Below, piece after piece: positions 1-64,000 of a stretch of 64,000 nucleotides of DNA (its first letter is position 1; every line of letters starts with the position of its first letter). The notes beneath the pieces were generated by a model. It searched no databases. It was not told where the DNA came from and saw only the letters and a program-made list of their open reading frames with translations. The translations under genes were made by a program, and so were the position numbers. This DNA comes from an uncultured Lachnospiraceae bacterium (GTDB taxonomy: Bacteria > Bacillota > Clostridia > Lachnospirales > Lachnospiraceae): NCBI GenBank assembly GCA_946546945.1, contig CAMNOU010000003.1:124001-188000 (forward strand), written 5' to 3'.

Positions 1-28
1 GTCTGACTTTCTCTGATTCTTTCCACAT
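1..28 (-). CDS. ARDG-domain protein, first 9 codons only (cut by window edge)
   Basis: Only the start is visible: ATG at 28-26 followed by MWKESEKVR. The intact protein at 42821-44299 begins MWKDSKKAR and overlaps the end of its upstream glycosyltransferase in the same way, so this is very probably the first codons of a paralogue. The rest lies left of the window. The call rests on the match of both sequence and gene overlap to the other copy. Confidence 0.55.
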
Positions 29-836
29 GCAACTCTTTCCTCATCAGTATTTTCATCTTCATCAAAAAACCGGGGGGAAACAGCCCTATGATCAGAGGCT
101 TGATTACATAGGGCAGTGTTCTCATTCTTAATATTTCCAATTGCCGGAATCCCCTGAATCTGATCCCGACTTCTTCAATCTGATATCTGTACTTTCTTCT
201 CCTGTAGCTCTCCTCGTCTTCCCTGTACTGAAAATAGCAGGTCTGCAGATTATACCCCTGATGCTTCTCTGCATGCAGGCGCATGAACAGTGCATAATCT
301 TCTCCCCGATGCAAGCATTCATATCTGCACTGTCCTGAAAAGACCTCTTTTCTAAACAGGATCGCGGGATGTGCATACGGAGAACACCTTAAAAAATCCA
401 TTTTCCCCGGAACCCTGGGAAAAACCCGTTCTCCCCAGACGGAATTGTCGTTGATCAGTTCAACATTGCATCCCACCCAGTCATACTCTTTATGCTCCAG
501 CAAAAATTCGTACATCTTTTCCAGCCGTTCCGGTCCGGAAACATCATCCGCATCCATGCGGGCGAGATAATCTCCTCTGGCAAGATCTATGCAGGCATTT
601 AAGGACTGGCCAAGGCCCCGGTTCCTGTCACAACGCACATAGCGGATACGGTCATCCAATTCCGCCATTTCCCGGATGGCCGGAATATATGCCTCATCTG
701 AACCGTCGTCATAGAGGATCATTTCCCAATCCTGAAAAGATTGATTTACAATTGACATTACAGAGTCAAAAAAATAGCGGTTATTATGAGGATTGTATAC
801 GCTCATCAGCACACTGATCTTTGTCTCAGCACTCAT
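1..836 (-). CDS. GT2-family glycosyltransferase, 3' end cut by the window edge
   Basis: Open from ATG at 836-834 to the window edge. It begins MSAETKISVLMSVYN, the usual start of a GT-A fold family 2 glycosyltransferase, followed by the nucleotide-binding YDDGSD motif and the RMDADD (DXD-type) metal and sugar-nucleotide site, with HRGEDY further on. It would act in the cytoplasm, transferring a sugar from a nucleotide donor. The last visible residues (RKELHVER) match the C-terminus of the gene at 44268-45110, so only a few residues are missing. The two proteins are clear paralogues over their whole length. The substrate cannot be told from sequence. Confidence 0.9.
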   Translation of the reverse strand, partial: MSAETKISVLMSVYNPHNNRYFFDSVMSIVNQSFQDWEMILYDDGSDEAYIPAIREMAELDDRIRYVRCDRNRGLGQSLNACIDLARGDYLARMDADDVSGPERLEKMYEFLLEHKEYDWVGCNVELINDNSVWGERVFPRVPGKMDFLRCSPYAHPAILFRKEVFSGQCRYECLHRGEDYALFMRLHAEKHQGYNLQTCYFQYREDEESYRRRKYRYQIEEVGIRFRGFRQLEILRMRTLPYVIKPLIIGLFPPGFLMKMKILMRKELHVERIRESQ

Positions 837-903
837 GGTTCATATACCTCCTCCTAATGACCGCTTCCCAAGAGTAATGCCTCTTTTATTTTAAAGAAAA
901 AAG

Positions 904-932
904 GCAAAAAAAATAACAACCGTAAAGGTTGC
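904..932 (-). terminator. Rho-independent terminator after the wall-binding repeat gene
   Basis: On the minus strand a 6-bp stem (GCAACC/GGTTGT, loop 922-926) is followed by a run of eight T, broken only by TA. It lies 44 bases past the stop codon of the gene at 976-2634 and fits a terminator for it. Confidence 0.6.
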
Positions 933-946
933 TATCGATATACGTT

Positions 947-977
947 GCGGCAGAGGATTTTCCTCTGCCGCTTTTTT
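947..977 (+). other. Strong 11-bp hairpin with T-run next to a stop codon
   Basis: Perfect 11-bp inverted repeat (947-957 and 961-971, loop TTT) followed on the + strand by six T. It overlaps the stop codon of the minus-strand gene at 976-2634. The T-run is on the + strand, where no gene leads into it, so it may form part of a bidirectional stop with the hairpin at 904-932. Confidence 0.5.
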
Positions 978-2634
978 ATACTACTTTTCCGTTGCGGATC
1001 TGATATTGTTTTCCCTGAGAAATCACGCTTCCGGTATATCCGAAATCCACTTTCCCGTTATGGATATACCAGGATCCATTCTGGTTGGAAGCAATTCCGT
1101 TGAATCCGAAGTTTACCTTGCCGCTTTCAATACGCCACCAGCCGTTCTGATTCTTTGCTACGCCGGTGTAACCGAAATCGACTTTGCCGTTTCGAATGTA
1201 CCACCAGCCATTTTTATTCTTCTCGACGCTGTTTGCCCCCAGCTGTACTTTGCCATCTTTCACAAAGTACCAGCCAGCGGAACCGTTGACCGTCCCTTTT
1301 ATCACATCATTCAGGCCAAATTGTACTTTTCCCTTTTCACAGTACCACCAGCCATTTCGATTCTGTGCGAAACCCTGAAATTCGAAGTCGACTTTGCCGT
1401 TATTGATGTACCACCAGCCGTATTTATTTTTTTCAACGCTGTTAACGCCCAGCTGTACTTTCCCGTCTTTGACATAGTACCAGTCATTGGAGCCGTTGAC
1501 CGTCCCTTTCATTACATCATTCACTCCAAACTGTACTTTGCCCTTTTCACAGTACCACCAGCCATAACTGTTCTGAGCGAAACCCTGAAATCCGAAATCG
1601 ACTTTGCCGTTATTGATATACCACCAGCCGTATTTATTTTTCTCAACGCTGTTGACGCCCAGCTGCACTTTCCCGTCTTTGACATAGTACCAGTCATTGG
1701 AGCCGTTGACCGTCCCTTTCATTACATCATTCACTCCAAACTGTACTTTGCCCTTTTCACAGTACCACCAGCCATAACTGTTCTGAGCGAAACCCTGAAA
1801 TCCGAAATCGACTTTGCCATTATTGATGTACCACCAGCCATACTCATTTTTTGCAACTGTATTCGTACGGGTCACTTTACCGTCCTGGACATACCACCAG
1901 CCGGGAGTACCATCCACGACACCTCTTTTATCCTGTTTGATTGCGGAATTTACGGAAGTGTCTGCCTTTCCGTCTTTGACATACCACCAGGTTCCTTCCT
2001 GATCCTGATAAAAACCGTCCATGTTTTTATTAGATGAGTATTCTATGTCATAAACTTCTCCGCACCGGCTGCAGGTAAACTCTACCAGTCCTTTTTCATC
2101 GGTTTTCGCAATCCGGATGACTTTCGTAAATGTCCAGTCATGCTTTCCTTCCGACTTGTCAATGACCTTTGTCTCCCGGGACACTTCTGCTCCGCAGCGG
2201 GTACAATAGTACACCTCATCATAAGAACCATCCTCGGTGCAGATGGCTTCCGTCTTATTCTCGATCACGGCCTCTCCGGGTATATGTCCAAGCGGATCCG
2301 TCAGATCCGTATGGATCTCTTCGCCGCAGACTGTACAGTGAGAAAGCGTATACCCCTCATGCTCACAGTCCGGCTCCACAATCTGATCCTGCTGCCAGGA
2401 GTGAACATGCTCTGTCTGTTCTTCACTGTCACCGGTATCTTCACTCTCTTCGCTGTCACCGGTCTCTTCACTCTCTTCACTCTCTGATGTTTCCACATCT
2501 GTTCCGGAGTCGTCCGTCTCGTTCATCTCAGTCGGAACGCCGCTCTCCTCTGCCATTGCTGCCGATGCTCCAGTTAAAACCATCGAGGCCGTCAAAGCAA
2601 TCGCTATCATTTTTTTTACATAAATATGCCTCAT
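976..2634 (-). CDS. Secreted wall-binding protein with Trp-rich (GWWY) repeats
   Basis: 552 residues. Signal peptide at about 1-29 (two Lys, a hydrophobic run, then ASAAMAEE), then an acidic Glu/Ser/Thr/Asp linker (about 30-75). A Cys/His region (about 76-200) follows with three CxxCG knuckles (CTVCG, CTRCG, CSRCG). The C-terminal two thirds is about 15 repeats of 20-24 residues with the core NGWWYIxNGKVDFG, which resemble choline-binding/cell-wall-binding repeats (CW_binding family). It probably sits on the cell surface and binds wall glycan by these repeats; this is inferred. Start: AAAGGAG lies upstream of ATG 2634. It follows the gene at 2682-3527 by 47 bases, so the two are probably cotranscribed. 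Three successive 70-residue super-repeats are encoded at 1171-1800, two of them nearly identical. Confidence 0.85.
1171..1800 (-). repeat. Three tandem 210-bp coding repeats
   Basis: Units 1381-1590 and 1591-1800 are nearly identical and 1171-1380 is a more diverged copy. The landmark AACCCTGAAA recurs at 1371, 1581 and 1791, exactly 210 bp apart. Each unit encodes 70 residues made of three Trp repeats of different type. The size, a multiple of three, allows copies to be gained or lost without a frameshift. Confidence 0.9.
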
Positions 2635-2681
2635 TATCCTGCTCCTTTACCCTGTCTCTTTCATGCCCCGCCCCGGAACCA

Positions 2682-3527
2682 TTAATTAAAATCTTCCACC
2701 GAAAGATCTGTACTGGAATTATCGCCGCCTTCCGTGCTGCCGGTATTATCGCCGCCACTGGTGTTGTCGCCCGTTCCGTCTCCGACATTGCCGCCCGCAT
2801 TGTCTCCGGTACCGCTGCCCGTATTGTCACCGGTATTGCCGCTCGTATTGTCACCGGTGCTGCCCGTATTTCCACCGGTGCTGCCCGTGTTATCACCTGT
2901 GCCGGTACTGCCTCCCGCGGTATCTCCCGTGTTGTTTCCGCCTGTGTTTGTTCCGGTATCTGTACCGCCGCCTCCGGTATTGCCGCCCGTATAACCCGTG
3001 CCGCCGTCTCCGGTATTGCCGCCTGTATAACCGGTATTACCAGTGTTGCCGGTATCTGCCGTTCCGCCAGTCGTATTCCCTCTGTTCGAATTGGAACGAT
3101 TACCGGTGGAGGTGTTATTGTTTCTTTGTGAAGAACGATTGGACCCGGAAGAATTCGTTCTGCTTCGATTTGTCGAAGTCGAATCAGAAGAATCGCGGTC
3201 CTGATCTGAGCTGCTGCCCGCGCCTTTGATCTCCCCGGTCACATCATCGGTATTCTGCTCTGTTTTTTTCTCTTTGTGCACGGTACCGGCAGTGGCAGAT
3301 GTGTCATCTCCGGATGCGGTATCCGGTTCCGGTCCCATAACAGAACTGTCCAGTTCCTCGCTCACAGCAGAAGATGCATCCCCGATCTTCCTGTCCGGAT
3401 CGTGGGTGATAATCCAGATGCCCACAATTACAAAAACCGCAATTAAGATTGCGACTATTATTAACAATTTATTAATAACCTTTTCAGGCTGAGAGCCCGG
3501 AAGGTTAGAAGATGTATTCTTGTCCAT
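2682..3527 (-). CDS. Membrane-anchored Thr/Gly/Asn/Asp-rich low-complexity surface protein
   Basis: 281 residues. A short cytoplasmic N-terminus is followed by one membrane segment (about 20-41, LLIIVAILIAVFVIVGIWII), then a Ser/Asp/Thr linker and a Ser/Asn/Arg-rich stretch. After about residue 130 comes a long run of NTGG, GYTGG, TGDNTG-type repeats ending SVEDFN. There is no sorting motif and no recognised domain, so it is probably a stalk exposed outside the membrane. The ATG at 3527 is chosen over the TTG at 3530 because GAGGAG lies six bases before ATG but only three before TTG. It is upstream of, and probably cotranscribed with, the wall-binding repeat gene. The repeat tract could also vary in length between strains. 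Confidence 0.75.
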   Translation of the reverse strand: MDKNTSSNLPGSQPEKVINKLLIIVAILIAVFVIVGIWIITHDPDRKIGDASSAVSEELDSSVMGPEPDTASGDDTSATAGTVHKEKKTEQNTDDVTGEIKGAGSSSDQDRDSSDSTSTNRSRTNSSGSNRSSQRNNNTSTGNRSNSNRGNTTGGTADTGNTGNTGYTGGNTGDGGTGYTGGNTGGGGTDTGTNTGGNNTGDTAGGSTGTGDNTGSTGGNTGSTGDNTSGNTGDNTGSGTGDNAGGNVGDGTGDNTSGGDNTGSTEGGDNSSTDLSVEDFN

Positions 3528-3560
3528 CAAATTCTCCTCGCTCTTTTTTCATGGTAAGTA

Positions 3561-3569
3561 ATTATATCA
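3561..3569 (-). promoter_or_regulatory. Extended -10 promoter for the surface-protein pair
   Basis: On the minus strand TGATATAAT is a perfect extended -10 element about 35 bases before the ATG at 3527. No good -35 lies at the normal distance. A TTGACA occurs further upstream on the same strand (3630-3635) with a weak -10 (GATAAA) 18 bases on, a possible second promoter. Confidence 0.5.
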
Positions 3570-3734
3570 TGATTTTATCAAAAAAGCCATATACAGAATG
3601 GCAATTTTATCGCGTCCGGCCTCAGTTTTTGTCAACAAATCTGATAATTCTATCCTGTTCTACGGACATCCCTGACTGTTACACACCACTTAACCTTCTG
3701 CCTACAGGAAGGGGGGAGCGCATCCTGCTGAAAG

Positions 3735-3773
3735 TTGTAAAACAGGGAAAAATATGGTATTGTCATACCATAT
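3735..3773 (+). promoter_or_regulatory. Promoter with overlapping perfect inverted repeat (candidate operator)
   Basis: TTGTAA (3735-3740), a 17-base spacer and TATTGT (3758-3763) form a plausible sigma-A promoter for the sialidase-like gene. The -10 lies inside a perfect inverted repeat: ATATGGTAT (3752-3760), 4 bases, ATACCATAT (3765-3773). That position is typical of a repressor site. The regulator is unknown. Confidence 0.5.
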
Positions 3774-3826
3774 CACCAAAAATGATTCTCCGAAACATAC
3801 ATTATATATAAGGATGTGTATTATTT

Positions 3827-5701
3827 ATGAGAAAAAAACTATCCTTCAAAACGATATTGGCTTCACTGTCAGGATTTTTGATCTTATTTACACTTTCCGG
3901 GTCAGAGGTCTTCGCGTCTGTATTCTCCACTTCAGAATCCCTGGAGTGCAATTACCGTTCGTATGACCAGTTCGACCCGCAGAACGGCACGAACAAATTC
4001 TATCCGCGGATCAAAAAAGCCGGCGACACGTATATTCTTACCTATCATGGTTCTTTCAATGACAACGGGGATATCTATAAAGGTACAAACGGCGCCTATG
4101 TCTGGTATGCGACCAGCAAAGATTTAAAGCATTGGACGAACCCGCAAGTTATCTGGCAGCCTGTCTTTTATACAGATCCTGCCGATCTGACAAAGAAAGA
4201 CTGCACTCTATTCACCAATTGTGATATGGTGGTTCTGGATGACGGAAGCATTCTGGCGGTTTGTGCTTACCGCTCTCTCAGGCACCGGATCCATCACCCG
4301 GAACTAAATGGTCTGATAATGAAAAAAGGCCGTCTTACCGCAAACGGTCAGATATCGTGGGAAATACAAAGTAATGATTCGTCTGGCATGACGGAAAACG
4401 GCAAAATCATTCATCTCGGGAAACAGATTATGAAAGGCTGCGCCGTTCCCTGGGAGCCGCACATCATGCAGTCCGGAAACGATGTGGTAGTTACCTATAC
4501 CGAGTCACAGCGCATCAATGCGCTGGCTGGTTTCACACATTCCCCGAGCAGTACCGCAGTCATTGTTTCTCACGACCGCGGCGACACATGGTCAGAGCCC
4601 AGGATTCTGACACAGAAGTTTATCGGTCAGTATACCGGAGCGCTTATGGACGATCCGGACAAACAAAAAACCGTCAACTACTACACATCGCAGATGCCGG
4701 TCGGAGTGCCGATGAATGACGGCAGAAGTTTTTTGGTCTATGAACTATGGGCGCTTAACCAGGAATACGGCCTTCAGGAAGGCTATTCAATCGGCACTTC
4801 CATCTATGAGGCAGGGTATGATTTTGAGCAGGCTTCGGGCATAAGTGCAGCAGATGTTCGCGCGAACAGCGTACAGGAAGAGCCTGCCTTAGATGATCCG
4901 CAAAAGCAATGGGATTACTCCGGTCATGACCAGCCGCTTACTACCCTGCTAACCGGTGCGGCCGCTCCGTATGCGCTGCAGTTTCCCTCCGGGGAAATTG
5001 TTGTCAGCTTTAATGCCGGCGATTACATGTACAACGCTGTACTGAGCCATAACCATGCGAAAGCCGGATCCCCCTATACGGCCAATCCGATTCCGGTACT
5101 TCAGGGTGCCTTCTGGGGCTCCATCCTTTGCCGGGATAACAATGATCTGATCTCCGTTTTCCCAGCGGCAGACCAATCGGCCATTGAATACAAAACCGTT
5201 CACCTGAATCATTCCTATCAGGCTGAGGAAGGTTCTCCGGTCATTGATGGAAATCTCTCCGACTGGAGCAGAATCCGGGAATCTCTGTTTGTCGGAAGTG
5301 AAAGCCAGGCGCAGACAGAAGTGCGATTCTGTCAGGACGAAGATCATATTTCCATCCTTTTCGTTTATTCCGACAGGCTGAAGGAACAAGCCGATCAAAC
5401 AGAAATGATTCTTCAGGGATCCAACGGGAGAAGATATGTGATCCGTCTCTCTGATGGTGAGGCAGTATGCCCTCTTCTGTCGGCAGAATCAAAAAGCTCT
5501 GTGTGGCCTACGGGGCCTGGGGAGACGACAGTCACCGAACTTTCGATCCCCCGTTCCGAACTGGGAGACTGCCGCAGTTTCCGGGTGTTTGTTTCTCTGA
5601 CCAATTCAGATGACGGGGAGATCATCACGGATACTTTTTCCAACGCCTCTGCAGATCGTCCCTCCACCTGGCCAGTCATTTTTTTAGGGAACGCCAACTA
5701 G
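3827..5701 (+). CDS. Secreted sialidase-fold (BNR) protein with C-terminal CBM9-like domain
   Basis: 624 residues. Signal peptide at about 1-30 (ends EVFAS). A beta-propeller region at about 40-460 shows FYPRIKK near the first blade, a WYATSKDLKHW blade and a canonical Asp-box SHDRGDTWSEP at 248-258. Asp-boxes are found in sialidases and related exo-glycosidases such as GH93. Residues 470-624 (IDGNLSDW onward) resemble the CBM9/DOMON-like sugar-binding domain. It probably cleaves or binds extracellular glycans. Not all sialidase arginines can be assigned by eye, so the exact activity is open. It is monocistronic, transcribed opposite to its neighbours, and preceded by its own promoter with an operator-like repeat. 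Confidence 0.75.
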   Translation: MRKKLSFKTILASLSGFLILFTLSGSEVFASVFSTSESLECNYRSYDQFDPQNGTNKFYPRIKKAGDTYILTYHGSFNDNGDIYKGTNGAYVWYATSKDLKHWTNPQVIWQPVFYTDPADLTKKDCTLFTNCDMVVLDDGSILAVCAYRSLRHRIHHPELNGLIMKKGRLTANGQISWEIQSNDSSGMTENGKIIHLGKQIMKGCAVPWEPHIMQSGNDVVVTYTESQRINALAGFTHSPSSTAVIVSHDRGDTWSEPRILTQKFIGQYTGALMDDPDKQKTVNYYTSQMPVGVPMNDGRSFLVYELWALNQEYGLQEGYSIGTSIYEAGYDFEQASGISAADVRANSVQEEPALDDPQKQWDYSGHDQPLTTLLTGAAAPYALQFPSGEIVVSFNAGDYMYNAVLSHNHAKAGSPYTANPIPVLQGAFWGSILCRDNNDLISVFPAADQSAIEYKTVHLNHSYQAEEGSPVIDGNLSDWSRIRESLFVGSESQAQTEVRFCQDEDHISILFVYSDRLKEQADQTEMILQGSNGRRYVIRLSDGEAVCPLLSAESKSSVWPTGPGETTVTELSIPRSELGDCRSFRVFVSLTNSDDGEIITDTFSNASADRPSTWPVIFLGNAN

Positions 5702-5713
5702 AGCGTTCCCTTT
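5687..5713 (+). terminator. Hairpin spanning the stop codon of the sialidase-like gene
   Basis: 8-bp perfect stem GGGAACGC/GCGTTCCC (5687-5694, 5703-5710). The TAG stop codon lies in the loop and only TTT follows, so termination may be weak. Confidence 0.45.
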
Positions 5714-5738
5714 CCACCTTCGGCACAGCCGATGTATG

Positions 5739-7769
5739 TCAGCTGACTCCAATCTCGAGAGCAAATTTCTGTTCCATCATCTTCAGATACTTCTCATTTT
5801 TCCCTGCCGCCAGAAGCATCGGCGCATATGCATCCCTGCCGCTGATTCGAAACATCCAGGGATAGTTTTCGAAATGTCTTCTGTACTCTTCAACAAAATC
5901 AAGGATTCCCCGCTGAACCTCACGTATGCCATCCTGATTGGCATCCAGCTTACCAAAACGAAGCTCTTCTCCGAATCCCAGGAACTGTCTGGTCGGGGAT
6001 GACAGCAGGAGCTCCCAGAAGACATTGTAATCTTTATTTAAATCATGTTTTTTCATCAGGTCACGGTTGTGTGCCATGGAAAACAGATAGGAAACCAGTT
6101 TCCCGGACTGCAAAAATGCCTCGCTTGCATCCGGTTCCGCATTGTGAACCGTATTTGTGCCGGCAATGATTCCGACGATTTCACAGGGCAGCTTCCAGGC
6201 CCGTTCCACCAGCCAGGCAAGAGAAATAGCTCCGCTTCCGGCCCAGCCGATATCCACTGCCGCCGCGCGTCTGCAGCCGGCCAGTTCTTTTGCGCAGTAT
6301 TCTTTTGCGGCTGCATCCTGCTTCTGATAGGATGCGATCACCTCATCATAATGTGCCAGAATAAAGCGTTTCACAGCGGGCGCATTCCTGTCCGTCAGAA
6401 GGGCCTCTTCTGTCAAAGAAATCCCTGTCCCTTTCCCCGATTCATCCCGGTCCGTGTAAGCCGCCAGTTCCGGGATCAGGAACTCCTGTTCCATGGACTG
6501 AAGGATTTTTTTGATGGGAATCTCCTGATTGACCTTATGAGAAATATAACGGCGGATATAATCATATCGGTTGTATGGAGCCATCAGCTTTGTTGCTGCG
6601 GCCCTCGACCAGTAAACATACGCGGTATTCTCCTCCGGGAACAAACGGTCATAGACCTGTTTTAAGATATCTCCATCCCGGGCCAGGAAAAGGATCTTAT
6701 CCATTTGATGCTCTCTGCAGTATTCATGTACGAACTGGCAATACCCCAGAACAAACAATCCTCCATAAATGAAACCGTACTCGTATTCCATGGAATAGAC
6801 TTGTGTTCCCTGATACAGATGATTGTCTACGATTCCCCGATAAGCCCCTCCGATCACCGGAGACATATCATAGGGTCTGTAGGAAAGGGCCATTTTGTTC
6901 ACATTCGGATACCACAGGGAATCAAAACCGGCCTTCTTCGGCATTTTCACATCACTGTTCTCATTATCCCCCACATGAATCACAGATGCCTCCTGCGGAA
7001 GCTCCTTTTTGACCAGTGAAAACAGATCTCCTTTTGCTTTGTTGATTCCATATTCGCAGGAAACGTACAGCTTTTTGTATCCGGAAAAACCGTTTTGATC
7101 CAAAAGGGTTCGGAGCATCTCGGAAGGCAGGTACATATCCGAAGTAATGATGATGTGCTTCTCCCGCCGGATCAGCCCGTCAAACACCTGTTTCATAAAG
7201 GGATTGGCATAACAGAAGGAAAGCTCCAGTTCTTTTTCCAGTTCCATGCCTTCTTTTGCGGATATCCCCGTCTCGCGCTCGATGCGGTTCCATATTTCTT
7301 CCAGGGTGACTTCGTAATGACCATTTTTTTTATGACAGTCCTGGCGGGATAAAAATTCCTGTTCCATGCGGATACGTTTAAAATCCAGTTGCCCCAGGCG
7401 CTCTCCAATAAAATAAAAAACATCGGTCGGTTCTGTAAACGGCCTGAAAATCAGTGTATCAAAAATATCAAAGGATATGACATCATACCCCAGGAGTTTC
7501 TCCGTAAACTCCTTTACGTCCGGATGCAGGCCGGCTCCATAAGCGGACTCACTCTGCTTTGTAAGCAATACTTTTTCTTCATATGTCTCCACGGCAGGCA
7601 ATTGATCCAGGAAACGGCAGAACAGCACATAATAACAAAAATTCATCCAAAGCAGATAAAGCCAGGAAGCAATCTTCCCGGCTCCATGCGCCCCATCATG
7701 CATCTTGTGATACCGGTGTCGAATACCGGCATGTTTGTTGACAAGAAGGTTATACAATTTCATCCCCAT
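5739..7769 (-). CDS. HAD-family hydrolase fused to an ARDG domain (COG5610-like)
   Basis: 676 residues. The N-terminal HAD phosphatase-type domain (about 95-290) has motif I DIFDT (D101, D104), motif II SDM (about 210-212), a Lys in the GINKAKGD region and motif IV GDNENSD (267-273). The C-terminal half begins with FLARDGD (ARDG about 363-366) and carries VDIGWAGS. These two motifs are shared with the HAD-less protein at 42821-44299. Such proteins recur in capsule and exopolysaccharide loci, but the reaction of the second half is unknown. It is the last gene of the glf operon, after the coiled-coil gene, and is presumably cytoplasmic and involved in making or modifying the surface glycan. Confidence 0.8.
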   Translation of the reverse strand: MGMKLYNLLVNKHAGIRHRYHKMHDGAHGAGKIASWLYLLWMNFCYYVLFCRFLDQLPAVETYEEKVLLTKQSESAYGAGLHPDVKEFTEKLLGYDVISFDIFDTLIFRPFTEPTDVFYFIGERLGQLDFKRIRMEQEFLSRQDCHKKNGHYEVTLEEIWNRIERETGISAKEGMELEKELELSFCYANPFMKQVFDGLIRREKHIIITSDMYLPSEMLRTLLDQNGFSGYKKLYVSCEYGINKAKGDLFSLVKKELPQEASVIHVGDNENSDVKMPKKAGFDSLWYPNVNKMALSYRPYDMSPVIGGAYRGIVDNHLYQGTQVYSMEYEYGFIYGGLFVLGYCQFVHEYCREHQMDKILFLARDGDILKQVYDRLFPEENTAYVYWSRAAATKLMAPYNRYDYIRRYISHKVNQEIPIKKILQSMEQEFLIPELAAYTDRDESGKGTGISLTEEALLTDRNAPAVKRFILAHYDEVIASYQKQDAAAKEYCAKELAGCRRAAAVDIGWAGSGAISLAWLVERAWKLPCEIVGIIAGTNTVHNAEPDASEAFLQSGKLVSYLFSMAHNRDLMKKHDLNKDYNVFWELLLSSPTRQFLGFGEELRFGKLDANQDGIREVQRGILDFVEEYRRHFENYPWMFRISGRDAYAPMLLAAGKNEKYLKMMEQKFALEIGVS

Positions 7770-7798
7770 GTCAAAACAATTCCTTTCTCATTCGTATC

Positions 7799-8251
7799 TT
7801 ACAGCAGATCGGAAAGCGCAAGCTTCAGCTTTTGCAGCTCCTGAATCGATTCCTCAAGGACAGCAGACGTATTTTCGTTCTTTGCCTCCAGCTTGCAGAG
7901 TGTATTTTTCAAAAAAATATGTGCGATTGTTTCATCAATAACAGTCAGATATCCCCCCGCAAAAAGCATCTTGTCATTTTCTGTCTTGATCTCAATCAGC
8001 TTGTTTTTCAGCTCACCGAGCTGGAGCTGCAGAAGCTCCAGCTCGCGAAAAGCTCCATTCGCGTCAAAGTATTTCAGAGTGTCCCTGGTATAGGCGTCTG
8101 CGTCTGATACTTTTTCCGGCCCCTGCAGCTGGTAGTAGAAATCCCGCAGGTTGACCGTGGTCTTCAACGCCTTTTGGGCCAGCGCGACCGCCTGATCCGT
8201 TCTTTTTATCTCATTTTCCACAAACACCTGATACTGCATGATTCCCTCCAT
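7799..8251 (-). CDS. Small coiled-coil protein of unknown function
   Basis: 150 residues, no recognised family. It is mostly charged heptad-like helix (about 62-92 and 120-150), with no signal peptide or membrane segment. Two starts are possible: ATG 8251 (GGAG five bases upstream) and ATG 8239 (GGAGG five bases upstream). The second gives 146 residues starting MQYQVF. It lies 14 bases after glf and 29 bases before the HAD-ARDG gene, so it belongs to that operon. Its position suggests a scaffold or chain-length role in glycan assembly, which is speculation. Confidence 0.7.
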   Translation of the reverse strand: MEGIMQYQVFVENEIKRTDQAVALAQKALKTTVNLRDFYYQLQGPEKVSDADAYTRDTLKYFDANGAFRELELLQLQLGELKNKLIEIKTENDKMLFAGGYLTVIDETIAHIFLKNTLCKLEAKNENTSAVLEESIQELQKLKLALSDLL

Positions 8252-8265
8252 TTCGTCTCCGCAAA

Positions 8266-9366
8266 TCAGCGCAGTTCTTTCTCCGCCATGTCCAGAGCAC
8301 TTGCGATCACGGCATCCATATCATAATACTTATACTCGCCCAGACGTCCTCCGAATATAATCTTAGACTCTTTGTCTGCCAGCTTCTTGTATTCCTGATA
8401 TAAAGCGCCGTTCTTTTCATCATTTACGGGATAATAAGGCTCGTCACCCGGCTTCCATTCTGAAGAATACTCCCGGCTGATCACCGTCTTCGGCTGTGTA
8501 CCGAACTCAAACCATTTGTGCTCGATAATTCTGGTCCAGGGAGTCTCCCGGTCAGTATAATTCACAGCAGCATTTCCCTGGAAATTCGGCTTGTCCAGCA
8601 CCTCTGTCTCAAAACGCACTGAACGGTACTCCAGTGTTCCGAGGCTGTACCCGAAATAGGCATCGATCGGCCCTGTATAGATGACTTTGTCTGCCATCGC
8701 GTCATAGTTCTCTTTATCCTTCAGGTAGTCTTCTTCCAGACGTACTTCGATTCTTTCCAGAAGGTTTGCGACCATCTTCGTATAACCGCCAATCGGGATT
8801 CCCTGATAAAGCGCATTAAAATAGTTATTATCAAATGTCAGTCTCACAGGAAGACGCTTGATAATAAATGCAGGCAGCTGGTCACAGGGACGTCCCCACT
8901 GTTTCTCTGTGTAGCCTTTGATCAGCTTTTCATAAATATCTGTTCCGACCAGACTGATTGCCTGCTCCTCCAGATTCTTCGGTTCTTTGATGCCGGCCGC
9001 CTTCTTCTGCTCTTCAATCTTCGCTTCCGCCTCTTCCGGTGTCACCACGCCCCACATTTTATTGAACGTATACATATTGAACGGCAGCGAATACAGTTCC
9101 CCATGGTAATTCGCGACAGGCGAATTCGTGAAACGGTTGAACTCCGCAAAACGATTGACGTATTCCCACACTTTTTTATTGTTCGTATGGAAAATATGCG
9201 CGCCATAAATATGTACGTTGATGCCTTCGATTTCCTTTGTGTAAACATTCCCGGCGATCTGCGGGCGTTTGTCGATCACCAGAACCTTCTTTCCTGCTTT
9301 TTTTGCTTCCTGTGCAAATACAGCACCGTAGAGACCGCTTCCTACGACCAGATAATCATATTTCAT
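8266..9366 (-). CDS. glf: UDP-galactopyranose mutase
   Basis: 366 residues, the usual length of the bacterial enzyme. It interconverts UDP-galactopyranose and UDP-galactofuranose using reduced FAD in the cytoplasm. Seen: the FAD-binding Rossmann motif VVGSGLYGAVFA near the start, IAGNVYTKEI, HIYGAHIFHTNN, PFNMYTF, KGYTEKQWGR, RLPVRLTFDNNYF and FGGRLGEYKYYDMD near the end, all characteristic. ATG 9366 is chosen over the in-frame ATG at 9390 because GAGG lies about 8 bases before it and the FAD motif starts at once. It is first in an operon with the coiled-coil and HAD-ARDG genes. Its product is the expected donor for the GlfT2-like enzymes at 35893-37710 and 38696-40174. Confidence 0.96.
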   Translation of the reverse strand: MKYDYLVVGSGLYGAVFAQEAKKAGKKVLVIDKRPQIAGNVYTKEIEGINVHIYGAHIFHTNNKKVWEYVNRFAEFNRFTNSPVANYHGELYSLPFNMYTFNKMWGVVTPEEAEAKIEEQKKAAGIKEPKNLEEQAISLVGTDIYEKLIKGYTEKQWGRPCDQLPAFIIKRLPVRLTFDNNYFNALYQGIPIGGYTKMVANLLERIEVRLEEDYLKDKENYDAMADKVIYTGPIDAYFGYSLGTLEYRSVRFETEVLDKPNFQGNAAVNYTDRETPWTRIIEHKWFEFGTQPKTVISREYSSEWKPGDEPYYPVNDEKNGALYQEYKKLADKESKIIFGGRLGEYKYYDMDAVIASALDMAEKELR

Positions 9367-9407
9367 GCTTGTTACCTCACGACTTCTCATAGTATTGTGT
9401 TGTCATT

Positions 9408-9437
9408 ATTATAACGCGGGTAGGCCTGCCTTATCAA
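9408..9437 (-). promoter_or_regulatory. Promoter of the glf operon
   Basis: Minus strand TTGATA (9437-9432), 18-base spacer, perfect TATAAT (9413-9408), 42 bases upstream of the chosen glf start. It lies just after the terminator of the preceding gene, so glf is an independent transcription start. Confidence 0.65.
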
Positions 9438-9438
9438 G

Positions 9439-9463
9439 AAAAAAATGACGGCAGCCGCCGTCA
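9439..9463 (-). terminator. Terminator of the NYN-LOTUS gene
   Basis: 7-bp GC-rich stem TGACGGC/GCCGTCA (9446-9452, 9457-9463), extended by A-T pairs and followed on the minus strand by a T-run. The stop codon of the gene lies in the stem. Confidence 0.8.
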
Positions 9464-10219
9464 TTTACATCTGTATCCAATAATCGTCACCGTTCCCTTC
9501 CCGGGATATCTTTTTATCTCATATTTATCCGGGAAATCCTCGATCAGTTTCGGCAATTTCACATAGCCATAGGTTCGTACATCGAAATCCGGCTTCACCC
9601 GCTTGATGAACTGTCCTGCTGTGCTGACATTGACATATCCCTCATCATCCTGATACTTATCATAAGCGACCTTCAGAAGGATATGGATCGACTCCAAAGT
9701 TTCACTTTTCTCATGCGGGCTTTCCTTCTCATCGCTGTTTTCTGTATTCTGCTGTTCCTCTTCTGCTTCTTTCTCCTGTGCCTCATCCTGGATATTTTCC
9801 AAAAAGATAAATTCATCACAGCTGTTCCGGAAGGATTCCGGAGTCTTTTTCTCTCCCACGCCCATTACATAAACGCCGGATTCATGCAGATTGATCGCAA
9901 GCGGTGTATAATCGCTGTCACTTGCCACGATAACAAATGCGTCATAAATTCCCTTATGCAGCAAATCAATCGCATCAATGACCAAAGCGATATCTGTCGC
10001 ATTCTTGCCGGTCACATAATCAAACTGCTGCTCAGCCTTGATTGCCAGCCGCTTTAATTCACGCTCCCAGTTCTTTAATGTATCTTTTTTCCAGTTACCA
10101 TAAGCCCGTTTGACCACGATCCGTCCGTAGGTCGATACTTCCCTAACCACACTCTCCAGCTTCGAAAGCCGGGTATTGTCTGCGTCAATCAATAGTACAA
10201 TATTACTTAAATTATCCAT
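9461..10219 (-). CDS. NYN-domain putative nuclease with C-terminal LOTUS/OST-HTH domain
   Basis: 252 residues. An N-terminal PIN-like NYN domain (DUF88/LabA type) shows IDADN (D12, D14), TGKNATDIALVIDA and IVASDSDYTPLA, the acidic metal-site pattern of the family. A Glu/Gln-rich linker (about 140-165) leads to an OST-HTH/LOTUS domain (about 168-252, AGQFIKRVKPDFDVRTYGY), thought to bind RNA. It is probably a cytoplasmic ribonuclease or RNA-binding protein; the target is unknown. ATG 10219 is preferred over GTG 10225 because AGAGG lies five bases before the ATG and overlaps the GTG. It is monocistronic with its own promoter and terminator. Confidence 0.85.
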   Translation of the reverse strand: MDNLSNIVLLIDADNTRLSKLESVVREVSTYGRIVVKRAYGNWKKDTLKNWERELKRLAIKAEQQFDYVTGKNATDIALVIDAIDLLHKGIYDAFVIVASDSDYTPLAINLHESGVYVMGVGEKKTPESFRNSCDEFIFLENIQDEAQEKEAEEEQQNTENSDEKESPHEKSETLESIHILLKVAYDKYQDDEGYVNVSTAGQFIKRVKPDFDVRTYGYVKLPKLIEDFPDKYEIKRYPGKGTVTIIGYRCK

Positions 10220-10323
10220 AAACACCTCTTATCTGGGTTTGCCTGTCCTCATAACCATGCTCTTCCCTCTCTGCACAGTCTACAAGTGTCCTATTACTCT
10301 CTTATCACAAGAATCTTCCATCT

Positions 10324-10382
10324 ATCATAACATACTTTTTTCAGGAACTCAATTTGTAAGTAAAAAGCAAGGAAACTACAAT
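10324..10382. promoter_or_regulatory. Back-to-back divergent promoters
   Basis: Minus strand: TTGAGT (10352-10347), 17 bases, TATGAT (10329-10324), driving the NYN-LOTUS gene. Plus strand: TTGTAA (10354-10359), 17 bases, TACAAT (10377-10382), driving the gene at 10501. The two -35 boxes are separated by a single base, so the two polymerases would compete or be regulated together. The + transcript has a leader of about 110 bases with a small hairpin (CATTGC/GCAATG at 10459-10474) and a doubled TCTATGCCAT. Confidence 0.6.
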
Positions 10383-10500
10383 CATTTCTTATAAAATATC
10401 CCTCCGGCGTTCGTGATATGTTTGTACGCCTCCCTCATAATCTATGCCATTCTATGCCATTGCTTCCGCAATGACAAAAATTTACAAGGAGGTTTTTATA

Positions 10501-11505
10501 TTGAATGATATAAGACAGCGATTCAGAAATGATTTCAAATCCGGCAAAGGCAGCAAGGTTATCCTTGCGATCCTGTGCGCGGCGGTTTTGATACTGCTTA
10601 CTATATGGACTGTAATGCGTCTGGGCCTTTTACAGGGCAGCCCTGTAAGTTTTGATCCGGTAAGTTCCGAACAGGAAGGGAAATATGTTTCCCTCGAAGT
10701 GATCGGGATCGATGACTGGGCTGCCAACAGAGACGATGAATACTACTATATGGTGCAAGGATCTGATATGTATTTATACCTGGTGCGTATGCCGGAGGAA
10801 GATTTTTCCTCCATGCAGGAACAGTATGATTACTGGCTGAGCGTGACTTCTGACGATGCAGACACAGATCCCGCAGTGCCTGCTCCGGTCGAAATAACCG
10901 GATATTCCACGGCGTTTCCCGATGATCTTCTCAAAACTGTAGCCGAGACTTACGGATACAGTGAAGATGAAATGGCAAACAGCATCGGAAGCTATTATCT
11001 GGATGCGAATAAAGAACTGCGCGGCAAGGATTTCCTTTACCTTCCGGTCGGCGCGGGAGTCTGCGCTGTTCTGGCGCTGCTGGTCTTGCTTAACGGAAGA
11101 CTGAAAAAGAAAAATATCGAAAAATCATTGGATGCATTAGAGCAGAAAGGACAGCTGCTGACGGCTTGGAATGAATGGAATTCATATCGATACGATGACC
11201 CGAAAGAGACCATTGCTCTGACTGACCATTATATTTTTGACAAAAACAGCAGCGAGATCATCCCGTATCAGGATATCGTATGGGCATATAAGTTTGTCAT
11301 TCGCAGACATTTCATGGAAGTCAACAGTTACATCGTCTGCCAGATGAACGACGGAACCACACGGCAGGTGACGCCTGTTAGAAACAGAAAAGAAGCCGTC
11401 GATCAGATCCTGACCGTCATTGCAGAAAAAAACCCCGGCGTTCTCATCGGATACACAAAAGAAAACAAAAACGCATATAAAGAAATGACGAAAATGAATC
11501 TTTAA
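10501..11505 (+). CDS. Uncharacterised protein with two membrane segments and PH-like C-terminus
   Basis: 334 residues, family not recognised. A TTG start at 10501 is chosen because a perfect AAGGAGG ends eight bases before it; the in-frame ATG further upstream has no such site. Membrane segments lie at about 19-41 and 180-199, enclosing an extracytoplasmic loop of about 140 residues rich in Asp, Tyr and Ser. The cytoplasmic C-terminus (about 200-334) contains YIFDKNSSEIIPYQDIVWAY and a later CQMNDGTTRQV, a pattern seen in small bacterial PH-like domains. It is monocistronic. Confidence 0.75.
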   Translation: MNDIRQRFRNDFKSGKGSKVILAILCAAVLILLTIWTVMRLGLLQGSPVSFDPVSSEQEGKYVSLEVIGIDDWAANRDDEYYYMVQGSDMYLYLVRMPEEDFSSMQEQYDYWLSVTSDDADTDPAVPAPVEITGYSTAFPDDLLKTVAETYGYSEDEMANSIGSYYLDANKELRGKDFLYLPVGAGVCAVLALLVLLNGRLKKKNIEKSLDALEQKGQLLTAWNEWNSYRYDDPKETIALTDHYIFDKNSSEIIPYQDIVWAYKFVIRRHFMEVNSYIVCQMNDGTTRQVTPVRNRKEAVDQILTVIAEKNPGVLIGYTKENKNAYKEMTKMNL

Positions 11506-11510
11506 ATAAC

Positions 11511-11548
11511 AAGGTCTTCTATGATAAAACAAAATCATAGGAGGCCTT
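11511..11548. terminator. Long imperfect hairpin between convergent genes
   Basis: 14-base arms (11511-11524 and 11535-11548) pair with two G-U type mismatches. It sits between the + gene ending at 11505 and the minus gene ending at 11554. The T-runs are poor, but the place suggests a bidirectional terminator. Confidence 0.55.
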
Positions 11549-11553
11549 AAAGC

Positions 11554-12249
11554 TTATCCTGTCTCCATCATCAGCTCCAGGCAGCAGTTTCCCTGATCAA
11601 AGGTATCCTTCACTACATTAACTCTTTCATTCTCCTTATTCTTCAGTTTCCGCTTCCAACTGAAGATTTTCCTGCTTCCGGTCCACTCTGCGCAGATCAG
11701 AATCTGTCCCTGTGCCAACAGAAGATGTATTTTCACTTTCTTGTCTTTTTCCTTAAAATCTTTTTTTGATCGTTCGCCCCGCTCTTCGTTCATCTGAACC
11801 AGTATGTATTCCATTATTTTCAAAAGCAGCCGGATCAGTTTTTCCTCTTCCAGCTTAGACAGATACAACTGCCCCACGTAGAAGTCGGCCTCGATTCCAA
11901 GATTCCTGCACACGGATTCTTCATATACCAGCATCGCATTCAGGTTTGCGTTATCCGTATAGTGTTTCATCAGCCTGCTGTGTTTCTGTTTCATTTGGAT
12001 CAGATAATCATAGATAGAAAGAGCGTCTCCGGAAAACACCCCGTATTTTTGGAATTGATCCCATTGAGCGGTCGCAGCCTGCAGATCAGACAGCATCTCA
12101 TTGTAGTTGCTCTGAATTTTTTGGATATCGAAATAAATGATATCCCACTGTTTTTCCAGAAATGCATGCTCTTCCAGCAGATGAATCCGGTATTCCCGGA
12201 ACAGTACAAAAAGGATCCAGATTATAATCATTCCATAAATCGTATACAC
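11554..12249 (-). CDS. Degenerate GHKL/AgrC-type sensor-like protein, possibly a gene remnant
   Basis: 231 residues from a GTG start with no good ribosome site. A hydrophobic N-terminus (MIIIWILFVLF), then a helical linker (HLLEEHAFLEKQW) and a region aligned with the DHp helix but without the RHDxxNH phosphorylation motif. The C-terminal region (LLLKIMEYILVQMNEE, KVKIHLLLAQGQILI, VNVVKDTF) follows the layout of a GHKL ATPase but lacks the N- and G-box residues. I infer a decayed quorum-type histidine kinase, or a divergent ATP-independent dimerisation protein. A hydrophobic stretch in another frame just upstream (12230-12332, VLWLLIWVLIFVASF) may be what is left of its membrane part. Confidence 0.5.
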   Translation of the reverse strand: MYTIYGMIIIWILFVLFREYRIHLLEEHAFLEKQWDIIYFDIQKIQSNYNEMLSDLQAATAQWDQFQKYGVFSGDALSIYDYLIQMKQKHSRLMKHYTDNANLNAMLVYEESVCRNLGIEADFYVGQLYLSKLEEEKLIRLLLKIMEYILVQMNEERGERSKKDFKEKDKKVKIHLLLAQGQILICAEWTGSRKIFSWKRKLKNKENERVNVVKDTFDQGNCCLELMMETG

Positions 12250-12386
12250 AGCTGATAATACCTGTTCTCAACAATACGAAAAGAGCTGAAACTTGCGACA
12301 AAGATAAGCACCCAGATCAGAAGCCATAAGACTCCTGTGTGCTTTGCCCTGAATTTTTTAAAATGAGTGTAAAGTTATACACAATG

Positions 12387-12395
12387 TGGTATAAA
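12387..12395 (+). promoter_or_regulatory. Extended -10 promoter of the small XRE gene
   Basis: TGGTATAAA matches the extended -10 consensus, 22 bases before the start codon. The -35 region is weak. AAAGGAGG (12403-12410) is the ribosome site. Confidence 0.55.
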
Positions 12396-12417
12396 AATTC
12401 AAAAAGGAGGACATTCA

Positions 12418-12726
12418 ATGGATCCCGATTTTATTCGCAACCGCATCACGCAGCTCAGACTGCAAAAAAATATTTCAGAATGCAAAATGAGTCTTGATCT
12501 CGGCCATAGAAAAGGCTATATCCAGAGCATCTCCTCCGGGAAATCCCTTCCATCTTTGTCAGAACTTCTCTACATCTGTGATTATTTCTGTATCGAGCCA
12601 AAAATATTTTTCGATTCCGGCTCAGATACCTCACAGGAATTGCGGGATTTACTTCATGGTGCACAAAACCTGAAACCGGAAGATGTAAAACTGCTGCTGG
12701 AAATCACACGACGTTTACAACAATAA
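12418..12726 (+). CDS. Small XRE-family DNA-binding regulator
   Basis: 102 residues. An N-terminal helix-turn-helix of the Xre/Cro type spans about 5-62 (IRNRITQLRLQKNISECKM, then GYIQSISSGKSLPSLSELLYICDYFCI), and the family's usual Gln-rich recognition helix is replaced by GYIQSIS. The C-terminal helices (QELRDLLHGAQNLKPEDVKLLLEI) probably dimerise. It has strong Shine-Dalgarno and promoter elements and its own terminator. Its targets are unknown; the adjacent divergent sensor-like gene or the FN3 gene downstream are candidates. Confidence 0.85.
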   Translation: MDPDFIRNRITQLRLQKNISECKMSLDLGHRKGYIQSISSGKSLPSLSELLYICDYFCIEPKIFFDSGSDTSQELRDLLHGAQNLKPEDVKLLLEITRRLQQ

Positions 12727-12728
12727 AG

Positions 12729-12767
12729 AAAAGGTACAGAAACGAATATTTCTGTACCTTTTCTTTT
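12729..12767 (+). terminator. Terminator of the small XRE gene
   Basis: Perfect 14-bp stem (12729-12742 and 12749-12762, core GGTACAGAAA), 6-base loop, then CTTTT. Confidence 0.85.
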
Positions 12768-12812
12768 ATGGATCCTATTCGAGAAAGAGTATTCTTTTTC
12801 GAGTAGATTGTC

Positions 12813-14327
12813 TTAGAATAATCTCCTGATTGCCAGGATCTGTGTATAGGCATAATTGGAGCTGATCGTAATTCCCGTTGATTCATTAGCTGCGTGGACG
12901 ATTTTCCCATTGCCAATATAAATCGCCACATGACCGGAGTAGCAAACGATGTCGCCGGGCTGGATATTCGCCCTTGTCACCGAACGTCCCACATCTCTCA
13001 GCATATAGGATGAATGAGGAAGCGTTTTGCCGTAATGAGCATAGACGGCTTTGACAAATCCGGAGCAGTCCGCTCCATTTGTCAGGCTTTCTCCGCCCCA
13101 TACATAGCGATTGCCAACGAATTTGCAGGCGTAATTCGCGGCTGCCTGTCCATATGGGAAGGACGCCGTTTTGATCTCTGTCCAGTCACTGTAATAGCTC
13201 TTATTATTAACGTTCTTATAAGCTCTTGCTTTGACGGTATACTTCCCGCCTTCGGTCAGATCGCTGATCAGCTTTGAGGGAGTCGGTGTATTATAATTCA
13301 CGGCTTTCTGCCCTGCTCTCTGGATCTGAACCTGATAGGATGAGCCTCCGCTGACGGCCGTCAGTGAGACTTTTATGCCATTCGCCTGTGAAGTAATTCC
13401 GGTAATCCTGGTCTTCGGCGGATTGATTTCATAGGTCCTGGTAACACTACCCGTGTAATTTCCAATTCCGGTAAAAGTCACAGATCCCGGACCGATATTT
13501 GTATTGTTGGAATAGCTGACCGTATAGTCTCTTCCTTTTACCAGCGTTGTATTTCCATATTTCAGTACCGGATCCGGTCGATATGCAGACCCGTTGTATG
13601 TCGCAGCGGGAATGGATGCAACGGTACACTTGCTCAGTGATACCCGGGCCGCCGTCGATGTTGTCGCGCTGATTTTCTTCCAGGTACTGTAGACAGGCGT
13701 TTTCGCATCAAATCCGAATGTTCTCACTCTGAACTGATAGGTCGTCTGCGGATCCAATCCGGAAACCTGATAAGAAACCGTGGTGTTGGAGGCAATCCTT
13801 GCCACACGGTTCCATACCCCATTCCGATTGATATCAACAATATAACCATTTGCTTTTACATTTCTGTCCCAGTTCAGCTGAATGGAATCTGTGGTATTCC
13901 CTCCAACTTTTAACCCGGTAACAGAACCCGGCGCTGTCGTTCCGGAAACAGCTGTATAATTGCTGTAGATGGGATTGTTCCCATTGTTCAGATACCCCCG
14001 AATACGAAACCGGTAGGTCGTATATGGTGAAAGATTACTGATCCGATAAGTCAAAGTTGCGTTATCTGTTATCTTTGCGATCCGCGTCCATGAACTTCCT
14101 TTGTACTGTTCGATAATATATCCGGATGCCTGACTGTTTTTCAACCAATTCAGCCGAAGCGCATCTGCAGCTCTGCCTCCGATTTTCAGCCCGTTAACCT
14201 TCTCCAGTTTTACAGCCTGTTTTTCTGCAGATACTGCAATATCCGTCTGCTGCATGGCATATGCAGGCGCAGGGACCGTCAGAGCGACAAGAATGCTGAA
14301 CGTAATCGCTAATAACCTTTTCTTCAT
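12813..14327 (-). CDS. Secreted NlpC/P60 peptidase with FN3 domains
   Basis: 504 residues. Signal peptide about 1-24 (ends PAYA). Two FN3 domains (about 44-131 and 134-222), an MBG-like Ig-type domain (about 225-303, with DYTVSYSNNTNIGPGS and TGIGNYTGSV), a third, more diverged FN3 (about 305-386) and a C-terminal NlpC/P60 domain (about 390-504). Catalytic residues visible: Cys421 in GADCSGF, His466 in SGHVAIYIG and a polar His478. The family cuts D-gamma-glutamyl-diamino acid or related bonds in peptidoglycan stem peptides outside the cell. AGAGGAG precedes the ATG. It is the last of four adjacent FN3 genes and has its own promoter at 14399-14427. Confidence 0.92.
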   Translation of the reverse strand: MKKRLLAITFSILVALTVPAPAYAMQQTDIAVSAEKQAVKLEKVNGLKIGGRAADALRLNWLKNSQASGYIIEQYKGSSWTRIAKITDNATLTYRISNLSPYTTYRFRIRGYLNNGNNPIYSNYTAVSGTTAPGSVTGLKVGGNTTDSIQLNWDRNVKANGYIVDINRNGVWNRVARIASNTTVSYQVSGLDPQTTYQFRVRTFGFDAKTPVYSTWKKISATTSTAARVSLSKCTVASIPAATYNGSAYRPDPVLKYGNTTLVKGRDYTVSYSNNTNIGPGSVTFTGIGNYTGSVTRTYEINPPKTRITGITSQANGIKVSLTAVSGGSSYQVQIQRAGQKAVNYNTPTPSKLISDLTEGGKYTVKARAYKNVNNKSYYSDWTEIKTASFPYGQAAANYACKFVGNRYVWGGESLTNGADCSGFVKAVYAHYGKTLPHSSYMLRDVGRSVTRANIQPGDIVCYSGHVAIYIGNGKIVHAANESTGITISSNYAYTQILAIRRLF

Positions 14328-14398
14328 ATGTAACTCCTCTTTTGAAAAAATGATGATTTAGAAAGCAAAAAAAGTATGCTATACAGAATCTGTTTTCC

Positions 14399-14427
14399 AT
14401 AATAACATACTTTTTCTTTAAAGACAA
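14399..14427 (-). promoter_or_regulatory. Promoter of the NlpC/P60-FN3 gene
   Basis: Minus strand TTGTCT (14427-14422), 17 bases, TATTAT (14404-14399). A 10-bp inverted repeat (AAAAAGTATG at 14369-14378, CATACTTTTT at 14406-14415) overlaps the spacer and early transcript and could be an operator or an attenuator. Confidence 0.5.
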
Positions 14428-14436
14428 TTCAAGATT

Positions 14437-14464
14437 TGGCGGCAGATGTAATTATCTGCCGCCA
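14437..14464 (-). terminator. Strong hairpin after the transglutaminase-FN3 gene
   Basis: 11-bp perfect stem TGGCGGCAGAT/ATCTGCCGCCA (14437-14447, 14454-14464), 6 bases past the stop codon on the minus strand. No long T-run follows, so part of the transcript may read on into the next FN3 gene. Confidence 0.6.
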
Positions 14465-14469
14465 GATGA

Positions 14470-16629
14470 TTATCTTGTAGTTCCTGTCACATATTCAGAA
14501 GAACCGTAAAGAGGCGTCTTCCCATCTACTATGAATGTTCTTACACGGAACACATAAGATGTCGATGACTTGAGACCGGATACTCTGCAGGTCACGGTAC
14601 TGTTCTTACCGATTCGTGAAATACGAACCCATTTCCCGTTTTTATATTGTTCTACAATATATCCGTTTGCCTTGCTGTTCTTGTTCCAGCTGATACGAAG
14701 TGCGTCTTTGCTTCTGCCGGCAACCTTCAGCCCTGATACAGCAGCCGGTTTTGTGTATCCGCTGATCTTCTTGTAAGTACTGTATACCGCCTTGCTATTC
14801 TTAAAACTGTATGACTTGATACGGAAGGAATACTTGGTTCCTGCCGCCAGTTTTTCAACACGGTAGGTCACAGTGCTGTTTGAACCAATTCTGGCAATTC
14901 GTTTCCATTGTCCGCTCTTATATTGTTCAATGATATAACCCGATGCGCCGCTGTTCTTATTCCAGTTCAGACGAATGGCATCTGCCGCACGCCCTCCGAT
15001 CTTCAGACCGGTAACTGCTGTCGGGGTCTTTGCTGTCGTATCGGCATCGGTTTTTCCTGATACACTTGCATAACCACCGTAAATTGCTGTCTTTTTGTCA
15101 AAGGCATATGCTTTTACACGGAACTTATATGTTTTACCGGCAGAGAGACCTGTAATCCGGTAGGAAGTCGTCGTATTCTTTGCCAGTTTTGCAATGCGCT
15201 TCCATGTCTTGCCCTTATACTGCTCAACAATATAACCTTCTGCTTTCGAATTCTTATTCCAGCTTAAGCGAAGCGCTGTTTTAGCGGTGCCGGCCACTTT
15301 CAGTCCTGTCACAGGTGCCGGATTTGTCTTGCCCGTAATAGTCTTATATGTACTATACAGAGAATAGTCACCATCATGCGCGAATGCTTTTACACGGAAC
15401 TGATAGCTTGTTCCCGGATTCAATCCTGCAATCCGGCAAGTTGTGGTACTGTTGCTTCCAATTCGCTTAATACGTGTCCACTTTCCGCTTTTCTTCTGCT
15501 CAACAATATATCCGACAGCCTTCGCGTTCCGGTTCCAGTTCAGGCGAATCGCATCCTTCGTACGGGCTGTAACTTTCAGGCCGCCGACCGGATCAGGATT
15601 ATCAATGGATGTATCCGGATCATAATCTGTTGCGGAAATGTTGTAATTATAATTCAGTATATCAGAGGAATCCTCAATGATGTGGTCAGTTTCTGTACAG
15701 AAATTATCTTTTCCTTTCAGGAAATACTGATAACTCCAGGTGCCCGCATCCCAGGTAGCGTCCAGGAAATAGTACCGCGCTCCCAGCTTTGCCATATTCC
15801 ATGCATGTCTGATACTGGTAACTACACGGTTTTCCACACCGCTTTCCAGTGCAAGTCTGTAGAACAGCACCGCATATCCCTGACATACCGCAGTTTTGTC
15901 AATCAGGGCAGCATAAGCTGTGTACTGAAGCTCGTAATCATTGTCATTTAAGTGTTCGTAGTCATATGTGATGTTGTCACACATATAGTCATAAATTGCG
16001 CATACCTTTTGATAATCTGTCTTCCCGCTCAGATTCAACTGACTCAACAGAGAATTCACTGCAGAATCCAGTCTCTTCTCCTGCGCAGAAGTCGTATAGT
16101 AATACATATAATAATTATATGTTATATAGTATACGCCATTGTCTTCATAATAAGAACGCCCGACTCTGTAACCGCCAACTACCCATCTGAGTGAATCGCC
16201 TTCCTTTGGTACACCGGTATGTTTAAAAGCCGCTTCCATAATATCATTATGAAGGTCGCCGTCCGGATACGTATTTGACTTAAAACATACTGTAACCGTC
16301 TCATCTCGATTAGCCAGCCCTTTTCGCATCGATTTTCCCGCAGATGCCACTGTGCTGTAATACTGTGGCTCTGAACCGTAAAGACGGTTCCAGTTTTTAG
16401 TCAGTTCGTTTCTTTTCACACGTGCTTCTATATCTGCCTCACTCAACACGTCTCTGTACAATGGATTCACATAGGTGAATGTCTGTTCTGCAGTTTTCTT
16501 CTGTACTGCGCTCTTATTCGTTACAGCAGGTGATGCTGCCTGCGTATTCGTCTGCGCGAAAGGAATTTGCGTCAGGCAAATCGCTGCTGTGAGTAATGCA
16601 ATCATTACTGTTCTGAATTTCCTTAACAT
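14470..16629 (-). CDS. Secreted transglutaminase-like protein with four FN3 domains
   Basis: 719 residues. Signal peptide about 1-32 (ends TNTQAA). A transglutaminase-core domain (about 195-300) has the full triad: Cys249 in AVCQGYA, His275 in IRHAWNM and Asp290 in FLDATWD. Four FN3 domains of about 90 residues follow (from about 346 to the end), each starting VxGLKxxxRxxDALRLNW and ending near YxxISGxT. Bacterial extracellular members of this fold may crosslink proteins or act as proteases; which one cannot be told here. It follows the FN3 gene at 16671 by 41 bases, so it is probably cotranscribed. The FN3 units are very alike within the gene and to those of neighbouring genes. Confidence 0.9.
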   Translation of the reverse strand: MLRKFRTVMIALLTAAICLTQIPFAQTNTQAASPAVTNKSAVQKKTAEQTFTYVNPLYRDVLSEADIEARVKRNELTKNWNRLYGSEPQYYSTVASAGKSMRKGLANRDETVTVCFKSNTYPDGDLHNDIMEAAFKHTGVPKEGDSLRWVVGGYRVGRSYYEDNGVYYITYNYYMYYYTTSAQEKRLDSAVNSLLSQLNLSGKTDYQKVCAIYDYMCDNITYDYEHLNDNDYELQYTAYAALIDKTAVCQGYAVLFYRLALESGVENRVVTSIRHAWNMAKLGARYYFLDATWDAGTWSYQYFLKGKDNFCTETDHIIEDSSDILNYNYNISATDYDPDTSIDNPDPVGGLKVTARTKDAIRLNWNRNAKAVGYIVEQKKSGKWTRIKRIGSNSTTTCRIAGLNPGTSYQFRVKAFAHDGDYSLYSTYKTITGKTNPAPVTGLKVAGTAKTALRLSWNKNSKAEGYIVEQYKGKTWKRIAKLAKNTTTSYRITGLSAGKTYKFRVKAYAFDKKTAIYGGYASVSGKTDADTTAKTPTAVTGLKIGGRAADAIRLNWNKNSGASGYIIEQYKSGQWKRIARIGSNSTVTYRVEKLAAGTKYSFRIKSYSFKNSKAVYSTYKKISGYTKPAAVSGLKVAGRSKDALRISWNKNSKANGYIVEQYKNGKWVRISRIGKNSTVTCRVSGLKSSTSYVFRVRTFIVDGKTPLYGSSEYVTGTTR

Positions 16630-16670
16630 TTTTCTCCTCCATGTGTTTTATCACTCATTATATATCTTTT

Positions 16671-17819
16671 TTAATGTCCACAGACGTTGCAAACTCTGCT
16701 TTTTTTGCTTTCAGCAATACTTCCGCTCTGAATTTTTTTCGACCTTTTCAAAGTCGGACAATCCTTTGATAAATGATAGACAGAACCAGAAGCCGTCCAG
16801 TAAACAATCTTCGGATGTGTCGGAGTAATTTGCGAAGTTTCTGTTGTGCCGCTGACATATTGATAAGAACTATAAAGAGGCACCTTTCCATCAAAACCGT
16901 AAGTACAGATTCGGAACTGATATAGTGTCCGGGGACTCAGTTTTGATGCACGGTATGTCAAGATTCCATTGGAGCCGGTTTTCATCAGACGCTTCCAGGA
17001 TCCGTCCTTGTATATTTCTATAATATATCCATTTGATTTTTCCACTTTACTCCAGTTCAACTGAAGTGACCCTGATGTCCTGGTGCCAATATTCAAACCT
17101 GTCACAGCCATTGGCAATGTAACTGATCCAATCGTTGTATAACTGCTGTAAACAGGATGTGCCCCATTGTCAATATAACCTTTGATACGGAATTGATACG
17201 ATGTATAGTCTGTCAGATTGCTTATCTTATAAAAAATGGTCTGATTATTCGTAATTTTTGCAATCCGCGTCCATTTTCCGTTCTTATACTGTTCCAGAAT
17301 ATAGCCGGAAGCACTACTGTTCTGCGACCAGCCCAGCCGAATTGAATCAACCGTTCTGCTGACAGTTTTTAATCCCTGCACCGGGGCCAGTGTCGCTGGT
17401 ACTGCTTTCAGAGTTGTGCCATTGACTGAAGCATAACTGCTGTAAACTGGTTTTGTTCCCTCAAAATCAAAGGTCATTACACGGAACTTATAGGTAGTTG
17501 AAGGAAACAAATGAACTGCCCGATACGTCTGTACTGCAGGGTCAGCCAGCCTCGCAATTCGTTTCCATTCACCCTCCTTATATTGTTCAATAATGTAACC
17601 GGATGCAGAATCTGACCCGACCCAGTTCAGACGCAGCGCATTGGATGCGCGTCCCCCAATTTTCAGATCTGTGACTGGCTGAGGTGACATTGACAGTTTC
17701 TCCAATTGTAAAGCAGATGTCTGCCTGTATTGATTTGGCTGCCCTGCAATTGCGGCTGAAGATCCGGTCAAAACCAACATGACACATAAAAATACAGCCG
17801 CTAATTTTCTGATCATCAC
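16671..17819 (-). CDS. Secreted FN3 protein with Cys-containing C-terminal motif
   Basis: 382 residues. Signal peptide about 1-24 (GSSAAIAG). Three FN3 domains (about 45-135, 145-235, 238-328). The short C-terminal module (about 335-382) reads VYWTASGSVYHLSKDCPTL and ends RVCNVCGH. This YWTxSGxxYHxxxxCxxL ... CxxCG pattern recurs at the ends of many Firmicutes surface proteins and looks like a small metal-binding or disulfide-knotted unit. No catalytic domain is present, so it may be an adhesin or binding partner of its neighbours. It is preceded by two candidate promoters. Confidence 0.82.
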   Translation of the reverse strand: MMIRKLAAVFLCVMLVLTGSSAAIAGQPNQYRQTSALQLEKLSMSPQPVTDLKIGGRASNALRLNWVGSDSASGYIIEQYKEGEWKRIARLADPAVQTYRAVHLFPSTTYKFRVMTFDFEGTKPVYSSYASVNGTTLKAVPATLAPVQGLKTVSRTVDSIRLGWSQNSSASGYILEQYKNGKWTRIAKITNNQTIFYKISNLTDYTSYQFRIKGYIDNGAHPVYSSYTTIGSVTLPMAVTGLNIGTRTSGSLQLNWSKVEKSNGYIIEIYKDGSWKRLMKTGSNGILTYRASKLSPRTLYQFRICTYGFDGKVPLYSSYQYVSGTTETSQITPTHPKIVYWTASGSVYHLSKDCPTLKRSKKIQSGSIAESKKSRVCNVCGH

Positions 17820-17897
17820 ACTTCCTCCCTTCCTGTAAAAAAATAACCAAGTCGAAATTATACTTTATTAGTATTTTATTAAGAACTTATTAAGTAT

Positions 17898-17926
17898 ATT
17901 TTATCTTATGTATAAACAAAATTCAA
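17898..17926 (-). promoter_or_regulatory. Promoter of the FN3 gene at 16671-17819
   Basis: Minus strand TTGAAT (17926-17921), 17 bases, TAAAAT (17903-17898). A second, perfect TATAAT lies closer to the gene (17862-17857) with a poor -35. The 219-base gap is very A+T-rich, in keeping with a strong promoter region. Confidence 0.55.
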
Positions 17927-18003
17927 GAAATTAATTACTTGTTGTTCTGAATATTAAAGCGCCAATTTATCTCAGTGAGAGAGACTTGAAAACAAATAAC
18001 TAA

Positions 18004-18033
18004 TGACGGCAGACCTCAAAAAGTCTGCCGTCA
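18004..18033 (-). terminator. Terminator after the CAP-FN3 gene
   Basis: 11-bp perfect stem TGACGGCAGAC/GTCTGCCGTCA (18004-18014, 18023-18033) followed on the minus strand by TTAGTTATTTGTTTT, six bases past the stop codon. Confidence 0.7.
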
Positions 18034-18038
18034 CATCA

Positions 18039-20021
18039 TTATCTCGTAATTCCCGATATGTATTTATACGGACCATAAATCGGTGTTTCGCCGTCAAAAT
18101 CAAAACATCTTACCCGGTACACATAGGTCGTCTTTGTCTTCAGTTTCGCAATCCGGCAAGTAACCGTGCTGTTAGAGGCAATTCTGGCTTTTCGCACCCA
18201 TTTCCCATTCACATACTGTTCTACGATATACCCGCTTGCCTTGCTGTTTCTGTTCCAGTTCAAACGGATAGCGTCCTTCGCTCTTCCGCCGATTTTTAAT
18301 CCGGTCACTTCTGCCGGAAGTGTTTTCCCGGAAATCTTCTTATATGCACTGTATATGGCCTTCCCGTTTTTCGTTTGGAATGTTTTTACGCGGAAGGCGT
18401 ATTTCGTTCCTGATGCCAGCTTTTCTACCCGGTATGTCACAGTACTGTTTTTCCCGATACTTGCAACCCGTGTCCATTTCCCACTCTTATACTGTTCCAC
18501 AATGTATCCGGACGCTGTGTTATTCTTATTCCAGTTCAGACGAATCGCATCTGTCGCACGTCCGCCTATTTTCAGACCTGAAACTGCTGTTAATGTCTGC
18601 GTAGATGCCGGAGCCTGCGTCTTCCCGGAAATCGTCTTCCAGACACTGGATAACATGGTTTTTCCATCGTATGCGTAAGCTTTGATCCGGAACTTATAGG
18701 TCGTAGATGCTTTCAGATTACTTGCTCGATATGTTACCGTTGCATTATTGGTAATCTTTGCGACCTGTGTCCATTTTCCACTCTTATACTGTTGTATGAT
18801 GTATCCGGATGCTTTACTGTTCTTCGTCCAGTTCAGACGCAGTGTATTGGATGTTCTGCCGGCGATCTTTAACCCGGATACTGCCACTGGATTCGTCTTT
18901 CCTTTCACAGTAGTCCATCCGCCGGAGACTGTCGTGTCGCCATTATAAATGTATGCCTTGACCCGGAAGGAATAACTTGTTGCTGACTTGAGGCCGGATA
19001 CTACATAAGTCACTGTGTCAGAATCAGATATGTTGGCAATCCGTTTCCATTCTCCGCCCTTATACTGCTGCAGGATATATCCATCTGCATTACTGTGTTT
19101 TGTCCATTTTAGACTCAGAGATTTCGCTGTTCTTTTGGTAATTTTCAGTCCCTGCACTTTTTCAGGTTTTTCTGGAGCAGGCGATCCTGTAGTCGTGCCT
19201 GTTACATAACTATAATCCGTCGTATAATGATACTGATAGAAATCTTTTATCGCCCGTATCCGGAACTGATATGTCGTTCCCGGAGACAGACTGTCTGCTT
19301 TGTAATAATTTGTCAGTGCGTCTTCTGTTCCGATCCGGATCCAGCTTCCGGATATATACTGCTCAATCTCAAAAGAGGTAGCATGGCTTACATAATCCCA
19401 TCTCAGTTCAATTGAGTTTGTATCTGTACCGTCTATACGGATATCCGGCATACTGTCCGGTATAAGGATCTGTGCATCAATATTATAGTTTCTGGATTCG
19501 GTCCCGTAACGTTTTGCACCATCTCCTGCATCGGAACTGAAACACTGTGTCCAGTAGTAGCAGTCGGCTTCACTGTCATAGGCACATCCTACTCCGATGG
19601 AATTGTAAATTCCATTCAGAATACTTTCCCTGTGAGGAGCGGAATTCATCCACTGAATCATTGCTCCTTCCGGAGTGGTAGAACCATAGCAGATATTCTC
19701 CGCACGATATCCCCTCTGATAAGGGAAGGCTGTAAAACACTTTTCTCCATTTGGTCTGGTGTGAGAATAGCTGATGAACTGCTCTGTACTCCTCAGCATT
19801 GCTGTCTCCATCAGTCCGCTGTCCAGCGTTAGAGGCGCAATTCCCTGTGCTGCACGCTCCTGATTCACACGGTCAACCACCTCATTCGCGAAATCATAAT
19901 TCAAGACCGAAGGTACATACGCGTTAACTCTCTCCTGATAAGCCTCCGCTGTAATCGGATGAAACAGAATCATCATACAAGCCAGACACATGGCAGCGAT
20001 CATAAAAAAACCCTTTTTCAT
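18039..20021 (-). CDS. Secreted CAP (SCP/PR1)-domain protein with five FN3 domains
   Basis: 660 residues from ATG 20021, chosen because AAGGAGG ends five bases upstream and it opens straight into a signal peptide (MKKGFFMIAAM...AEA, about 1-27). The CAP domain (about 40-165) has VNQERAAQGIAPL, SHTRPNG, AENICYG, WMNSAPHRESILN and the final GVGCAY and YYWTQCF blocks, typical of bacterial extracellular CAP proteins. Five FN3 domains follow to the end; the last three are closest to those in the two genes downstream. CAP proteins outside eukaryotes have few proven functions. It begins the FN3 cluster directly after the glycan locus, with a 54-base gap after the DUF6270-like gene. Confidence 0.9.
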   Translation of the reverse strand: MKKGFFMIAAMCLACMMILFHPITAEAYQERVNAYVPSVLNYDFANEVVDRVNQERAAQGIAPLTLDSGLMETAMLRSTEQFISYSHTRPNGEKCFTAFPYQRGYRAENICYGSTTPEGAMIQWMNSAPHRESILNGIYNSIGVGCAYDSEADCYYWTQCFSSDAGDGAKRYGTESRNYNIDAQILIPDSMPDIRIDGTDTNSIELRWDYVSHATSFEIEQYISGSWIRIGTEDALTNYYKADSLSPGTTYQFRIRAIKDFYQYHYTTDYSYVTGTTTGSPAPEKPEKVQGLKITKRTAKSLSLKWTKHSNADGYILQQYKGGEWKRIANISDSDTVTYVVSGLKSATSYSFRVKAYIYNGDTTVSGGWTTVKGKTNPVAVSGLKIAGRTSNTLRLNWTKNSKASGYIIQQYKSGKWTQVAKITNNATVTYRASNLKASTTYKFRIKAYAYDGKTMLSSVWKTISGKTQAPASTQTLTAVSGLKIGGRATDAIRLNWNKNNTASGYIVEQYKSGKWTRVASIGKNSTVTYRVEKLASGTKYAFRVKTFQTKNGKAIYSAYKKISGKTLPAEVTGLKIGGRAKDAIRLNWNRNSKASGYIVEQYVNGKWVRKARIASNSTVTCRIAKLKTKTTYVYRVRCFDFDGETPIYGPYKYISGITR

Positions 20022-20075
20022 GATTTCCTCCTTCATAAAATATAATGATGGCATACGGCACTCATTCTTCCATTG

Positions 20076-21332
20076 TCACTTTGCAGCAATAAAGTCATAG
20101 TAATCATAAACAGGAAATGTAATCTTTCCCTGGAGGGATTTTTTTGTTAAATCAATTGTTAATATGTTGCAGATGATCATCGCGTCTGTTTTCGGATAAG
20201 AATCCAATCCCGTTCCCAGAACTTCTGAACAGATTGATGAAGGTTTGTCTGATACCACATAATCAATCTTTACCTTACAGGTTAACAGAAGATCTTTTAA
20301 CATCTGTGTTGTCAGATAATCTCCATATAACGCAACCGAATGGATGTTATTCTGATTCAGGAAATTCTTCATCGAACATATTACATCCAGATAATTCTGT
20401 TCAACATATAGGAAACTTTTGGCATAATGCAACAGCTTACTGATTTTAATCTGCTGACTTCTGTTTAAAATCTTCTGCCGTTTAAGCTCTATCTCTTTTC
20501 TTTGGATTAAACCCTTTAAAGAATATTCTTTACGCAGCTCTTCCAGATAGCGTTTCTCTTCTTTTCTATCCGGCTCATTTTGTCCGGAAATAATATAATC
20601 AATCGCCCGCAAGCCGTATTCATAGTATAATGGTGTATAATGCAGTGGATGTATTCCCCATTTATTTGCCTGATCTCCAAGCATGTTTTCCGGAAACTTA
20701 ATAATATGACACCCTTCCAGCTCGCGTTCCATAACCGGATAAAGTTTCTGCAGCAGATCATTCTTCATTTCAACACCCTGTGAGACTCTGAAAGGAATAA
20801 TCTCAAATGCCTTCGTAACATATTCTGAAACAAGATTAAATTCATGTAAAATGATCTGTTCCGGTCTGTATAACTTTTTTATTTCATTACAAAACCTTAC
20901 AATACATTCCATCCATTGTTCATCTGAAAATGATCGAAAACTGATTAGCTGTGTATCCTTGTCAGCCGCGATTTTCTTTTGATTTTTTCTCACAATATTA
21001 CTGAGGGTGCAATACTCTTCCCCGTATTTCAAAATATCAATTCGGCTATCAGCTATATCCAGAATCAGATAATCCGATTCCTGACGAGTCAGATATTCGA
21101 ATGCCATTCTATTGTGATCCAGAAAAAAGCAGCGTTTTGAAAAATCTGTACCCGACAAATTGAAACTGCTGATATCGCTTTGATTCAGATCCCATTTTTT
21201 ATCCTGCTCAAGCATCATCATCATAGGCGATGTAAAAGACACATACTGATGGACCTGATAACGATTATCCAGAATATCTCTGGATGTGCAGGCTCCGAAT
21301 ATATTTAAACTGGTTTTTTCTTCCTTTTCCAT
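20076..21332 (-). CDS. DUF6270-like protein (glycan-locus SGNH-like family), copy A
   Basis: 418 residues, cytoplasmic by sequence. The N-terminus LNIFGACTSRDIL and the block WGIHPLHYTPLYYEYGLRAIDYI are the signature of a family (as I recall it, DUF6270) found beside capsule and EPS glycosyltransferases. The G-x-C-x-S/T-R-D start and late xHPxHY recall the first and last blocks of SGNH esterases/acyltransferases, so an acetyl-transfer or esterase role is possible but unproven. The C-terminal 130 residues (VALYGDYLTTQMLKDLL) look like a Rossmann-type segment, shared with copy B but absent from copy C. The region is more A+T-rich than its neighbours. Confidence 0.7.
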   Translation of the reverse strand: MEKEEKTSLNIFGACTSRDILDNRYQVHQYVSFTSPMMMMLEQDKKWDLNQSDISSFNLSGTDFSKRCFFLDHNRMAFEYLTRQESDYLILDIADSRIDILKYGEEYCTLSNIVRKNQKKIAADKDTQLISFRSFSDEQWMECIVRFCNEIKKLYRPEQIILHEFNLVSEYVTKAFEIIPFRVSQGVEMKNDLLQKLYPVMERELEGCHIIKFPENMLGDQANKWGIHPLHYTPLYYEYGLRAIDYIISGQNEPDRKEEKRYLEELRKEYSLKGLIQRKEIELKRQKILNRSQQIKISKLLHYAKSFLYVEQNYLDVICSMKNFLNQNNIHSVALYGDYLTTQMLKDLLLTCKVKIDYVVSDKPSSICSEVLGTGLDSYPKTDAMIICNILTIDLTKKSLQGKITFPVYDYYDFIAAK

Positions 21333-21464
21333 TTAATAACGACCTTCCTTAAATAATCGGATACTTATTCTGATAGGCGGCAATCCTTCAATCCTATTGA
21401 CACATACTGATAATTATATTCTATTGACATTTATAACAGGCAGCCATGCTGATCTACTTAATAG

Positions 21465-22730
21465 TCAGAATATGTTATCCTTTAGCAGTTTCTCATAATC
21501 AGTTACAAAACCAGCGTATTCAAGACGAATCAACTTCTTTTGTACGGGCTCTTTATTTAAATCAGTTATAATCATTGCATCCGTTTCAGGAAAGATATTT
21601 TTTGAACGCTTAATCAAAGTAATTCCTTCATATTCCTTTTTGGCAGATTCTTCCACAATATAATCAATAGTTACATTCCATTCCTTAAACCATGTCACAA
21701 ATAGTTTTGAGATTTCTGAAAGTCCATAAAATGATACGTGCTGAATATTACAATTTGCAACCCAGTTGTAGATAAGGTTTTTCCCATCCAGAAGCAATAA
21801 CTGTTTAAAATAATTCTCGTATATACGATATCGTTTGAATACACCCAATTCTTTCTCTGTCTTCACCAATTGATGATATATACAGTCTGAATATTTTTCC
21901 ATAAACAGCTTTTCATACTGCTGTTTTAGAATATCCAGTACGTTTCTTTCTTCTGACAGTTCCCAATAACCACTTGTTATGATTTCAACTGCTTTTGCTC
22001 CGTATTCATAATATTCCGGAACATAGTGGAGAGGAGCTTCCCCCCAGGTATGATTCTTATCCCCGACAACACCTTTCGGGAATTCAATAACATGGCACTT
22101 GGTTAATTTGGATCTTAAATAATTGTACCCGTATTTTATTCTGTCATTTTCCATGGATATTCTTTTTTCATCAAAACATCCTACGTTCTGGCTATTTAAA
22201 TCTATGCTATATGGTACATCGTAAGATTCTATAAGAATAATATTTTCTTCTGCACAGATTTCTTTTATTTTATTGATATAAATATCCAATAAACCCGAAA
22301 TCTCTTCATTATCAAAATCCCAAATATCACCTTTCGTATACGAAGGAATAGCTCCCTGCTCGAATAACTGCTGAGCCGTATTGTCAAAGATCAGTGTCGC
22401 ACATTTTTTCTTATTATTTCCCGCAAAAAACAGAGGCTTTCTCATGGATCCGGCATCTATCACCAAATAATCCGGTTTTACTTCTCCCATGAAATCAAAA
22501 ACATGCTTCTTTATATCCAATTCTATACAGCGTTTATAAAAATTGGTTTTGTTTTCATATACAATATCAGGTATCTCGTCCGTATTAAGAGGCGACTCTA
22601 AAACACATGACAGAGGATTCGCAGATTGAACATATCTGTCCACCACATATTTTTCCTGATCTGTTAATGATTTAAAAATATCTCTGGTTACACATATGCC
22701 TAATATGTTTACATGTATCTGACCGCTCAT
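21465..22730 (-). CDS. DUF6270-like protein, copy B
   Basis: 421 residues. Same family and same two-part layout as copy A: VNILGICVTRDIF at the start, DYLVIDAGSMRKPLFF, then TWGEAPLHYVPEYYEYGAKAVEII, and a C-terminal Rossmann-like piece (VSFYGLSEISKLFVTWF). The His before Pro in copies A and C is replaced here by Ala (APLHY against HPLHY). An AGGAGG is present but about 15 bases from the only in-frame ATG, so translation may be weak. It is the most A+T-rich gene of the window. It lies between ugd and copy A and was probably duplicated from it long ago. Confidence 0.7.
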   Translation of the reverse strand: MSGQIHVNILGICVTRDIFKSLTDQEKYVVDRYVQSANPLSCVLESPLNTDEIPDIVYENKTNFYKRCIELDIKKHVFDFMGEVKPDYLVIDAGSMRKPLFFAGNNKKKCATLIFDNTAQQLFEQGAIPSYTKGDIWDFDNEEISGLLDIYINKIKEICAEENIILIESYDVPYSIDLNSQNVGCFDEKRISMENDRIKYGYNYLRSKLTKCHVIEFPKGVVGDKNHTWGEAPLHYVPEYYEYGAKAVEIITSGYWELSEERNVLDILKQQYEKLFMEKYSDCIYHQLVKTEKELGVFKRYRIYENYFKQLLLLDGKNLIYNWVANCNIQHVSFYGLSEISKLFVTWFKEWNVTIDYIVEESAKKEYEGITLIKRSKNIFPETDAMIITDLNKEPVQKKLIRLEYAGFVTDYEKLLKDNIF

Positions 22731-22808
22731 TTTGAAGTAAAATTACCTCCTATAAATATCATCTGCATACAGAAATCACCATTATCATTCATTACATTCA
22801 GGAAGCCA

Positions 22809-24002
22809 TTAATCCCGACGGAACAAATCTCTCGTATACACCTTTTGTTCAACATCTTTCAGGCTCTCATCAAAACGATTGGCCAGAATCACATCGCTTT
22901 CTGCTTTAAATGTGTTTAAATCATTTTCAACGACGCAATCAAAAAATGTGCTTTTATCTTCTAATGTCGGCTCATATATGATAATCGGGATTCCTTTTGA
23001 GAGGATTTGCTTCATGATATCCTGGATCGCAGATGCCCGGAAATTATCACTGTTGCTCTTCATTGTCAATCGATAGACCCCCACTTTTGAAGGGTTCGTT
23101 CGCATGATGCTGTCCGCGATAAATTCTTTTCGCACGATATTGCTTTCAACAACAGCTTTAATCATAGTCTGCGGTACGTCCTTGTAATTTGCCAGAAGCT
23201 GCTTGGTATCTTTTGGCAGACAATATCCGCCATATCCGAAAGAAGGATTATTATAATGGGACCCAATTCTCGGGTCCATGCATACCCCGTCAATAATCTG
23301 CTGGGTGTTCAATCCTTTCATCTGTGCGTAGGTATCCAGTTCATTAAAATACGACACACGCACTGCAAGATATGTATTTGCAAAAAGTTTAATCGCTTCT
23401 GCCTCTGTCGGGTTCGCAATGAGCACCGGTATATCTTTGACTGCTGCTCCCTCTTTGAGCAGGTCTGCAAACAGGGAAGCCTCTTCTGATTGTTCCGCAT
23501 ACGCTCCAACAACAATACGGGAAGGATAAAGATTATCATACAAAGCCTTTGACTCGCGAAGGAATTCCGGGCTGAAGATTATATTGCTGATTCCGTATTT
23601 TTTTCTTACAGAATCGGTATATCCTACCGGCACGGTTGATTTAATCACCATAAGAACATTTGGATTCACCTTCAAAACAGTTTCTATTGCATCTTCCACT
23701 GCGCTGGTATCAAAGAAATGGTGTTCATCATCGTAATTTGTAGGTGTTGCAATTATTACAAGATCTGCAGACCGATATGCAGCTTCTTTATCAATGGTTG
23801 TATACAAAGCAAGCGTCCTTTTGCCGTCTTTTGCTTCCGCAAAAAATCGTTCAATCTCATCGTCCTGGATCGGGCTGATAAACTGATTTAATTTTTCTGC
23901 TTTTTCAGGAGTTGTCGTTATTGCTGTCACCTCATGATTCTGTGCCAGGAGTACTGCCAGAGAGAGTCCGACATATCCCACACCCGCTACTGTAATCTTC
24001 AT
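22809..24002 (-). CDS. ugd: UDP-glucose 6-dehydrogenase
   Basis: 397 residues. It oxidises UDP-glucose to UDP-glucuronate with two NAD+, supplying an acidic sugar for the surface glycan. Seen: N-terminal Rossmann [37 protein letters not shown] and the catalytic-Cys block [12 protein letters not shown], then [12 protein letters not shown], all diagnostic of the short bacterial form. GTGG-type ribosome site upstream. It lies in line with the giant glycosyltransferase upstream (57-base gap) and DUF6270 copy B downstream. Confidence 0.95.
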
Positions 24003-24059
24003 TTGTATTATCCACCTTTATTTATCTTTTGCTATTTGCTTTTCAATTTCCCCTGTTCT

Positions 24060-27000
24060 CTATGACAGCCTGCGAAGTAATTCCAGACATTCTTTCTGGT
24101 TTTTAAGAATTTGGTCCAGAGATTGCTTTAAGTCTTCCAGTTCTCCCTGCAGTGATGCAATCTGACGATGTACTCCCGGGTCTTCACTTTTCACCATCTG
24201 TTCCCCAAAAACCGAATCATAGTCACATCCCAGAGCCTCTGTAAGATATCTGAGACATCGTTTTCTCTCAGAATTTAAAACAGCATTTACTTTGGAGTAG
24301 TCGATCGCATGTTCAAATGTTCTCTCTTTTTCAATATCTTCAAGCGTGACTTTCCAGCGATCCATCAGCCCAAGCAATCCGAGAATCGACCGGAATCTTG
24401 TGCGCCCCCAGGGCTTGTTCGAACAGCAAATAAATTGTTTATTATATACAACAGCCATTACCGTTCCATGATGCGAATCGGTAATCATATACTTTGCGTG
24501 CTTGATGTAGTAAAGCCAATCTTCTTCTCCTACATCCCGTACTGTGTCCGGAAGATTCATTACGGCATGATTCTTCTTGAATGAATGCGCTTTCCCGTGA
24601 AGAATATTGACCATAGGCAGTCCCAGTCTCCTGGATGCCTCCAGAATGATTTTCTTTTTCTCTTCTGATGGTTCAAGAATATAAGTGACCAGATAATTCT
24701 CATGCTCAACTTCCCGCTTTGACGCTGCCGCGATTTTATCGTATTCGGAAACATCGAGGAGGAATGCCGGATCCAATACCCATGTGGCATCTCTTCCAAA
24801 TTTCTCCTGACATATTCCGACTGCAGATTTTTCGCGAACAGAAATCAGGTCAAATTCTGAAATACACTTTCGTGCATTCTTCATAATCTCATCCGACACA
24901 TTAAAGTGTTCACCGAATGAAGCTGCATATGCAATCTTCTTTTTTGCTCTTTTTATGAAGTCCAGGAAAAAGAAATACTTATATGATTTGACTGCTCCGG
25001 GTCCCCAGACCTGATCAGATCCAATCATGAATGTGTCCGCTATGGAATTATAATTCTCCAACTCATTCCAGCCCAGACTATTGGTTGTTCTGCAGTGTGT
25101 TTCCATAAATATTCTGGAAAAAACATCCAGTCCATCTCCATGTTTTTCTTTCTCCGGCCGGTCTAAAAGAATAGGTTTGAGCCCCATTTGTTCAACCAGA
25201 CGATAAAGAGCATAATAAGTAACTACACTTCCATAGTTAGATGACCACCAATACCCCGTAATCCCCACATCATAAGGTTTTTTATCATTTATTGAATGAT
25301 TTTTTAATGCATCTTCCTTGGTCTGTTTATTATTCCTCCAGGTATGTTCCAGCCATTCATGTGCGCGTTTCTGTTCTCCGGAAAGGATGTCATCGATTCG
25401 ACTATAATCAATGTCTGAAACTTCTTCGAACTTCACAGCCTCTTTTCCTTCTGTTGCTGTCATACAGTTTTCCAGCCCCATACGTTTCAGCAAATCCATG
25501 ATTTTATCTTCATCACTGCCAGACGCAATCGCCGCAAATGGCCGATGAAATCTCAGGGTCAGACAAACCATATCATATCTGTCAGTCACACAGAAACGGC
25601 TGCCCTTAACTAACGCTGCAATATCCTCAGTCGATATGTCAGCCAGTGACTTTACTTTCGAAGAGCTATCCGAATTGTTCTCAGCATACACAACAAGCTG
25701 ACATCCCAGTTTCTGTCCAAGTCTGTCTAACTGCATTCCGGCTTGCTCGGTCCATTTATCTAATAATGCAGCCACATATGGCTTCTCCGGATGCATATCT
25801 GATTTCTGCACAAGAGAATCCAGGTGCCTCTGATCACATACCAGCAGCGGTTCCAGAATATTTTCCGGCCAGCATGCTATTCTTTTGGAGTCATTCACAA
25901 AATAGAGCGGTATTGTTTCCTTATTCCCCGGGCCCAATAGCATCTGATCACAAAAATGATTAATCTCAGGCATGTTTTCCGGCTTTCTCTGTTTGGAAAC
26001 ATTGAAAAATCTCTTCATAAATTCAATGTCGGCTGCAGCATTTCCTTTTTCAATATTCCCCGAAATACTGCTGATTACAATTGGAAGAATGCCACAATCA
26101 TCCGCAACAGCTGCCAGAGAAAACCCTGCCAGCAGACCTCGATGACCATGATTCTGCCAATTTTCAATTACTCCAAAATCATATCTTTTCTTTTGTCCGT
26201 ACCAGAGAGCCTTATGGTATCCATCCTTATCTAAGTGTTGAAAAAAATACTTCCTTCCGCCACTCATCTTTTTGGGCTGCCGCAATTGCCCATTATGCGC
26301 TGCAGCAAAATCTAAAGGAGCTGCTTCGCATAGTTTCATAGATGGTTTCAGGCTGTCAAAAACAGATTTACTTTTCAGTGAATTGCAGATTACAACGGAT
26401 GTGCCCATCCCATCATTAAACTCCGGATTATACCTGTTAACCTGCCAAAAATCTCCCAAAGTAAAATCTCCGGTCCTCTTCTTCGCAGCATAATGGCACG
26501 TGCTGCAGCACAACCGATTCATAATGCCCTGAAGGAACCCGATATACCAGCTGGATTTTTTCTTATCAGGGTGTTCTATATAATTCGTCCCGTCCGCAAA
26601 ATATATATTTACATTCGATCTCCATCCATAGTTTTCTTTCTCACGGAAATCGACTCTTGATATTTCCCTTCCTTTTGCAATTTCTTTCAAATACAGTTGA
26701 TATGCTTTCAAGGAATTCGAGCCATGGCACACCAAATCTGCCGTAATTAAATTGTCATAGTCTTTTTCCAGGAATCCATATAGCCCGGAGACCTGACAAG
26801 GACACCCCGTAAAAAGAACTTTTCTCCCCACTTCAAGAATCTGTTTTATTTGAGAATAACAGTCTCCTGTCTCACTTTGAACATATTTCGAACTCCTAAG
26901 ACGATTCAATTCTTCTGAGGATTCTACAATGATATGCTGCACTTTTCTGTAATCAGAAGCGTACGCGGCACCGCATACTGCTCCGCCCTGATTCAGAACA

Positions 27001-29165
27001 AATTCAGCCAGCAGTGTGAACATTCCTCCTGAGGAGCTGACTTTCCGGATCTCATCCGATGCCATCACGGCATAGCATTCTCCCTCCTCGCGGAGGCAGC
27101 TTCCGTCATATCCCACCTCAGGGCATACCTGCCGGCACTTTGTGCATCCGACACAGAGCTCTGCATTCACAACCGGATAGATAAATCCTTCCGAATTGTA
27201 CTGCATAGAGATCGCATTGACCGGGCAGGCATTATAACAGGCACCACAGCCTGTACAGCGATCTTCACTGACCGTTTTTATTGTTTTCTCTTCCATCATT
27301 TTGAAACTCCTTTGATCTATCAGTTTCTTCCATACCTCTTCATGATTGATTTTGTTTCCCTGAAAGGACAAACACATCCGGAATATGCCTGTCTGGCTGT
27401 CAGAGAGTTGTTTCATCAATTGTTCTTTTTCTTTGGCTTCAAGTCTTCCGTAACTGTTATATAATGCGCGCAGAAAACGCTCTATATGTTTTTTTACAGT
27501 CCTGAAAACCTCTTGTTTTTTTTCATAGCATGACTGCATGACTTCAATAGAAAGTCTTATGACTTCTATCCATGACATCGTTTTTTCAAGTTCTTTTTTT
27601 GATGTCATAATAGAATTCTCTCTGATTCTGCGCAGATACAGCGGGGCACTAACGTATAAAACTCTGCTTGCAGCCGGAAGAACTCTGATCTGAAACAGAT
27701 TATCTTCATGCGCAAAAAGTTCCGGGAAAAGCGGTTCTGTTTCCAGCAGGAACTCTCTTCTGAACATCTGCATTCCGACAGGCACTATAAAATCATAGGC
27801 TTTTCTTAACAATATGTATAATTCTTCTCCAGCATATACTTTCGGATAAGCTTCTTTCCTCTTATAACGGTTTTTAAACTCAGGAAAATCTTTTTCCAGT
27901 TTCTCTGAATCATAAAACGTCTGACCATCACAGCAGACGATATCTAAATCATTTTCAGAAAGTTTCCTGAACAGTATTTCATAAAAATGTTTGTCAAGGA
28001 GATCATCTGAATCCATAAAATGTATGTATTTTCCTCTTGCCAGATGAACTCCTTTGTTTCTTTCATACCCGGGACCATGGTTGGTATCTGTGTATAAAAA
28101 TACATTATTATATTTTACTGTATATTCTCTGATTATCTCTTTCGTAGAATCAGTTGATCCATCATCAAGGCACAGTATTTCCAGATCATTGAACGTCTGA
28201 AACAATATACTCTCAAGCGCATCTCCAATGTATTTTTCAACATTGTAGCAGGGAATGATCACAGATATAGCCGGTCCGTCATGTGATGCATCAGATACAG
28301 GAATCAGCTCATTTTTCAGCGGCGCTCTCAAATAGGCCGAAATCCACTCGGAAGCAAATGCTCCGTCCGGGTCTTTCCATGGTTTGTCTTGTGAAGAAAA
28401 ATGAATGATAGATGCATCTGCAAATAATTCATTTTTATTTTTGTAGGCCGCATGATATGTGGAATTAATCTGATCAATCGTCCACCTATGATAGTCGCGA
28501 TATAAAATTACCGGCATAAAGTTGAACCGAATTGGCAGTTCCGTAAACTTTCCGGCAAAAGCCAGGTTGTACACCTTCTGCTCCATGAGAGATGAATCAT
28601 TTATATTTCTCCCGGTTTCCTGCAATACAGAAACAACATTATCATCTCTCATCTTTTGAAGATTCATAATCATCACACCACAGTTGAAGTATTTTTCTAC
28701 TCCGTTCGCAATGTCATGCTGCAATCTGTTCCCGTCCGGCTCTACTGCAGCTGCAATATAACTGGATTCTGACAAATGGATTCCATATAAATCGGACAAA
28801 TCGTGTTTAACAATAATATCACTGTCAAGATACAGTACGCGATTGATATCTTTCAGCAAGTCAGGAATCCGCAATTTAAGCAATGCCGCAATAGATGCCG
28901 TACAGTTTTTTCTTTCCTCAAAAAGGCGATATCCTGCAAATCTGCCATTGGCATCTTCGCAAATAATAGTGATTGACAGATTATCTGATTCCAGCTTTTT
29001 TAAATACTGTCCCGATTTTTCTGACAGCCCGCCGGTTATCACAAACAAACGATAATAACTGCTTTCATGCATCGTATCCTTCATGGATTGGATCGCCGCC
29101 ATTGTGGGTACTATATAATTATCATCCGTAATCATACAGATATTAACGTATGAATGTTCCATCAT
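24060..29165 (-). CDS. Giant fusion: GT8 - GT2 - 2[4Fe-4S] ferredoxin - FrhB - two pyruvyl-transferase domains
   Basis: 1701 residues, intact frame. Domains in order: GT8 glycosyltransferase (about 5-275; DSD at 114-116, NCGVMIMN, KPWKDP); GT2 (about 299-560; LDDGSTD near 334, DSDD 385-388); ferredoxin with two CxxCxxCxxxC sets (Cys637/640/643/647 and 671/674/677/681); FrhB-like F420-hydrogenase beta domain (about 695-975; SSSGGMF, TGCPCQVSGL, LGDFWQVN); a degenerate pyruvyl-transferase-like domain (about 995-1270); a canonical polysaccharide pyruvyl transferase (about 1297-1620; GSDQVW 1382-1387, DSHHGT 1563-1568); and a coiled coil (about 1664-1700). No signal peptide, so cytoplasmic. It likely adds two or more sugars and a pyruvate ketal; the redox module's role is unknown. 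The neighbour at 33175-35862 carries three of these domains in another order. Confidence 0.9.
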   Translation of the reverse strand: MMEHSYVNICMITDDNYIVPTMAAIQSMKDTMHESSYYRLFVITGGLSEKSGQYLKKLESDNLSITIICEDANGRFAGYRLFEERKNCTASIAALLKLRIPDLLKDINRVLYLDSDIIVKHDLSDLYGIHLSESSYIAAAVEPDGNRLQHDIANGVEKYFNCGVMIMNLQKMRDDNVVSVLQETGRNINDSSLMEQKVYNLAFAGKFTELPIRFNFMPVILYRDYHRWTIDQINSTYHAAYKNKNELFADASIIHFSSQDKPWKDPDGAFASEWISAYLRAPLKNELIPVSDASHDGPAISVIIPCYNVEKYIGDALESILFQTFNDLEILCLDDGSTDSTKEIIREYTVKYNNVFLYTDTNHGPGYERNKGVHLARGKYIHFMDSDDLLDKHFYEILFRKLSENDLDIVCCDGQTFYDSEKLEKDFPEFKNRYKRKEAYPKVYAGEELYILLRKAYDFIVPVGMQMFRREFLLETEPLFPELFAHEDNLFQIRVLPAASRVLYVSAPLYLRRIRENSIMTSKKELEKTMSWIEVIRLSIEVMQSCYEKKQEVFRTVKKHIERFLRALYNSYGRLEAKEKEQLMKQLSDSQTGIFRMCLSFQGNKINHEEVWKKLIDQRSFKMMEEKTIKTVSEDRCTGCGACYNACPVNAISMQYNSEGFIYPVVNAELCVGCTKCRQVCPEVGYDGSCLREEGECYAVMASDEIRKVSSSGGMFTLLAEFVLNQGGAVCGAAYASDYRKVQHIIVESSEELNRLRSSKYVQSETGDCYSQIKQILEVGRKVLFTGCPCQVSGLYGFLEKDYDNLITADLVCHGSNSLKAYQLYLKEIAKGREISRVDFREKENYGWRSNVNIYFADGTNYIEHPDKKKSSWYIGFLQGIMNRLCCSTCHYAAKKRTGDFTLGDFWQVNRYNPEFNDGMGTSVVICNSLKSKSVFDSLKPSMKLCEAAPLDFAAAHNGQLRQPKKMSGGRKYFFQHLDKDGYHKALWYGQKKRYDFGVIENWQNHGHRGLLAGFSLAAVADDCGILPIVISSISGNIEKGNAAADIEFMKRFFNVSKQRKPENMPEINHFCDQMLLGPGNKETIPLYFVNDSKRIACWPENILEPLLVCDQRHLDSLVQKSDMHPEKPYVAALLDKWTEQAGMQLDRLGQKLGCQLVVYAENNSDSSSKVKSLADISTEDIAALVKGSRFCVTDRYDMVCLTLRFHRPFAAIASGSDEDKIMDLLKRMGLENCMTATEGKEAVKFEEVSDIDYSRIDDILSGEQKRAHEWLEHTWRNNKQTKEDALKNHSINDKKPYDVGITGYWWSSNYGSVVTYYALYRLVEQMGLKPILLDRPEKEKHGDGLDVFSRIFMETHCRTTNSLGWNELENYNSIADTFMIGSDQVWGPGAVKSYKYFFFLDFIKRAKKKIAYAASFGEHFNVSDEIMKNARKCISEFDLISVREKSAVGICQEKFGRDATWVLDPAFLLDVSEYDKIAAASKREVEHENYLVTYILEPSEEKKKIILEASRRLGLPMVNILHGKAHSFKKNHAVMNLPDTVRDVGEEDWLYYIKHAKYMITDSHHGTVMAVVYNKQFICCSNKPWGRTRFRSILGLLGLMDRWKVTLEDIEKERTFEHAIDYSKVNAVLNSERKRCLRYLTEALGCDYDSVFGEQMVKSEDPGVHRQIASLQGELEDLKQSLDQILKNQKECLELLRRLS

Positions 29166-29190
29166 TACCGTCCTTTTTTTAATAAGCTTT

Positions 29191-32100
29191 TTATTCCATA
29201 GGAATTCTCGTCAGCGGAATCTCTCTGTACGGAGATTCTGAATAATATTTGTCATATAATTCTGACAAATATCCCATCTCATATTTCCACGGCTTTTCAT
29301 GACTGCCCAGATGAAGGATTACCGCATTCCTGTATGCTTCAATACGCTCTGACGGAAGCTGCTCGTCATAAAAAACAGATAGTTTCATATAATCCCACCA
29401 GTCATAGAACTTGTTCAGGAAATTATACCTGGGAGAAACGAATTTAACTTTTTCTCCGAGAACCACGTTCAATGTATCCTGATCCATAAAATGATTCTTG
29501 CCGTGAAGTCTGTAATCGACCAGCTTTTCTGTCATATTATCCTTTCTCATCTTTGACAGATTCATCAGCATCATCCCGGAATTAAAATAGTAGGTATGAG
29601 GATAGTTCAGGTTCTTAAGATGTTTTGGATTCCGTTCAGAAATAATATCCTTCACGGCCGCAACATAATAGCCATCAATATCCGTATTGTATACATCAAG
29701 CAAATCATCCTGAATCAGAATATCTCCATCCAGATATAAAACTTTTCCAACATACGGAAGCAGCTGCGGAATCCTCAGCTTGATAATTGCCGCAGTAGAC
29801 ACATGGAGGTCTCCATCCCCCTTGGTGTACCCACTGAATCTGGGATCTTCCTGGACATCCATAAGATCAATCTGGAAGTCATCGGATGATAATTGCATTA
29901 ATCTTGCTTTGCCATCCTCATCAATTCCGGAAGACATCACGTGAATCTTATATACCGTGTCATAATTCTTATTTAATTTGAGAGATGTCAGTGCGACACT
30001 GGTAGGCATACAGTAATTCTGATCTGAAATAAATGCCAGATGAACGATCCTGTTATCCTGTTTCACAGGTTTGTTTCTCCCGGTATTTGTTCTCCTTTTC
30101 CCATTTGCGGCATAAAAAGATGAAAGGAAGAAATCCAGTTTATCCCTATATTCATCCTCGATGTTTTTCTTGTCTTTTTTCAGCCCGGCTACCTCTCTTT
30201 GAAGTTTTTCAATCTCACCCTTATATTTACGAATCCGATAGACAGAAGGGAACATTTCCGGTTCTTCCAGGACCATTTTAAGTTCCTCTTTTTCCTGCTT
30301 CGTAAACAGATACCAGGCAACTTCTCCCGCTTCATCAGCCTCTTTCAGTTCCTTATGGAAGGCTGTCAGGTACTCAAGTTTAAACTCCGGCGCCAGTCTG
30401 TTATATGTAAAGAGATAATTCAGGAACCGCTTTGTGTTATACTGGTAGATATACTTTTTCTCCAGCTCCGGATATTCCTTCAGTCTGTTGCGGATGAGCG
30501 CATATTCTTCATTCATGCAGTATACTTTTGCTTTGCTTGCAACAGAGGAATTCGGATTGTCCCTGCGATTATAGTAATAAGGGAAGTTGTGTACCATGAT
30601 TCTTGAAGCAAAAACCAATGTCTGGAACCAGAATCCATTATCCTGGAAAGACGCACCCGGTGTTTCGTTATGCCGGATATGATTTCTTTCCAGAAAATCT
30701 CTTTTATAAATACCGCTCCAGGTATTCATCATGTAACGGAAAACATCGCTGTCAACTGCCGGATTTTTTACGATTTCATAATTACTCTGTTCCTTCGCAA
30801 CCATATGATAGGAAACGATCTGATTTCCCCGCTCATCATGTGTAAATCTGTAAAAATCACCCTTCACATAATCAAGCTCATTTTCAATAGCGATCTGATA
30901 AAGTTCTTCATACATGCGGACATCCACATAGTCATCCGGTTCAAGGATCGCTATATACTCACCGCGCGCACGGTCAAGTCCCTGGTTCATTGCATGACCA
31001 TAACCGCCATTCGGCCCTGTGATCACAACGATTCTGCTGTCCATTTTTTCATATTCCCGGATAATATCCAGACAACTGTCGGTTGACCCGTCATCGACAC
31101 AGATAATCTCGATATTATGCATCGTCTGATAGACGGCACTGTCCAGGCAAAGACGGAGATACTGCTCAACATTATAAATCGGGATAATAACAGATACTTT
31201 CGGATTCCCCGATATATTGTTTGCAGCCGAACCGCTCTCCATGATTTCACGCATTTCAACATACTGATCGTGATTATAAAAATCCTCCTCAGATGCATTG
31301 CAAATATCCATATCAGCAAAATACCGCTGTTTCAGCTGCTGTTTTACCAATTCGCCGAAATGGCCGCCGAAGTTATGCATATTCCAGAGTGAAAAATCCA
31401 GGCCCCAATTGATAAAGCTCTTTTTGTATTCATCATAAATACCATTGTCTGACAGGAAGTTCTTCACTCCCATCAAAGCCTTGTAGTAATTTGATGTCAT
31501 ATATTCGATATCTTCGGAAAGATATCTGGGATGGCCAACCCTCTGATGTACCAGAATATCCTCTAAGGTAATAAACCGCTGCGATTGTGTAAATGCAGAA
31601 AAGGTAAACACCATATCATTACTGGAGGAAACACTCTGGAAGCGAATTCCTTTCTCACGGATCAGCGATGTCTTAAAGATTTTGTCCCAGGGAGTACAGC
31701 TGGACATATTAAATAATTTTCCGGATACATCCTGTGCGGAAAAAGGCCTCTGCTCCGGCATCTCCCATGTACGCATCGTCCATGGGCATTCTCTGAAATC
31801 ACCGGAATTATGATCATATTGATTACAGCGGAACAGACAGATATCAGCATCTGCCTCTTTTGCTGCCAGATATGCCTTCTCTAACATGTCAGGGGCCGCA
31901 AAATCATCTGCATCCAGGAATGCCAGATATTCTCCTGATGCGGCATCAAGTCCCATGTTTCTTGCATCGCCGGCATTAGAGTGTTCTTTTGTTATCACAT
32001 GTACACGTTCATCACGCTTCTCATACTCGTGCAGGATTTCCAGAGAGTTATCTGCCGATCCGTCATCCACACACAATATCTCGATATTATAAAGTGTCTG

Positions 32101-33147
32101 GTTGATAAGACTGTCCATACTCTGATGTAAATAATCTCCCGCCTGATATACAGGCATGATTACAGAAACTTTTGCGCTGCCATCCATGATTGTTTTCATT
32201 CTGTTGTACTCCTTTTTGTTGTAATAATAAGTGTATTCATTTCCAGTAATGTCTAAACTGTCAAAGAATTCTTCACGGCATTTCTGCTTCAGCTTTTCTG
32301 CTGCTTCCGGTTCTAAAGTGTCTATGTGCCACAAGATCAGATTTAATGCCCAATTCACAAAACTCTGCTTATATGTCTCATAAATGCCGTCATCTGTCAG
32401 TTTATCTTTCAATGCTTTTAGGGCAAGATAACAGTTATCCCAGGATTTTTCCCGGGTCATGGACAGAGATTTTTTCATATTTATTCTGTGATGGGCTAAT
32501 ACAGGATTGATCACGAAAATCCGGTCTGCCTTTGTATACAGATAATAAACAAACAGCATGTCGTTCGTGCTGCGTATCTCCTGAAAAGTCATCTCGTTTC
32601 GGGAAACAAAATCTCTTCTGTAAAGCTTGTCCCAGGCCCATCCGCAGCCGATATTGAAGATCCTGTCCGGGATATCTGATGCACAAAACGGATTGTTCTT
32701 TAACATCCAGGGCATAATGCTCCAGTCACACGCCGAAAACGCTTCCTTCTGATGATCATATTGATCACAGCGGAACACTACGATATCCGCTTTCTGTTCC
32801 TCTACGGCTGTGTACGCCAGGCGGAGCATATCTCTGTCAAAGAAATCATCCGCATCAAGTACGGAAAGATATTCTCCTCTTGCAGCTTGCATGCCCTTAT
32901 TTCTGGCAGCTCCGGCGCCGGCATGTTCTTGTTCAATCACTATGATTCGGTTATCCTGTTCCTGATATTGTTTCAGGATTTCCAGAGAACGATCTGTAGA
33001 AGCATCATCAACACAAATCACTTCCATCTCTTTCAACGTCTGATTTAAGATACTGTCCAGACACTGAGGAAGAAACAGCTCTGCATTATATACAGCTACT
33101 ACTACTGATATTTTTGGCCTTAAATTGCTTATTTCTATATCACTCAT
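29191..33147 (-). CDS. Four-domain glycosyltransferase: GT2 - GT2 - GT2 - GT8
   Basis: 1318 residues from ATG 33147 (AGGG about 7 bases upstream; the TTG 15 bases further out overlaps that site). Three GT2 domains start near residues 11, 326 and 650, each with PKVSVIxPVYN-type strand 1, a CVDDGS or CVDDAS motif and LDADDF (first two) or LEPDDY (third). A coiled-coil linker (about 970-1005) leads to a GT8 domain (about 1032-1318; DGD at 1140-1142, FNSGMMLMNL, LGSHEKPWKYE). It is cytoplasmic and probably builds several linkages of a repeat unit in one chain. GT2 domains 1 and 2 share long matching stretches (RCDQYDH/RCNQYDH, WDKLY/WDKIF), so one arose by internal duplication. It lies 25 bases before the next fusion. 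Confidence 0.9.
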   Translation of the reverse strand: MSDIEISNLRPKISVVVAVYNAELFLPQCLDSILNQTLKEMEVICVDDASTDRSLEILKQYQEQDNRIIVIEQEHAGAGAARNKGMQAARGEYLSVLDADDFFDRDMLRLAYTAVEEQKADIVVFRCDQYDHQKEAFSACDWSIMPWMLKNNPFCASDIPDRIFNIGCGWAWDKLYRRDFVSRNEMTFQEIRSTNDMLFVYYLYTKADRIFVINPVLAHHRINMKKSLSMTREKSWDNCYLALKALKDKLTDDGIYETYKQSFVNWALNLILWHIDTLEPEAAEKLKQKCREEFFDSLDITGNEYTYYYNKKEYNRMKTIMDGSAKVSVIMPVYQAGDYLHQSMDSLINQTLYNIEILCVDDGSADNSLEILHEYEKRDERVHVITKEHSNAGDARNMGLDAASGEYLAFLDADDFAAPDMLEKAYLAAKEADADICLFRCNQYDHNSGDFRECPWTMRTWEMPEQRPFSAQDVSGKLFNMSSCTPWDKIFKTSLIREKGIRFQSVSSSNDMVFTFSAFTQSQRFITLEDILVHQRVGHPRYLSEDIEYMTSNYYKALMGVKNFLSDNGIYDEYKKSFINWGLDFSLWNMHNFGGHFGELVKQQLKQRYFADMDICNASEEDFYNHDQYVEMREIMESGSAANNISGNPKVSVIIPIYNVEQYLRLCLDSAVYQTMHNIEIICVDDGSTDSCLDIIREYEKMDSRIVVITGPNGGYGHAMNQGLDRARGEYIAILEPDDYVDVRMYEELYQIAIENELDYVKGDFYRFTHDERGNQIVSYHMVAKEQSNYEIVKNPAVDSDVFRYMMNTWSGIYKRDFLERNHIRHNETPGASFQDNGFWFQTLVFASRIMVHNFPYYYNRRDNPNSSVASKAKVYCMNEEYALIRNRLKEYPELEKKYIYQYNTKRFLNYLFTYNRLAPEFKLEYLTAFHKELKEADEAGEVAWYLFTKQEKEELKMVLEEPEMFPSVYRIRKYKGEIEKLQREVAGLKKDKKNIEDEYRDKLDFFLSSFYAANGKRRTNTGRNKPVKQDNRIVHLAFISDQNYCMPTSVALTSLKLNKNYDTVYKIHVMSSGIDEDGKARLMQLSSDDFQIDLMDVQEDPRFSGYTKGDGDLHVSTAAIIKLRIPQLLPYVGKVLYLDGDILIQDDLLDVYNTDIDGYYVAAVKDIISERNPKHLKNLNYPHTYYFNSGMMLMNLSKMRKDNMTEKLVDYRLHGKNHFMDQDTLNVVLGEKVKFVSPRYNFLNKFYDWWDYMKLSVFYDEQLPSERIEAYRNAVILHLGSHEKPWKYEMGYLSELYDKYYSESPYREIPLTRIPME

Positions 33148-33174
33148 ACCTATACCCTGCAAATATGGCGCTGC

Positions 33175-35862
33175 TTAAATTGATTCCGAAATGTTAATAT
33201 ATGCAATCATGAGGAAATTGTTCGGTCCGCTTACCTGTGCTGCTCCAAACATGAACTCATCATAAAAACCGGCATTTGGTTCAAATACATCTGAGAACTC
33301 AATCCATGTCTGTCCGTCATTTCTTCCTCTGATTTCCTCGGTATGGATGACCTGATTTGTCTTCCCGCCGCTGTCAATCAGATGGAAATTCAAGATATCC
33401 GCATTTGATTTAATTCGGAATTTGGCCGACAGCTTATACTTCTGCCCCCTTTTCAGCATGCAGCTCATGGAAAGTCTGGCATAATGTCCGTTTTCTTTCC
33501 ACTTATTGCTCTTGACAATCAATGTCGGACATCCTTCTATCATATGCTCTTCCCAGATGCTGTTTTCTGCTTTGAACCGAAGCATCGTCCGGTCGAAGCG
33601 AAGCGGGGTATTACTGTTCCTGTAGGCTTTCCGGAATTTCCCATGGTTGGGCTTCAGCGCATAGTTCACAGCCTCTCCGAAAGGCATGGTCAGGATGGCA
33701 TCATAAAACTCATCCCGCTGAGGAGAGCAGAAGTTATGGCCTCCATTTCTGGAATACCCATTTCCTCCCATCCAGGAAAGAGGAACCTTTTTCTTCACCC
33801 GGCTCTTTTCTTCCGGAATAGCTTCAAAAAACAATCTTCCCTTTGTGTTATTCGCAAGGACTAACGAGACTCCTTTGAATGTATCCAGTGAAGGATCCAG
33901 TTTGCTGATTCCCCAGAAATCACCGATTGTCAGATCCCCGACACGCGGGAAAGCCTGATATCTGCACTTTTCACAGTGAGGAGCGCACATTGTATGATTA
34001 TGATAAACGCGCTGATAATCATCCTCTCTGGCACCATTATGGATCATCTCTTCTCCATCTTCCATCTCCGCCCGGATGTGGAAGGCATCCCATTTGACTT
34101 CATCCGACTTATAACGGAACTGATAGGACTTCACTTCATAACCAAATGTATAATCCAGATATTTCTTGAAGAACATCGTCGACGGAGCGTTCCCGCACAG
34201 TAAGTCTACAGCGATCAGATTGTCATATTCTTTTGCCAGATAGGCCCGAAGTCCGGTCACCTGGCATGGTGTCCCGGAAAAAAGAACATATCTTCCGGCA
34301 TCCAGATACTCTTTCACTTTTTTCAGACAAGTGCCAATATAACTCTGGAGATATTTGGATTTCTGAAGCTTCCATAAATCCGCTTCTTTCTCTATGATGA
34401 TGTGCTCAACCGTTAAGTCATCTTTCCACGCAGCACCAACGACAACGCCATTCTTTGAAAAAATCTCACTGGCCAAAGCAGTAAATACTCCGCCGCTGGA
34501 ACTCTTTCGAAGCACTTCATCATCGGAAGATACAAATTCATAACAGGCAGCATTCGTTGTGTTTTGGTTTTCCGGGAGAGAAATCCCCGGACACACCTTT
34601 GCACATTTCCCGCATTCGATACATTTTTCACTGTCTAAAGAAGATCTGTAATATCCCCATTCATCCATCTTCAGTGAAAGTGCGTCAACCGGACATGCTG
34701 CCACACATGCGCCGCATCCGCTGCACATCGTCTTTCTCAGCTGGCTTGTTACCGCTTTCGAATGCAGCGGATACAGTTTTTCCATCAGCCAGCAATAACT
34801 GCGGTCTCTTTCCGGAGCTATTTTTTGCTCCACGATTTCATAATCTATATAATCCGTATCTTCTCCGAGGCCGAGATATTTCTGTCCGATTTGAAGCGGC
34901 TCCGTCACCATGCTGTTGCCAAGACCGATCGGATCCAGAAGGCTCGAGAACCTGCCCCCTCCCCGTTTATTGTTTCTGAGTACAATAAACGGTCGGTGAA
35001 AGATGATGGAGAAGCACGCGCCGTGGAAGGAATCCGTCAGCACGAAGTCTGCCTTCTGATAACATGCCATCCACATATTTACGGGAGGATCCTGTAAAAC
35101 GATCAGATCAGGGTGTTCTATCCCAAGGAGTTTCAGTTTCTCCTGTTTATCTGCGGCTTCATCAAAGGCAATCACCATCTTCTTCCCTGAAACTTCCAGT
35201 ATCTTCAGCAGGCTCTGCCCGATCTCTTTGTTCGGATCCAGAATATAAGCAAAGATATAATCCTTAAAGGGAATCGGGTCAATCTCCTCGATCAGCCCTT
35301 CATAAGCAGATACCGGACACAAAAATACAGGATCCATCACCTGTACTGCTTCCAGCTGAAATTCCTTTTCCAGGATTCTTTTTGAAAAATCATCCCGCAC
35401 CGAAAGTCCCGAAAAATGCATCAGGTTCTTTTTGATTTTGGGCTTCTCAGATGCCGGACCATTGTATGGTTCCTTCCCGAAGGAAGTTCCATACGCGATT
35501 TTTACGGAATCGCTTTCCGCAAAGTCCAGAAAATACGACTGTTTATAAGGTTTGCTCAATCCGTAGTTCCACATCTGATCAGAACCCAGCAGAAACCCTT
35601 TGCACAGACTGTTCAGTTTCTGCATATCCGTCAGTCTGTAACGCGGTGTGATCTCATAATGATTCATCGCAAATCTTCTCGGATGCGATTCCGGCAGACT
35701 CTCTATTTTTAAGGAATCTTTGTTCAGGGGGTTTTCTATCATCACAGTAGAATACCCCATATCTTCCACCACTGTCCGCAGTGCGAAATAAGTGCTTATG
35801 CTGCCGTAATTCCGGCCATACCATAACCCGAATATGCCAATATCGTATTTTTGTTTGTCCAT
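33175..35862 (-). CDS. Polysaccharide pyruvyl transferase - ferredoxin - FrhB fusion with C-terminal beta-sandwich
   Basis: 895 residues. Pyruvyl-transferase domain (about 4-330; YGRNYGSISTYFALR, GSDQMW near 93-98, DSFHGACF near 277); ferredoxin with Cys380/383/386/390 and Cys414/417/420/424; FrhB-like domain (about 440-735; SSSGGVFTAL, SGTPCQVTGL, IGDFWGISKLD); and a C-terminal module (about 765-895; SCMLKRGQKYKLSAKFRIK) resembling a CBM4/galactose-binding sandwich. The family puts pyruvate from phosphoenolpyruvate onto sugar hydroxyls; the redox module is of unknown purpose. The first Cys of GCPCQ in the giant fusion is Thr here (GTPCQ), so the two FrhB domains may differ in activity. The sandwich may hold the acceptor glycan. 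Same operon direction as both neighbours. Confidence 0.88.
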   Translation of the reverse strand: MDKQKYDIGIFGLWYGRNYGSISTYFALRTVVEDMGYSTVMIENPLNKDSLKIESLPESHPRRFAMNHYEITPRYRLTDMQKLNSLCKGFLLGSDQMWNYGLSKPYKQSYFLDFAESDSVKIAYGTSFGKEPYNGPASEKPKIKKNLMHFSGLSVRDDFSKRILEKEFQLEAVQVMDPVFLCPVSAYEGLIEEIDPIPFKDYIFAYILDPNKEIGQSLLKILEVSGKKMVIAFDEAADKQEKLKLLGIEHPDLIVLQDPPVNMWMACYQKADFVLTDSFHGACFSIIFHRPFIVLRNNKRGGGRFSSLLDPIGLGNSMVTEPLQIGQKYLGLGEDTDYIDYEIVEQKIAPERDRSYCWLMEKLYPLHSKAVTSQLRKTMCSGCGACVAACPVDALSLKMDEWGYYRSSLDSEKCIECGKCAKVCPGISLPENQNTTNAACYEFVSSDDEVLRKSSSGGVFTALASEIFSKNGVVVGAAWKDDLTVEHIIIEKEADLWKLQKSKYLQSYIGTCLKKVKEYLDAGRYVLFSGTPCQVTGLRAYLAKEYDNLIAVDLLCGNAPSTMFFKKYLDYTFGYEVKSYQFRYKSDEVKWDAFHIRAEMEDGEEMIHNGAREDDYQRVYHNHTMCAPHCEKCRYQAFPRVGDLTIGDFWGISKLDPSLDTFKGVSLVLANNTKGRLFFEAIPEEKSRVKKKVPLSWMGGNGYSRNGGHNFCSPQRDEFYDAILTMPFGEAVNYALKPNHGKFRKAYRNSNTPLRFDRTMLRFKAENSIWEEHMIEGCPTLIVKSNKWKENGHYARLSMSCMLKRGQKYKLSAKFRIKSNADILNFHLIDSGGKTNQVIHTEEIRGRNDGQTWIEFSDVFEPNAGFYDEFMFGAAQVSGPNNFLMIAYINISESI

Positions 35863-35892
35863 GTTTCTATACTCCTTTCCAGACCAGCCCGC

Positions 35893-37710
35893 TTACTTCA
35901 GGTATTCCATCCAGAAAGGCTTTCCTTCCATCATCTTTTCTTCCGCCTGAAATGCTTTCGCTACCTGTTCATATTCCGCGTCGTAACGTTTCATCAGGTT
36001 TTCGTAACGGGATACTGTCTTTGCGTATTGCTGCCTGTCACGTGTATATTTCACATACAGGTCATTCACGGGGTCTACTGCGTATACAGTCCCGGCTTTA
36101 TAGAGTTTCTGCTGAGAGTATCCCCAACCGTAAGGAATCGATGTGACTCCTTTCCCCGCAAATGATTCGGGAAGCTTATGCCCGTTTACAAAATGCCCAT
36201 ACATCTTCAATTTCCATCCGCTCAACGGAGCACTGGAATACAGGTTTGCATAATCTATAAACGGGCGTATGTCATCCGTAATTGGCTGCAGTTGGTTATC
36301 TTCCGCCTTCTTCTGCTTCATGCAGGCTTCTCCGTCAAGATTTTTTATAAACTCCGGGCCTTTCAGGAAATCTTCAATTGCATCTAAAAGAAGATTGCAG
36401 CCCTTATAATTGAATTTAAATATTTCCTCCCAGAACAATTTCCTGATTCGTTCTATTACAGTAATATCACTGATATGTTTATTCATCGTCTGAAGGATCA
36501 GATCATTCCGGTGTACCTGATACAGTTCCATGGAACCGGAGAATTTTGTACCAAATCCTTCGTGCCAGATACAGATTCCATTCATGGTAATAAATTTGGC
36601 GTGATTCCGGATGGAATACTCTACATCATCTCCACGGATAAAGAACGGCAGGGGAAGGTTGTCTTCCCTGGCAATCGTCGTCGGTATACAGCAATACCAC
36701 CATCCGCTGTACTGATGTTCGTCTTCCTCCAGGATTTCTTCATTTCGAATCACACTGTCCCAGAGATTCAAGTCATACCGGGGTTTTGTCGGTCCATGTT
36801 CGCCGGTCAGGCGGAACATTCCTACATCCTCATGCTGAATATTTCTCTGGTTGATTTCAAGCATCGCTCCACTGATGAAATAATCATCATATTCCGGTTT
36901 CAGCAAACTCAGCAGCTGATAAAGTCTGCGGAAACTCTCGGGCATAAAATACACATCATCATCCATCAGAAGAATATGTGTCGGTTTCTTTTTCTGCTGC
37001 AGCGCTTCGATCATTCCCCTGCAAAATCCACCGCTGCCTCCGACATTTCTATTTGGAATCACTTCAATATAGGAATTGTTATATTCCTCCGGTTCCAGCG
37101 TGGAACCGTTGTCCACTATTTTCCATGTAAAATGTCTGCTGAGTTCCGGATCCGCAAAAATGCTGGCATTTAACAAATCCACATTTTTGCGCACATACTT
37201 CTCTTTTTTAAACGTCGTTGTAGCAAGAGTAATGAAGGGATCTCTCAAATCAGCTTCCTTTACTTCAGCGGTATAACATCCTTCATAAAATTCTGTATCT
37301 TTCGTGGCGTAAATCTGAAAAGAAACTACCTCGCTTTCCATTTTTTCCGGATAAGGGAGCACAATATGTTCGCGCTCTTCCAGTTCAAACAGATAATTTC
37401 CCAACCACTCCTTGTGGATATTATGATCTTTATCTATATAATGTCCCATCAGATTCAGACAGAAAGTTCCTTTCATATCGAGTTCCAGAGAAACATTCTT
37501 TACTGCTGTATACTTCTCCCATTTTGCGAAGGAACAAGAATTAAAATATGTAGAAAAATCATAATATCCCTTCATCAGCCGATATCCGGTATCTCCGCCA
37601 TGCTCCTTCAGCATCCGGAAATCACTCCTGTAATGCATATTACTTGTCTCATCGAGATCCGGTATGCTTTCTATAATTAATGTCTGAAGAATTACTTTCT
37701 GACTCATCAT
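35893..37710 (-). CDS. GlfT2-like galactofuranosyltransferase A
   Basis: 605 residues from ATG 37710 (AGGAG five bases upstream). The frame is open further out, but that part would overlap the preceding gene and has no family similarity. An N-terminal beta-sandwich (about 1-160) precedes a GT-A domain with TLATTTFKK, DNGSTL, NRNVGGSGGF (about 220-229), MDDDV (Asp 250-252), FFIRGDDVEY (about 358-365) and IWHEGFG (His383). This set is the signature of GlfT2-type galactan synthases, which use UDP-galactofuranose. With glf in the same window, a galactofuranose product is a strong inference. It pairs with the shorter paralogue at 38696-40174. Confidence 0.88.
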   Translation of the reverse strand: MMSQKVILQTLIIESIPDLDETSNMHYRSDFRMLKEHGGDTGYRLMKGYYDFSTYFNSCSFAKWEKYTAVKNVSLELDMKGTFCLNLMGHYIDKDHNIHKEWLGNYLFELEEREHIVLPYPEKMESEVVSFQIYATKDTEFYEGCYTAEVKEADLRDPFITLATTTFKKEKYVRKNVDLLNASIFADPELSRHFTWKIVDNGSTLEPEEYNNSYIEVIPNRNVGGSGGFCRGMIEALQQKKKPTHILLMDDDVYFMPESFRRLYQLLSLLKPEYDDYFISGAMLEINQRNIQHEDVGMFRLTGEHGPTKPRYDLNLWDSVIRNEEILEEDEHQYSGWWYCCIPTTIAREDNLPLPFFIRGDDVEYSIRNHAKFITMNGICIWHEGFGTKFSGSMELYQVHRNDLILQTMNKHISDITVIERIRKLFWEEIFKFNYKGCNLLLDAIEDFLKGPEFIKNLDGEACMKQKKAEDNQLQPITDDIRPFIDYANLYSSAPLSGWKLKMYGHFVNGHKLPESFAGKGVTSIPYGWGYSQQKLYKAGTVYAVDPVNDLYVKYTRDRQQYAKTVSRYENLMKRYDAEYEQVAKAFQAEEKMMEGKPFWMEYLK

Positions 37711-37772
37711 TTTCTCTCCTGCATCATATTTTTCCCTAGTATTTGCGTTCTTATCTGTCGCCCTGAAATCTT

Positions 37773-38705
37773 TTATACGTTGATCTGATCTTCCAGTTTC
37801 TTCAGTTTTTTCTGAAGTTCCTGAATTTGTGTTTTCATGCCGTACATCATGGAACTGTTCGCGATTCTGCTTTCTAATTTGTTCCTCAGCGACTGTTCTT
37901 TCCACAAATTTTCAATTGTATTCTGATTCGAATAATGTGTAATCACATCCAATGCCCGTTCAAAATATGCATATGTGTCTGACATATAGTGAAGGGGATG
38001 CACTCCGTTCATATGATTCAAAGTAGAATGTGTCAGATCCGGAAATCGTATTACCTGTGCCTCAGGAATGTATTTTTCCAAAAAGCTGTAAAGCTGTTTC
38101 AGCCAATCATTGCATTTCTTAATCTGATATTTTTTGTTATGCCTGGTCAAATTTCCATCATTTCCCATGATATCCGCAGTATATAACGCCTCCAGAATCA
38201 CGATCTGATCCGGTCTGTAACCATCTTGATTATCCTTACTCCAGACAATCTCCGAAACGAACTTTTTGTACTTTCGCTCAACTGTCCGCATATCCATCTC
38301 TGTCGGGGAATAAACAGAACCCTGCACATATTTATTCTCACCGCTAAATAAAGGTTCATATGCAGTTTCCTTTCCTTCCAGCAAAGCCAGCTGCGTTTCG
38401 ATCTCTCCCTGTATTTCGCAGCGCTGCATCAGTTCGGCTGCCAAATCAATGATGAGATAATCAGATTTGTTTTTCCGCAGAAGCTGAGGCAGGATTCTTC
38501 CCGTCTGGATGCGAAGCATCGTATTTTCATAGCTGCTGAAACTAAGTTTCTCTACTGCAGCATTATCGAATTCCAAAACCGGCTCGTACAGTGTCGAAAC
38601 CGGCACCTGTGTAACACATCTTGTGAATTTATATTTTGCCGGATCTGTGTGTCGAAACAAATCCATCCCCACACAGCTTCCAAATACATCTATTGTTAAT
38701 GCCAT
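37773..38705 (-). CDS. DUF6270-like protein, copy C
   Basis: 310 residues from ATG 38705, chosen because GGGAGG lies seven bases upstream; the ATG two codons earlier almost touches that site. MALTIDVFGSCVGMDLF is the family's N-terminal block and NGVHPLHYMSDTYAYFERALDVI the late block. Instead of the Rossmann-like tail of copies A and B it ends in a charged coiled coil (about 275-310). It sits between the two GlfT2-like genes and overlaps the upstream one by 10 bases, so translation is probably coupled. A role in modifying the galactofuranose-bearing chain is possible but not shown. Confidence 0.72.
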   Translation of the reverse strand: MALTIDVFGSCVGMDLFRHTDPAKYKFTRCVTQVPVSTLYEPVLEFDNAAVEKLSFSSYENTMLRIQTGRILPQLLRKNKSDYLIIDLAAELMQRCEIQGEIETQLALLEGKETAYEPLFSGENKYVQGSVYSPTEMDMRTVERKYKKFVSEIVWSKDNQDGYRPDQIVILEALYTADIMGNDGNLTRHNKKYQIKKCNDWLKQLYSFLEKYIPEAQVIRFPDLTHSTLNHMNGVHPLHYMSDTYAYFERALDVITHYSNQNTIENLWKEQSLRNKLESRIANSSMMYGMKTQIQELQKKLKKLEDQINV

Positions 38706-40174
38706 ATACATTCCTCCCGTTCTTTTTGGTATCTGTCTGCAATTCGACAAAAGTTGTTTCTGACATATTTCTCTGCTCTTCTGTGAAGAACCGGAGTTAC
38801 AATTCGAATCAGCCTTTTTTTATCTGCCATCTTCATCTGATACTCCGGAATCTGTCCCTGCCGGCTGTCAAATATTTTCCCTGTTGCGAAATGCCAGAGA
38901 GCCAGAGCACATAAATATTTTTCCGTATATTTTTTTTCATTGTGATACTGATCCAGTCTCTGTTTCCAGGGAACAATGATATCTTCCGCATCTTTATAAA
39001 GACCCTGCATCACATTTACTACCATGGGATTTCGCTGATCATAATAGAAAATTCTGTTATTCATGCGATATTCATAGGTCTCATGCCACACTTGAAATCC
39101 CCGGAGTACCAGAACTTGCTTCCCGGTACGCAGACCATATTCCACATCGTCACAGTGTATAAAGAATGGAAATGGTTTCTGAACAGATGTAACTGATTTC
39201 GGAAAGACACATAGCCACCAGCCTCCGTATTCTCCGGCAAGTTCCTCGGACTCCACATTGTATCCCCATGTCATATCCTGATTGCCGCCGCTGTGTGTCA
39301 GCTTGCCGCCGTTCCAGTTCTCTGCCGCCGTATATTGTATTCCGCGATTATCCTGCCGGAACATTCGTCCGGCCACCGGCAAATCTGTATAATCATCTCT
39401 AAGGAATGTGAGAAAGGCAAACAGCCGGTAAAAACTTTCAGTCTGAAACTCCACATCATCATCCATAAAGACCACATGCGTATACGGAAAACTTTTCTGA
39501 TCTTTGCAGATCTCTTCCAGACCCCTGGTAAAACCTCCCGTACCTCCGCCACGATTAGAGTTGCGGCAGATGCGGATCCTGCTGTTTTCATGGTCTCTTC
39601 CAAAATCATCTCCGTTATCAGTGACAAATATCTTCATTTTCCCGCCGTATGATGTATCGACATCAAAAAACAGGCTTTTTTCCAGCTTTACAAGGTTCCT
39701 TTCCAGCTGAAGATTTCTGTGAAAGGTACAGATATTCAATGCCAGATAAATCTGTCTGTCCGATTCTTTTTCAGTAACAAATCCGGCGCCGTAAAACTGT
39801 ACTTCCCCGATTGCCTCGATCAGGAAATAGAGAATACCCTCCATCGAATTTAAATCCAAAAGATATTTTTCTGTATGCCTTTGTTCAGAGCAGCACTCCC
39901 GGGTAAGGACAGCTTTCTCGCCATCTGACTTCCGAAGAATTACATGCAGATTGTATTGTCCTTTTGCCTCTATCTGCAGTTTTACCTGTTCTGCTGTCGT
40001 ATAACGTTTCCAAAAACTTATATCCAAACAATTCATATAGGTATCTGTGGACAACCGGCCTCCCGGGGCCAATGCAATACATCCGCAGGACTGGTCAAAA
40101 GCTCCATCTGTCCGGAAATATATTTTTTGAATGCCGCACACTTCATCTGGCCAAATCACATTCTGCAATACCAT
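38696..40174 (-). CDS. GlfT2-like galactofuranosyltransferase B
   Basis: 492 residues. A beta-sandwich N-terminus (about 1-135) and a GT-A domain with LNICTFHRN, TDNGDD, NSNRGGGTGGF (about 205-215), MDDDV (Asp 238-240), FFIHCDDVEY (about 337-346) and VWHE (about 362-365). It shares every motif with protein A but lacks about 100 C-terminal residues. The ATG at 40174 has AAGGA almost touching it; the TTG two codons on (40168) is better spaced and may be the true start. It lies eight bases after the ABC ATPase gene. Two such enzymes could make alternating linkages, or start and extend the chain. Confidence 0.85.
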   Translation of the reverse strand: MVLQNVIWPDEVCGIQKIYFRTDGAFDQSCGCIALAPGGRLSTDTYMNCLDISFWKRYTTAEQVKLQIEAKGQYNLHVILRKSDGEKAVLTRECCSEQRHTEKYLLDLNSMEGILYFLIEAIGEVQFYGAGFVTEKESDRQIYLALNICTFHRNLQLERNLVKLEKSLFFDVDTSYGGKMKIFVTDNGDDFGRDHENSRIRICRNSNRGGGTGGFTRGLEEICKDQKSFPYTHVVFMDDDVEFQTESFYRLFAFLTFLRDDYTDLPVAGRMFRQDNRGIQYTAAENWNGGKLTHSGGNQDMTWGYNVESEELAGEYGGWWLCVFPKSVTSVQKPFPFFIHCDDVEYGLRTGKQVLVLRGFQVWHETYEYRMNNRIFYYDQRNPMVVNVMQGLYKDAEDIIVPWKQRLDQYHNEKKYTEKYLCALALWHFATGKIFDSRQGQIPEYQMKMADKKRLIRIVTPVLHRRAEKYVRNNFCRIADRYQKEREECIWH

Positions 40175-40182
40175 TTCCTTGG

Positions 40183-42048
40183 TTACCCCATATTTTTCTT
40201 CTCATATGCATCACATACCGTCTTCGGATCACCCACTGCCTGTAGTTTCCCTTTTTCAATCCAGACAACCTTTGTACAGTTTTTGCGGATTACACCTGTT
40301 GAATGCGATACGATCAGTACCGTAGAACCTCCGTGAATCATCTGCTGTATTCTCGCCTCACTCTTTTTACGGAAGAACATATCTCCTACACTCAGCACTT
40401 CATCCAGAATCAGAATCTCCGGAGTATTCCGTATCGTTGCGATTGCAAATCCCAGGCGGGATACCATTCCCGAGGAATAGTTCTTCACCTTCTCATCCAT
40501 AAAGCCTTCCAGTTCGGCAAAAGCCACAATATCATCAAACTTTTCATCAATATATTCTTTTGTATATCCGATGAGAGCGCCATTCAGATAAACATTCTCG
40601 CGTCCGGTCAGTTCATGGTCAAAACCGGTTCCTAATGTCAGAAGCTGAATCTTGCGTCTGTCTACCTTCACCTCGCCTTCCGTGGGCATCAAAACACCGG
40701 AAATAATCTTTAAAATCGTACTTTTCCCCGATCCATTCGTTCCAATGATACCGACTACCTCTCCCGGCATAACAGTAAAGCTAACATCATCGAGTGCTTT
40801 AAACAGTGTTACATTCCGCTCTCCTTTGAGTGTCCGGATTGCAAGTTCCTTCAAACTGCTTGCCTCATCTTTATCTCTTTCAAATGCCATAGTGACATGG
40901 CTGACTTCAATCTCAGGCAGATCCGGTTCCAGATAATCTGATGCGGATGCAAAATCTTCGGAGGTAAAATCTGTAAGTTCTTTTTCAGACTCCCACAGAG
41001 CTCCTTCCATGCGAAGATGTGCGTTTGTTCCTTTATGATCATCCGGCATCCGTCTCCGGGAATCTTTAAACAGCGTCCCGGTTGTTATCTCGTAATCTCC
41101 ATTCGTCAGAACGATTTCCTTAAATTGCCGGTCGGGATCCTGCCCCTGCGCAGCAGCATTTCTCGCCTGCCGGCGCCGTTCTTCCATCTGAGTGACTCGT
41201 TTTCTTCTTCTGATCATGTTCATCTTCATAATCAGAAGTGCCAGAAATACAGCAACCAGCATGCCTGCTGCCACCGCCCACAACGGATGCTCCCGGAGCT
41301 GTTCTGCCATGTTTTCGTTTTCAGACTGTGTCTGCTGCGAGATATCCTCCTCCTGCTCCATCCGGTTGATTTTGAGCACATATCTCGCTTTCTCACCTTC
41401 TGCGTTTGAAGCGTAAACTCCGATTCTGTTGCTTCCCACCTCTAAATCAGAAGATGTCACCGAGATTGGAATCTCGGATGGGGAAGCTGTAACTTTGATT
41501 TCAGAGACGTCATATTTTACAATGAGCGAATATTCCGTCACTTCCGGAGAAAACCCGCTTATTTCTCTTCCGTTTATCTGAATGCCGGAAAGTTTACAGT
41601 CTTCCGGTATAGCAATCGCAATCGGAATTCTCACCAAATCCAGCTTGACTTCTTCCCCGTCTTTCACCCGCAATACAGCATTTCGTATTGAAACAGTTGT
41701 GTTCCCTGCCGCCCGGGGTATAAATTTCAGCATTTCCTGGAATTCAGTGGATGACACGTCTTCTTTCTCTATATGAACCTTCCCTTTTTCGACCAGTTCC
41801 CCTCCGCTGACATATTCCAGCATTGTCTTCTCATAAGCCAAGTCAAAGGATACGGATTCTAATTCTGTGTCAGCCGAAGCATGAACTTCAAGCGGGTAAG
41901 CTCCGTTCGAGCGAATATCCCACTCATATCCTTCTGACCCAAAATATACTTTCTCTCCCTCGGCAAAGGCAGGCTGCGAACCGAAGATTATCGCCAACAT
42001 CAGAACGGATATGATTATTACCAGAGATTTCTGTACTATCTTCTTCAT
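40183..42048 (-). CDS. Bitopic glycan-export ABC ATPase with secreted N-terminal beta-sandwich domains
   Basis: 621 residues. A signal peptide or anchor at 1-29 (ends QPAFAEG), then a cohesin-like sandwich (about 31-150; LESVSFDLAYEKTMLEYVSGG), a cadherin-like small domain (about 151-228; LSGIQINGREISGFSPEVTEY), a Gln/Glu linker, one membrane segment (about 255-275) and a basic stop-transfer. The cytoplasmic ATPase (about 380-621) has Walker A GTNGSGKST (436-444), signature YSSGM (524-528), Walker B ILILDEV (546-552) and His582. The ATPase matches Wzt/TagH exporters but ends without the usual C-terminal glycan-binding domain. It pairs with the permease at 42058-42828 (gap nine bases). GAGGAATT precedes the ATG. 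The reading frame is continuous, so this is a real fusion. Confidence 0.9.
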   Translation of the reverse strand: MKKIVQKSLVIIISVLMLAIIFGSQPAFAEGEKVYFGSEGYEWDIRSNGAYPLEVHASADTELESVSFDLAYEKTMLEYVSGGELVEKGKVHIEKEDVSSTEFQEMLKFIPRAAGNTTVSIRNAVLRVKDGEEVKLDLVRIPIAIAIPEDCKLSGIQINGREISGFSPEVTEYSLIVKYDVSEIKVTASPSEIPISVTSSDLEVGSNRIGVYASNAEGEKARYVLKINRMEQEEDISQQTQSENENMAEQLREHPLWAVAAGMLVAVFLALLIMKMNMIRRRKRVTQMEERRRQARNAAAQGQDPDRQFKEIVLTNGDYEITTGTLFKDSRRRMPDDHKGTNAHLRMEGALWESEKELTDFTSEDFASASDYLEPDLPEIEVSHVTMAFERDKDEASSLKELAIRTLKGERNVTLFKALDDVSFTVMPGEVVGIIGTNGSGKSTILKIISGVLMPTEGEVKVDRRKIQLLTLGTGFDHELTGRENVYLNGALIGYTKEYIDEKFDDIVAFAELEGFMDEKVKNYSSGMVSRLGFAIATIRNTPEILILDEVLSVGDMFFRKKSEARIQQMIHGGSTVLIVSHSTGVIRKNCTKVVWIEKGKLQAVGDPKTVCDAYEKKNMG

Positions 42049-42057
42049 AATTCCTCA

Positions 42058-42828
42058 CTAGACCTTCTGCATAATCTTGTTCTTATTTCGGGTAAAAATA
42101 AGATGCCCGATTACATATACAACGACTCCCCATACCATAATCCGGATTATTTCATCAGCTGGTGGAAACGAGTGTTGAAGCACAAGGCAACGCAGGCAGT
42201 CAATGTAGTTAAAAATCGGATTTGAGAATACAATTTTTCTTACGATCCCCCCCAGTTTATCTACCGGATAGAACAAGGCGGACATATACATCCATAAAGT
42301 CAAAACCACTGAATATAAGTGTTTTACATCCCCGAAAAAGACATAAGCAGTAGCGACAATATAGGATACTCCCAGTGCAAACAGCAGCAGAAAGAACACA
42401 ATAACCGGCATAAATATAATCTTCCAATCCGGGAATACCCGAAAAACAACGATCATGGCTGCATAGGCGATCAGCGAATACAGAAAGTTTACAAAAGCTG
42501 TATATACTCTTGCCAGAATAAATATCTGCATCGGCAGCCGCATTTTTATCAGCATTGTCTTATTATCCACCAGTGTGGTCATGGCTGCATTTGTGGCTGT
42601 TGTAAACATATGCCACAAAATCGATCCGCTCAGATAGTAAATTGGATAGTTTTCCATTCTTTCAAATATCTGGGAAAAGACAAGTGAAATGACCGCCATG
42701 GAGAGGAGCGGATTCAGCACACTCCAGACGATGCCCAGCTTTGATCTGGCGTATCTTCTCTTGATCTCTCTGGATGTCAGCTCACGGATGACAAACCAGT
42801 ATTGTTTGCGTTGTTCCTTTTTATCCAT
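42058..42828 (-). CDS. ABC-2 type glycan export permease (Wzm/TagG family)
   Basis: 256 residues with about six membrane segments and the family start LTSREIKRRYARSKLGIVWSVLNPLL, which is highly typical of O-antigen/teichoic acid exporters. It forms the channel through which lipid-linked glycan crosses the membrane, driven by the adjacent ATPase. It overlaps the upstream ARDG-domain gene by eight bases, so the genes are translationally coupled. Its presence and the lack of a flippase or polymerase indicate ABC-dependent export. Confidence 0.92.
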   Translation of the reverse strand: MDKKEQRKQYWFVIRELTSREIKRRYARSKLGIVWSVLNPLLSMAVISLVFSQIFERMENYPIYYLSGSILWHMFTTATNAAMTTLVDNKTMLIKMRLPMQIFILARVYTAFVNFLYSLIAYAAMIVVFRVFPDWKIIFMPVIVFFLLLFALGVSYIVATAYVFFGDVKHLYSVVLTLWMYMSALFYPVDKLGGIVRKIVFSNPIFNYIDCLRCLVLQHSFPPADEIIRIMVWGVVVYVIGHLIFTRNKNKIMQKV

Positions 42829-44299
42829 CTTTTCTCTTACTCCAAATACGTTTCTTTCTCAGGTACAGCAGGTACTTGTATCCTGCGTAGCGCCGCAGAT
42901 GCTTCTCCACATCCCGGCCGCCGCGCACTGCGCTTCCTTCATACCAGGCGCTTTCTTTAACATGTCCTTTTTTGATGCCCAGCATGGTCAGGATCTTGTT
43001 TCCCACATGATTGTCAGCAAGTTCCTGCTGAGAAAGGGGCGCAGCAATCTCCTGCCCGCTCTCCTCCAGCACATCATCGGAGAACTGCAGTCTGCCGAAT
43101 ACTTCGGCCTCCTTTTTTGTTGGTTCTCCCATAAATGTTCTCAATAATTTATGTGTCGTCTGATGATTTTGCTCTATGTCCATCTGACTCAGATACTCTT
43201 CCAGACTGCGATATTCTTTTGCGCCAGTCTGTGTTTTCCCCATCTGCGTCTGCAGAACAGCTGCTTTCTTTCCGGTATAGAGCAAGATCAGTTCTTCGAT
43301 ACCCTTCATGAATTTCCGGTGTTCTTCTGTAATGTCTGCATAGACAGGGCGATAATAGCCATCTTCATTCCGGTATCTGAGCGTCATCCCGTGAGGTGCG
43401 GAAAATACGCCCTCGAACAGACAATTGCTGAAGTAAACTTTTTCCCGCATATTGCTGCCGGGAGAAAAATAATAACAATGGTAATCCTCTGCCCGCACAC
43501 CTTCCGGGAGTTCATATAGTCCCCAGTAATAGCCCTCCAGCCGGATTTCCTTCCCGCAAAGAGAACTGATCATACGTCCGAGCACTTTCTGCATGGAGCC
43601 GACCCAGCCGCTGTCCACCAGCGCATAGGGAACGTCATCCGTCAGGCCTTCCTGTTTCAGATATCCGGCCAGATTTGGAAGAGCCTCTTTGGAGTGCCGG
43701 ACAACAGATTGGCCAAAAGATTCACAGGCCTCCAGTTTTTTCCGAATGTCCGGAATCTGTGCATAGGGTATGATCACATCCTGCCGGTCTTTCATCCCGA
43801 TCTGATCCAGTATCTCTGCCTGTTCCCTGCTGGTCAGACCTGCCCGGTTCAGAATCTTTTTCATCGTCACATCGATGCCTCCCCGGCAGATATAATCCAT
43901 CGCCTCCTCCATATCCATATGAAACATGGGGATACGAATGGAGTAACGGGAACAGCACAGATAGCAGCATTCAACAGGCAGCTGAAAGGTCCGGCAGTAA
44001 ACCTGCGCCGTCCGGTACATCAGGTACCCGTCTCTAGCCAGGAAATACAAGCGCTTTTTCCCGGATGCCATCGCTTCCTTTAATACCCACAGAACATACG
44101 CATTCAAAGCGGGAGCGAGTACATAGGTATTGACCATTTCAAAAGCATCCTGCTGCTCTCTGTCAAAAAGTTCTGCCGTACATATGCTCTGTTTTTTTCC
44201 GGCCTGCACCAAATCCTGCAGCGGCTGATACAGATCCGGATTCTCTTTCAGGCATGCCAGATAGCGCTCAAACCTTGCTTTCTTTGAATCTTTCCACAT
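42821..44299 (-). CDS. Stand-alone ARDG-domain protein of glycan loci
   Basis: 492 residues, function unknown. It contains RLYFLARDGYLMYRTAQVY (ARDG about 88-91) and LVDSGWVGSMQKVLGRM, matching blocks in the C-terminal half of the HAD-ARDG protein at 5739-7769, but has no HAD domain. The remainder (YYFSPGSNMREKVYF, LFEGVFSAPHGMTL) is rich in aromatic residues. No signal peptide or membrane segment. Its start overlaps the 3' end of the GT2 gene by 32 bases, and the same overlapped pair is repeated at the left window edge. It probably acts with that GT2 enzyme. Confidence 0.75.
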   Translation of the reverse strand: MWKDSKKARFERYLACLKENPDLYQPLQDLVQAGKKQSICTAELFDREQQDAFEMVNTYVLAPALNAYVLWVLKEAMASGKKRLYFLARDGYLMYRTAQVYCRTFQLPVECCYLCCSRYSIRIPMFHMDMEEAMDYICRGGIDVTMKKILNRAGLTSREQAEILDQIGMKDRQDVIIPYAQIPDIRKKLEACESFGQSVVRHSKEALPNLAGYLKQEGLTDDVPYALVDSGWVGSMQKVLGRMISSLCGKEIRLEGYYWGLYELPEGVRAEDYHCYYFSPGSNMREKVYFSNCLFEGVFSAPHGMTLRYRNEDGYYRPVYADITEEHRKFMKGIEELILLYTGKKAAVLQTQMGKTQTGAKEYRSLEEYLSQMDIEQNHQTTHKLLRTFMGEPTKKEAEVFGRLQFSDDVLEESGQEIAAPLSQQELADNHVGNKILTMLGIKKGHVKESAWYEGSAVRGGRDVEKHLRRYAGYKYLLYLRKKRIWSKRKDG

Positions 44300-45110
44300 G
44301 CAATTCTTTCCTCATGCGTATTTTTAAACGCACTAAAAGGCCATATGGAATCAGTCCCACAATCAGGGGCTTTACGACATATGGCCATGTCTTTATACTC
44401 AAAATACCCAGCTGACGGAAGCCCTCATGGCGAATACGCACTTCCTCCACCTGGTAACGATATTTCCTGTGTTTGTAAGTCTCAACATCTTCCCTGTACT
44501 GAAAATGGCAGGCAGGCAAATTGTATCCTTGCTTTCCCAGGGAATGCAGCCGCATAAACAATTCATAATCCTCTCCCCGCAAGCGCATCGGACGATAACC
44601 GCCGGTTTCCTCCAGCACACTTTTGCGAAAGACTACTGAAGGATGCGCGTAAGGTGAATAATGGAGAAAATCCATTGGTTCCGGCTTCAGCGGCAGCGTC
44701 CGCCTTCCCCATACCATATCTCCGTCCAGCAGTTCCATACTGCATCCGACCCAGTCATATTCCGGATGTTCCTCCAGAAAAAGATACATCATCTCAAGAC
44801 GCTCCGGCTTGGAGATATCGTCGGCATCCATGCGGGCGACATACTCTCCTGCCGCAATATGCCAGCAGACATTCAGAGCGGATGCCAGTCCAAGATTCTT
44901 TTTGCCGCGTTTATAACGGATACGGTCATCCACTTCAGCCATTTGTCTGATCTCTTCTATATAGGAATCATCCGACCCATCGTCATACAGGATCATCTCC
45001 CATTCTTTGAATGTCTGATTCACGATCGACATTACTGCCTGACAGAAATGCTCATGACATTGGGGATTATATACACTCATCAGAACACTGATTTTTACTT
45101 TCGCATCCAA
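44268..45110 (-). CDS. GT2-family glycosyltransferase, first gene of the glycan locus
   Basis: 280 residues from TTG 45110, chosen because GGGGG lies seven bases upstream and the product then aligns from its first residue with the paralogue at 1-836 (KISVLMSVYN). Motifs: LYDDGSDDSY, ARMDADDISKPERLEMMY, RLRGEDYELFMRLH. It is a cytoplasmic, inverting GT-A fold enzyme; donor and acceptor are unknown. It heads the long minus-strand run, preceded by the promoter at 45233-45261. Confidence 0.9.
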   Translation of the reverse strand: MDAKVKISVLMSVYNPQCHEHFCQAVMSIVNQTFKEWEMILYDDGSDDSYIEEIRQMAEVDDRIRYKRGKKNLGLASALNVCWHIAAGEYVARMDADDISKPERLEMMYLFLEEHPEYDWVGCSMELLDGDMVWGRRTLPLKPEPMDFLHYSPYAHPSVVFRKSVLEETGGYRPMRLRGEDYELFMRLHSLGKQGYNLPACHFQYREDVETYKHRKYRYQVEEVRIRHEGFRQLGILSIKTWPYVVKPLIVGLIPYGLLVRLKIRMRKELHVERFKESKV

Positions 45111-45232
45111 ATTGTGTCCCCCTTTTGTCACATCTGCCAAAAAAGAAAAATATCGGGCAATTTTTTATCCATACCAGTCACTGTCCGTTTTTTTCGGACA
45201 TATTTTTGGTATTTATGACGAAATACATAATC

Positions 45233-45261
45233 ATAATACACTATATTGGTTTATTTTACAA
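45233..45261 (-). promoter_or_regulatory. Promoter of the glycan assembly locus
   Basis: Minus strand TTGTAA (45261-45256), 17 bases, TATTAT (45238-45233). This leaves an untranslated leader of about 120 bases before the TTG at 45110. All genes from here to 20076 run the same way with short gaps or overlaps, so it may serve a very long transcript. Confidence 0.55.
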
Positions 45262-45351
45262 TACCCGTTATTTCTATATTATGGTGTTCTTCCCCCGCCT
45301 GAAAATTATCATTTTAACTCAGAGGTTATTAATCCGTTACTAGCCGGGATT

Positions 45352-45357
45352 TATAAT
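45352..45357 (+). promoter_or_regulatory. -10 box of the XRE regulator gene
   Basis: Perfect TATAAT with a weak TTAATC 17 bases before it, about 80 bases upstream of the start codon. CAGGAGG (45421-45427) is the ribosome site. Confidence 0.45.
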
Positions 45358-45435
45358 ATGGTTAAAACAAGGAAACTTGTCTGGTTCTGTCAGTTTTCAG
45401 CACACAAATCGGCACACGAACAGGAGGTTATCAGT

Positions 45436-45792
45436 ATGAATTTAACAGAATCAATCGGAAAAAGACTTGCACAGTTAAGAAAGGAACATCATATGACGCA
45501 GGAACAGCTGGCGGAAAAGCTGGATATTTCCATCAAACACTGCAGCTGTGTAGAAAGAGGAACGGCGTCACTCTCACTGGAAAGGATGCTGGATGTCTGT
45601 GAATTGTTCAATGTAACCCTCGATTACCTGATCCGGGGAATATCACCGGACGGCATCCGGACACTCCCGCCGAAGGTATTGGATACTTTCCGGGACAGCA
45701 GCGAAAGCGAGCAGAAGCTGTTACTGGAGTATCTGGACATGTATCACCGGCTTGTGGATCATGACAAGAAGAAAGAAAATGTTCCTGTCTGA
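45436..45792 (+). CDS. XRE-family regulator divergent from the glycan locus
   Basis: 118 residues from ATG 45436 (AGGAGG eight bases upstream). Textbook Xre/Cro helix-turn-helix at about 6-62: IGKRLAQLRKEHHMTQEQLA followed by LDISIKHCSCVERGTASLSL and LDVCELFNVTLDYLI. The C-terminal helices (about 75-110) probably dimerise. Its place next to, and opposite to, the promoter of the glycan locus makes it the best local candidate to regulate that locus; this is inference from position only. It shares a transcription end with malQ. Confidence 0.9.
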   Translation: MNLTESIGKRLAQLRKEHHMTQEQLAEKLDISIKHCSCVERGTASLSLERMLDVCELFNVTLDYLIRGISPDGIRTLPPKVLDTFRDSSESEQKLLLEYLDMYHRLVDHDKKKENVPV

Positions 45793-45795
45793 GCC

Positions 45796-45838
45796 AAAAA
45801 AAATGACGGCCGCTACCAAAGCAACCGTCATTTTTTTA
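45796..45838. terminator. Bidirectional terminator between XRE gene and malQ
   Basis: 9-bp stem AAATGACGG/CCGTCATTT (45801-45809, 45825-45833) flanked by A-run on the left and T-run on the right, so it can stop transcription from both sides. The malQ stop codon lies in the T-run. Confidence 0.8.
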
Positions 45839-47374
45839 TTGAACTTTTTTATTTTCCTTCATTCCGTCCGCTTCCGCTTCCGGCTCTTTCATCCATCTTC
45901 CGGACACTCGTGTAATATTCGCTATAAAGTCTGCCAGCTGATCGTTGATCTGCTCTTTCGTCAGTCTCCACTCCCAGTTGCCGCCAAGTCTTGACGGGAA
46001 GTTGATTCGTGCCTCTTCGCCAAGATGCAGATAATCCTGGATCGGTACAATACAGTATTTTGCGATACTCAGCATGGCAAGCCGGATCAGGTTGTCACAA
46101 AGCTGCTCATTCGTATCCCAGAAACGGTTCATATAGTTTCTGATATGCTCCCGGGTGTGCTCCGGAGCATTCGTAATATACTGAAGCAAAGTCTCATTGT
46201 CATGCGTACCGGTGTATACAACACAGTTTGTCGTGTCATAGTTGTGCGGGAGATACACATTTTCGCTGTCGCCGCCAAAGGCAAAGCCCAGCACTTTCAT
46301 TCCCGGAAAACCACTCTTTTTTAAAAGTGTACGTACGCTGTCCGTAATCGTCCCCAGATCCTCGGCTATGATTTCTATTCCATCTACCTTTTCACTGATT
46401 GCTTTCATCAGGCTCATGCCCGGTCCCTTTTCCCACTTGCCGTTTTTTGCATTCTCATCTCCATAAGGAACTGCATAATACTCATCAAATCCGCGGAAGT
46501 GGTCAAAGCGCAGTACATCATACAGTACGGCAGCATGGCGAATCCGCCGGATCCACCAGTCGTATCCTGTCTTTTTGTGATATTTCCAGTCATAGAGCGG
46601 ATTTCCCCACAGCTGTCCGTCCTCAGAAAAAGCATCCGGCGGACATCCCGCCACCGCGGTCGGCTCCAGTTCTTTATCAAACTGGAAAAGCTGCGGATGC
46701 GTCCAGGCATCTGCACTGTCATGGGCCACATAGATCGGGATATCACCGACAATCCTGATGCCCTGTTTATTCGCGTAAGCTTTTACCTTTACCCACTGAG
46801 TCAGGAACCAGTACTGCACATGCTCGTGAAAGCTGATATCGTCTGCCAGTTCTTCCTTTGCCTTTGCAATCGTTTCTGGATCATGTTTTTTATATGCATC
46901 CTCCCAGGTGTACCATGCCCGCTTCTCATGAGCATCCTTGATTGCCATGAACAGCGCGTAATCCGGCAGCCAGTCCTCCTGCGCTTTGACAAATGCCTCG
47001 AAGTCGGACTGATCGTTCTTCTTATCATTTTCGTATGCTTTTCTCAGAAGCGGATAACGATTCTCAAACTGTTTTCCATAATCTACATAAGAAGGGTTTG
47101 TCCCCAGAGCTGCCTGATCGCATTCCTCTCTGGTCAAAAGCCCCTGTTCGATCAGATCCTCCAGAGATACAAAATACGGATTGCCCGCAAATGTCGAAAA
47201 AGGCTGATACGGAGAATCCCCGTAGCTGGTGTGCCCCAGCGGCAAAATCTGCCAGAATGTCTGACCGCTCTTTTTTAAAAAATCAATCCAGTCATAGGCC
47301 TCCTTTGAAAAACCGCCAATTCCGTAACGGGACGGCAGACTGCTGACCGGAAGTAAAATACCACTTGCTCTCAT
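45836..47374 (-). CDS. malQ: 4-alpha-glucanotransferase (amylomaltase)
   Basis: 512 residues, normal for GH77. It moves alpha-1,4-glucan segments between maltooligosaccharides in the cytoplasm. Seen: SGILLPVSSLPSRYGIGGF at the N-terminus, GHTSYGDSPYQPFS, GDIPIYVAHDSADAW, the nucleophile block LRFDHFRGFDEYYAVP, acid/base IAEDLG and GTHDNETLLQY. ATG 47374 is used because GGGAG lies eight bases upstream and the N-terminus then matches the family. It is monocistronic, with its own promoter, and unrelated to the neighbouring surface genes except in carbohydrate theme. Confidence 0.95.
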   Translation of the reverse strand: MRASGILLPVSSLPSRYGIGGFSKEAYDWIDFLKKSGQTFWQILPLGHTSYGDSPYQPFSTFAGNPYFVSLEDLIEQGLLTREECDQAALGTNPSYVDYGKQFENRYPLLRKAYENDKKNDQSDFEAFVKAQEDWLPDYALFMAIKDAHEKRAWYTWEDAYKKHDPETIAKAKEELADDISFHEHVQYWFLTQWVKVKAYANKQGIRIVGDIPIYVAHDSADAWTHPQLFQFDKELEPTAVAGCPPDAFSEDGQLWGNPLYDWKYHKKTGYDWWIRRIRHAAVLYDVLRFDHFRGFDEYYAVPYGDENAKNGKWEKGPGMSLMKAISEKVDGIEIIAEDLGTITDSVRTLLKKSGFPGMKVLGFAFGGDSENVYLPHNYDTTNCVVYTGTHDNETLLQYITNAPEHTREHIRNYMNRFWDTNEQLCDNLIRLAMLSIAKYCIVPIQDYLHLGEEARINFPSRLGGNWEWRLTKEQINDQLADFIANITRVSGRWMKEPEAEADGMKENKKVQ

Positions 47375-47415
47375 ACTCTGTTCTCCCTTTTTTCTTTTCA
47401 CATAGTCCGTGCTTT

Positions 47416-47444
47416 ATGATATCACACCCATAAATTGACTTCAA
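47416..47444 (-). promoter_or_regulatory. malQ: malQ promoter
   Basis: Minus strand TTGAAG (47444-47439), 17 bases, TATCAT (47421-47416), 42 bases before the start codon. No cre-like site was recognised. Confidence 0.5.
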
Positions 47445-47458
47445 CACAAAATTTTCAT

Positions 47459-47487
47459 GTGACAAATCCCACATTCTATAGTATAAT
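47459..47487 (+). promoter_or_regulatory. Strong promoter of the small Cys-rich gene
   Basis: GTGACA (47459-47464; five of six match TTGACA), 17 bases, perfect TATAAT (47482-47487). AAAGGAGG follows at 47506-47513, seven bases before the ATG. Confidence 0.65.
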
Positions 47488-47520
47488 TGTAGGCAATAAA
47501 CTTTTAAAGGAGGATTTATT

Positions 47521-47727
47521 ATGTCTATGAACCCTATAGATGAATGTACACATAACTGCCACACCTGCAATGTCGGCTGCTCTTCCGACGGTGAAAGAAA
47601 GCCCAGCTTTTTCGACCGTCTGGAATCTGCATCCGAGCACTTCGAGGAAATGGGCGAGGATAACTTCATTCAGATGCTGAACGAAGCTGTCGCAGCCCTT
47701 GAGGACGAAGAAGCCGGCGAAGCATAA
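47521..47727 (+). CDS. Small Cys-rich acidic protein
   Basis: 68 residues, no family recognised. The N-terminus carries four Cys in C-x3-C-x2-C-x3-C spacing (residues 9, 13, 16, 20) with His11 and His14 among them, fit for zinc or an iron-sulfur cluster. The C-terminal half is an acidic amphipathic helix ending EDEEAGEA. A near-ideal promoter and Shine-Dalgarno and a strong terminator mean it is a real, probably well expressed, gene. Cytoplasmic. The role is unknown. Confidence 0.85.
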   Translation: MSMNPIDECTHNCHTCNVGCSSDGERKPSFFDRLESASEHFEEMGEDNFIQMLNEAVAALEDEEAGEA

Positions 47728-47736
47728 GATCACTTG

Positions 47737-47789
47737 AGCTGTACATGACAAAGAAGCTTTTTCTATTCTTTGCCATGTGCAGCTTTTTT
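47737..47789 (+). terminator. Strong terminator of the small Cys-rich gene
   Basis: 19-base arms (47737-47755 and 47766-47784) with two imperfect pairs, 10-base loop, then a T-run. Confidence 0.9.
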
Positions 47790-47828
47790 CTCTTAATAAA
47801 CTCTTAAAGATTCTTCACCTTTTCTTCC

Positions 47829-47877
47829 TTGCCTTCCTGCTTTCTTCTCTGTATAGTAGTTAGTGTATTAATACACT
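47829..47877 (+). promoter_or_regulatory. Promoter and 16-bp palindromic operator of the GntR-ABC operon
   Basis: TTGCCT (47829-47834), 17 bases, TATAGT (47852-47857). It is followed at 47862-47877 by the perfect palindrome AGTGTATTAATACACT, at the expected transcription start, then two further ATACAC half-sites up to 47893. YtrA-type GntR repressors bind palindromes of this kind, so the first gene probably represses its own operon. Confidence 0.7.
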
Positions 47878-47925
47878 TAATACACCCGATACACATTACT
47901 ATGAATGAGTGCAAGGAGGTTTTTC

Positions 47926-48300
47926 ATGATACAGCTGAATTACCGTGACACAAGGCCTTTTTATCAGCAGATCAAGGATAATATCCGGCAGCTGGTGATC
48001 AGCAGGGCCATGGTGAAAAACGAAAAGCTTCCTTCTGTACGGGAACTGGCCTCTGCTCTGGCGATCAATCCGAATACGATTGCGCGTGCATACCGGGAGC
48101 TGGAGAATGAGGGGTACATCTATACCGTTTCCGGGAAGGGTTCTTTTGTTTCCGGTTCGATTGATGAGACCAGGGAACGGCGCGAGGATCTGATGAAGGC
48201 ATTTGACACGACGGTGAGGGAACTTCTTTTTTTGTCCACTCCCGTGTCTGATCTGACCGGAAGGATCCTGGCGATTGCAGAAGGGAGGACGACAGTATGA
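47926..48300 (+). CDS. GntR-family (YtrA-type) transcriptional repressor
   Basis: 124 residues from ATG 47926 (AAGGAGG seven bases upstream). N-terminal winged helix of the GntR family: RPFYQQIKDNIRQLV, KLPSVRELASALAINPNTIA, RAYRELENEGYIYTVSGKG. The C-terminus is short (about 40 residues), as in the YtrA subfamily that controls ABC transporters. Its stop overlaps the start of the ATPase gene (ATGA). The palindrome in its promoter is the likely binding site. Confidence 0.92.
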   Translation: MIQLNYRDTRPFYQQIKDNIRQLVISRAMVKNEKLPSVRELASALAINPNTIARAYRELENEGYIYTVSGKGSFVSGSIDETRERREDLMKAFDTTVRELLFLSTPVSDLTGRILAIAEGRTTV

Positions 48301-49196
48301 TTCGTGTGGAGAATGTAACCAAGACATTTGGTGACTTTAAAGCACTGGACAATGCTTCGATTCATGTGAAGAAAGGTGCCGTATATGGTCTGGTTGGATC
48401 GAATGGTGCCGGCAAGTCTACCATAATCCGTCACATTACCGGTATCTACCGTCCGGACAGCGGACAGATTCTGGTCGGCGGTGAAAAGGTCTATGAGAAT
48501 CCGAAGATGAAGGAAAAGATTGCCTATATCCCGGATGACCTGTTTTACTTTATGCAGGCCGATACCCTGGAGATGAAGCGGTTTTATAAGGGAATCTACC
48601 CGAATTTTGATGATAAACTGTTTGAAAAGCTGAGAGACTTTTTCCCTTCTATCGACATAAAGCGGAGTATCCGCCGGCTGTCGAAAGGCATGCAGAAACA
48701 GGTTGCCTTCTGGCTGTCCATCTGTACGCTTCCGGAAATCATGATTCTGGATGAACCGGTGGACGGACTGGATCCGGTGATGCGGCGGCAGATCTGGAGC
48801 ATTATTCTGTCGGAAGCGGCAGAACGGGATATCACAGTACTGGTTTCCTCCCATAACCTGCGGGAACTGGAGGATGTGTGCGATCATGTAGGCATCATGC
48901 ACAAAGGAAAGATTATGATCGAGCGCTCTCTTTCTGATCTGCAGGGAAGCGTTTCCAAAATCCAGGTGGCCTTTCAGGAAGGGATGCCGTCCCTGCCGAA
49001 GGAGTTTCAGATTCTGCATATGTCAAACACCGGCCGTGTCTACACACTGATTGTGAAGGGCGATCCGCAAAAAGCCCGCACCATGCTGGAGCAGACACAT
49101 CCCATGCTGATCGATGTGCTCCCGCTTACACTGGAGGAGATTTTTGTTTATGAGATGGGAGGTGTGAATTATGAAATCAAAGACATCCTGTTTTAA
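48297..49196 (+). CDS. ABC transporter ATP-binding protein (YtrB-like)
   Basis: 299 residues. Walker A GSNGAGKST (about 37-45), signature LSKGMQKQ, Walker B IMILDEP followed by VDGLDP, and the H-loop VSSHNLRELE. The C-terminal region (about 220-299) is of the type found in drug or cell-envelope stress transporters. It couples ATP hydrolysis to the permease encoded next, whose start lies 26 bases inside this gene. Confidence 0.92.
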   Translation: MIRVENVTKTFGDFKALDNASIHVKKGAVYGLVGSNGAGKSTIIRHITGIYRPDSGQILVGGEKVYENPKMKEKIAYIPDDLFYFMQADTLEMKRFYKGIYPNFDDKLFEKLRDFFPSIDIKRSIRRLSKGMQKQVAFWLSICTLPEIMILDEPVDGLDPVMRRQIWSIILSEAAERDITVLVSSHNLRELEDVCDHVGIMHKGKIMIERSLSDLQGSVSKIQVAFQEGMPSLPKEFQILHMSNTGRVYTLIVKGDPQKARTMLEQTHPMLIDVLPLTLEEIFVYEMGGVNYEIKDILF

Positions 49197-51168
49197 CAAG
49201 ACGCTGTTTCTGAAAAACATAACGCGCTTCTGGCCGATGTGGGTTCTTTATCTGATCATTCTGTTTTTTGTGATGCCGATGACACTGTATCAGAGTACCC
49301 GACCGGCGCTGAATGCCATGGTCAGCAATCTTGAGATACATAAGCTCGACAGCATGATTTCCTGTGTCTCATCAGGAATCACCGTCAACCTTGTACTGAC
49401 CTTTTTCATATCAATCGGGTGTGCTGTCCTGGTATTCGGATATCTGTTCCAGTCCGCGAACTGCAACATGATCCATGCACTCCCGGTGACCAGAAAGGAA
49501 CTGTTTATCACAAATTACATCAGCGGCCTTCTCTTTATGGTCATTCCGCAGATCATCGCGTTTCTGATGACGCTGGTAACCTGCGTGATCAATAATGTGA
49601 CCTGTGTGGAATACCTCCTTTACTGGCTGGTCGTGTCGCTGACGATGTCCTTCCTTTTCTTCTCGCTTGCGGTCTTTTGCTGCATGCTGACCGGGAATGT
49701 GTTTGCGGCCGGAATCTATTTCTGTGTGATCAACCTGGTATATGTTGGGATCAAGTATCTGATCGCGACCCTGATCAATGCGCTGTGCTACGGTATAAAT
49801 ACAATGCATGAGGGCATGGGTGAATTCTTATCTCATGCAGACGGCATATTATCTCCGCCCGCCTTCCTTCTGACCTCGGTCGGTTTGGATCGTGTTTATC
49901 AGGGGGATTCAACCGTGCTGACAGGGGCTGCCTTTTACGGCAGATCCGTACTCGTCATCTATCTGTTTGCCGGAGCGGCTGCTCTCATCGCAGCTTTCCT
50001 TTTTTATAAGAAGCGTCATCTGGAGTGTGCCGGAGACATTGTCACCTTCCGCTGGCTGAACCCGGTCTTTCGCTGGGGCATCGCCTTCTGCTTCGGACTT
50101 GGCATTTCCATGATTCTGGCAAATATCTTTTTTGACAACAATCAAAGCTATGCCCCGGCACTCATCCTGTTTGCGGTCATCTTTACACTGATGAGCTTCT
50201 TTGTATCCGAGATGCTCCTGAAAAAGAATTTCCGGATTTTTACGAAGAAGCGCTGGATAGAAGGGATTGTATGCACAGCACTGACTCTCTGCCTGATCGG
50301 GGCACTGCGGGCGGATCTGTTCCATGTAGAGCGGCAGATTCCCGCTGCGGACGAGGTGAAAGCCGCAGCACTGACAGGCAGTGCCAGCAGAATGCTCCTG
50401 ACCGATCAGAAGGATATCGAAATTCTGACAGAGCTGCATCGAAGCATACTGGATCACAAAGAAGCCTATCAGCAGGCAACCGATGCTTTTTACGGAACGG
50501 AATATGAGGAAAGCATGGAAGAAGAAAACACAATGACCTTACTCTCGCTGGACTTCACCTATTACCTGAATGACGGGGAAACGCTTTTCCGATCTTACAC
50601 TGTTCCGCTTTCCGCCGAAGAACTGGACGACTCTGAAAGCGCGGCTTCCATTCTGAACACGCTTGAGACAAATCCGGAAGCCTTTCTGCAGAGCACCATC
50701 TGCAAAAATTACAGTGAGGTCACCTATCAGGGCGGATATGTTGATCTACCTCTCGCTGCCGGCAATAATTCTGTTTATTTTCAGGGTAAGGAGCTGAATG
50801 AAGAACAGGCGCAGCAGATGTACCAGGCGATTGAAAAAGATATCAGAGAAGGCAATTATCCCATCGGAAGCAAATCTTTTCTGATCAGCGGAAAGGAACG
50901 TTACTATAACACAATTTTTCTCACGGGAAAAGTCAGCAAGGCCATCTCGATCTTTGACGATCTGCCGGAAAGCAGAAGACTCCGGCAATCCCGCAGACCG
51001 GAAGATTATCCGGAAACCAGAGCTCCGGAATCCGAGGAAGTGGATGTGGAATTCGATGTCTATCCCGGCTGTACAAATATGATTCAGGCTATGATTGATC
51101 TGAATCTGATCGAGGATGAATCTGATTTGATTCTTATCTCCGATTATAACGAGCTGACGGACTCGTAA
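49171..51168 (+). CDS. ABC transporter permease with large extracytoplasmic part
   Basis: 665 residues. About eight or nine hydrophobic segments lie between residues 20 and 385, beginning FWPMWVLYLIILFFVMPMT. The C-terminal 270 residues are hydrophilic and follow the last segment (CTALTLCLIGAL), so they are probably outside the membrane. The layout resembles YtrC/YtrD or BcrB-like permeases of GntR-controlled operons, which respond to wall-active agents. The substrate is unknown. The AGGTGTG before the ATG is a modest ribosome site, and the overlap with the ATPase suggests coupled translation. Confidence 0.85.
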   Translation: MKSKTSCFNKTLFLKNITRFWPMWVLYLIILFFVMPMTLYQSTRPALNAMVSNLEIHKLDSMISCVSSGITVNLVLTFFISIGCAVLVFGYLFQSANCNMIHALPVTRKELFITNYISGLLFMVIPQIIAFLMTLVTCVINNVTCVEYLLYWLVVSLTMSFLFFSLAVFCCMLTGNVFAAGIYFCVINLVYVGIKYLIATLINALCYGINTMHEGMGEFLSHADGILSPPAFLLTSVGLDRVYQGDSTVLTGAAFYGRSVLVIYLFAGAAALIAAFLFYKKRHLECAGDIVTFRWLNPVFRWGIAFCFGLGISMILANIFFDNNQSYAPALILFAVIFTLMSFFVSEMLLKKNFRIFTKKRWIEGIVCTALTLCLIGALRADLFHVERQIPAADEVKAAALTGSASRMLLTDQKDIEILTELHRSILDHKEAYQQATDAFYGTEYEESMEEENTMTLLSLDFTYYLNDGETLFRSYTVPLSAEELDDSESAASILNTLETNPEAFLQSTICKNYSEVTYQGGYVDLPLAAGNNSVYFQGKELNEEQAQQMYQAIEKDIREGNYPIGSKSFLISGKERYYNTIFLTGKVSKAISIFDDLPESRRLRQSRRPEDYPETRAPESEEVDVEFDVYPGCTNMIQAMIDLNLIEDESDLILISDYNELTDS

Positions 51169-51180
51169 AGCACCGGACAA

Positions 51181-51214
51181 AAGAAGCAGAGCATAATGGC
51201 TCTGCTTCTTTTTA
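51181..51214. terminator. Bidirectional terminator between ABC permease and HAD genes
   Basis: 12-bp perfect stem AAGAAGCAGAGC/GCTCTGCTTCTT (51181-51192, 51199-51210), 6-base loop, TTTTT on the + side; the minus-strand gene stop lies in the tail. Confidence 0.85.
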
Positions 51215-51847
51215 TATCATATCTGTGATTTCTTCCAGTCTTTCAATTCTCGGCACGCGTTCATTTACACTGCCAAAACCATACGATGCCCAGATAAACG
51301 GCACGCCGGCTTCTTTGCAGGCATTGTAATCGTCCTGGGTATCTCCCAGATACCAGTACTGTTTCAGATGATTCCGCCCGATCAAAAGCTTCAGATTGTC
51401 TGCTTTTCCATGTCCGGTATTGCCATAGCACTCAAAATCGTCTACCAGTTCTTCCAGCTTATAGTGCGACAGAAAGGCTTCAATATAGCCGGACTGACAG
51501 TTGCTGACAATACAGACGCCATGTCCTTCGCCGTGCAGCTTTTGAAAGACTTTTCCCACATCCGCATAAAGCACTGCTCCATGCTCTCTGAGATAATCAT
51601 TTTCCAGTTTCTCCAGCGTCTGCATGATCTCCATGGCCTGCTCAAGCGGGTGATGCGGCAGAAGGGCTTTTGCGAACTGATCCATGGTCTTTCCCATAAA
51701 ACCCGTGATTCCTTCTCTTGTCACATGTACTCCCGTCTCGCCCGCCTGTGCCAGCGCTTTATTCCAGGAAATGACAATATTGTCAATAGCGTCCCAGAGC
51801 GTTCCGTCCATATCGAAGATCACCGCCGAGGATGTCTTATGCTTCAT
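51212..51847 (-). CDS. HAD-superfamily phosphatase (phosphoglycolate phosphatase-like)
   Basis: 211 residues. Motif I FDMDGTLWD (about 10-18), motif II IVSNCQSG, motif III Lys in HGKADNLKLL, motif IV LGDTQDDYNACKEAG: a complete HAD phosphatase with a helical cap (about 20-95). It probably removes phosphate from a small metabolite. Its start overlaps the end of purD by 11 bases, so it is cotranscribed; nucleotidase or phosphoribosyl-compound repair is a possible link. The exact substrate is unknown. Confidence 0.88.
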   Translation of the reverse strand: MKHKTSSAVIFDMDGTLWDAIDNIVISWNKALAQAGETGVHVTREGITGFMGKTMDQFAKALLPHHPLEQAMEIMQTLEKLENDYLREHGAVLYADVGKVFQKLHGEGHGVCIVSNCQSGYIEAFLSHYKLEELVDDFECYGNTGHGKADNLKLLIGRNHLKQYWYLGDTQDDYNACKEAGVPFIWASYGFGSVNERVPRIERLEEITDMI

Positions 51848-53111
51848 CGATTGCTTTCCCTATATCGTGTCTCATGTATTTATTGTCAAAATCAATCCAC
51901 CCGGTCGCCTTATAGGCATTCGCGCGGGCTTCTTTCAGATCGGCACCCTTTGCCGTGATGCCGAGAACCCGGCCGCCGTTGGTGACGATCTTTCCGGAAT
52001 CATCCAGCTTGCTTCCGGCGTGGAAACAATAATAGCCGTCTTTCCCCTCAAAGTTTTCCAGACCGCGGATTTCAAAGCCCTTCTGATAGGAGACAGGGTA
52101 TCCGTCACTGGCCAGAACCACGCAAACCGCTGCATTATCCTCAAACTGCAGATCGATCTGATCCAGTTTTCCATCGATGCAGGCCTCCATCACATCAATG
52201 ATGTCGTTTTTCATCCGGGGCAGCACGACCTGTGCCTCTGGATCTCCGAAACGGGCGTTGTACTCCAGGACCTTCGGTCCGTCCGGGGTGAGCATCAATC
52301 CGAAAAAGATGATTCCCTTAAATGGCCGGCCTTCCTTGGCCATGGCATCTACCGTTGCCTGGAAAACGTACTTCCTGCAGAAATCATCTACTTCCTTTGT
52401 ATAGAAAGGGCTGGGGGAGAATGTCCCCATGCCGCCTGTGTTCAAACCCTGATCCCCGTCTTTGGCGCGCTTATGATCCTGAGCAGAAGACATGATCTTG
52501 ATGGTTTTCCCGTCTACATAAGAGAGTACAGATACCTCACGGCCGGTCATAAATTCCTCAATCACCATGTGATTTCCGGCAGATCCGAACTTCTTGTCCA
52601 TCATGATTTCCTTTACACCAGCCTCTGCCTCCGCAAGAGTGCTGCAGATGAGCACTCCTTTGCCGAGCGCCAGACCGTCTGCCTTAAGTACGATCGGCAT
52701 TTTTGCTGTCTTCAGATAAGCAATGGCTTTTTCCGGATCGTCAAAGGTCTCATAAGCAGCTGTCGGAATATGATACTTTTTCATCAGGTCCTTCGAAAAA
52801 GCTTTCGATCCTTCAAGTATGGCCGCTGCTTTATTGGGGCCAAAGACTCTTAATCCTTCTGCCTCAAAAACATCGACGATTCCTCCTACGAGCGGATCAT
52901 CCATGCCGATGATGGTCAGATCAACCGCATTTTCCTTTGCAAATGCCGCCAGTTTATCAAATTCCATCGCGCCAATTGCCACGCATTCGGCAATCTGTCC
53001 GATTCCTGCGTTGCCCGGCGCACAGTAAATTTTATCGACACGGCTGCTTTTTGCCACGCTCATGGCGATAGCATGTTCGCGTCCGCCGCTTCCCACGATC
53101 AGTACTTTCAT
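51837..53111 (-). CDS. purD: Phosphoribosylamine-glycine ligase (GAR synthetase)
   Basis: 424 residues, usual length. Catalyses the second step of purine synthesis (phosphoribosylamine + glycine + ATP). ATP-grasp fold: MKVLIVGSGGREHAIA, PNKAAAILEGSKAF, LKADGLALGKGVLI, NTGGMGTFSPSPFY and NARFGDPEAQVVLPRM. Fourth in the run purE-purM-purN-purD. The gap after purN is 13 bases. Confidence 0.97.
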   Translation of the reverse strand: MKVLIVGSGGREHAIAMSVAKSSRVDKIYCAPGNAGIGQIAECVAIGAMEFDKLAAFAKENAVDLTIIGMDDPLVGGIVDVFEAEGLRVFGPNKAAAILEGSKAFSKDLMKKYHIPTAAYETFDDPEKAIAYLKTAKMPIVLKADGLALGKGVLICSTLAEAEAGVKEIMMDKKFGSAGNHMVIEEFMTGREVSVLSYVDGKTIKIMSSAQDHKRAKDGDQGLNTGGMGTFSPSPFYTKEVDDFCRKYVFQATVDAMAKEGRPFKGIIFFGLMLTPDGPKVLEYNARFGDPEAQVVLPRMKNDIIDVMEACIDGKLDQIDLQFEDNAAVCVVLASDGYPVSYQKGFEIRGLENFEGKDGYYCFHAGSKLDDSGKIVTNGGRVLGITAKGADLKEARANAYKATGWIDFDNKYMRHDIGKAIDEA

Positions 53112-53124
53112 ATCCTTCTCCTCC

Positions 53125-53751
53125 TCACTCCGAAATCTGAACCAGACCGTCTACAACACGGACTTTTCCGTTTGCGATCAGATTAATCGCTTTTGGCAGA
53201 ATGATCCACTCTGCCTGCTCCATGACACGCTGCTGGAGTACTTTCGGGGTATCGTCCTGCTGCACCTCCACTGCTTTTTGCAGAATGATCGGGCCGGTGT
53301 CCGTACCTTCATCCACAAAATGGCAGGTCGCCCCCGTAATCTTCACGCCGCGGGCCAGAGCACCCTCATGCACCTTCAGCCCGTAATATCCTGTCCCGCA
53401 AAAAGACGGAATCAGAGAGGGATGAATATTGATGATTCTGTTTCGGTACTTTCTGATCATAATCTCCGGAATCACCACGAGGAATCCGGCCAGCACGATC
53501 AGATCCGCCTCTGCCGCATCCACTGCTGCGAGAAGAGCCTCGTTGAAACGTTCCCTGCTCTCAAAGTCTTTCGGAGAAATACACTGACTGGGTATGCCTG
53601 CCTTTTTTGCACGCTCCAGCGCAAACACACCGGGGTTATTGCTGATGACAGCCGCAATTTCGGTATTTGTGATTGTCCCGTCCGCGATTCTGTCAATGAT
53701 TGCCTGCAGATTTGTTCCGCCGCCGGAGACCAGCACTGCTATTCTAAACAT
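53125..53751 (-). CDS. purN: Phosphoribosylglycinamide formyltransferase
   Basis: 208 residues. Transfers a formyl group from 10-formyl-tetrahydrofolate to GAR (third purine step). Motifs: VLVSGGGTNLQAII at the N-terminus, the Asn/His site INIHPSLIPSF and HFVDEGTDTGPII containing the catalytic Asp. 15-base gap from purM; cotranscribed. Confidence 0.97.
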   Translation of the reverse strand: MFRIAVLVSGGGTNLQAIIDRIADGTITNTEIAAVISNNPGVFALERAKKAGIPSQCISPKDFESRERFNEALLAAVDAAEADLIVLAGFLVVIPEIMIRKYRNRIINIHPSLIPSFCGTGYYGLKVHEGALARGVKITGATCHFVDEGTDTGPIILQKAVEVQQDDTPKVLQQRVMEQAEWIILPKAINLIANGKVRVVDGLVQISE

Positions 53752-53766
53752 AAATCGGCTCCTTTT

Positions 53767-54792
53767 CTACTTAAGCGTAACGCCTTTTTCTCCCGCTTCA
53801 ATATGGCCAACAATATAAGGGCTGTCTCCGGCAGCTTTGATTGCCTCCATCGCCTTATCTGCATCTGCAGGGTCAACTGCCACGATCATGCCGAGTCCCA
53901 TATTGAAGGTGTTGTACATCATCTGTTCTGCGATGTCCCCGTTCTTCTGTATCATCTTGAAAATGGGAGGAACCGGATAACTTGCTTTTTCAATCACCGC
54001 GTGCATCCCGTCGATCAGCATACGCGGAACATTCTCGTAAAAACCGCCGCCTGTAATGTGACTGCAGGCTTTTACGGTTACACCGGCATTCTTCAGACTC
54101 TTCAGAGCCTTCACATAGATTCTGGTCGGAGCGATCAGTGCCTCGCCAAGTGTCTTTCCAAGCTCGTCATAATAGGTATCCAGTGACTCTTTCGTCATCT
54201 CAAATACTTTTCTGACAAGAGAAAAACCGTTGCTGTGCACACCTGAGGAAGCCATCCCGATCAGGATATCTCCGTTTTTCAGATTCTCGCCTGTGATCAG
54301 ATCCTTTCTGTCGCAGACACCTACTGCGAACCCTGCCAGATCATACTCGTCCTCCGGCATCAGGCCCGGATGCTCCGCGGTCTCACCGCCGATCAAAGCG
54401 GCGTCAGACTGCAGGCAGCCCTCTGCCACGCCCTTTACGATTGCTGCGATTTTCTCCGGATAGTTTTTCCCGCACGCGATATAGTCCAGGAAAAAGAGCG
54501 GTTCCCCTCCCGCACATGCAATATCGTTCACACACATGGCCACGGCATCGATGCCGATGGTCTCATGTTTGTCCATCAGAAACGCAAGCTTTACTTTTGT
54601 TCCGCATCCATCGGTACCGGAAAGCAGCACCGGATCTTCCATCTCTTTCACCTTAGCCAGAGAGAACGCTCCGGAAAATCCTCCCAGTCCTCCCAGCACC
54701 TCAGGGCGCATCGTCTTTTTTACATGCTCTTTCATGAGTTCCACTGATCTGTAGCCAGCTTCAATATCCACTCCGGACGTCTTATAATCCAT
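53767..54792 (-). CDS. purM: Phosphoribosylformylglycinamidine cyclo-ligase (AIR synthetase)
   Basis: 341 residues. ATP-dependent ring closure to AIR, fifth purine step. Seen: SGVDIEAGYRSVELMK, GGFSGAF, SGTDGCGTKVKLAFLM, DIACAGGEPLFFLDYIA, GGETAEHPG, GMASSGVHSNGFSLVR and HITGGGFYENVPRML, all PurM signatures. 49-base gap after purE. Confidence 0.97.
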   Translation of the reverse strand: MDYKTSGVDIEAGYRSVELMKEHVKKTMRPEVLGGLGGFSGAFSLAKVKEMEDPVLLSGTDGCGTKVKLAFLMDKHETIGIDAVAMCVNDIACAGGEPLFFLDYIACGKNYPEKIAAIVKGVAEGCLQSDAALIGGETAEHPGLMPEDEYDLAGFAVGVCDRKDLITGENLKNGDILIGMASSGVHSNGFSLVRKVFEMTKESLDTYYDELGKTLGEALIAPTRIYVKALKSLKNAGVTVKACSHITGGGFYENVPRMLIDGMHAVIEKASYPVPPIFKMIQKNGDIAEQMMYNTFNMGLGMIVAVDPADADKAMEAIKAAGDSPYIVGHIEAGEKGVTLK

Positions 54793-54841
54793 ATGTAATC
54801 CTCCTCATATTAATCTGACGGCAATTGACTCCTGTCTGCCA

Positions 54842-55342
54842 TCAGTATTCCTTCCAGCCGGTCTGTGCAAGCTTTGCATCTTTTGCTTCCACCTGCTCTT
54901 TGAGTTCCTTCGAATACGCTTTCAGCTTTTCCAGGATCCCGGCATCCGATGTGGCCAGAATCTTAGCCGCAAGGATTCCCGCGTTCGCACCTCCGTTGAT
55001 TGCAACGGTCGCTACCGGGATACCGGTGGGCATCTGTACGATAGAGTACAGAGAATCTACGCCGCCCAGATCAGAAGTTTTCATCGGAATGCCGATGACA
55101 GGCATCGGGAAAATAGCCGCGCACATGCCGGGCAGATGTGCTGCCTTGCCGGCACCGGCAATGATCACCTTATAGCCGCGCTCTTCCGCGCTCTTTGCAT
55201 AATCAAAAAAGATATCCGGCTCGCGGTGTGCGGAGATGATCCGCATCTCATAGTCGATCCCGAGTTTATCCAGGATCTCTGCTGCTTTTGACATAACAGG
55301 CATATCTGAGTCACTGCCCATTACGATTCCAACTTTTGCCAT
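54842..55342 (-). CDS. purE: N5-carboxyaminoimidazole ribonucleotide mutase
   Basis: 166 residues, class I PurE. Moves the carboxyl group of N5-CAIR to form CAIR; the matching PurK is not in this window. Motifs GSDSDMPVM, SAHREPDIFFDYA, IIAGAGKAAHLPGM, TPV-type loop MPVIGIPM and VQMPTGIPVATVAINGGANA. First of the purE-purM-purN-purD set. The 42-base gap from the aminopeptidase gene has no clear promoter. Confidence 0.96.
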   Translation of the reverse strand: MAKVGIVMGSDSDMPVMSKAAEILDKLGIDYEMRIISAHREPDIFFDYAKSAEERGYKVIIAGAGKAAHLPGMCAAIFPMPVIGIPMKTSDLGGVDSLYSIVQMPTGIPVATVAINGGANAGILAAKILATSDAGILEKLKAYSKELKEQVEAKDAKLAQTGWKEY

Positions 55343-55384
55343 CGTTCGTTCTCCTTCTTTTGTTATTTATATTGTACTTCCCAA

Positions 55385-57454
55385 TCATTCATTCAGCAGC
55401 GGCAGATTCAGATCTTTGGCCCCCTCTACGGTAAAGAGACCGTCGCGTATGATATCGACCGTACTGCCGTCTTTTCTGATAACGGTGATCGCGCCCAGTT
55501 CATCATAGGGGATCGTGATATCTGTGTGGCAGTTCAGATATGCCCTGGACATATCTTCATGGCGGAGTGCGCTGACTGCATTCTCCCTCGCCACAATCTG
55601 TTTCCCGTCCGGATTATATGTGACCATATCTTCCTCATGGGAATAGCAGGTGTCGCCCACTGCAAAATGCGGGCCTGTTTTCTCCGCGATGAGAATCGGC
55701 ATCTTGTCCTGAATCCGGTATTTGCGTGCCATACAGTAAGCGGTGGTGTTTGTACCGATCGCAAACTCTCCCATCGGCAGGGTATCATGATGCATAAGCA
55801 CATTATCATGAATGTATTTTTTGTTTTCCTCTTCCGAAGCAAAGTTCGTGCAGGTATAGTTTTCGATCATTCCGTCACGGAAGGTCATCTCCAGGTTCTT
55901 ATACTGCAGCCCGTTCAAGAAGACCTCTGAGACATGAAGTCTGCCATTCGTTCCCTTTAATACCGGGGAGGTAAACACCTCACCAACCGGAATATTTACA
56001 TCCGCAACACAGTTTTCAAATGCCGTCTGTTTTGACGGGTCCGCAAGCGGCCAGATTGCCACGGTCAGGTCTGTCCGGTTCTCACCTTTTCCAACGATAT
56101 GAACCGTCTCTGCCTGATCCAGAATGTCAATCAGGCTCTGCTGCATCGACTGGTACTTTTTGTAATCCAGAGTGTTGATCACAACTGTCTCGGCAAAGAT
56201 TTCCTCGAACTGATCACCAATCTCGGGAACCGGATAGGCAATGATCGTAAAGCTGCGCTCCTCGCCGGGGATGTATTTGTTCGTAATCTGTCCGCTTTCC
56301 GACATGTTGTAAACCTTCAGCTTCTGCTGCTCTTCGGTATAATGAAGCGCTTCCTCTTTGCTTTCCGGAGCAAACGGTTCTTCTCCGAACACTTCAACGA
56401 CTGCCGGGCCTGCAACCAGGCGTGCCTGCTCTTTGTGCTGCTCATATACCGTCTTTAACACTTCCAGACGGCGCTCTACAAAGCCCTTGTCAAAATAGAG
56501 CGCGCGGTCTTCTCTGTGATCAAAATCATACTGGCGGTTGACCGATGTGGAATACGCACCGCTTTTCATACTGCCTTTCTGCTGGAACGAAGATACCGCT
56601 TCTCTGCTGATCGTGACATCCAGCCCCATCTTTTTCAGATTCCCTATGGCGGCACGCATCATGCGCTCAAAGCCCACTGGATAGTGAAGCTGCGCCACCT
56701 TCTTTTTGGAAAGATCCTTGCCGGTCATCTCAAAACCGATCCGGTATCCTTCGGTATAGGTATCCGCCATGGCCTGAACATCCGCCTCCGGCATCTGGTT
56801 TAAGAACTTCGCGATTCCGGTCTCATTTTCTCCGATCGGAAGTCCGTACTGATACAGATAACGCAGGTCACTCAGATCTGCATTCATGATGATGTCTGCA
56901 AAGAAATTATCATCCGGGCAGATCATGTCATGAATCTGGTTTTCCACAAAAATCTCACTATAGTCATGGAAATACCAGTAAATCGTCTGCTTTGCCTCCT
57001 TCAGATCTTCGTTTTCAAAGCAGTTGTAGACCTGTACAAAAAGCTCCATCAGGAGAGTCATTTCCTGTTTTTTCCCCTGGAAAGCGCAGGGAATGCATCC
57101 CTCCAGTTCCGATGTCAGAAAAGACAGCAGCTGCCCTTCCTCTTTACCCAGCGACTGAACCGCAAAAGCGGGATTCGCATAGCTTTTTTCATAGTTCACC
57201 GGCTGAATATGGCGGTATAATTCTTCCTGATCCGCTCTGCATTCCTCCAGAGAACGCTCTTTCAATGTATCCGCCTGCTTCTTATTAAAGATCTCCACGG
57301 TTTTCAAAAGAAAAGCCGCTGCTTTATGAAAATAGTCCTGATATTTTTCCGGAACCTGTTGTTCGGAAGCAATCTCTCCGATCCGCCCGACCATCAGGTC
57401 AAAGCGCTCCTGCAGGGATTCCTCCCTGATTGTGTTCCAAGCTATATCACTCAT
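55385..57454 (-). CDS. M29-family (thermophilic-type) metallo-aminopeptidase
   Basis: 689 residues from ATG 57454 (AAGGAGG six bases upstream). The C-terminal 400 residues carry the M29 pattern: NIPVGEVFTSPVLKGTNG, then GEFAIGTNTTAY, KTGPHFAVGDTCYSHEED and NCHTDITIPY, supplying the Glu, Glu, His, His and Asp metal ligands. The N-terminal 280 residues are extra relative to typical M29 enzymes (about 410 residues) and look helical, with no known family. Cytoplasmic. It lies between the two small membrane genes and purE in one direction. Substrate preference cannot be read off. Confidence 0.85.
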   Translation of the reverse strand: MSDIAWNTIREESLQERFDLMVGRIGEIASEQQVPEKYQDYFHKAAAFLLKTVEIFNKKQADTLKERSLEECRADQEELYRHIQPVNYEKSYANPAFAVQSLGKEEGQLLSFLTSELEGCIPCAFQGKKQEMTLLMELFVQVYNCFENEDLKEAKQTIYWYFHDYSEIFVENQIHDMICPDDNFFADIIMNADLSDLRYLYQYGLPIGENETGIAKFLNQMPEADVQAMADTYTEGYRIGFEMTGKDLSKKKVAQLHYPVGFERMMRAAIGNLKKMGLDVTISREAVSSFQQKGSMKSGAYSTSVNRQYDFDHREDRALYFDKGFVERRLEVLKTVYEQHKEQARLVAGPAVVEVFGEEPFAPESKEEALHYTEEQQKLKVYNMSESGQITNKYIPGEERSFTIIAYPVPEIGDQFEEIFAETVVINTLDYKKYQSMQQSLIDILDQAETVHIVGKGENRTDLTVAIWPLADPSKQTAFENCVADVNIPVGEVFTSPVLKGTNGRLHVSEVFLNGLQYKNLEMTFRDGMIENYTCTNFASEEENKKYIHDNVLMHHDTLPMGEFAIGTNTTAYCMARKYRIQDKMPILIAEKTGPHFAVGDTCYSHEEDMVTYNPDGKQIVARENAVSALRHEDMSRAYLNCHTDITIPYDELGAITVIRKDGSTVDIIRDGLFTVEGAKDLNLPLLNE

Positions 57455-57519
57455 GTCATTCCTCCTTACTTCACTCAAGTCTTCCTCTTCAGATGTTTTT
57501 TGTGCACTGTTGTCTGCTG

Positions 57520-57861
57520 TCAGTGGATCCCGGCGGCATAGAGGTTGCCAAGAACGATGGTCATGACCGCACCGAGCACGATTCCTGTTCTTGGCGCACC
57601 CGGACGGACTTTCGGTTCACGAATCCCCAGGATTCCCAGAATCAGTGCGCCGGCCGCCAGCGCCAGACCGATCAGTCCAATGCTCCCGACATAGTATTCT
57701 CCCTCACCGTTCTGCCGATAGGAAATCATCACAGATACCACAAACAGTACGGCTGCGGCGATGGCAGCGATCATCGCAATGATTCCCTGCCTGGAATGTT
57801 TCAGTTCTCTGAGCCGCACCTTTCTTGTACGGCGAAAGTACTCTCTTCTGCTGTTAGCCAA
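57520..57861 (-). CDS. Small three-helix membrane protein
   Basis: 113 residues: a basic N-terminus (RREYFRRTRKVRLRELKHSR) and three membrane segments (about 27-48, 58-80, 90-110). It may belong to an uncharacterised Clostridia family (DUF6142 is my tentative recollection). Its start directly abuts the stop of the VanZ-like gene, so the two are coupled. Function unknown. Confidence 0.75.
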   Translation of the reverse strand: MANSRREYFRRTRKVRLRELKHSRQGIIAMIAAIAAAVLFVVSVMISYRQNGEGEYYVGSIGLIGLALAAGALILGILGIREPKVRPGAPRTGIVLGAVMTIVLGNLYAAGIH

Positions 57862-58377
57862 TTAAAAACCTCCCCGGGAAGAGTTCTCCCCGTCCTCCTG
57901 TTCCTTCCGCCAGCGGTCTGCATGCACATCACGCCTGTGCTGTACCCACGCGTAGATCAGATAGCCGAAAACGCTGCCAATGGTATTCAGCAGCAGGTCA
58001 TCCACATCAAAACTGCCCGTCCTGGTGAAAAGCTGCACACATTCAACGACCAGACTCAGTTCAAAACCTGACAGCACAACGCGAAAGAAACCTCTCAGCT
58101 TCCTGCTAAGTGTAGGAAGCAGGAAACCAAAAGGCACAAATATCAGAATATTGCCTGCCAGATTCATGGTGGCCGCCAGAAGTCCCAGCTGCTTTCTGTA
58201 AATGACAAAACGGCGGATCTCCCGGAACAGGACAAGATTGTAATGATAGGTCCTTTCCGTATCGGTCCTGCCCAGCATCTCCGCGAAAAACAAAAAATAG
58301 ACCAGCGCGAAGATATAAATCCAGAATAAAACCCAGCATAGAATCCTTATCTTTTTTTTATGTTTTGTTATGAACAT
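57862..58377 (-). CDS. VanZ-like family membrane protein
   Basis: 171 residues from ATG 58377; an in-frame ATG further up would overlap pyrE. Four membrane segments, with the family blocks NLAGNILIFVPFGFLLP and VVECVQLFTRTGSFDVDDLLLNTIGSVFGYLIY. VanZ gives low teicoplanin resistance in enterococci by an unknown way; most homologues, like this one, have no proven role. It begins 10 bases after pyrE and is cotranscribed with it. Confidence 0.88.
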   Translation of the reverse strand: MFITKHKKKIRILCWVLFWIYIFALVYFLFFAEMLGRTDTERTYHYNLVLFREIRRFVIYRKQLGLLAATMNLAGNILIFVPFGFLLPTLSRKLRGFFRVVLSGFELSLVVECVQLFTRTGSFDVDDLLLNTIGSVFGYLIYAWVQHRRDVHADRWRKEQEDGENSSRGGF

Positions 58378-58387
58378 ATGCGGATTT

Positions 58388-59065
58388 CTACCTCGCTCCG
58401 TACTGTTCATAATATGCGTCAATCGCAGCCTTCAGTGTATCATCGATCACGATGCGTCCGCCGCAGGGTCTGTTGTAAAGGTAAGAGACCACTTCGTCCA
58501 TGGAAACGATAGCGTTTGTCTCAAAACCATAAAGATCTCTGATCTCATCAAGTGCGCACTTTTCTCCGCCCTTGCCGACTTCCTGCCGGTTCAGGGAGAC
58601 CATCAGCCCGATGATATTCACATCAGCCTGTGCCTTTATAATCGGAAATGTCTCTTCGATTGATTTTCCGGATGTGGTCACATCCTCGATGATCACAACA
58701 CGATCCCCGTCCTTCAGCTTACTGCCCAGTAAAATGCCGGTATCTCCGTGATCTTTGACCTCTTTTCGGTTGGAGCAGTAACGGATTTCTTTTCCGTACA
58801 GCTGCGAAAATGCTATGATCGCGGCTACAGAAAGAGGGATCCCTTTGTAAGCCGGTCCGAACAGCACGTCAAAATCTGTCCCGTATTTATCATGAATCGC
58901 TTTTGCGTAATACTCTCCCAGTCTGTGGAGCTGCGTGCCTGTCACGTATGCTCCCGCATTCATAAAAAAGGGAGACTTTCTCCCGCTCTTCAATGTAAAT
59001 TCTCCGAATTTTAAAACATCGGATTCAACCATGAACTGTATAAATTCTTCCTTATATCGTTCCAT
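58388..59065 (-). CDS. pyrE: Orotate phosphoribosyltransferase
   Basis: 225 residues. Joins orotate and PRPP to give orotidine 5'-phosphate. PRPP loop VVIIEDVTTSGKSIEE, FGPAYKGIPLSVA, SNRKEVKDHGDTG. GAGGAG ribosome site. It has its own promoter (59116-59144) downstream of the MATE gene, so its control is partly separate from pyrC-pyrF-pyrK-pyrD. Confidence 0.96.
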   Translation of the reverse strand: MERYKEEFIQFMVESDVLKFGEFTLKSGRKSPFFMNAGAYVTGTQLHRLGEYYAKAIHDKYGTDFDVLFGPAYKGIPLSVAAIIAFSQLYGKEIRYCSNRKEVKDHGDTGILLGSKLKDGDRVVIIEDVTTSGKSIEETFPIIKAQADVNIIGLMVSLNRQEVGKGGEKCALDEIRDLYGFETNAIVSMDEVVSYLYNRPCGGRIVIDDTLKAAIDAYYEQYGAR

Positions 59066-59115
59066 ATATCCTGCTCCTCATTTCTCTCTTCAATCTATTC
59101 CGGTAATTCTTTACA

Positions 59116-59144
59116 AGTATATCATCCTGCCAGAGAGGATTCAA
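59116..59144 (-). promoter_or_regulatory. pyrE: Promoter of pyrE
   Basis: Minus strand TTGAAT (59144-59139), 17 bases, TATACT (59121-59116), about 50 bases upstream of the start codon. It marks a new transcription start for pyrE, VanZ, the small membrane gene and probably the genes beyond. No PyrR binding-loop structure was recognised. Confidence 0.6.
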
Positions 59145-59151
59145 CCAAAAA

Positions 59152-60543
59152 TCAGAATGAATTTCTCTGCTCTTCCTCTTCGAGTACTTTCATTTGTTTA
59201 AATTCTCCTCTGGCCATGAGAAACGTGACAAAGGCAGATGCGAGATCCGCGATCGGAGCGGAATATAAGAGCCCAATAATGCCGAACCGGATCGGCAGAA
59301 TCACGATCAGCGGCAGGATAAAAAGCAGCTGCCTGGTCAGCGACAGAAAAATTCCCTTTTTCGGTTTCCCGATGGATGTAAAAAATGTGGATGTGATGGG
59401 CTGCAGGAAATTCAGCCATGTAAAGAACATGAAAATCTTAAAGAATTTCACGCCAAATTCAAAGTACGTCTCTGTATTTCTGCCGAACAGTTCCAGGATT
59501 TCTCTTGGAAAGATCCGGAACAGTACAAAGGAAAAGATACAGATGCCGCACCCGATCCCGGCGGCTGTCCAGTAAGCCTGCCGTACGCGGTGATACTGCT
59601 TTGCTCCGTAATTGAAACTCTCAATCGGCTGTGCTCCCTGCGAAAGGCCGATGATGATGGAAAAGAAGATCTGATATACCTTCATAATGATGCCGGAGCA
59701 GGCAAGCGGAATTGCTTCCCCGTATACAGACAATGCACCGTAATAGGTAAGGGAATTATTCATCACGATCTGAACGACCATCATGGCAAGCTGGTTGAAA
59801 AACGAAGCCATTCCGATGGAAATGATGGCTTTGGAATACTCCCATTCCAACCGCAGATGTTCTGCTTTTAAGGGAACTGTCTTAAACCTGCGAAGATATA
59901 AAATGACCATGACACCGGATATAATCTGTCCTATGATCGTCGCCAGCGCCGCGCCTGTCATTCCCCATCCGAATACCAGTACAAAAAGCGCATCCAGAAC
60001 CGTATTGATCACTGCTCCGGCAATACTGCATGCCATCGTCATCTTCGGACTTCCGTCCGCACGGATCAGGTGGCCGCCTCCGGCAGTCAGAATCAGAAAC
60101 GGGAATCCAATCGCTGTGATCCGCACATACTCAATCGCATAAGGCATCACGTCCGGAGGCGTACCGAAGCCTTTCAGGAGCGCCGGCAGAAAAATCTGGG
60201 AAACAATACATAAAAGCAGGCCGCTTCCAAAGAGCAGAACTGCTGAATTTCCCACAAAATGAATCGCTTTTTGCGGGTTGCCGCGTCCCATGGTCAGATT
60301 AAAGCAGGATGCTCCGCCGATTCCGAACAGCAGCGCGAGTGCAATACAGGATGTCGTAAGCGGGAATGATACATTCGTGGCGGCATTGCCCATCGTCCCC
60401 ACTGCATGTCCGATAAACAGCTGATCGACAATATTATAAACAGAACCGATAATCATCGCTATGATGCTCGGTATCGCAAATTTTAGCATAAGTCCGGACA
60501 CTTTTTCACTGCCCAGAGGATTGTTTTTTACATGCTCTTCCAT
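59152..60543 (-). CDS. MATE-family multidrug/metabolite efflux transporter
   Basis: 463 residues from ATG 60543 (GGGAG four bases upstream). Twelve membrane segments in two related halves, starting LMLKFAIPSIIAMIIGSVYNIVDQLFIGHAVG, which is typical of the family, with GASCFNLTMGRGNPQKA in the first half. It exchanges Na+ or H+ for organic cations or metabolites; the substrate is unknown. It is inserted between pyrD and pyrE in the same direction. The gap before it holds a nested hairpin that ends right at its ribosome site. Confidence 0.92.
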   Translation of the reverse strand: MEEHVKNNPLGSEKVSGLMLKFAIPSIIAMIIGSVYNIVDQLFIGHAVGTMGNAATNVSFPLTTSCIALALLFGIGGASCFNLTMGRGNPQKAIHFVGNSAVLLFGSGLLLCIVSQIFLPALLKGFGTPPDVMPYAIEYVRITAIGFPFLILTAGGGHLIRADGSPKMTMACSIAGAVINTVLDALFVLVFGWGMTGAALATIIGQIISGVMVILYLRRFKTVPLKAEHLRLEWEYSKAIISIGMASFFNQLAMMVVQIVMNNSLTYYGALSVYGEAIPLACSGIIMKVYQIFFSIIIGLSQGAQPIESFNYGAKQYHRVRQAYWTAAGIGCGICIFSFVLFRIFPREILELFGRNTETYFEFGVKFFKIFMFFTWLNFLQPITSTFFTSIGKPKKGIFLSLTRQLLFILPLIVILPIRFGIIGLLYSAPIADLASAFVTFLMARGEFKQMKVLEEEEQRNSF

Positions 60544-60554
60544 GGTACTCCCTT

Positions 60555-60624
60555 TGACAGCAGACGCTGACCCGAATTCCACGCCAAGTCTCGAGAGCGA
60601 GACTTGAACAGGAATCTGCTGTCA
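60555..60624 (-). promoter_or_regulatory. Nested hairpin ahead of the MATE gene
   Basis: An outer perfect 10-bp pair TGACAGCAGA/TCTGCTGTCA (60555-60564, 60615-60624) encloses a perfect 9-bp hairpin CAAGTCTCG/CGAGACTTG (60585-60593, 60598-60606, 4-base loop), with an extra ATTCC/GGAAT pair between. On the minus strand the outer stem ends just before AAGGGAG, the ribosome site of the MATE gene. No T-run follows, so it is not a standard terminator. It may be an RNA switch or processing site. Confidence 0.5.
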
Positions 60625-60627
60625 TTT

Positions 60628-61533
60628 TCAGTGTACCGCACCGATGAGTTCGCGGATATCCGCGATTTTGTTTTGCTCAAGGTACGTTTCCATTCCGTCA
60701 ATAATTTCTTCTGTTGCATAAGGATTAGTAAAATTCGCCGTTCCGACACTGACGGCCGTCGCTCCGGCAAGAATCATTTCCAGCGCATCCTCTGCATTCA
60801 TGATGCCTCCCATCCCGATGACCGGTACGCTTACGGCGCGGGCGGTCTGGTAGACCATCCGGACCGCAATGGGATGGATAGCAGGTCCCGAAAGACCTCC
60901 GGTCTTGTTGGCCAGCGCAAAGGTGCGCTTATTCACATCGATTTTCATACCGGTAAGGGTATTAATCAGAGAAAGTGCATCCGCTCCTCCTGCTTCCGCT
61001 GCCTTCGCCATCTCCGTGATATCCGTCACATTGGGGGAAAGCTTCATGATGATCGGCTGCCCTGCATGTTTCTTACAGGCCTTTGTGATGGCCTCCACTG
61101 ACTTCGGGTTCTGTCCGAAAGCAATCCCTCCCTCTTTTACATTCGGGCAGGATATATTGATTTCCAGCAGATCGACCGGCTGATCTGCCAGCCGTTCTAC
61201 GACCTCACAATAATCTTCCGTCGATCTGCCGCATACGTTCACGATGATTTTCGTATCATACTTTTTCAAAAAAGGAATATCCCGGTTTACAAAAACATCA
61301 ATGCCCGGATTCTGAAGACCAATGGCATTCAGCATTCCTCCGTAAACTTCCGCGATCCGCGGAGTGGGATTGCCCGGCCAGGGGACATTGGCAACACCCT
61401 TTGTCACAACGGCTCCGAGACGGTTCAGATCCACAAATTCCGAAAACTCTTCGCCGGAACCGAAGGTTCCCGAGGCAACCATGACGGGATTTTTAAATTC
61501 TACACCTGCAATCTGTACTTTTGTGCTGATCAA
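60628..61533 (-). CDS. pyrD: Dihydroorotate dehydrogenase B, catalytic subunit
   Basis: 301 residues, class 1B. Oxidises dihydroorotate with FMN and passes electrons to PyrK. Motifs: ASGTFGSGEEF, GLQNPGIDVF, LEINISCPN with the catalytic Cys, LSPNVTDI, GLSGPAIHPIAVRMV and IGMGGIMNAEDALEMI. The start is TTG 61533, overlapping the pyrK stop as TTGA, with GGAGG seven bases upstream, so translation is coupled to pyrK. Confidence 0.96.
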   Translation of the reverse strand: MISTKVQIAGVEFKNPVMVASGTFGSGEEFSEFVDLNRLGAVVTKGVANVPWPGNPTPRIAEVYGGMLNAIGLQNPGIDVFVNRDIPFLKKYDTKIIVNVCGRSTEDYCEVVERLADQPVDLLEINISCPNVKEGGIAFGQNPKSVEAITKACKKHAGQPIIMKLSPNVTDITEMAKAAEAGGADALSLINTLTGMKIDVNKRTFALANKTGGLSGPAIHPIAVRMVYQTARAVSVPVIGMGGIMNAEDALEMILAGATAVSVGTANFTNPYATEEIIDGMETYLEQNKIADIRELIGAVH

Positions 61534-62300
61534 AGTTCCACCTCCCCGGCATTAAAAACCGGACCTTCTTTGCAGATCCGTTTGTTATGGACATTCGTGT
61601 GTTCATCCACATCCGTGGATTTGCAGACACATGCCAGACAGGCTCCGATTCCGCAGGCCATTTTTTCCTCCATGGAAATCCAGCATTCCATGTCATGTTC
61701 CTGTGCATAAGCTTTCAATGCACGGAGCATCGGGGTCGGACCGCAGGCATAAAGGACATTGGCGTCGAGTCCGTTTTCCCGGATCGCATCGATCACCGTT
61801 CCTTTTGTCCCGATGCTTCCGTCCTCCGTCGCAATATAGACCTCACCCTGTTTTGCGAATTCTTCCCGCAAAAAGGTATCGCTGTCTCTGTATCCGAGAA
61901 TCATCTGTTTTTCACAATCCAGCTCTTTTGCAAGCTCCAGCATCGGAGGGATTCCGATTCCCCCTCCGATCAGAAACGCTTTTTCCTTTTTCTGCGGGAA
62001 TCCGTTCCCCAGAGGCCCCAGCACTGCAAGGGTATCCCCTGCCTTCTTTTTTGAAAATTCTGCGGTTCCTTTTCCGGCGATTCTGTAAACCAGCCGCAGC
62101 GCAGAATTCTGCTTATCGATTTCACAGATACTGATGGGACGGGGCAGCAGCCTGCTTCCATCCTCACTGTACACGGAAACGAACTGCCCTGCCTTCGCAC
62201 AGCCTGCAATATTTTCTGTCTGGATCCACAGGCTGTAAATATCCTTCGCGATCTCGTCCTGGCTCAGGATCCGGACCTGTTCTTTAAACTTATTTGCCAT
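61530..62300 (-). CDS. pyrK: Dihydroorotate dehydrogenase B, electron transfer subunit
   Basis: 256 residues. FAD and [2Fe-2S] protein that sends electrons from PyrD to NAD+. FAD site RLLPRPISICE, NAD-binding GGGIGIPPMLELA, and the cluster Cys block CGIGACLACVCK with a later RICKEGP. 34-base gap after pyrF. Confidence 0.96.
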   Translation of the reverse strand: MANKFKEQVRILSQDEIAKDIYSLWIQTENIAGCAKAGQFVSVYSEDGSRLLPRPISICEIDKQNSALRLVYRIAGKGTAEFSKKKAGDTLAVLGPLGNGFPQKKEKAFLIGGGIGIPPMLELAKELDCEKQMILGYRDSDTFLREEFAKQGEVYIATEDGSIGTKGTVIDAIRENGLDANVLYACGPTPMLRALKAYAQEHDMECWISMEEKMACGIGACLACVCKSTDVDEHTNVHNKRICKEGPVFNAGEVEL

Positions 62301-62334
62301 TACTTAAGCTCCTTACTTTATTTCTGATCCGTCC

Positions 62335-63252
62335 TTACAGCGCACTCCGGATATCCTCGATCATATCCAGAACTGCCTGCCGGGATGCATCCGCGAAATT
62401 TTCTGCCCCGAATTTTGCATAGGCTTCCTGTTTATAGGCCGCAATAATACCGCGGGAGGAATTCACAATCGCGCCCAGGCCGTCTTTATTGAAATAATGA
62501 GTCAGATCCTTTCCTTTCCCTCCCTGCGCGCCGTAGCCCGGCACAAGAATATAGGTCTTCGGCATCACTTTTCTTAATACTTTTCCAATCTCAGGATAAG
62601 TCGCGCCTACGACCGCGCCAATGTAACTGTACTCTTCGCCCATGAGTTCTTCACCCCAGGCCGCTACCTTCTGTGCCACATGCTCATAAAGCGGTTTCCC
62701 GTCGATCATCCGGTCCTGGAATTCCCCGCTGGACGGATTCGAAGTCTTGACCAGAATGAACAGTCCCTTCTTCTCCTCCCTGCAGACATCAGCAAAGGGT
62801 TTGACCCCGTCCGTGCCCAGATACGGGTTGACCGTCACAAAATCCTCATTGAAAGTGTGAAAGGAATGACTCCCGATCTGTACCTTCCCCAGATGCCCCA
62901 CGGCATATGCCGCCGATGTAGAGCCAATGTCGCCTCTCTTAATATCTCCGATGACCACCAGATCCTTCTCATGACAGTAATCTACCGTCTTCTGAAAAGC
63001 TTTCATCCCCTCGATACCAAACTGCTCATACATAGCCACCTGCGGCTTCACCGCCGGAATCAGATCATAAGTTTTATCGATAATTTCCTTATTGAACTGC
63101 CAGATCGCATCTGCCGCCCCTTCCGGAGTCTCACCGAACTCCGCAAAAGATTTTTTTTGGATATGCTCCGGCACATAAGCCAGCATCGGGTCTAATCCAA
63201 CCACAATAGGAGCATTTGTCTTCCTGATTTTTTCGATTAATTTCTGAATCAT
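62335..63252 (-). CDS. pyrF: Orotidine 5'-phosphate decarboxylase (type 2)
   Basis: 305 residues, the longer bacterial form. Last step to UMP. VVGLDPMLAYVP at the N-terminus, the catalytic Lys/Asp block VIGDIKRGDIGSTSAAYA, TVNPYLGTDGV, LVPGYGAQGG and IVNSSRGIIAAYK. CAGGAG ribosome site. 42-base gap after pyrC. Confidence 0.96.
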   Translation of the reverse strand: MIQKLIEKIRKTNAPIVVGLDPMLAYVPEHIQKKSFAEFGETPEGAADAIWQFNKEIIDKTYDLIPAVKPQVAMYEQFGIEGMKAFQKTVDYCHEKDLVVIGDIKRGDIGSTSAAYAVGHLGKVQIGSHSFHTFNEDFVTVNPYLGTDGVKPFADVCREEKKGLFILVKTSNPSSGEFQDRMIDGKPLYEHVAQKVAAWGEELMGEEYSYIGAVVGATYPEIGKVLRKVMPKTYILVPGYGAQGGKGKDLTHYFNKDGLGAIVNSSRGIIAAYKQEAYAKFGAENFADASRQAVLDMIEDIRSAL

Positions 63253-63294
63253 ACTTTCTTCTCCTGACCAAGACAGGCTGCGCTGTCTTTCTGA

Positions 63295-64000
63295 TTATTT
63301 ATTCAAGAACGCCGCGTCTTCTGTTACCACTTCACCATCAATGATCGTCGCGACCACTTTCCCGGTGAGCTCTTTCCCGGCAAACGGCGTATTCTTTCCC
63401 TTTGAAAGAAACTGCTGCGGGTCAACGACCCACTTATATTCCGGATCAAACAGAACAAGATCCGCAGGCGCTCCCACTTCGATGATGCCGCGGCTGATTC
63501 CGAGGATCCGTGCCGGGTGCAGGCTCATCTTTTCTGCCATCTGCATCATGGTCAGATGTCCCGGTTTTACAAGGTGGGTATAGGTCAGCGCAGCTGCCGT
63601 CTCCAGACCGACGATGCCAAAGGGCGCCTTCCGGATGCTCTGGGCTTTTTCTTCATCGGAATGAGGCGCGTGATCTGTCGCGATCACATCCATGACATCG
63701 GATGAAAGCCCGTTTCTGAGAGCCTCGACATCCTCCTTTGTACGAAGCGGCGGATTCATTTTATAATTGGCGTTATCGCCGTCAATCTCATCGGAGGACA
63801 TGGAAAAATGATGCGGGCAAACCTCCGCCGTCACCTTTACGCCGTCTTCTTTTGCGATTTTGACCATCCTGACGCTGTCTCTGGTCGAACAGTGGCACAG
63901 ATGCAGCCTGACACCCGTCTCCTTCGCCAGAAGAATGTCCCTGGCAACAATCACATCCTCCACCGCATTGGTGATCCCCGGCATGCCGAGCTCCTCAGAT
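63295..64000 (-). CDS. pyrC: Dihydroorotase, 5' part outside the window
   Basis: The C-terminal 234 residues are present; the frame is open at the right edge and the visible part starts inside the protein (SEELGMPGITNAVEDVI), so about the first 190 residues are missing. Ring closure of carbamoyl-aspartate. Seen: HLCHCSTRDSVRM (His ligands), TAEVCPHHF, ATDHAPHSDEEK (catalytic Asp), GIVGLETA and the PxxxLGI-type end. It is the most upstream pyr gene visible in this operon. Confidence 0.95.
   Translation of the reverse strand, partial: SEELGMPGITNAVEDVIVARDILLAKETGVRLHLCHCSTRDSVRMVKIAKEDGVKVTAEVCPHHFSMSSDEIDGDNANYKMNPPLRTKEDVEALRNGLSSDVMDVIATDHAPHSDEEKAQSIRKAPFGIVGLETAAALTYTHLVKPGHLTMMQMAEKMSLHPARILGISRGIIEVGAPADLVLFDPEYKWVVDPQQFLSKGKNTPFAGKELTGKVVATIIDGEVVTEDAAFLNK

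Follow-up and report, generated by a model that had tools for sequence, protein, structure and literature searches.

A fusion of glycosyltransferase, ferredoxin-FrhB and pyruvyl-transferase domains as a candidate enzyme for lactyl-ether formation on a surface polysaccharide

What does an FrhB-type redox domain do in a chain that also carries glycosyltransferase and pyruvyl-transferase domains? We addressed this for a fusion protein encoded in the window, i.e., the stretch of 64,000 nucleotides from an uncultured Lachnospiraceae bacterium that was analysed here. The original prediction had described a single intact frame that joins GT8 and GT2 glycosyltransferase domains, two 4Fe-4S cysteine sets, an FrhB domain, a degenerate and a canonical pyruvyl-transferase (PT) domain, and a coiled coil. 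The frame held over its entire length on the minus strand, with an ATG start, zero internal stops and, by eye, an AGGA-type ribosome site directly upstream of the start, and the domains were recovered in the order listed below; what was found of the coiled coil is a short coiled-coil-like tail, identified by inspection alone.

24060..29165, minus strand: 1701-aa fusion (Pfam, cysteine sets, PT profile, PT alignment)
28371..29144, minus strand: GT8 domain (aa 8-265) with DSD and H..S..KPW motifs (Pfam; motif reading)
27876..28265, minus strand: GT2 domain (aa 301-430) with DDGSTD and DSDD motifs (Pfam; motif reading)
27123..27257, minus strand: two 4Fe-4S cysteine sets (aa 637-681) (Pfam; cysteine pattern)
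26868..27074, minus strand: FrhB_FdhB_N (aa 698-766) (Pfam)
26334..26825, minus strand: FrhB_FdhB_C (aa 781-944) with four invariant Cys (Pfam; 26-sequence alignment; fold match)
25290..26192, minus strand: degenerate PT domain (aa 992-1292) (blastp, PT profile, motif alignment)
24231..25271, minus strand: canonical PT domain (aa 1299-1645), motifs intact (Pfam, PT profile, alignment)
24063..24170, minus strand: short C-terminal coiled-coil-like tail (aa 1666-1701) (sequence inspection)

Each family that had been named in advance for a Pfam search, the FrhB and ferredoxin profiles included, matched the fusion above its curated cut-off: GT8 (residues 8-265, 1e-40), GT2 (301-430, 8e-33), Fer4 (two stretches, 2e-12), FrhB_N (698-766, 2e-8), FrhB_C (781-944, 3e-15), and PS_pyruv_trans (1310-1584, 7e-35), while Pfam detected no EPSP-synthase or MurB domain in the fusion at E ≤ 0.1. 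Both glycosyltransferase domains combine the Pfam match with a motif, DxD in GT8 and DxD-type in GT2. Cysteines 637/640/643/647 and 671/674/677/681 make up the two ferredoxin sets, and the FrhB part fits FrhB_FdhB (PF04422/PF04432) in both Pfam halves, in fold and in its four cluster cysteines (C790, C813, C887, and C890, positions converted), which are invariant in an alignment of 26 FrhB sequences, E. coli included; the columns common to all of these do not include the second ferredoxin set. The intact PT copy matches PF04230 above the cut-off and keeps the invariant Arg, the invariant His and the GSD motif. Two sister proteins have PT domains to which residues 992-1292 align at 18-20% identity (blastp, E about 1e-12), and a PT profile scores residues 1102-1274 at 8e-23, this stretch being absent from the training sequences of that profile. 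In an alignment with 46 PT domains, the 992-1292 copy lacks GSDQ-W, the invariant Arg of S-V-R-E and the invariant His, with the lost positions aligning to gaps, Pro or Asp, whereas the 1299-1645 copy keeps all of them. Judged by its sequence, the first copy is a PT homologue without the motifs of PS_pyruv_trans. A structure model of residues 600-1660 reached a mean pLDDT of 75.0 and a pTM of 0.48 and left the degenerate PT region unmodelled.

Could a frame of this size be an assembly join, or a decayed and nonfunctional relic? The genome is a draft (65 contigs, 92% complete), one PT copy is degenerate, and no second FrhB frame as long as the fusion (1716 codons in the survey) turned up, all of which would suit such an origin. 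Against it, the frame is open over 5.1 kb with a ribosome site and an even GC content (0.37-0.44 across all six segments), it lies in a tight operon in the interior of a 194-kb contig, and it retains the catalytic motifs of GT8, GT2 and the second PT as well as the cluster cysteines of FrhB. Moreover, its halves occur as units elsewhere, the GT8-GT2 half in a 684-aa frame (L007) and the FrhB-PT half in many genomes. We consider a join or relic highly improbable.

The fusion sits within a tight minus-strand cluster together with an exporter, glycosyltransferases, DUF6270 genes, a second FrhB protein and a dehydrogenase-type gene. The features assigned in the window besides the fusion are as follows.

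8266..9390, minus strand: UDP-galactopyranose mutase (Glf), the genome's only PF03275 match (8326-8928) (Pfam; ORF list)
22809..24002, minus strand: UDP-glucose/GDP-mannose dehydrogenase family (Pfam)
29191..33162, minus strand: 1323-aa protein with three GT2 domains and one GT8 domain (Pfam)
33175..35862, minus strand: second FrhB protein, 895 aa, PT - ferredoxin - FrhB - C-terminal part without Pfam match (Pfam; PT profile)
35893..37905, minus strand: GT2-type glycosyltransferase with a weak GlfT2 N-terminal match below the family cut-off (Pfam)
38696..40174, minus strand: GlfT2-like glycosyltransferase (Pfam)
40183..42048, minus strand: Wzt-like ABC ATPase with an N-terminal extracellular-looking part (Pfam; inspection)
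42058..42828, minus strand: Wzm-like ABC-2 permease (Pfam)

The 895-aa neighbor was modelled at a pLDDT of 86.9 and a pTM of 0.76. A paralogous cluster (L004) occupies the 20 kb directly preceding the window and encodes a 922-aa PT-ferredoxin-FrhB protein that is 53% identical to this neighbor and a 1610-aa multi-GT2 protein with 61% identity over 938 residues to the 1323-aa protein. Judged by eye from its translations, L004 also repeats the exporter, transferase and DUF6270 genes of the window cluster. All three FrhB_C matches of the genome fall in these two clusters. The Wzt-like ATPase carries, in the same frame, PF12733 within an extracellular cohesin/cadherin-like region ahead of the ATPase domain, and its L004 copy (15918-17783, minus strand) displays, on inspection, a signal-peptide-like start and, preceding the ATPase domain, a transmembrane helix; such an N-terminal part looks unusual for Wzt. 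DUF6270 occurs three times in the window (20076-21332, 21465-22730, and 37773-38750) and, in another genome (L110, 1812-4043), stands between FrhB and PT in one fused frame; it is perhaps a partner in the same pathway.

We propose that the fusion probably builds a sugar unit of a surface polysaccharide exported by an ABC transporter and modifies this unit, adding a lactyl ether through its PT and FrhB parts; the reaction, its acceptor and the in-cis order of the steps are what we infer. The GT8 and GT2 domains would, by family, add sugars. The intact PT would then join a sugar hydroxyl to PEP with release of phosphate, which corresponds to the first half of ketal formation and would yield an enolpyruvyl (or oxocarbenium) intermediate. 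Ferredoxin would supply electrons that pass via the two [4Fe-4S] clusters to a [4Fe-4S]/FAD site in FrhB (FAD and the path being presumed), which would reduce the enolpyruvyl intermediate to a 1-carboxyethyl (lactyl) ether. The degenerate PT domain would be catalytically dead and probably structural or acceptor-binding, and the neighboring PT-ferredoxin-FrhB protein may form an additional lactyl ether or work on a different residue. The proposed overall reaction, PEP transfer followed by flavin reduction to a lactyl ether, resembles that of MurA and MurB in muramic acid synthesis, where MurB reduces the MurA product. The Mur enzymes differ in that they are unrelated in sequence to PT and FrhB and act on UDP-GlcNAc, and MurB takes NADPH as reductant and has a different FAD fold from FrhB. 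FrhB might instead reduce or open a finished pyruvate ketal, or sense a redox state that controls pyruvylation. Such a role would fit the same gene pairs, and FrhB-fold proteins reduce several unrelated substrates, as far as the titles of the respective papers tell. However, an enol ether is the easier substrate, with MurB as its precedent, while we know of no precedent for ketal reduction, and we regard this possibility as very unlikely.

The family name of FrhB points to coenzyme F420. The F420-reducing proteins FrhB, FdhB and Fsr (8riu, 8rja, and 7npa) have the same fold and sequence profile as the FrhB part of the fusion but use F420, whose synthesis was not found in the 92%-complete source genome (0 matches to CofE; 4 weak matches to CofH, none above the cut-off). 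This agrees with the earlier remark that bacteria of this type are not known to make F420. Because of this result we dropped F420-dependence as the main idea, a decision that, at 92% completeness, is not final. A further comparable system, the 7-hydroxymethyl chlorophyll a reductase HCAR (5dqr), shows 15% identity and differs in substrate and partner domains.

That FrhB-like and PT genes co-occur in polysaccharide loci, as the original prediction had stated, was borne out by the survey. FrhB_C was found in 93 of 391 genomes of the window's own class, with 123 matches as the sum of per-genome counts. Sixteen of these lie in frames longer than 700 aa, namely 3 in the source genome and 13 elsewhere (739-835 aa), and all 13 of the latter also carry a PT domain. 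The order is PT-FrhB in seven (L105, L106, L107, L109, L111, L113, and L114, with L106 assigned by Pfam only and L109 by a weak profile match) and FrhB-PT in six (L108, L110, L112, L115, L116, and L117). The fused proteins (L103, L105-L109, and L111-L117; 739-835 codons) hold the same core domains in a single chain; unlike in the 1701-aa fusion, a second PT copy or a glycosyltransferase domain was not found in them by the searches run. With its two glycosyltransferase domains and pseudo-PT, the 1701-aa fusion was matched in size by no other FrhB frame surveyed. Three of the four mid-size FrhB frames (539-602) were examined: one has a GT2-PT fusion next door (L118), a second shows, where its contig ends, a PT remnant scoring under the cut-off (L120), and in the third, which counts against lactyl-ether formation, FrhB is joined to a hexapeptide domain, with PT absent within 7 kb (L119). 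The GT2-PT fusion (L118, 4210-6216) is another instance of a glycosyltransferase joined to part of the module.

Among 20 short-frame FrhB matches, hand-picked from the same list and examined over 10-16 kb around each, 17 have a PT gene at most 5.1 kb away (three of them detected by Pfam only, three scoring weakly, and one lying on the other strand); near the other three (L125, close to a contig end, L126, and L140) PT was not found. In nearer relatives and other genomes, 15 of 20 FrhB genes above the cut-off outside the source genome have a PT within 5 kb, and the five without one comprise three on short contigs and two outside polysaccharide loci; an FrhB match below the cut-off, in a genome without a PT match (G032), was excluded from the 20. 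The FrhB genes around which inspection showed no evident polysaccharide genes (L100, 9396-10574, and L102, 9726-10763) probably serve another function; FrhB genes placed outside such loci count against lactyl-ether formation. Near FrhB on Pseudobutyrivibrio and Ruminococcus albus plasmids, PT genes are annotated in two pieces (L039, 10855-11980, and L040, 5206-6449), as they are in three E. coli genomes described below, which may reflect repeated PT loss.

These counts bear on a further reading, in which the product of PT is an ordinary pyruvate ketal and FrhB is responsible for a different redox step on the sugar that is merely co-inherited, e.g., keto-sugar reduction or hydroxyl oxidation. 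WcaK, a PS_pyruv_trans member of known function, is the pyruvate-ketal enzyme of colanic acid. CsaB, another such member, likewise makes a pyruvate ketal, according to an excerpt of PMC6030368. Such a reading would also account for the 3 of 20 picked loci without PT, which count against lactyl-ether formation. That FrhB and PT are fused in either order, and in 13 of 13 long frames, suggests instead a shared substrate for the two enzymes, and we consider a separate FrhB step rather unlikely.

Before any search in this species, E. coli O124/O164 was chosen as the test case for lactyl-ether formation. Bacteroides and Pseudobutyrivibrio FrhB, used as direct DNA queries into E. coli, gave no match, and FrhB was absent in 4 of 4 proteobacterial genomes tried. 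In the family of one genome, whose gnd shares 87% identity with the E. coli gene, FrhB occurs in only 2 of 392 genomes. DNA probes from the family of this E. coli-like genome, run against 5,426 E. coli genomes in a search that diverged copies can escape, revealed FrhB in O124/O164-annotated loci (5 genomes), O69 (3), an IAI1-type galF-gnd locus (8) and one plasmid (1). In 4 of 4 loci fully examined, PT adjoins FrhB or sits one gene away, and the O124/O164, O69 and IAI1 loci hold the same FrhB and PT families as the fusion. Here, FrhB and PT are separate genes, and the chain has no glycosyltransferase domains or pseudo-PT, unlike the fusion. The S. dysenteriae antigen relevant to O124 is presumably that of type 3, which we take to be the same as E. 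coli O124, and O164 is presumed to lack the lactyl group. An S. dysenteriae O antigen contains 4-O-[(R)-1-carboxyethyl]-D-glucose, as given in an excerpt of PMC10609480, and O124 and O164 have identical clusters with only occasional cross-reaction, as given in an excerpt of PMC4732683. Across the five genomes annotated O124/O164, FrhB is identical and PT is whole in two and annotated in two pieces in three, which would fit a loss of the lactyl group in some. Counting against lactyl-ether formation, the O69 and IAI1 loci also carry FrhB and PT, and the O69 polymer is not known to have a lactyl group. On an E. coli plasmid (pBDSF8-3_3, L055), two nearly identical PT genes lie amid insertion sequences and a wzc fragment, one after a short nitroreductase-annotated frame without a Pfam match and the other after FrhB. 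In E. coli NT1F34 (L056, 9198-11353), a PT gene downstream of rmlBDAC genes is directly followed by a FAD_binding_4 protein, possibly a MurB-like reductase in the place of FrhB; a search from this pair found two genomes only, O58 not among them.

A quick tree of 70 PT sequences (56 FrhB-linked and 14 not), with several long branches and a sample biased by a profile trained mainly on FrhB-linked PTs, needed 7 changes of the linkage label versus 13.0 in shuffles, with 0 of 500 shuffles as low. One side (49 rows, 45 linked, support 97) contains the window PTs and the enterobacterial FrhB-linked PTs, which have conserved motifs in common with the window PT, and lies away from WcaK. The other side (21 rows) includes WcaK together with 11 FrhB-linked PTs, which count against lactyl-ether formation. 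With the whole O124 PT added, the fusion PT and O124 grouped with all six remaining enterobacterial linked rows in an 18-row all-linked set (96), a set that depends on that row, since without it the enterobacterial PTs join another, larger set at 87. The same logic might yield another ether, from another 2-oxo acid. Ethers of 2,4-dihydroxypentanoic acid occur in O antigens, e.g., of Providencia (PMC10609480, in excerpt), and the PT sequences in the tree set are very diverse. Yet the O124 case points to lactyl, and the fusion PT and the O124 PT agree in residue at all 12 positions conserved in at least 80% of FrhB-linked rows; we hold a different ether product to be unlikely.

Further comparisons come from Klebsiella capsules, of which we take the K8 polymer to have no lactyl group. 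K8, K22, K37 and K66 have PT genes while pyruvate is absent, as excerpted from PMC4616057, and K22 contains 4-O-[(S)-1-carboxyethyl]-GlcA, according to a reference title in PMC3857182. For K22 and K37, a PT gene without pyruvate speaks against an ordinary ketal, while K8, likewise with a PT gene and without pyruvate, counts against lactyl-ether formation. The excerpts report one F420-hydrogenase gene and two nitroreductase genes among 79 Klebsiella types, and nearly identical cps loci in K22 and K37; K22 and K37 therefore cannot both rely on FrhB, which counts against lactyl-ether formation by PT and FrhB, and another reductase would be needed. In Enterococcus faecalis, the locus concerned presumably contains a MurB-like gene. 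Lactic acid is found on Galf in this species (PMC3060912, in excerpt).

Of the original prediction that a redox step is channelled with sugar transfer and pyruvylation, the general idea of a redox step coupled to pyruvyl transfer stands, and channelling within the protein may occur. The prediction left the reduced group open between a sugar, a ketal and another target; on our analysis, the comparative evidence favors enolpyruvyl reduction to a lactyl ether over sugar or ketal reduction. More tentatively, PT with ferredoxin-FrhB could be a second, widespread route to the MurA/MurB reaction, in which unrelated proteins place lactyl ethers on surface polysaccharides, embodied here in one megasynthase whose single chain would carry out sugar transfer, enolpyruvate loading and reduction, with a dead PT as scaffold. 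A literature search found no proposal of a lactyl or pyruvyl role for FrhB, which may exist in print elsewhere. FrhB-type genes are common in the window's class, mostly beside or within PT genes of surface-polysaccharide loci, and even those of E. coli bear the annotation coenzyme F420 hydrogenase. If true, lactyl-ether formation by PT and FrhB would re-annotate these genes, provide a ferredoxin-driven counterpart of MurB, explain capsule types that have a pyruvyltransferase gene without pyruvate, make lactyl-ether sugars predictable from sequence, and give a job to a puzzling redox gene of many surface-sugar gene clusters.
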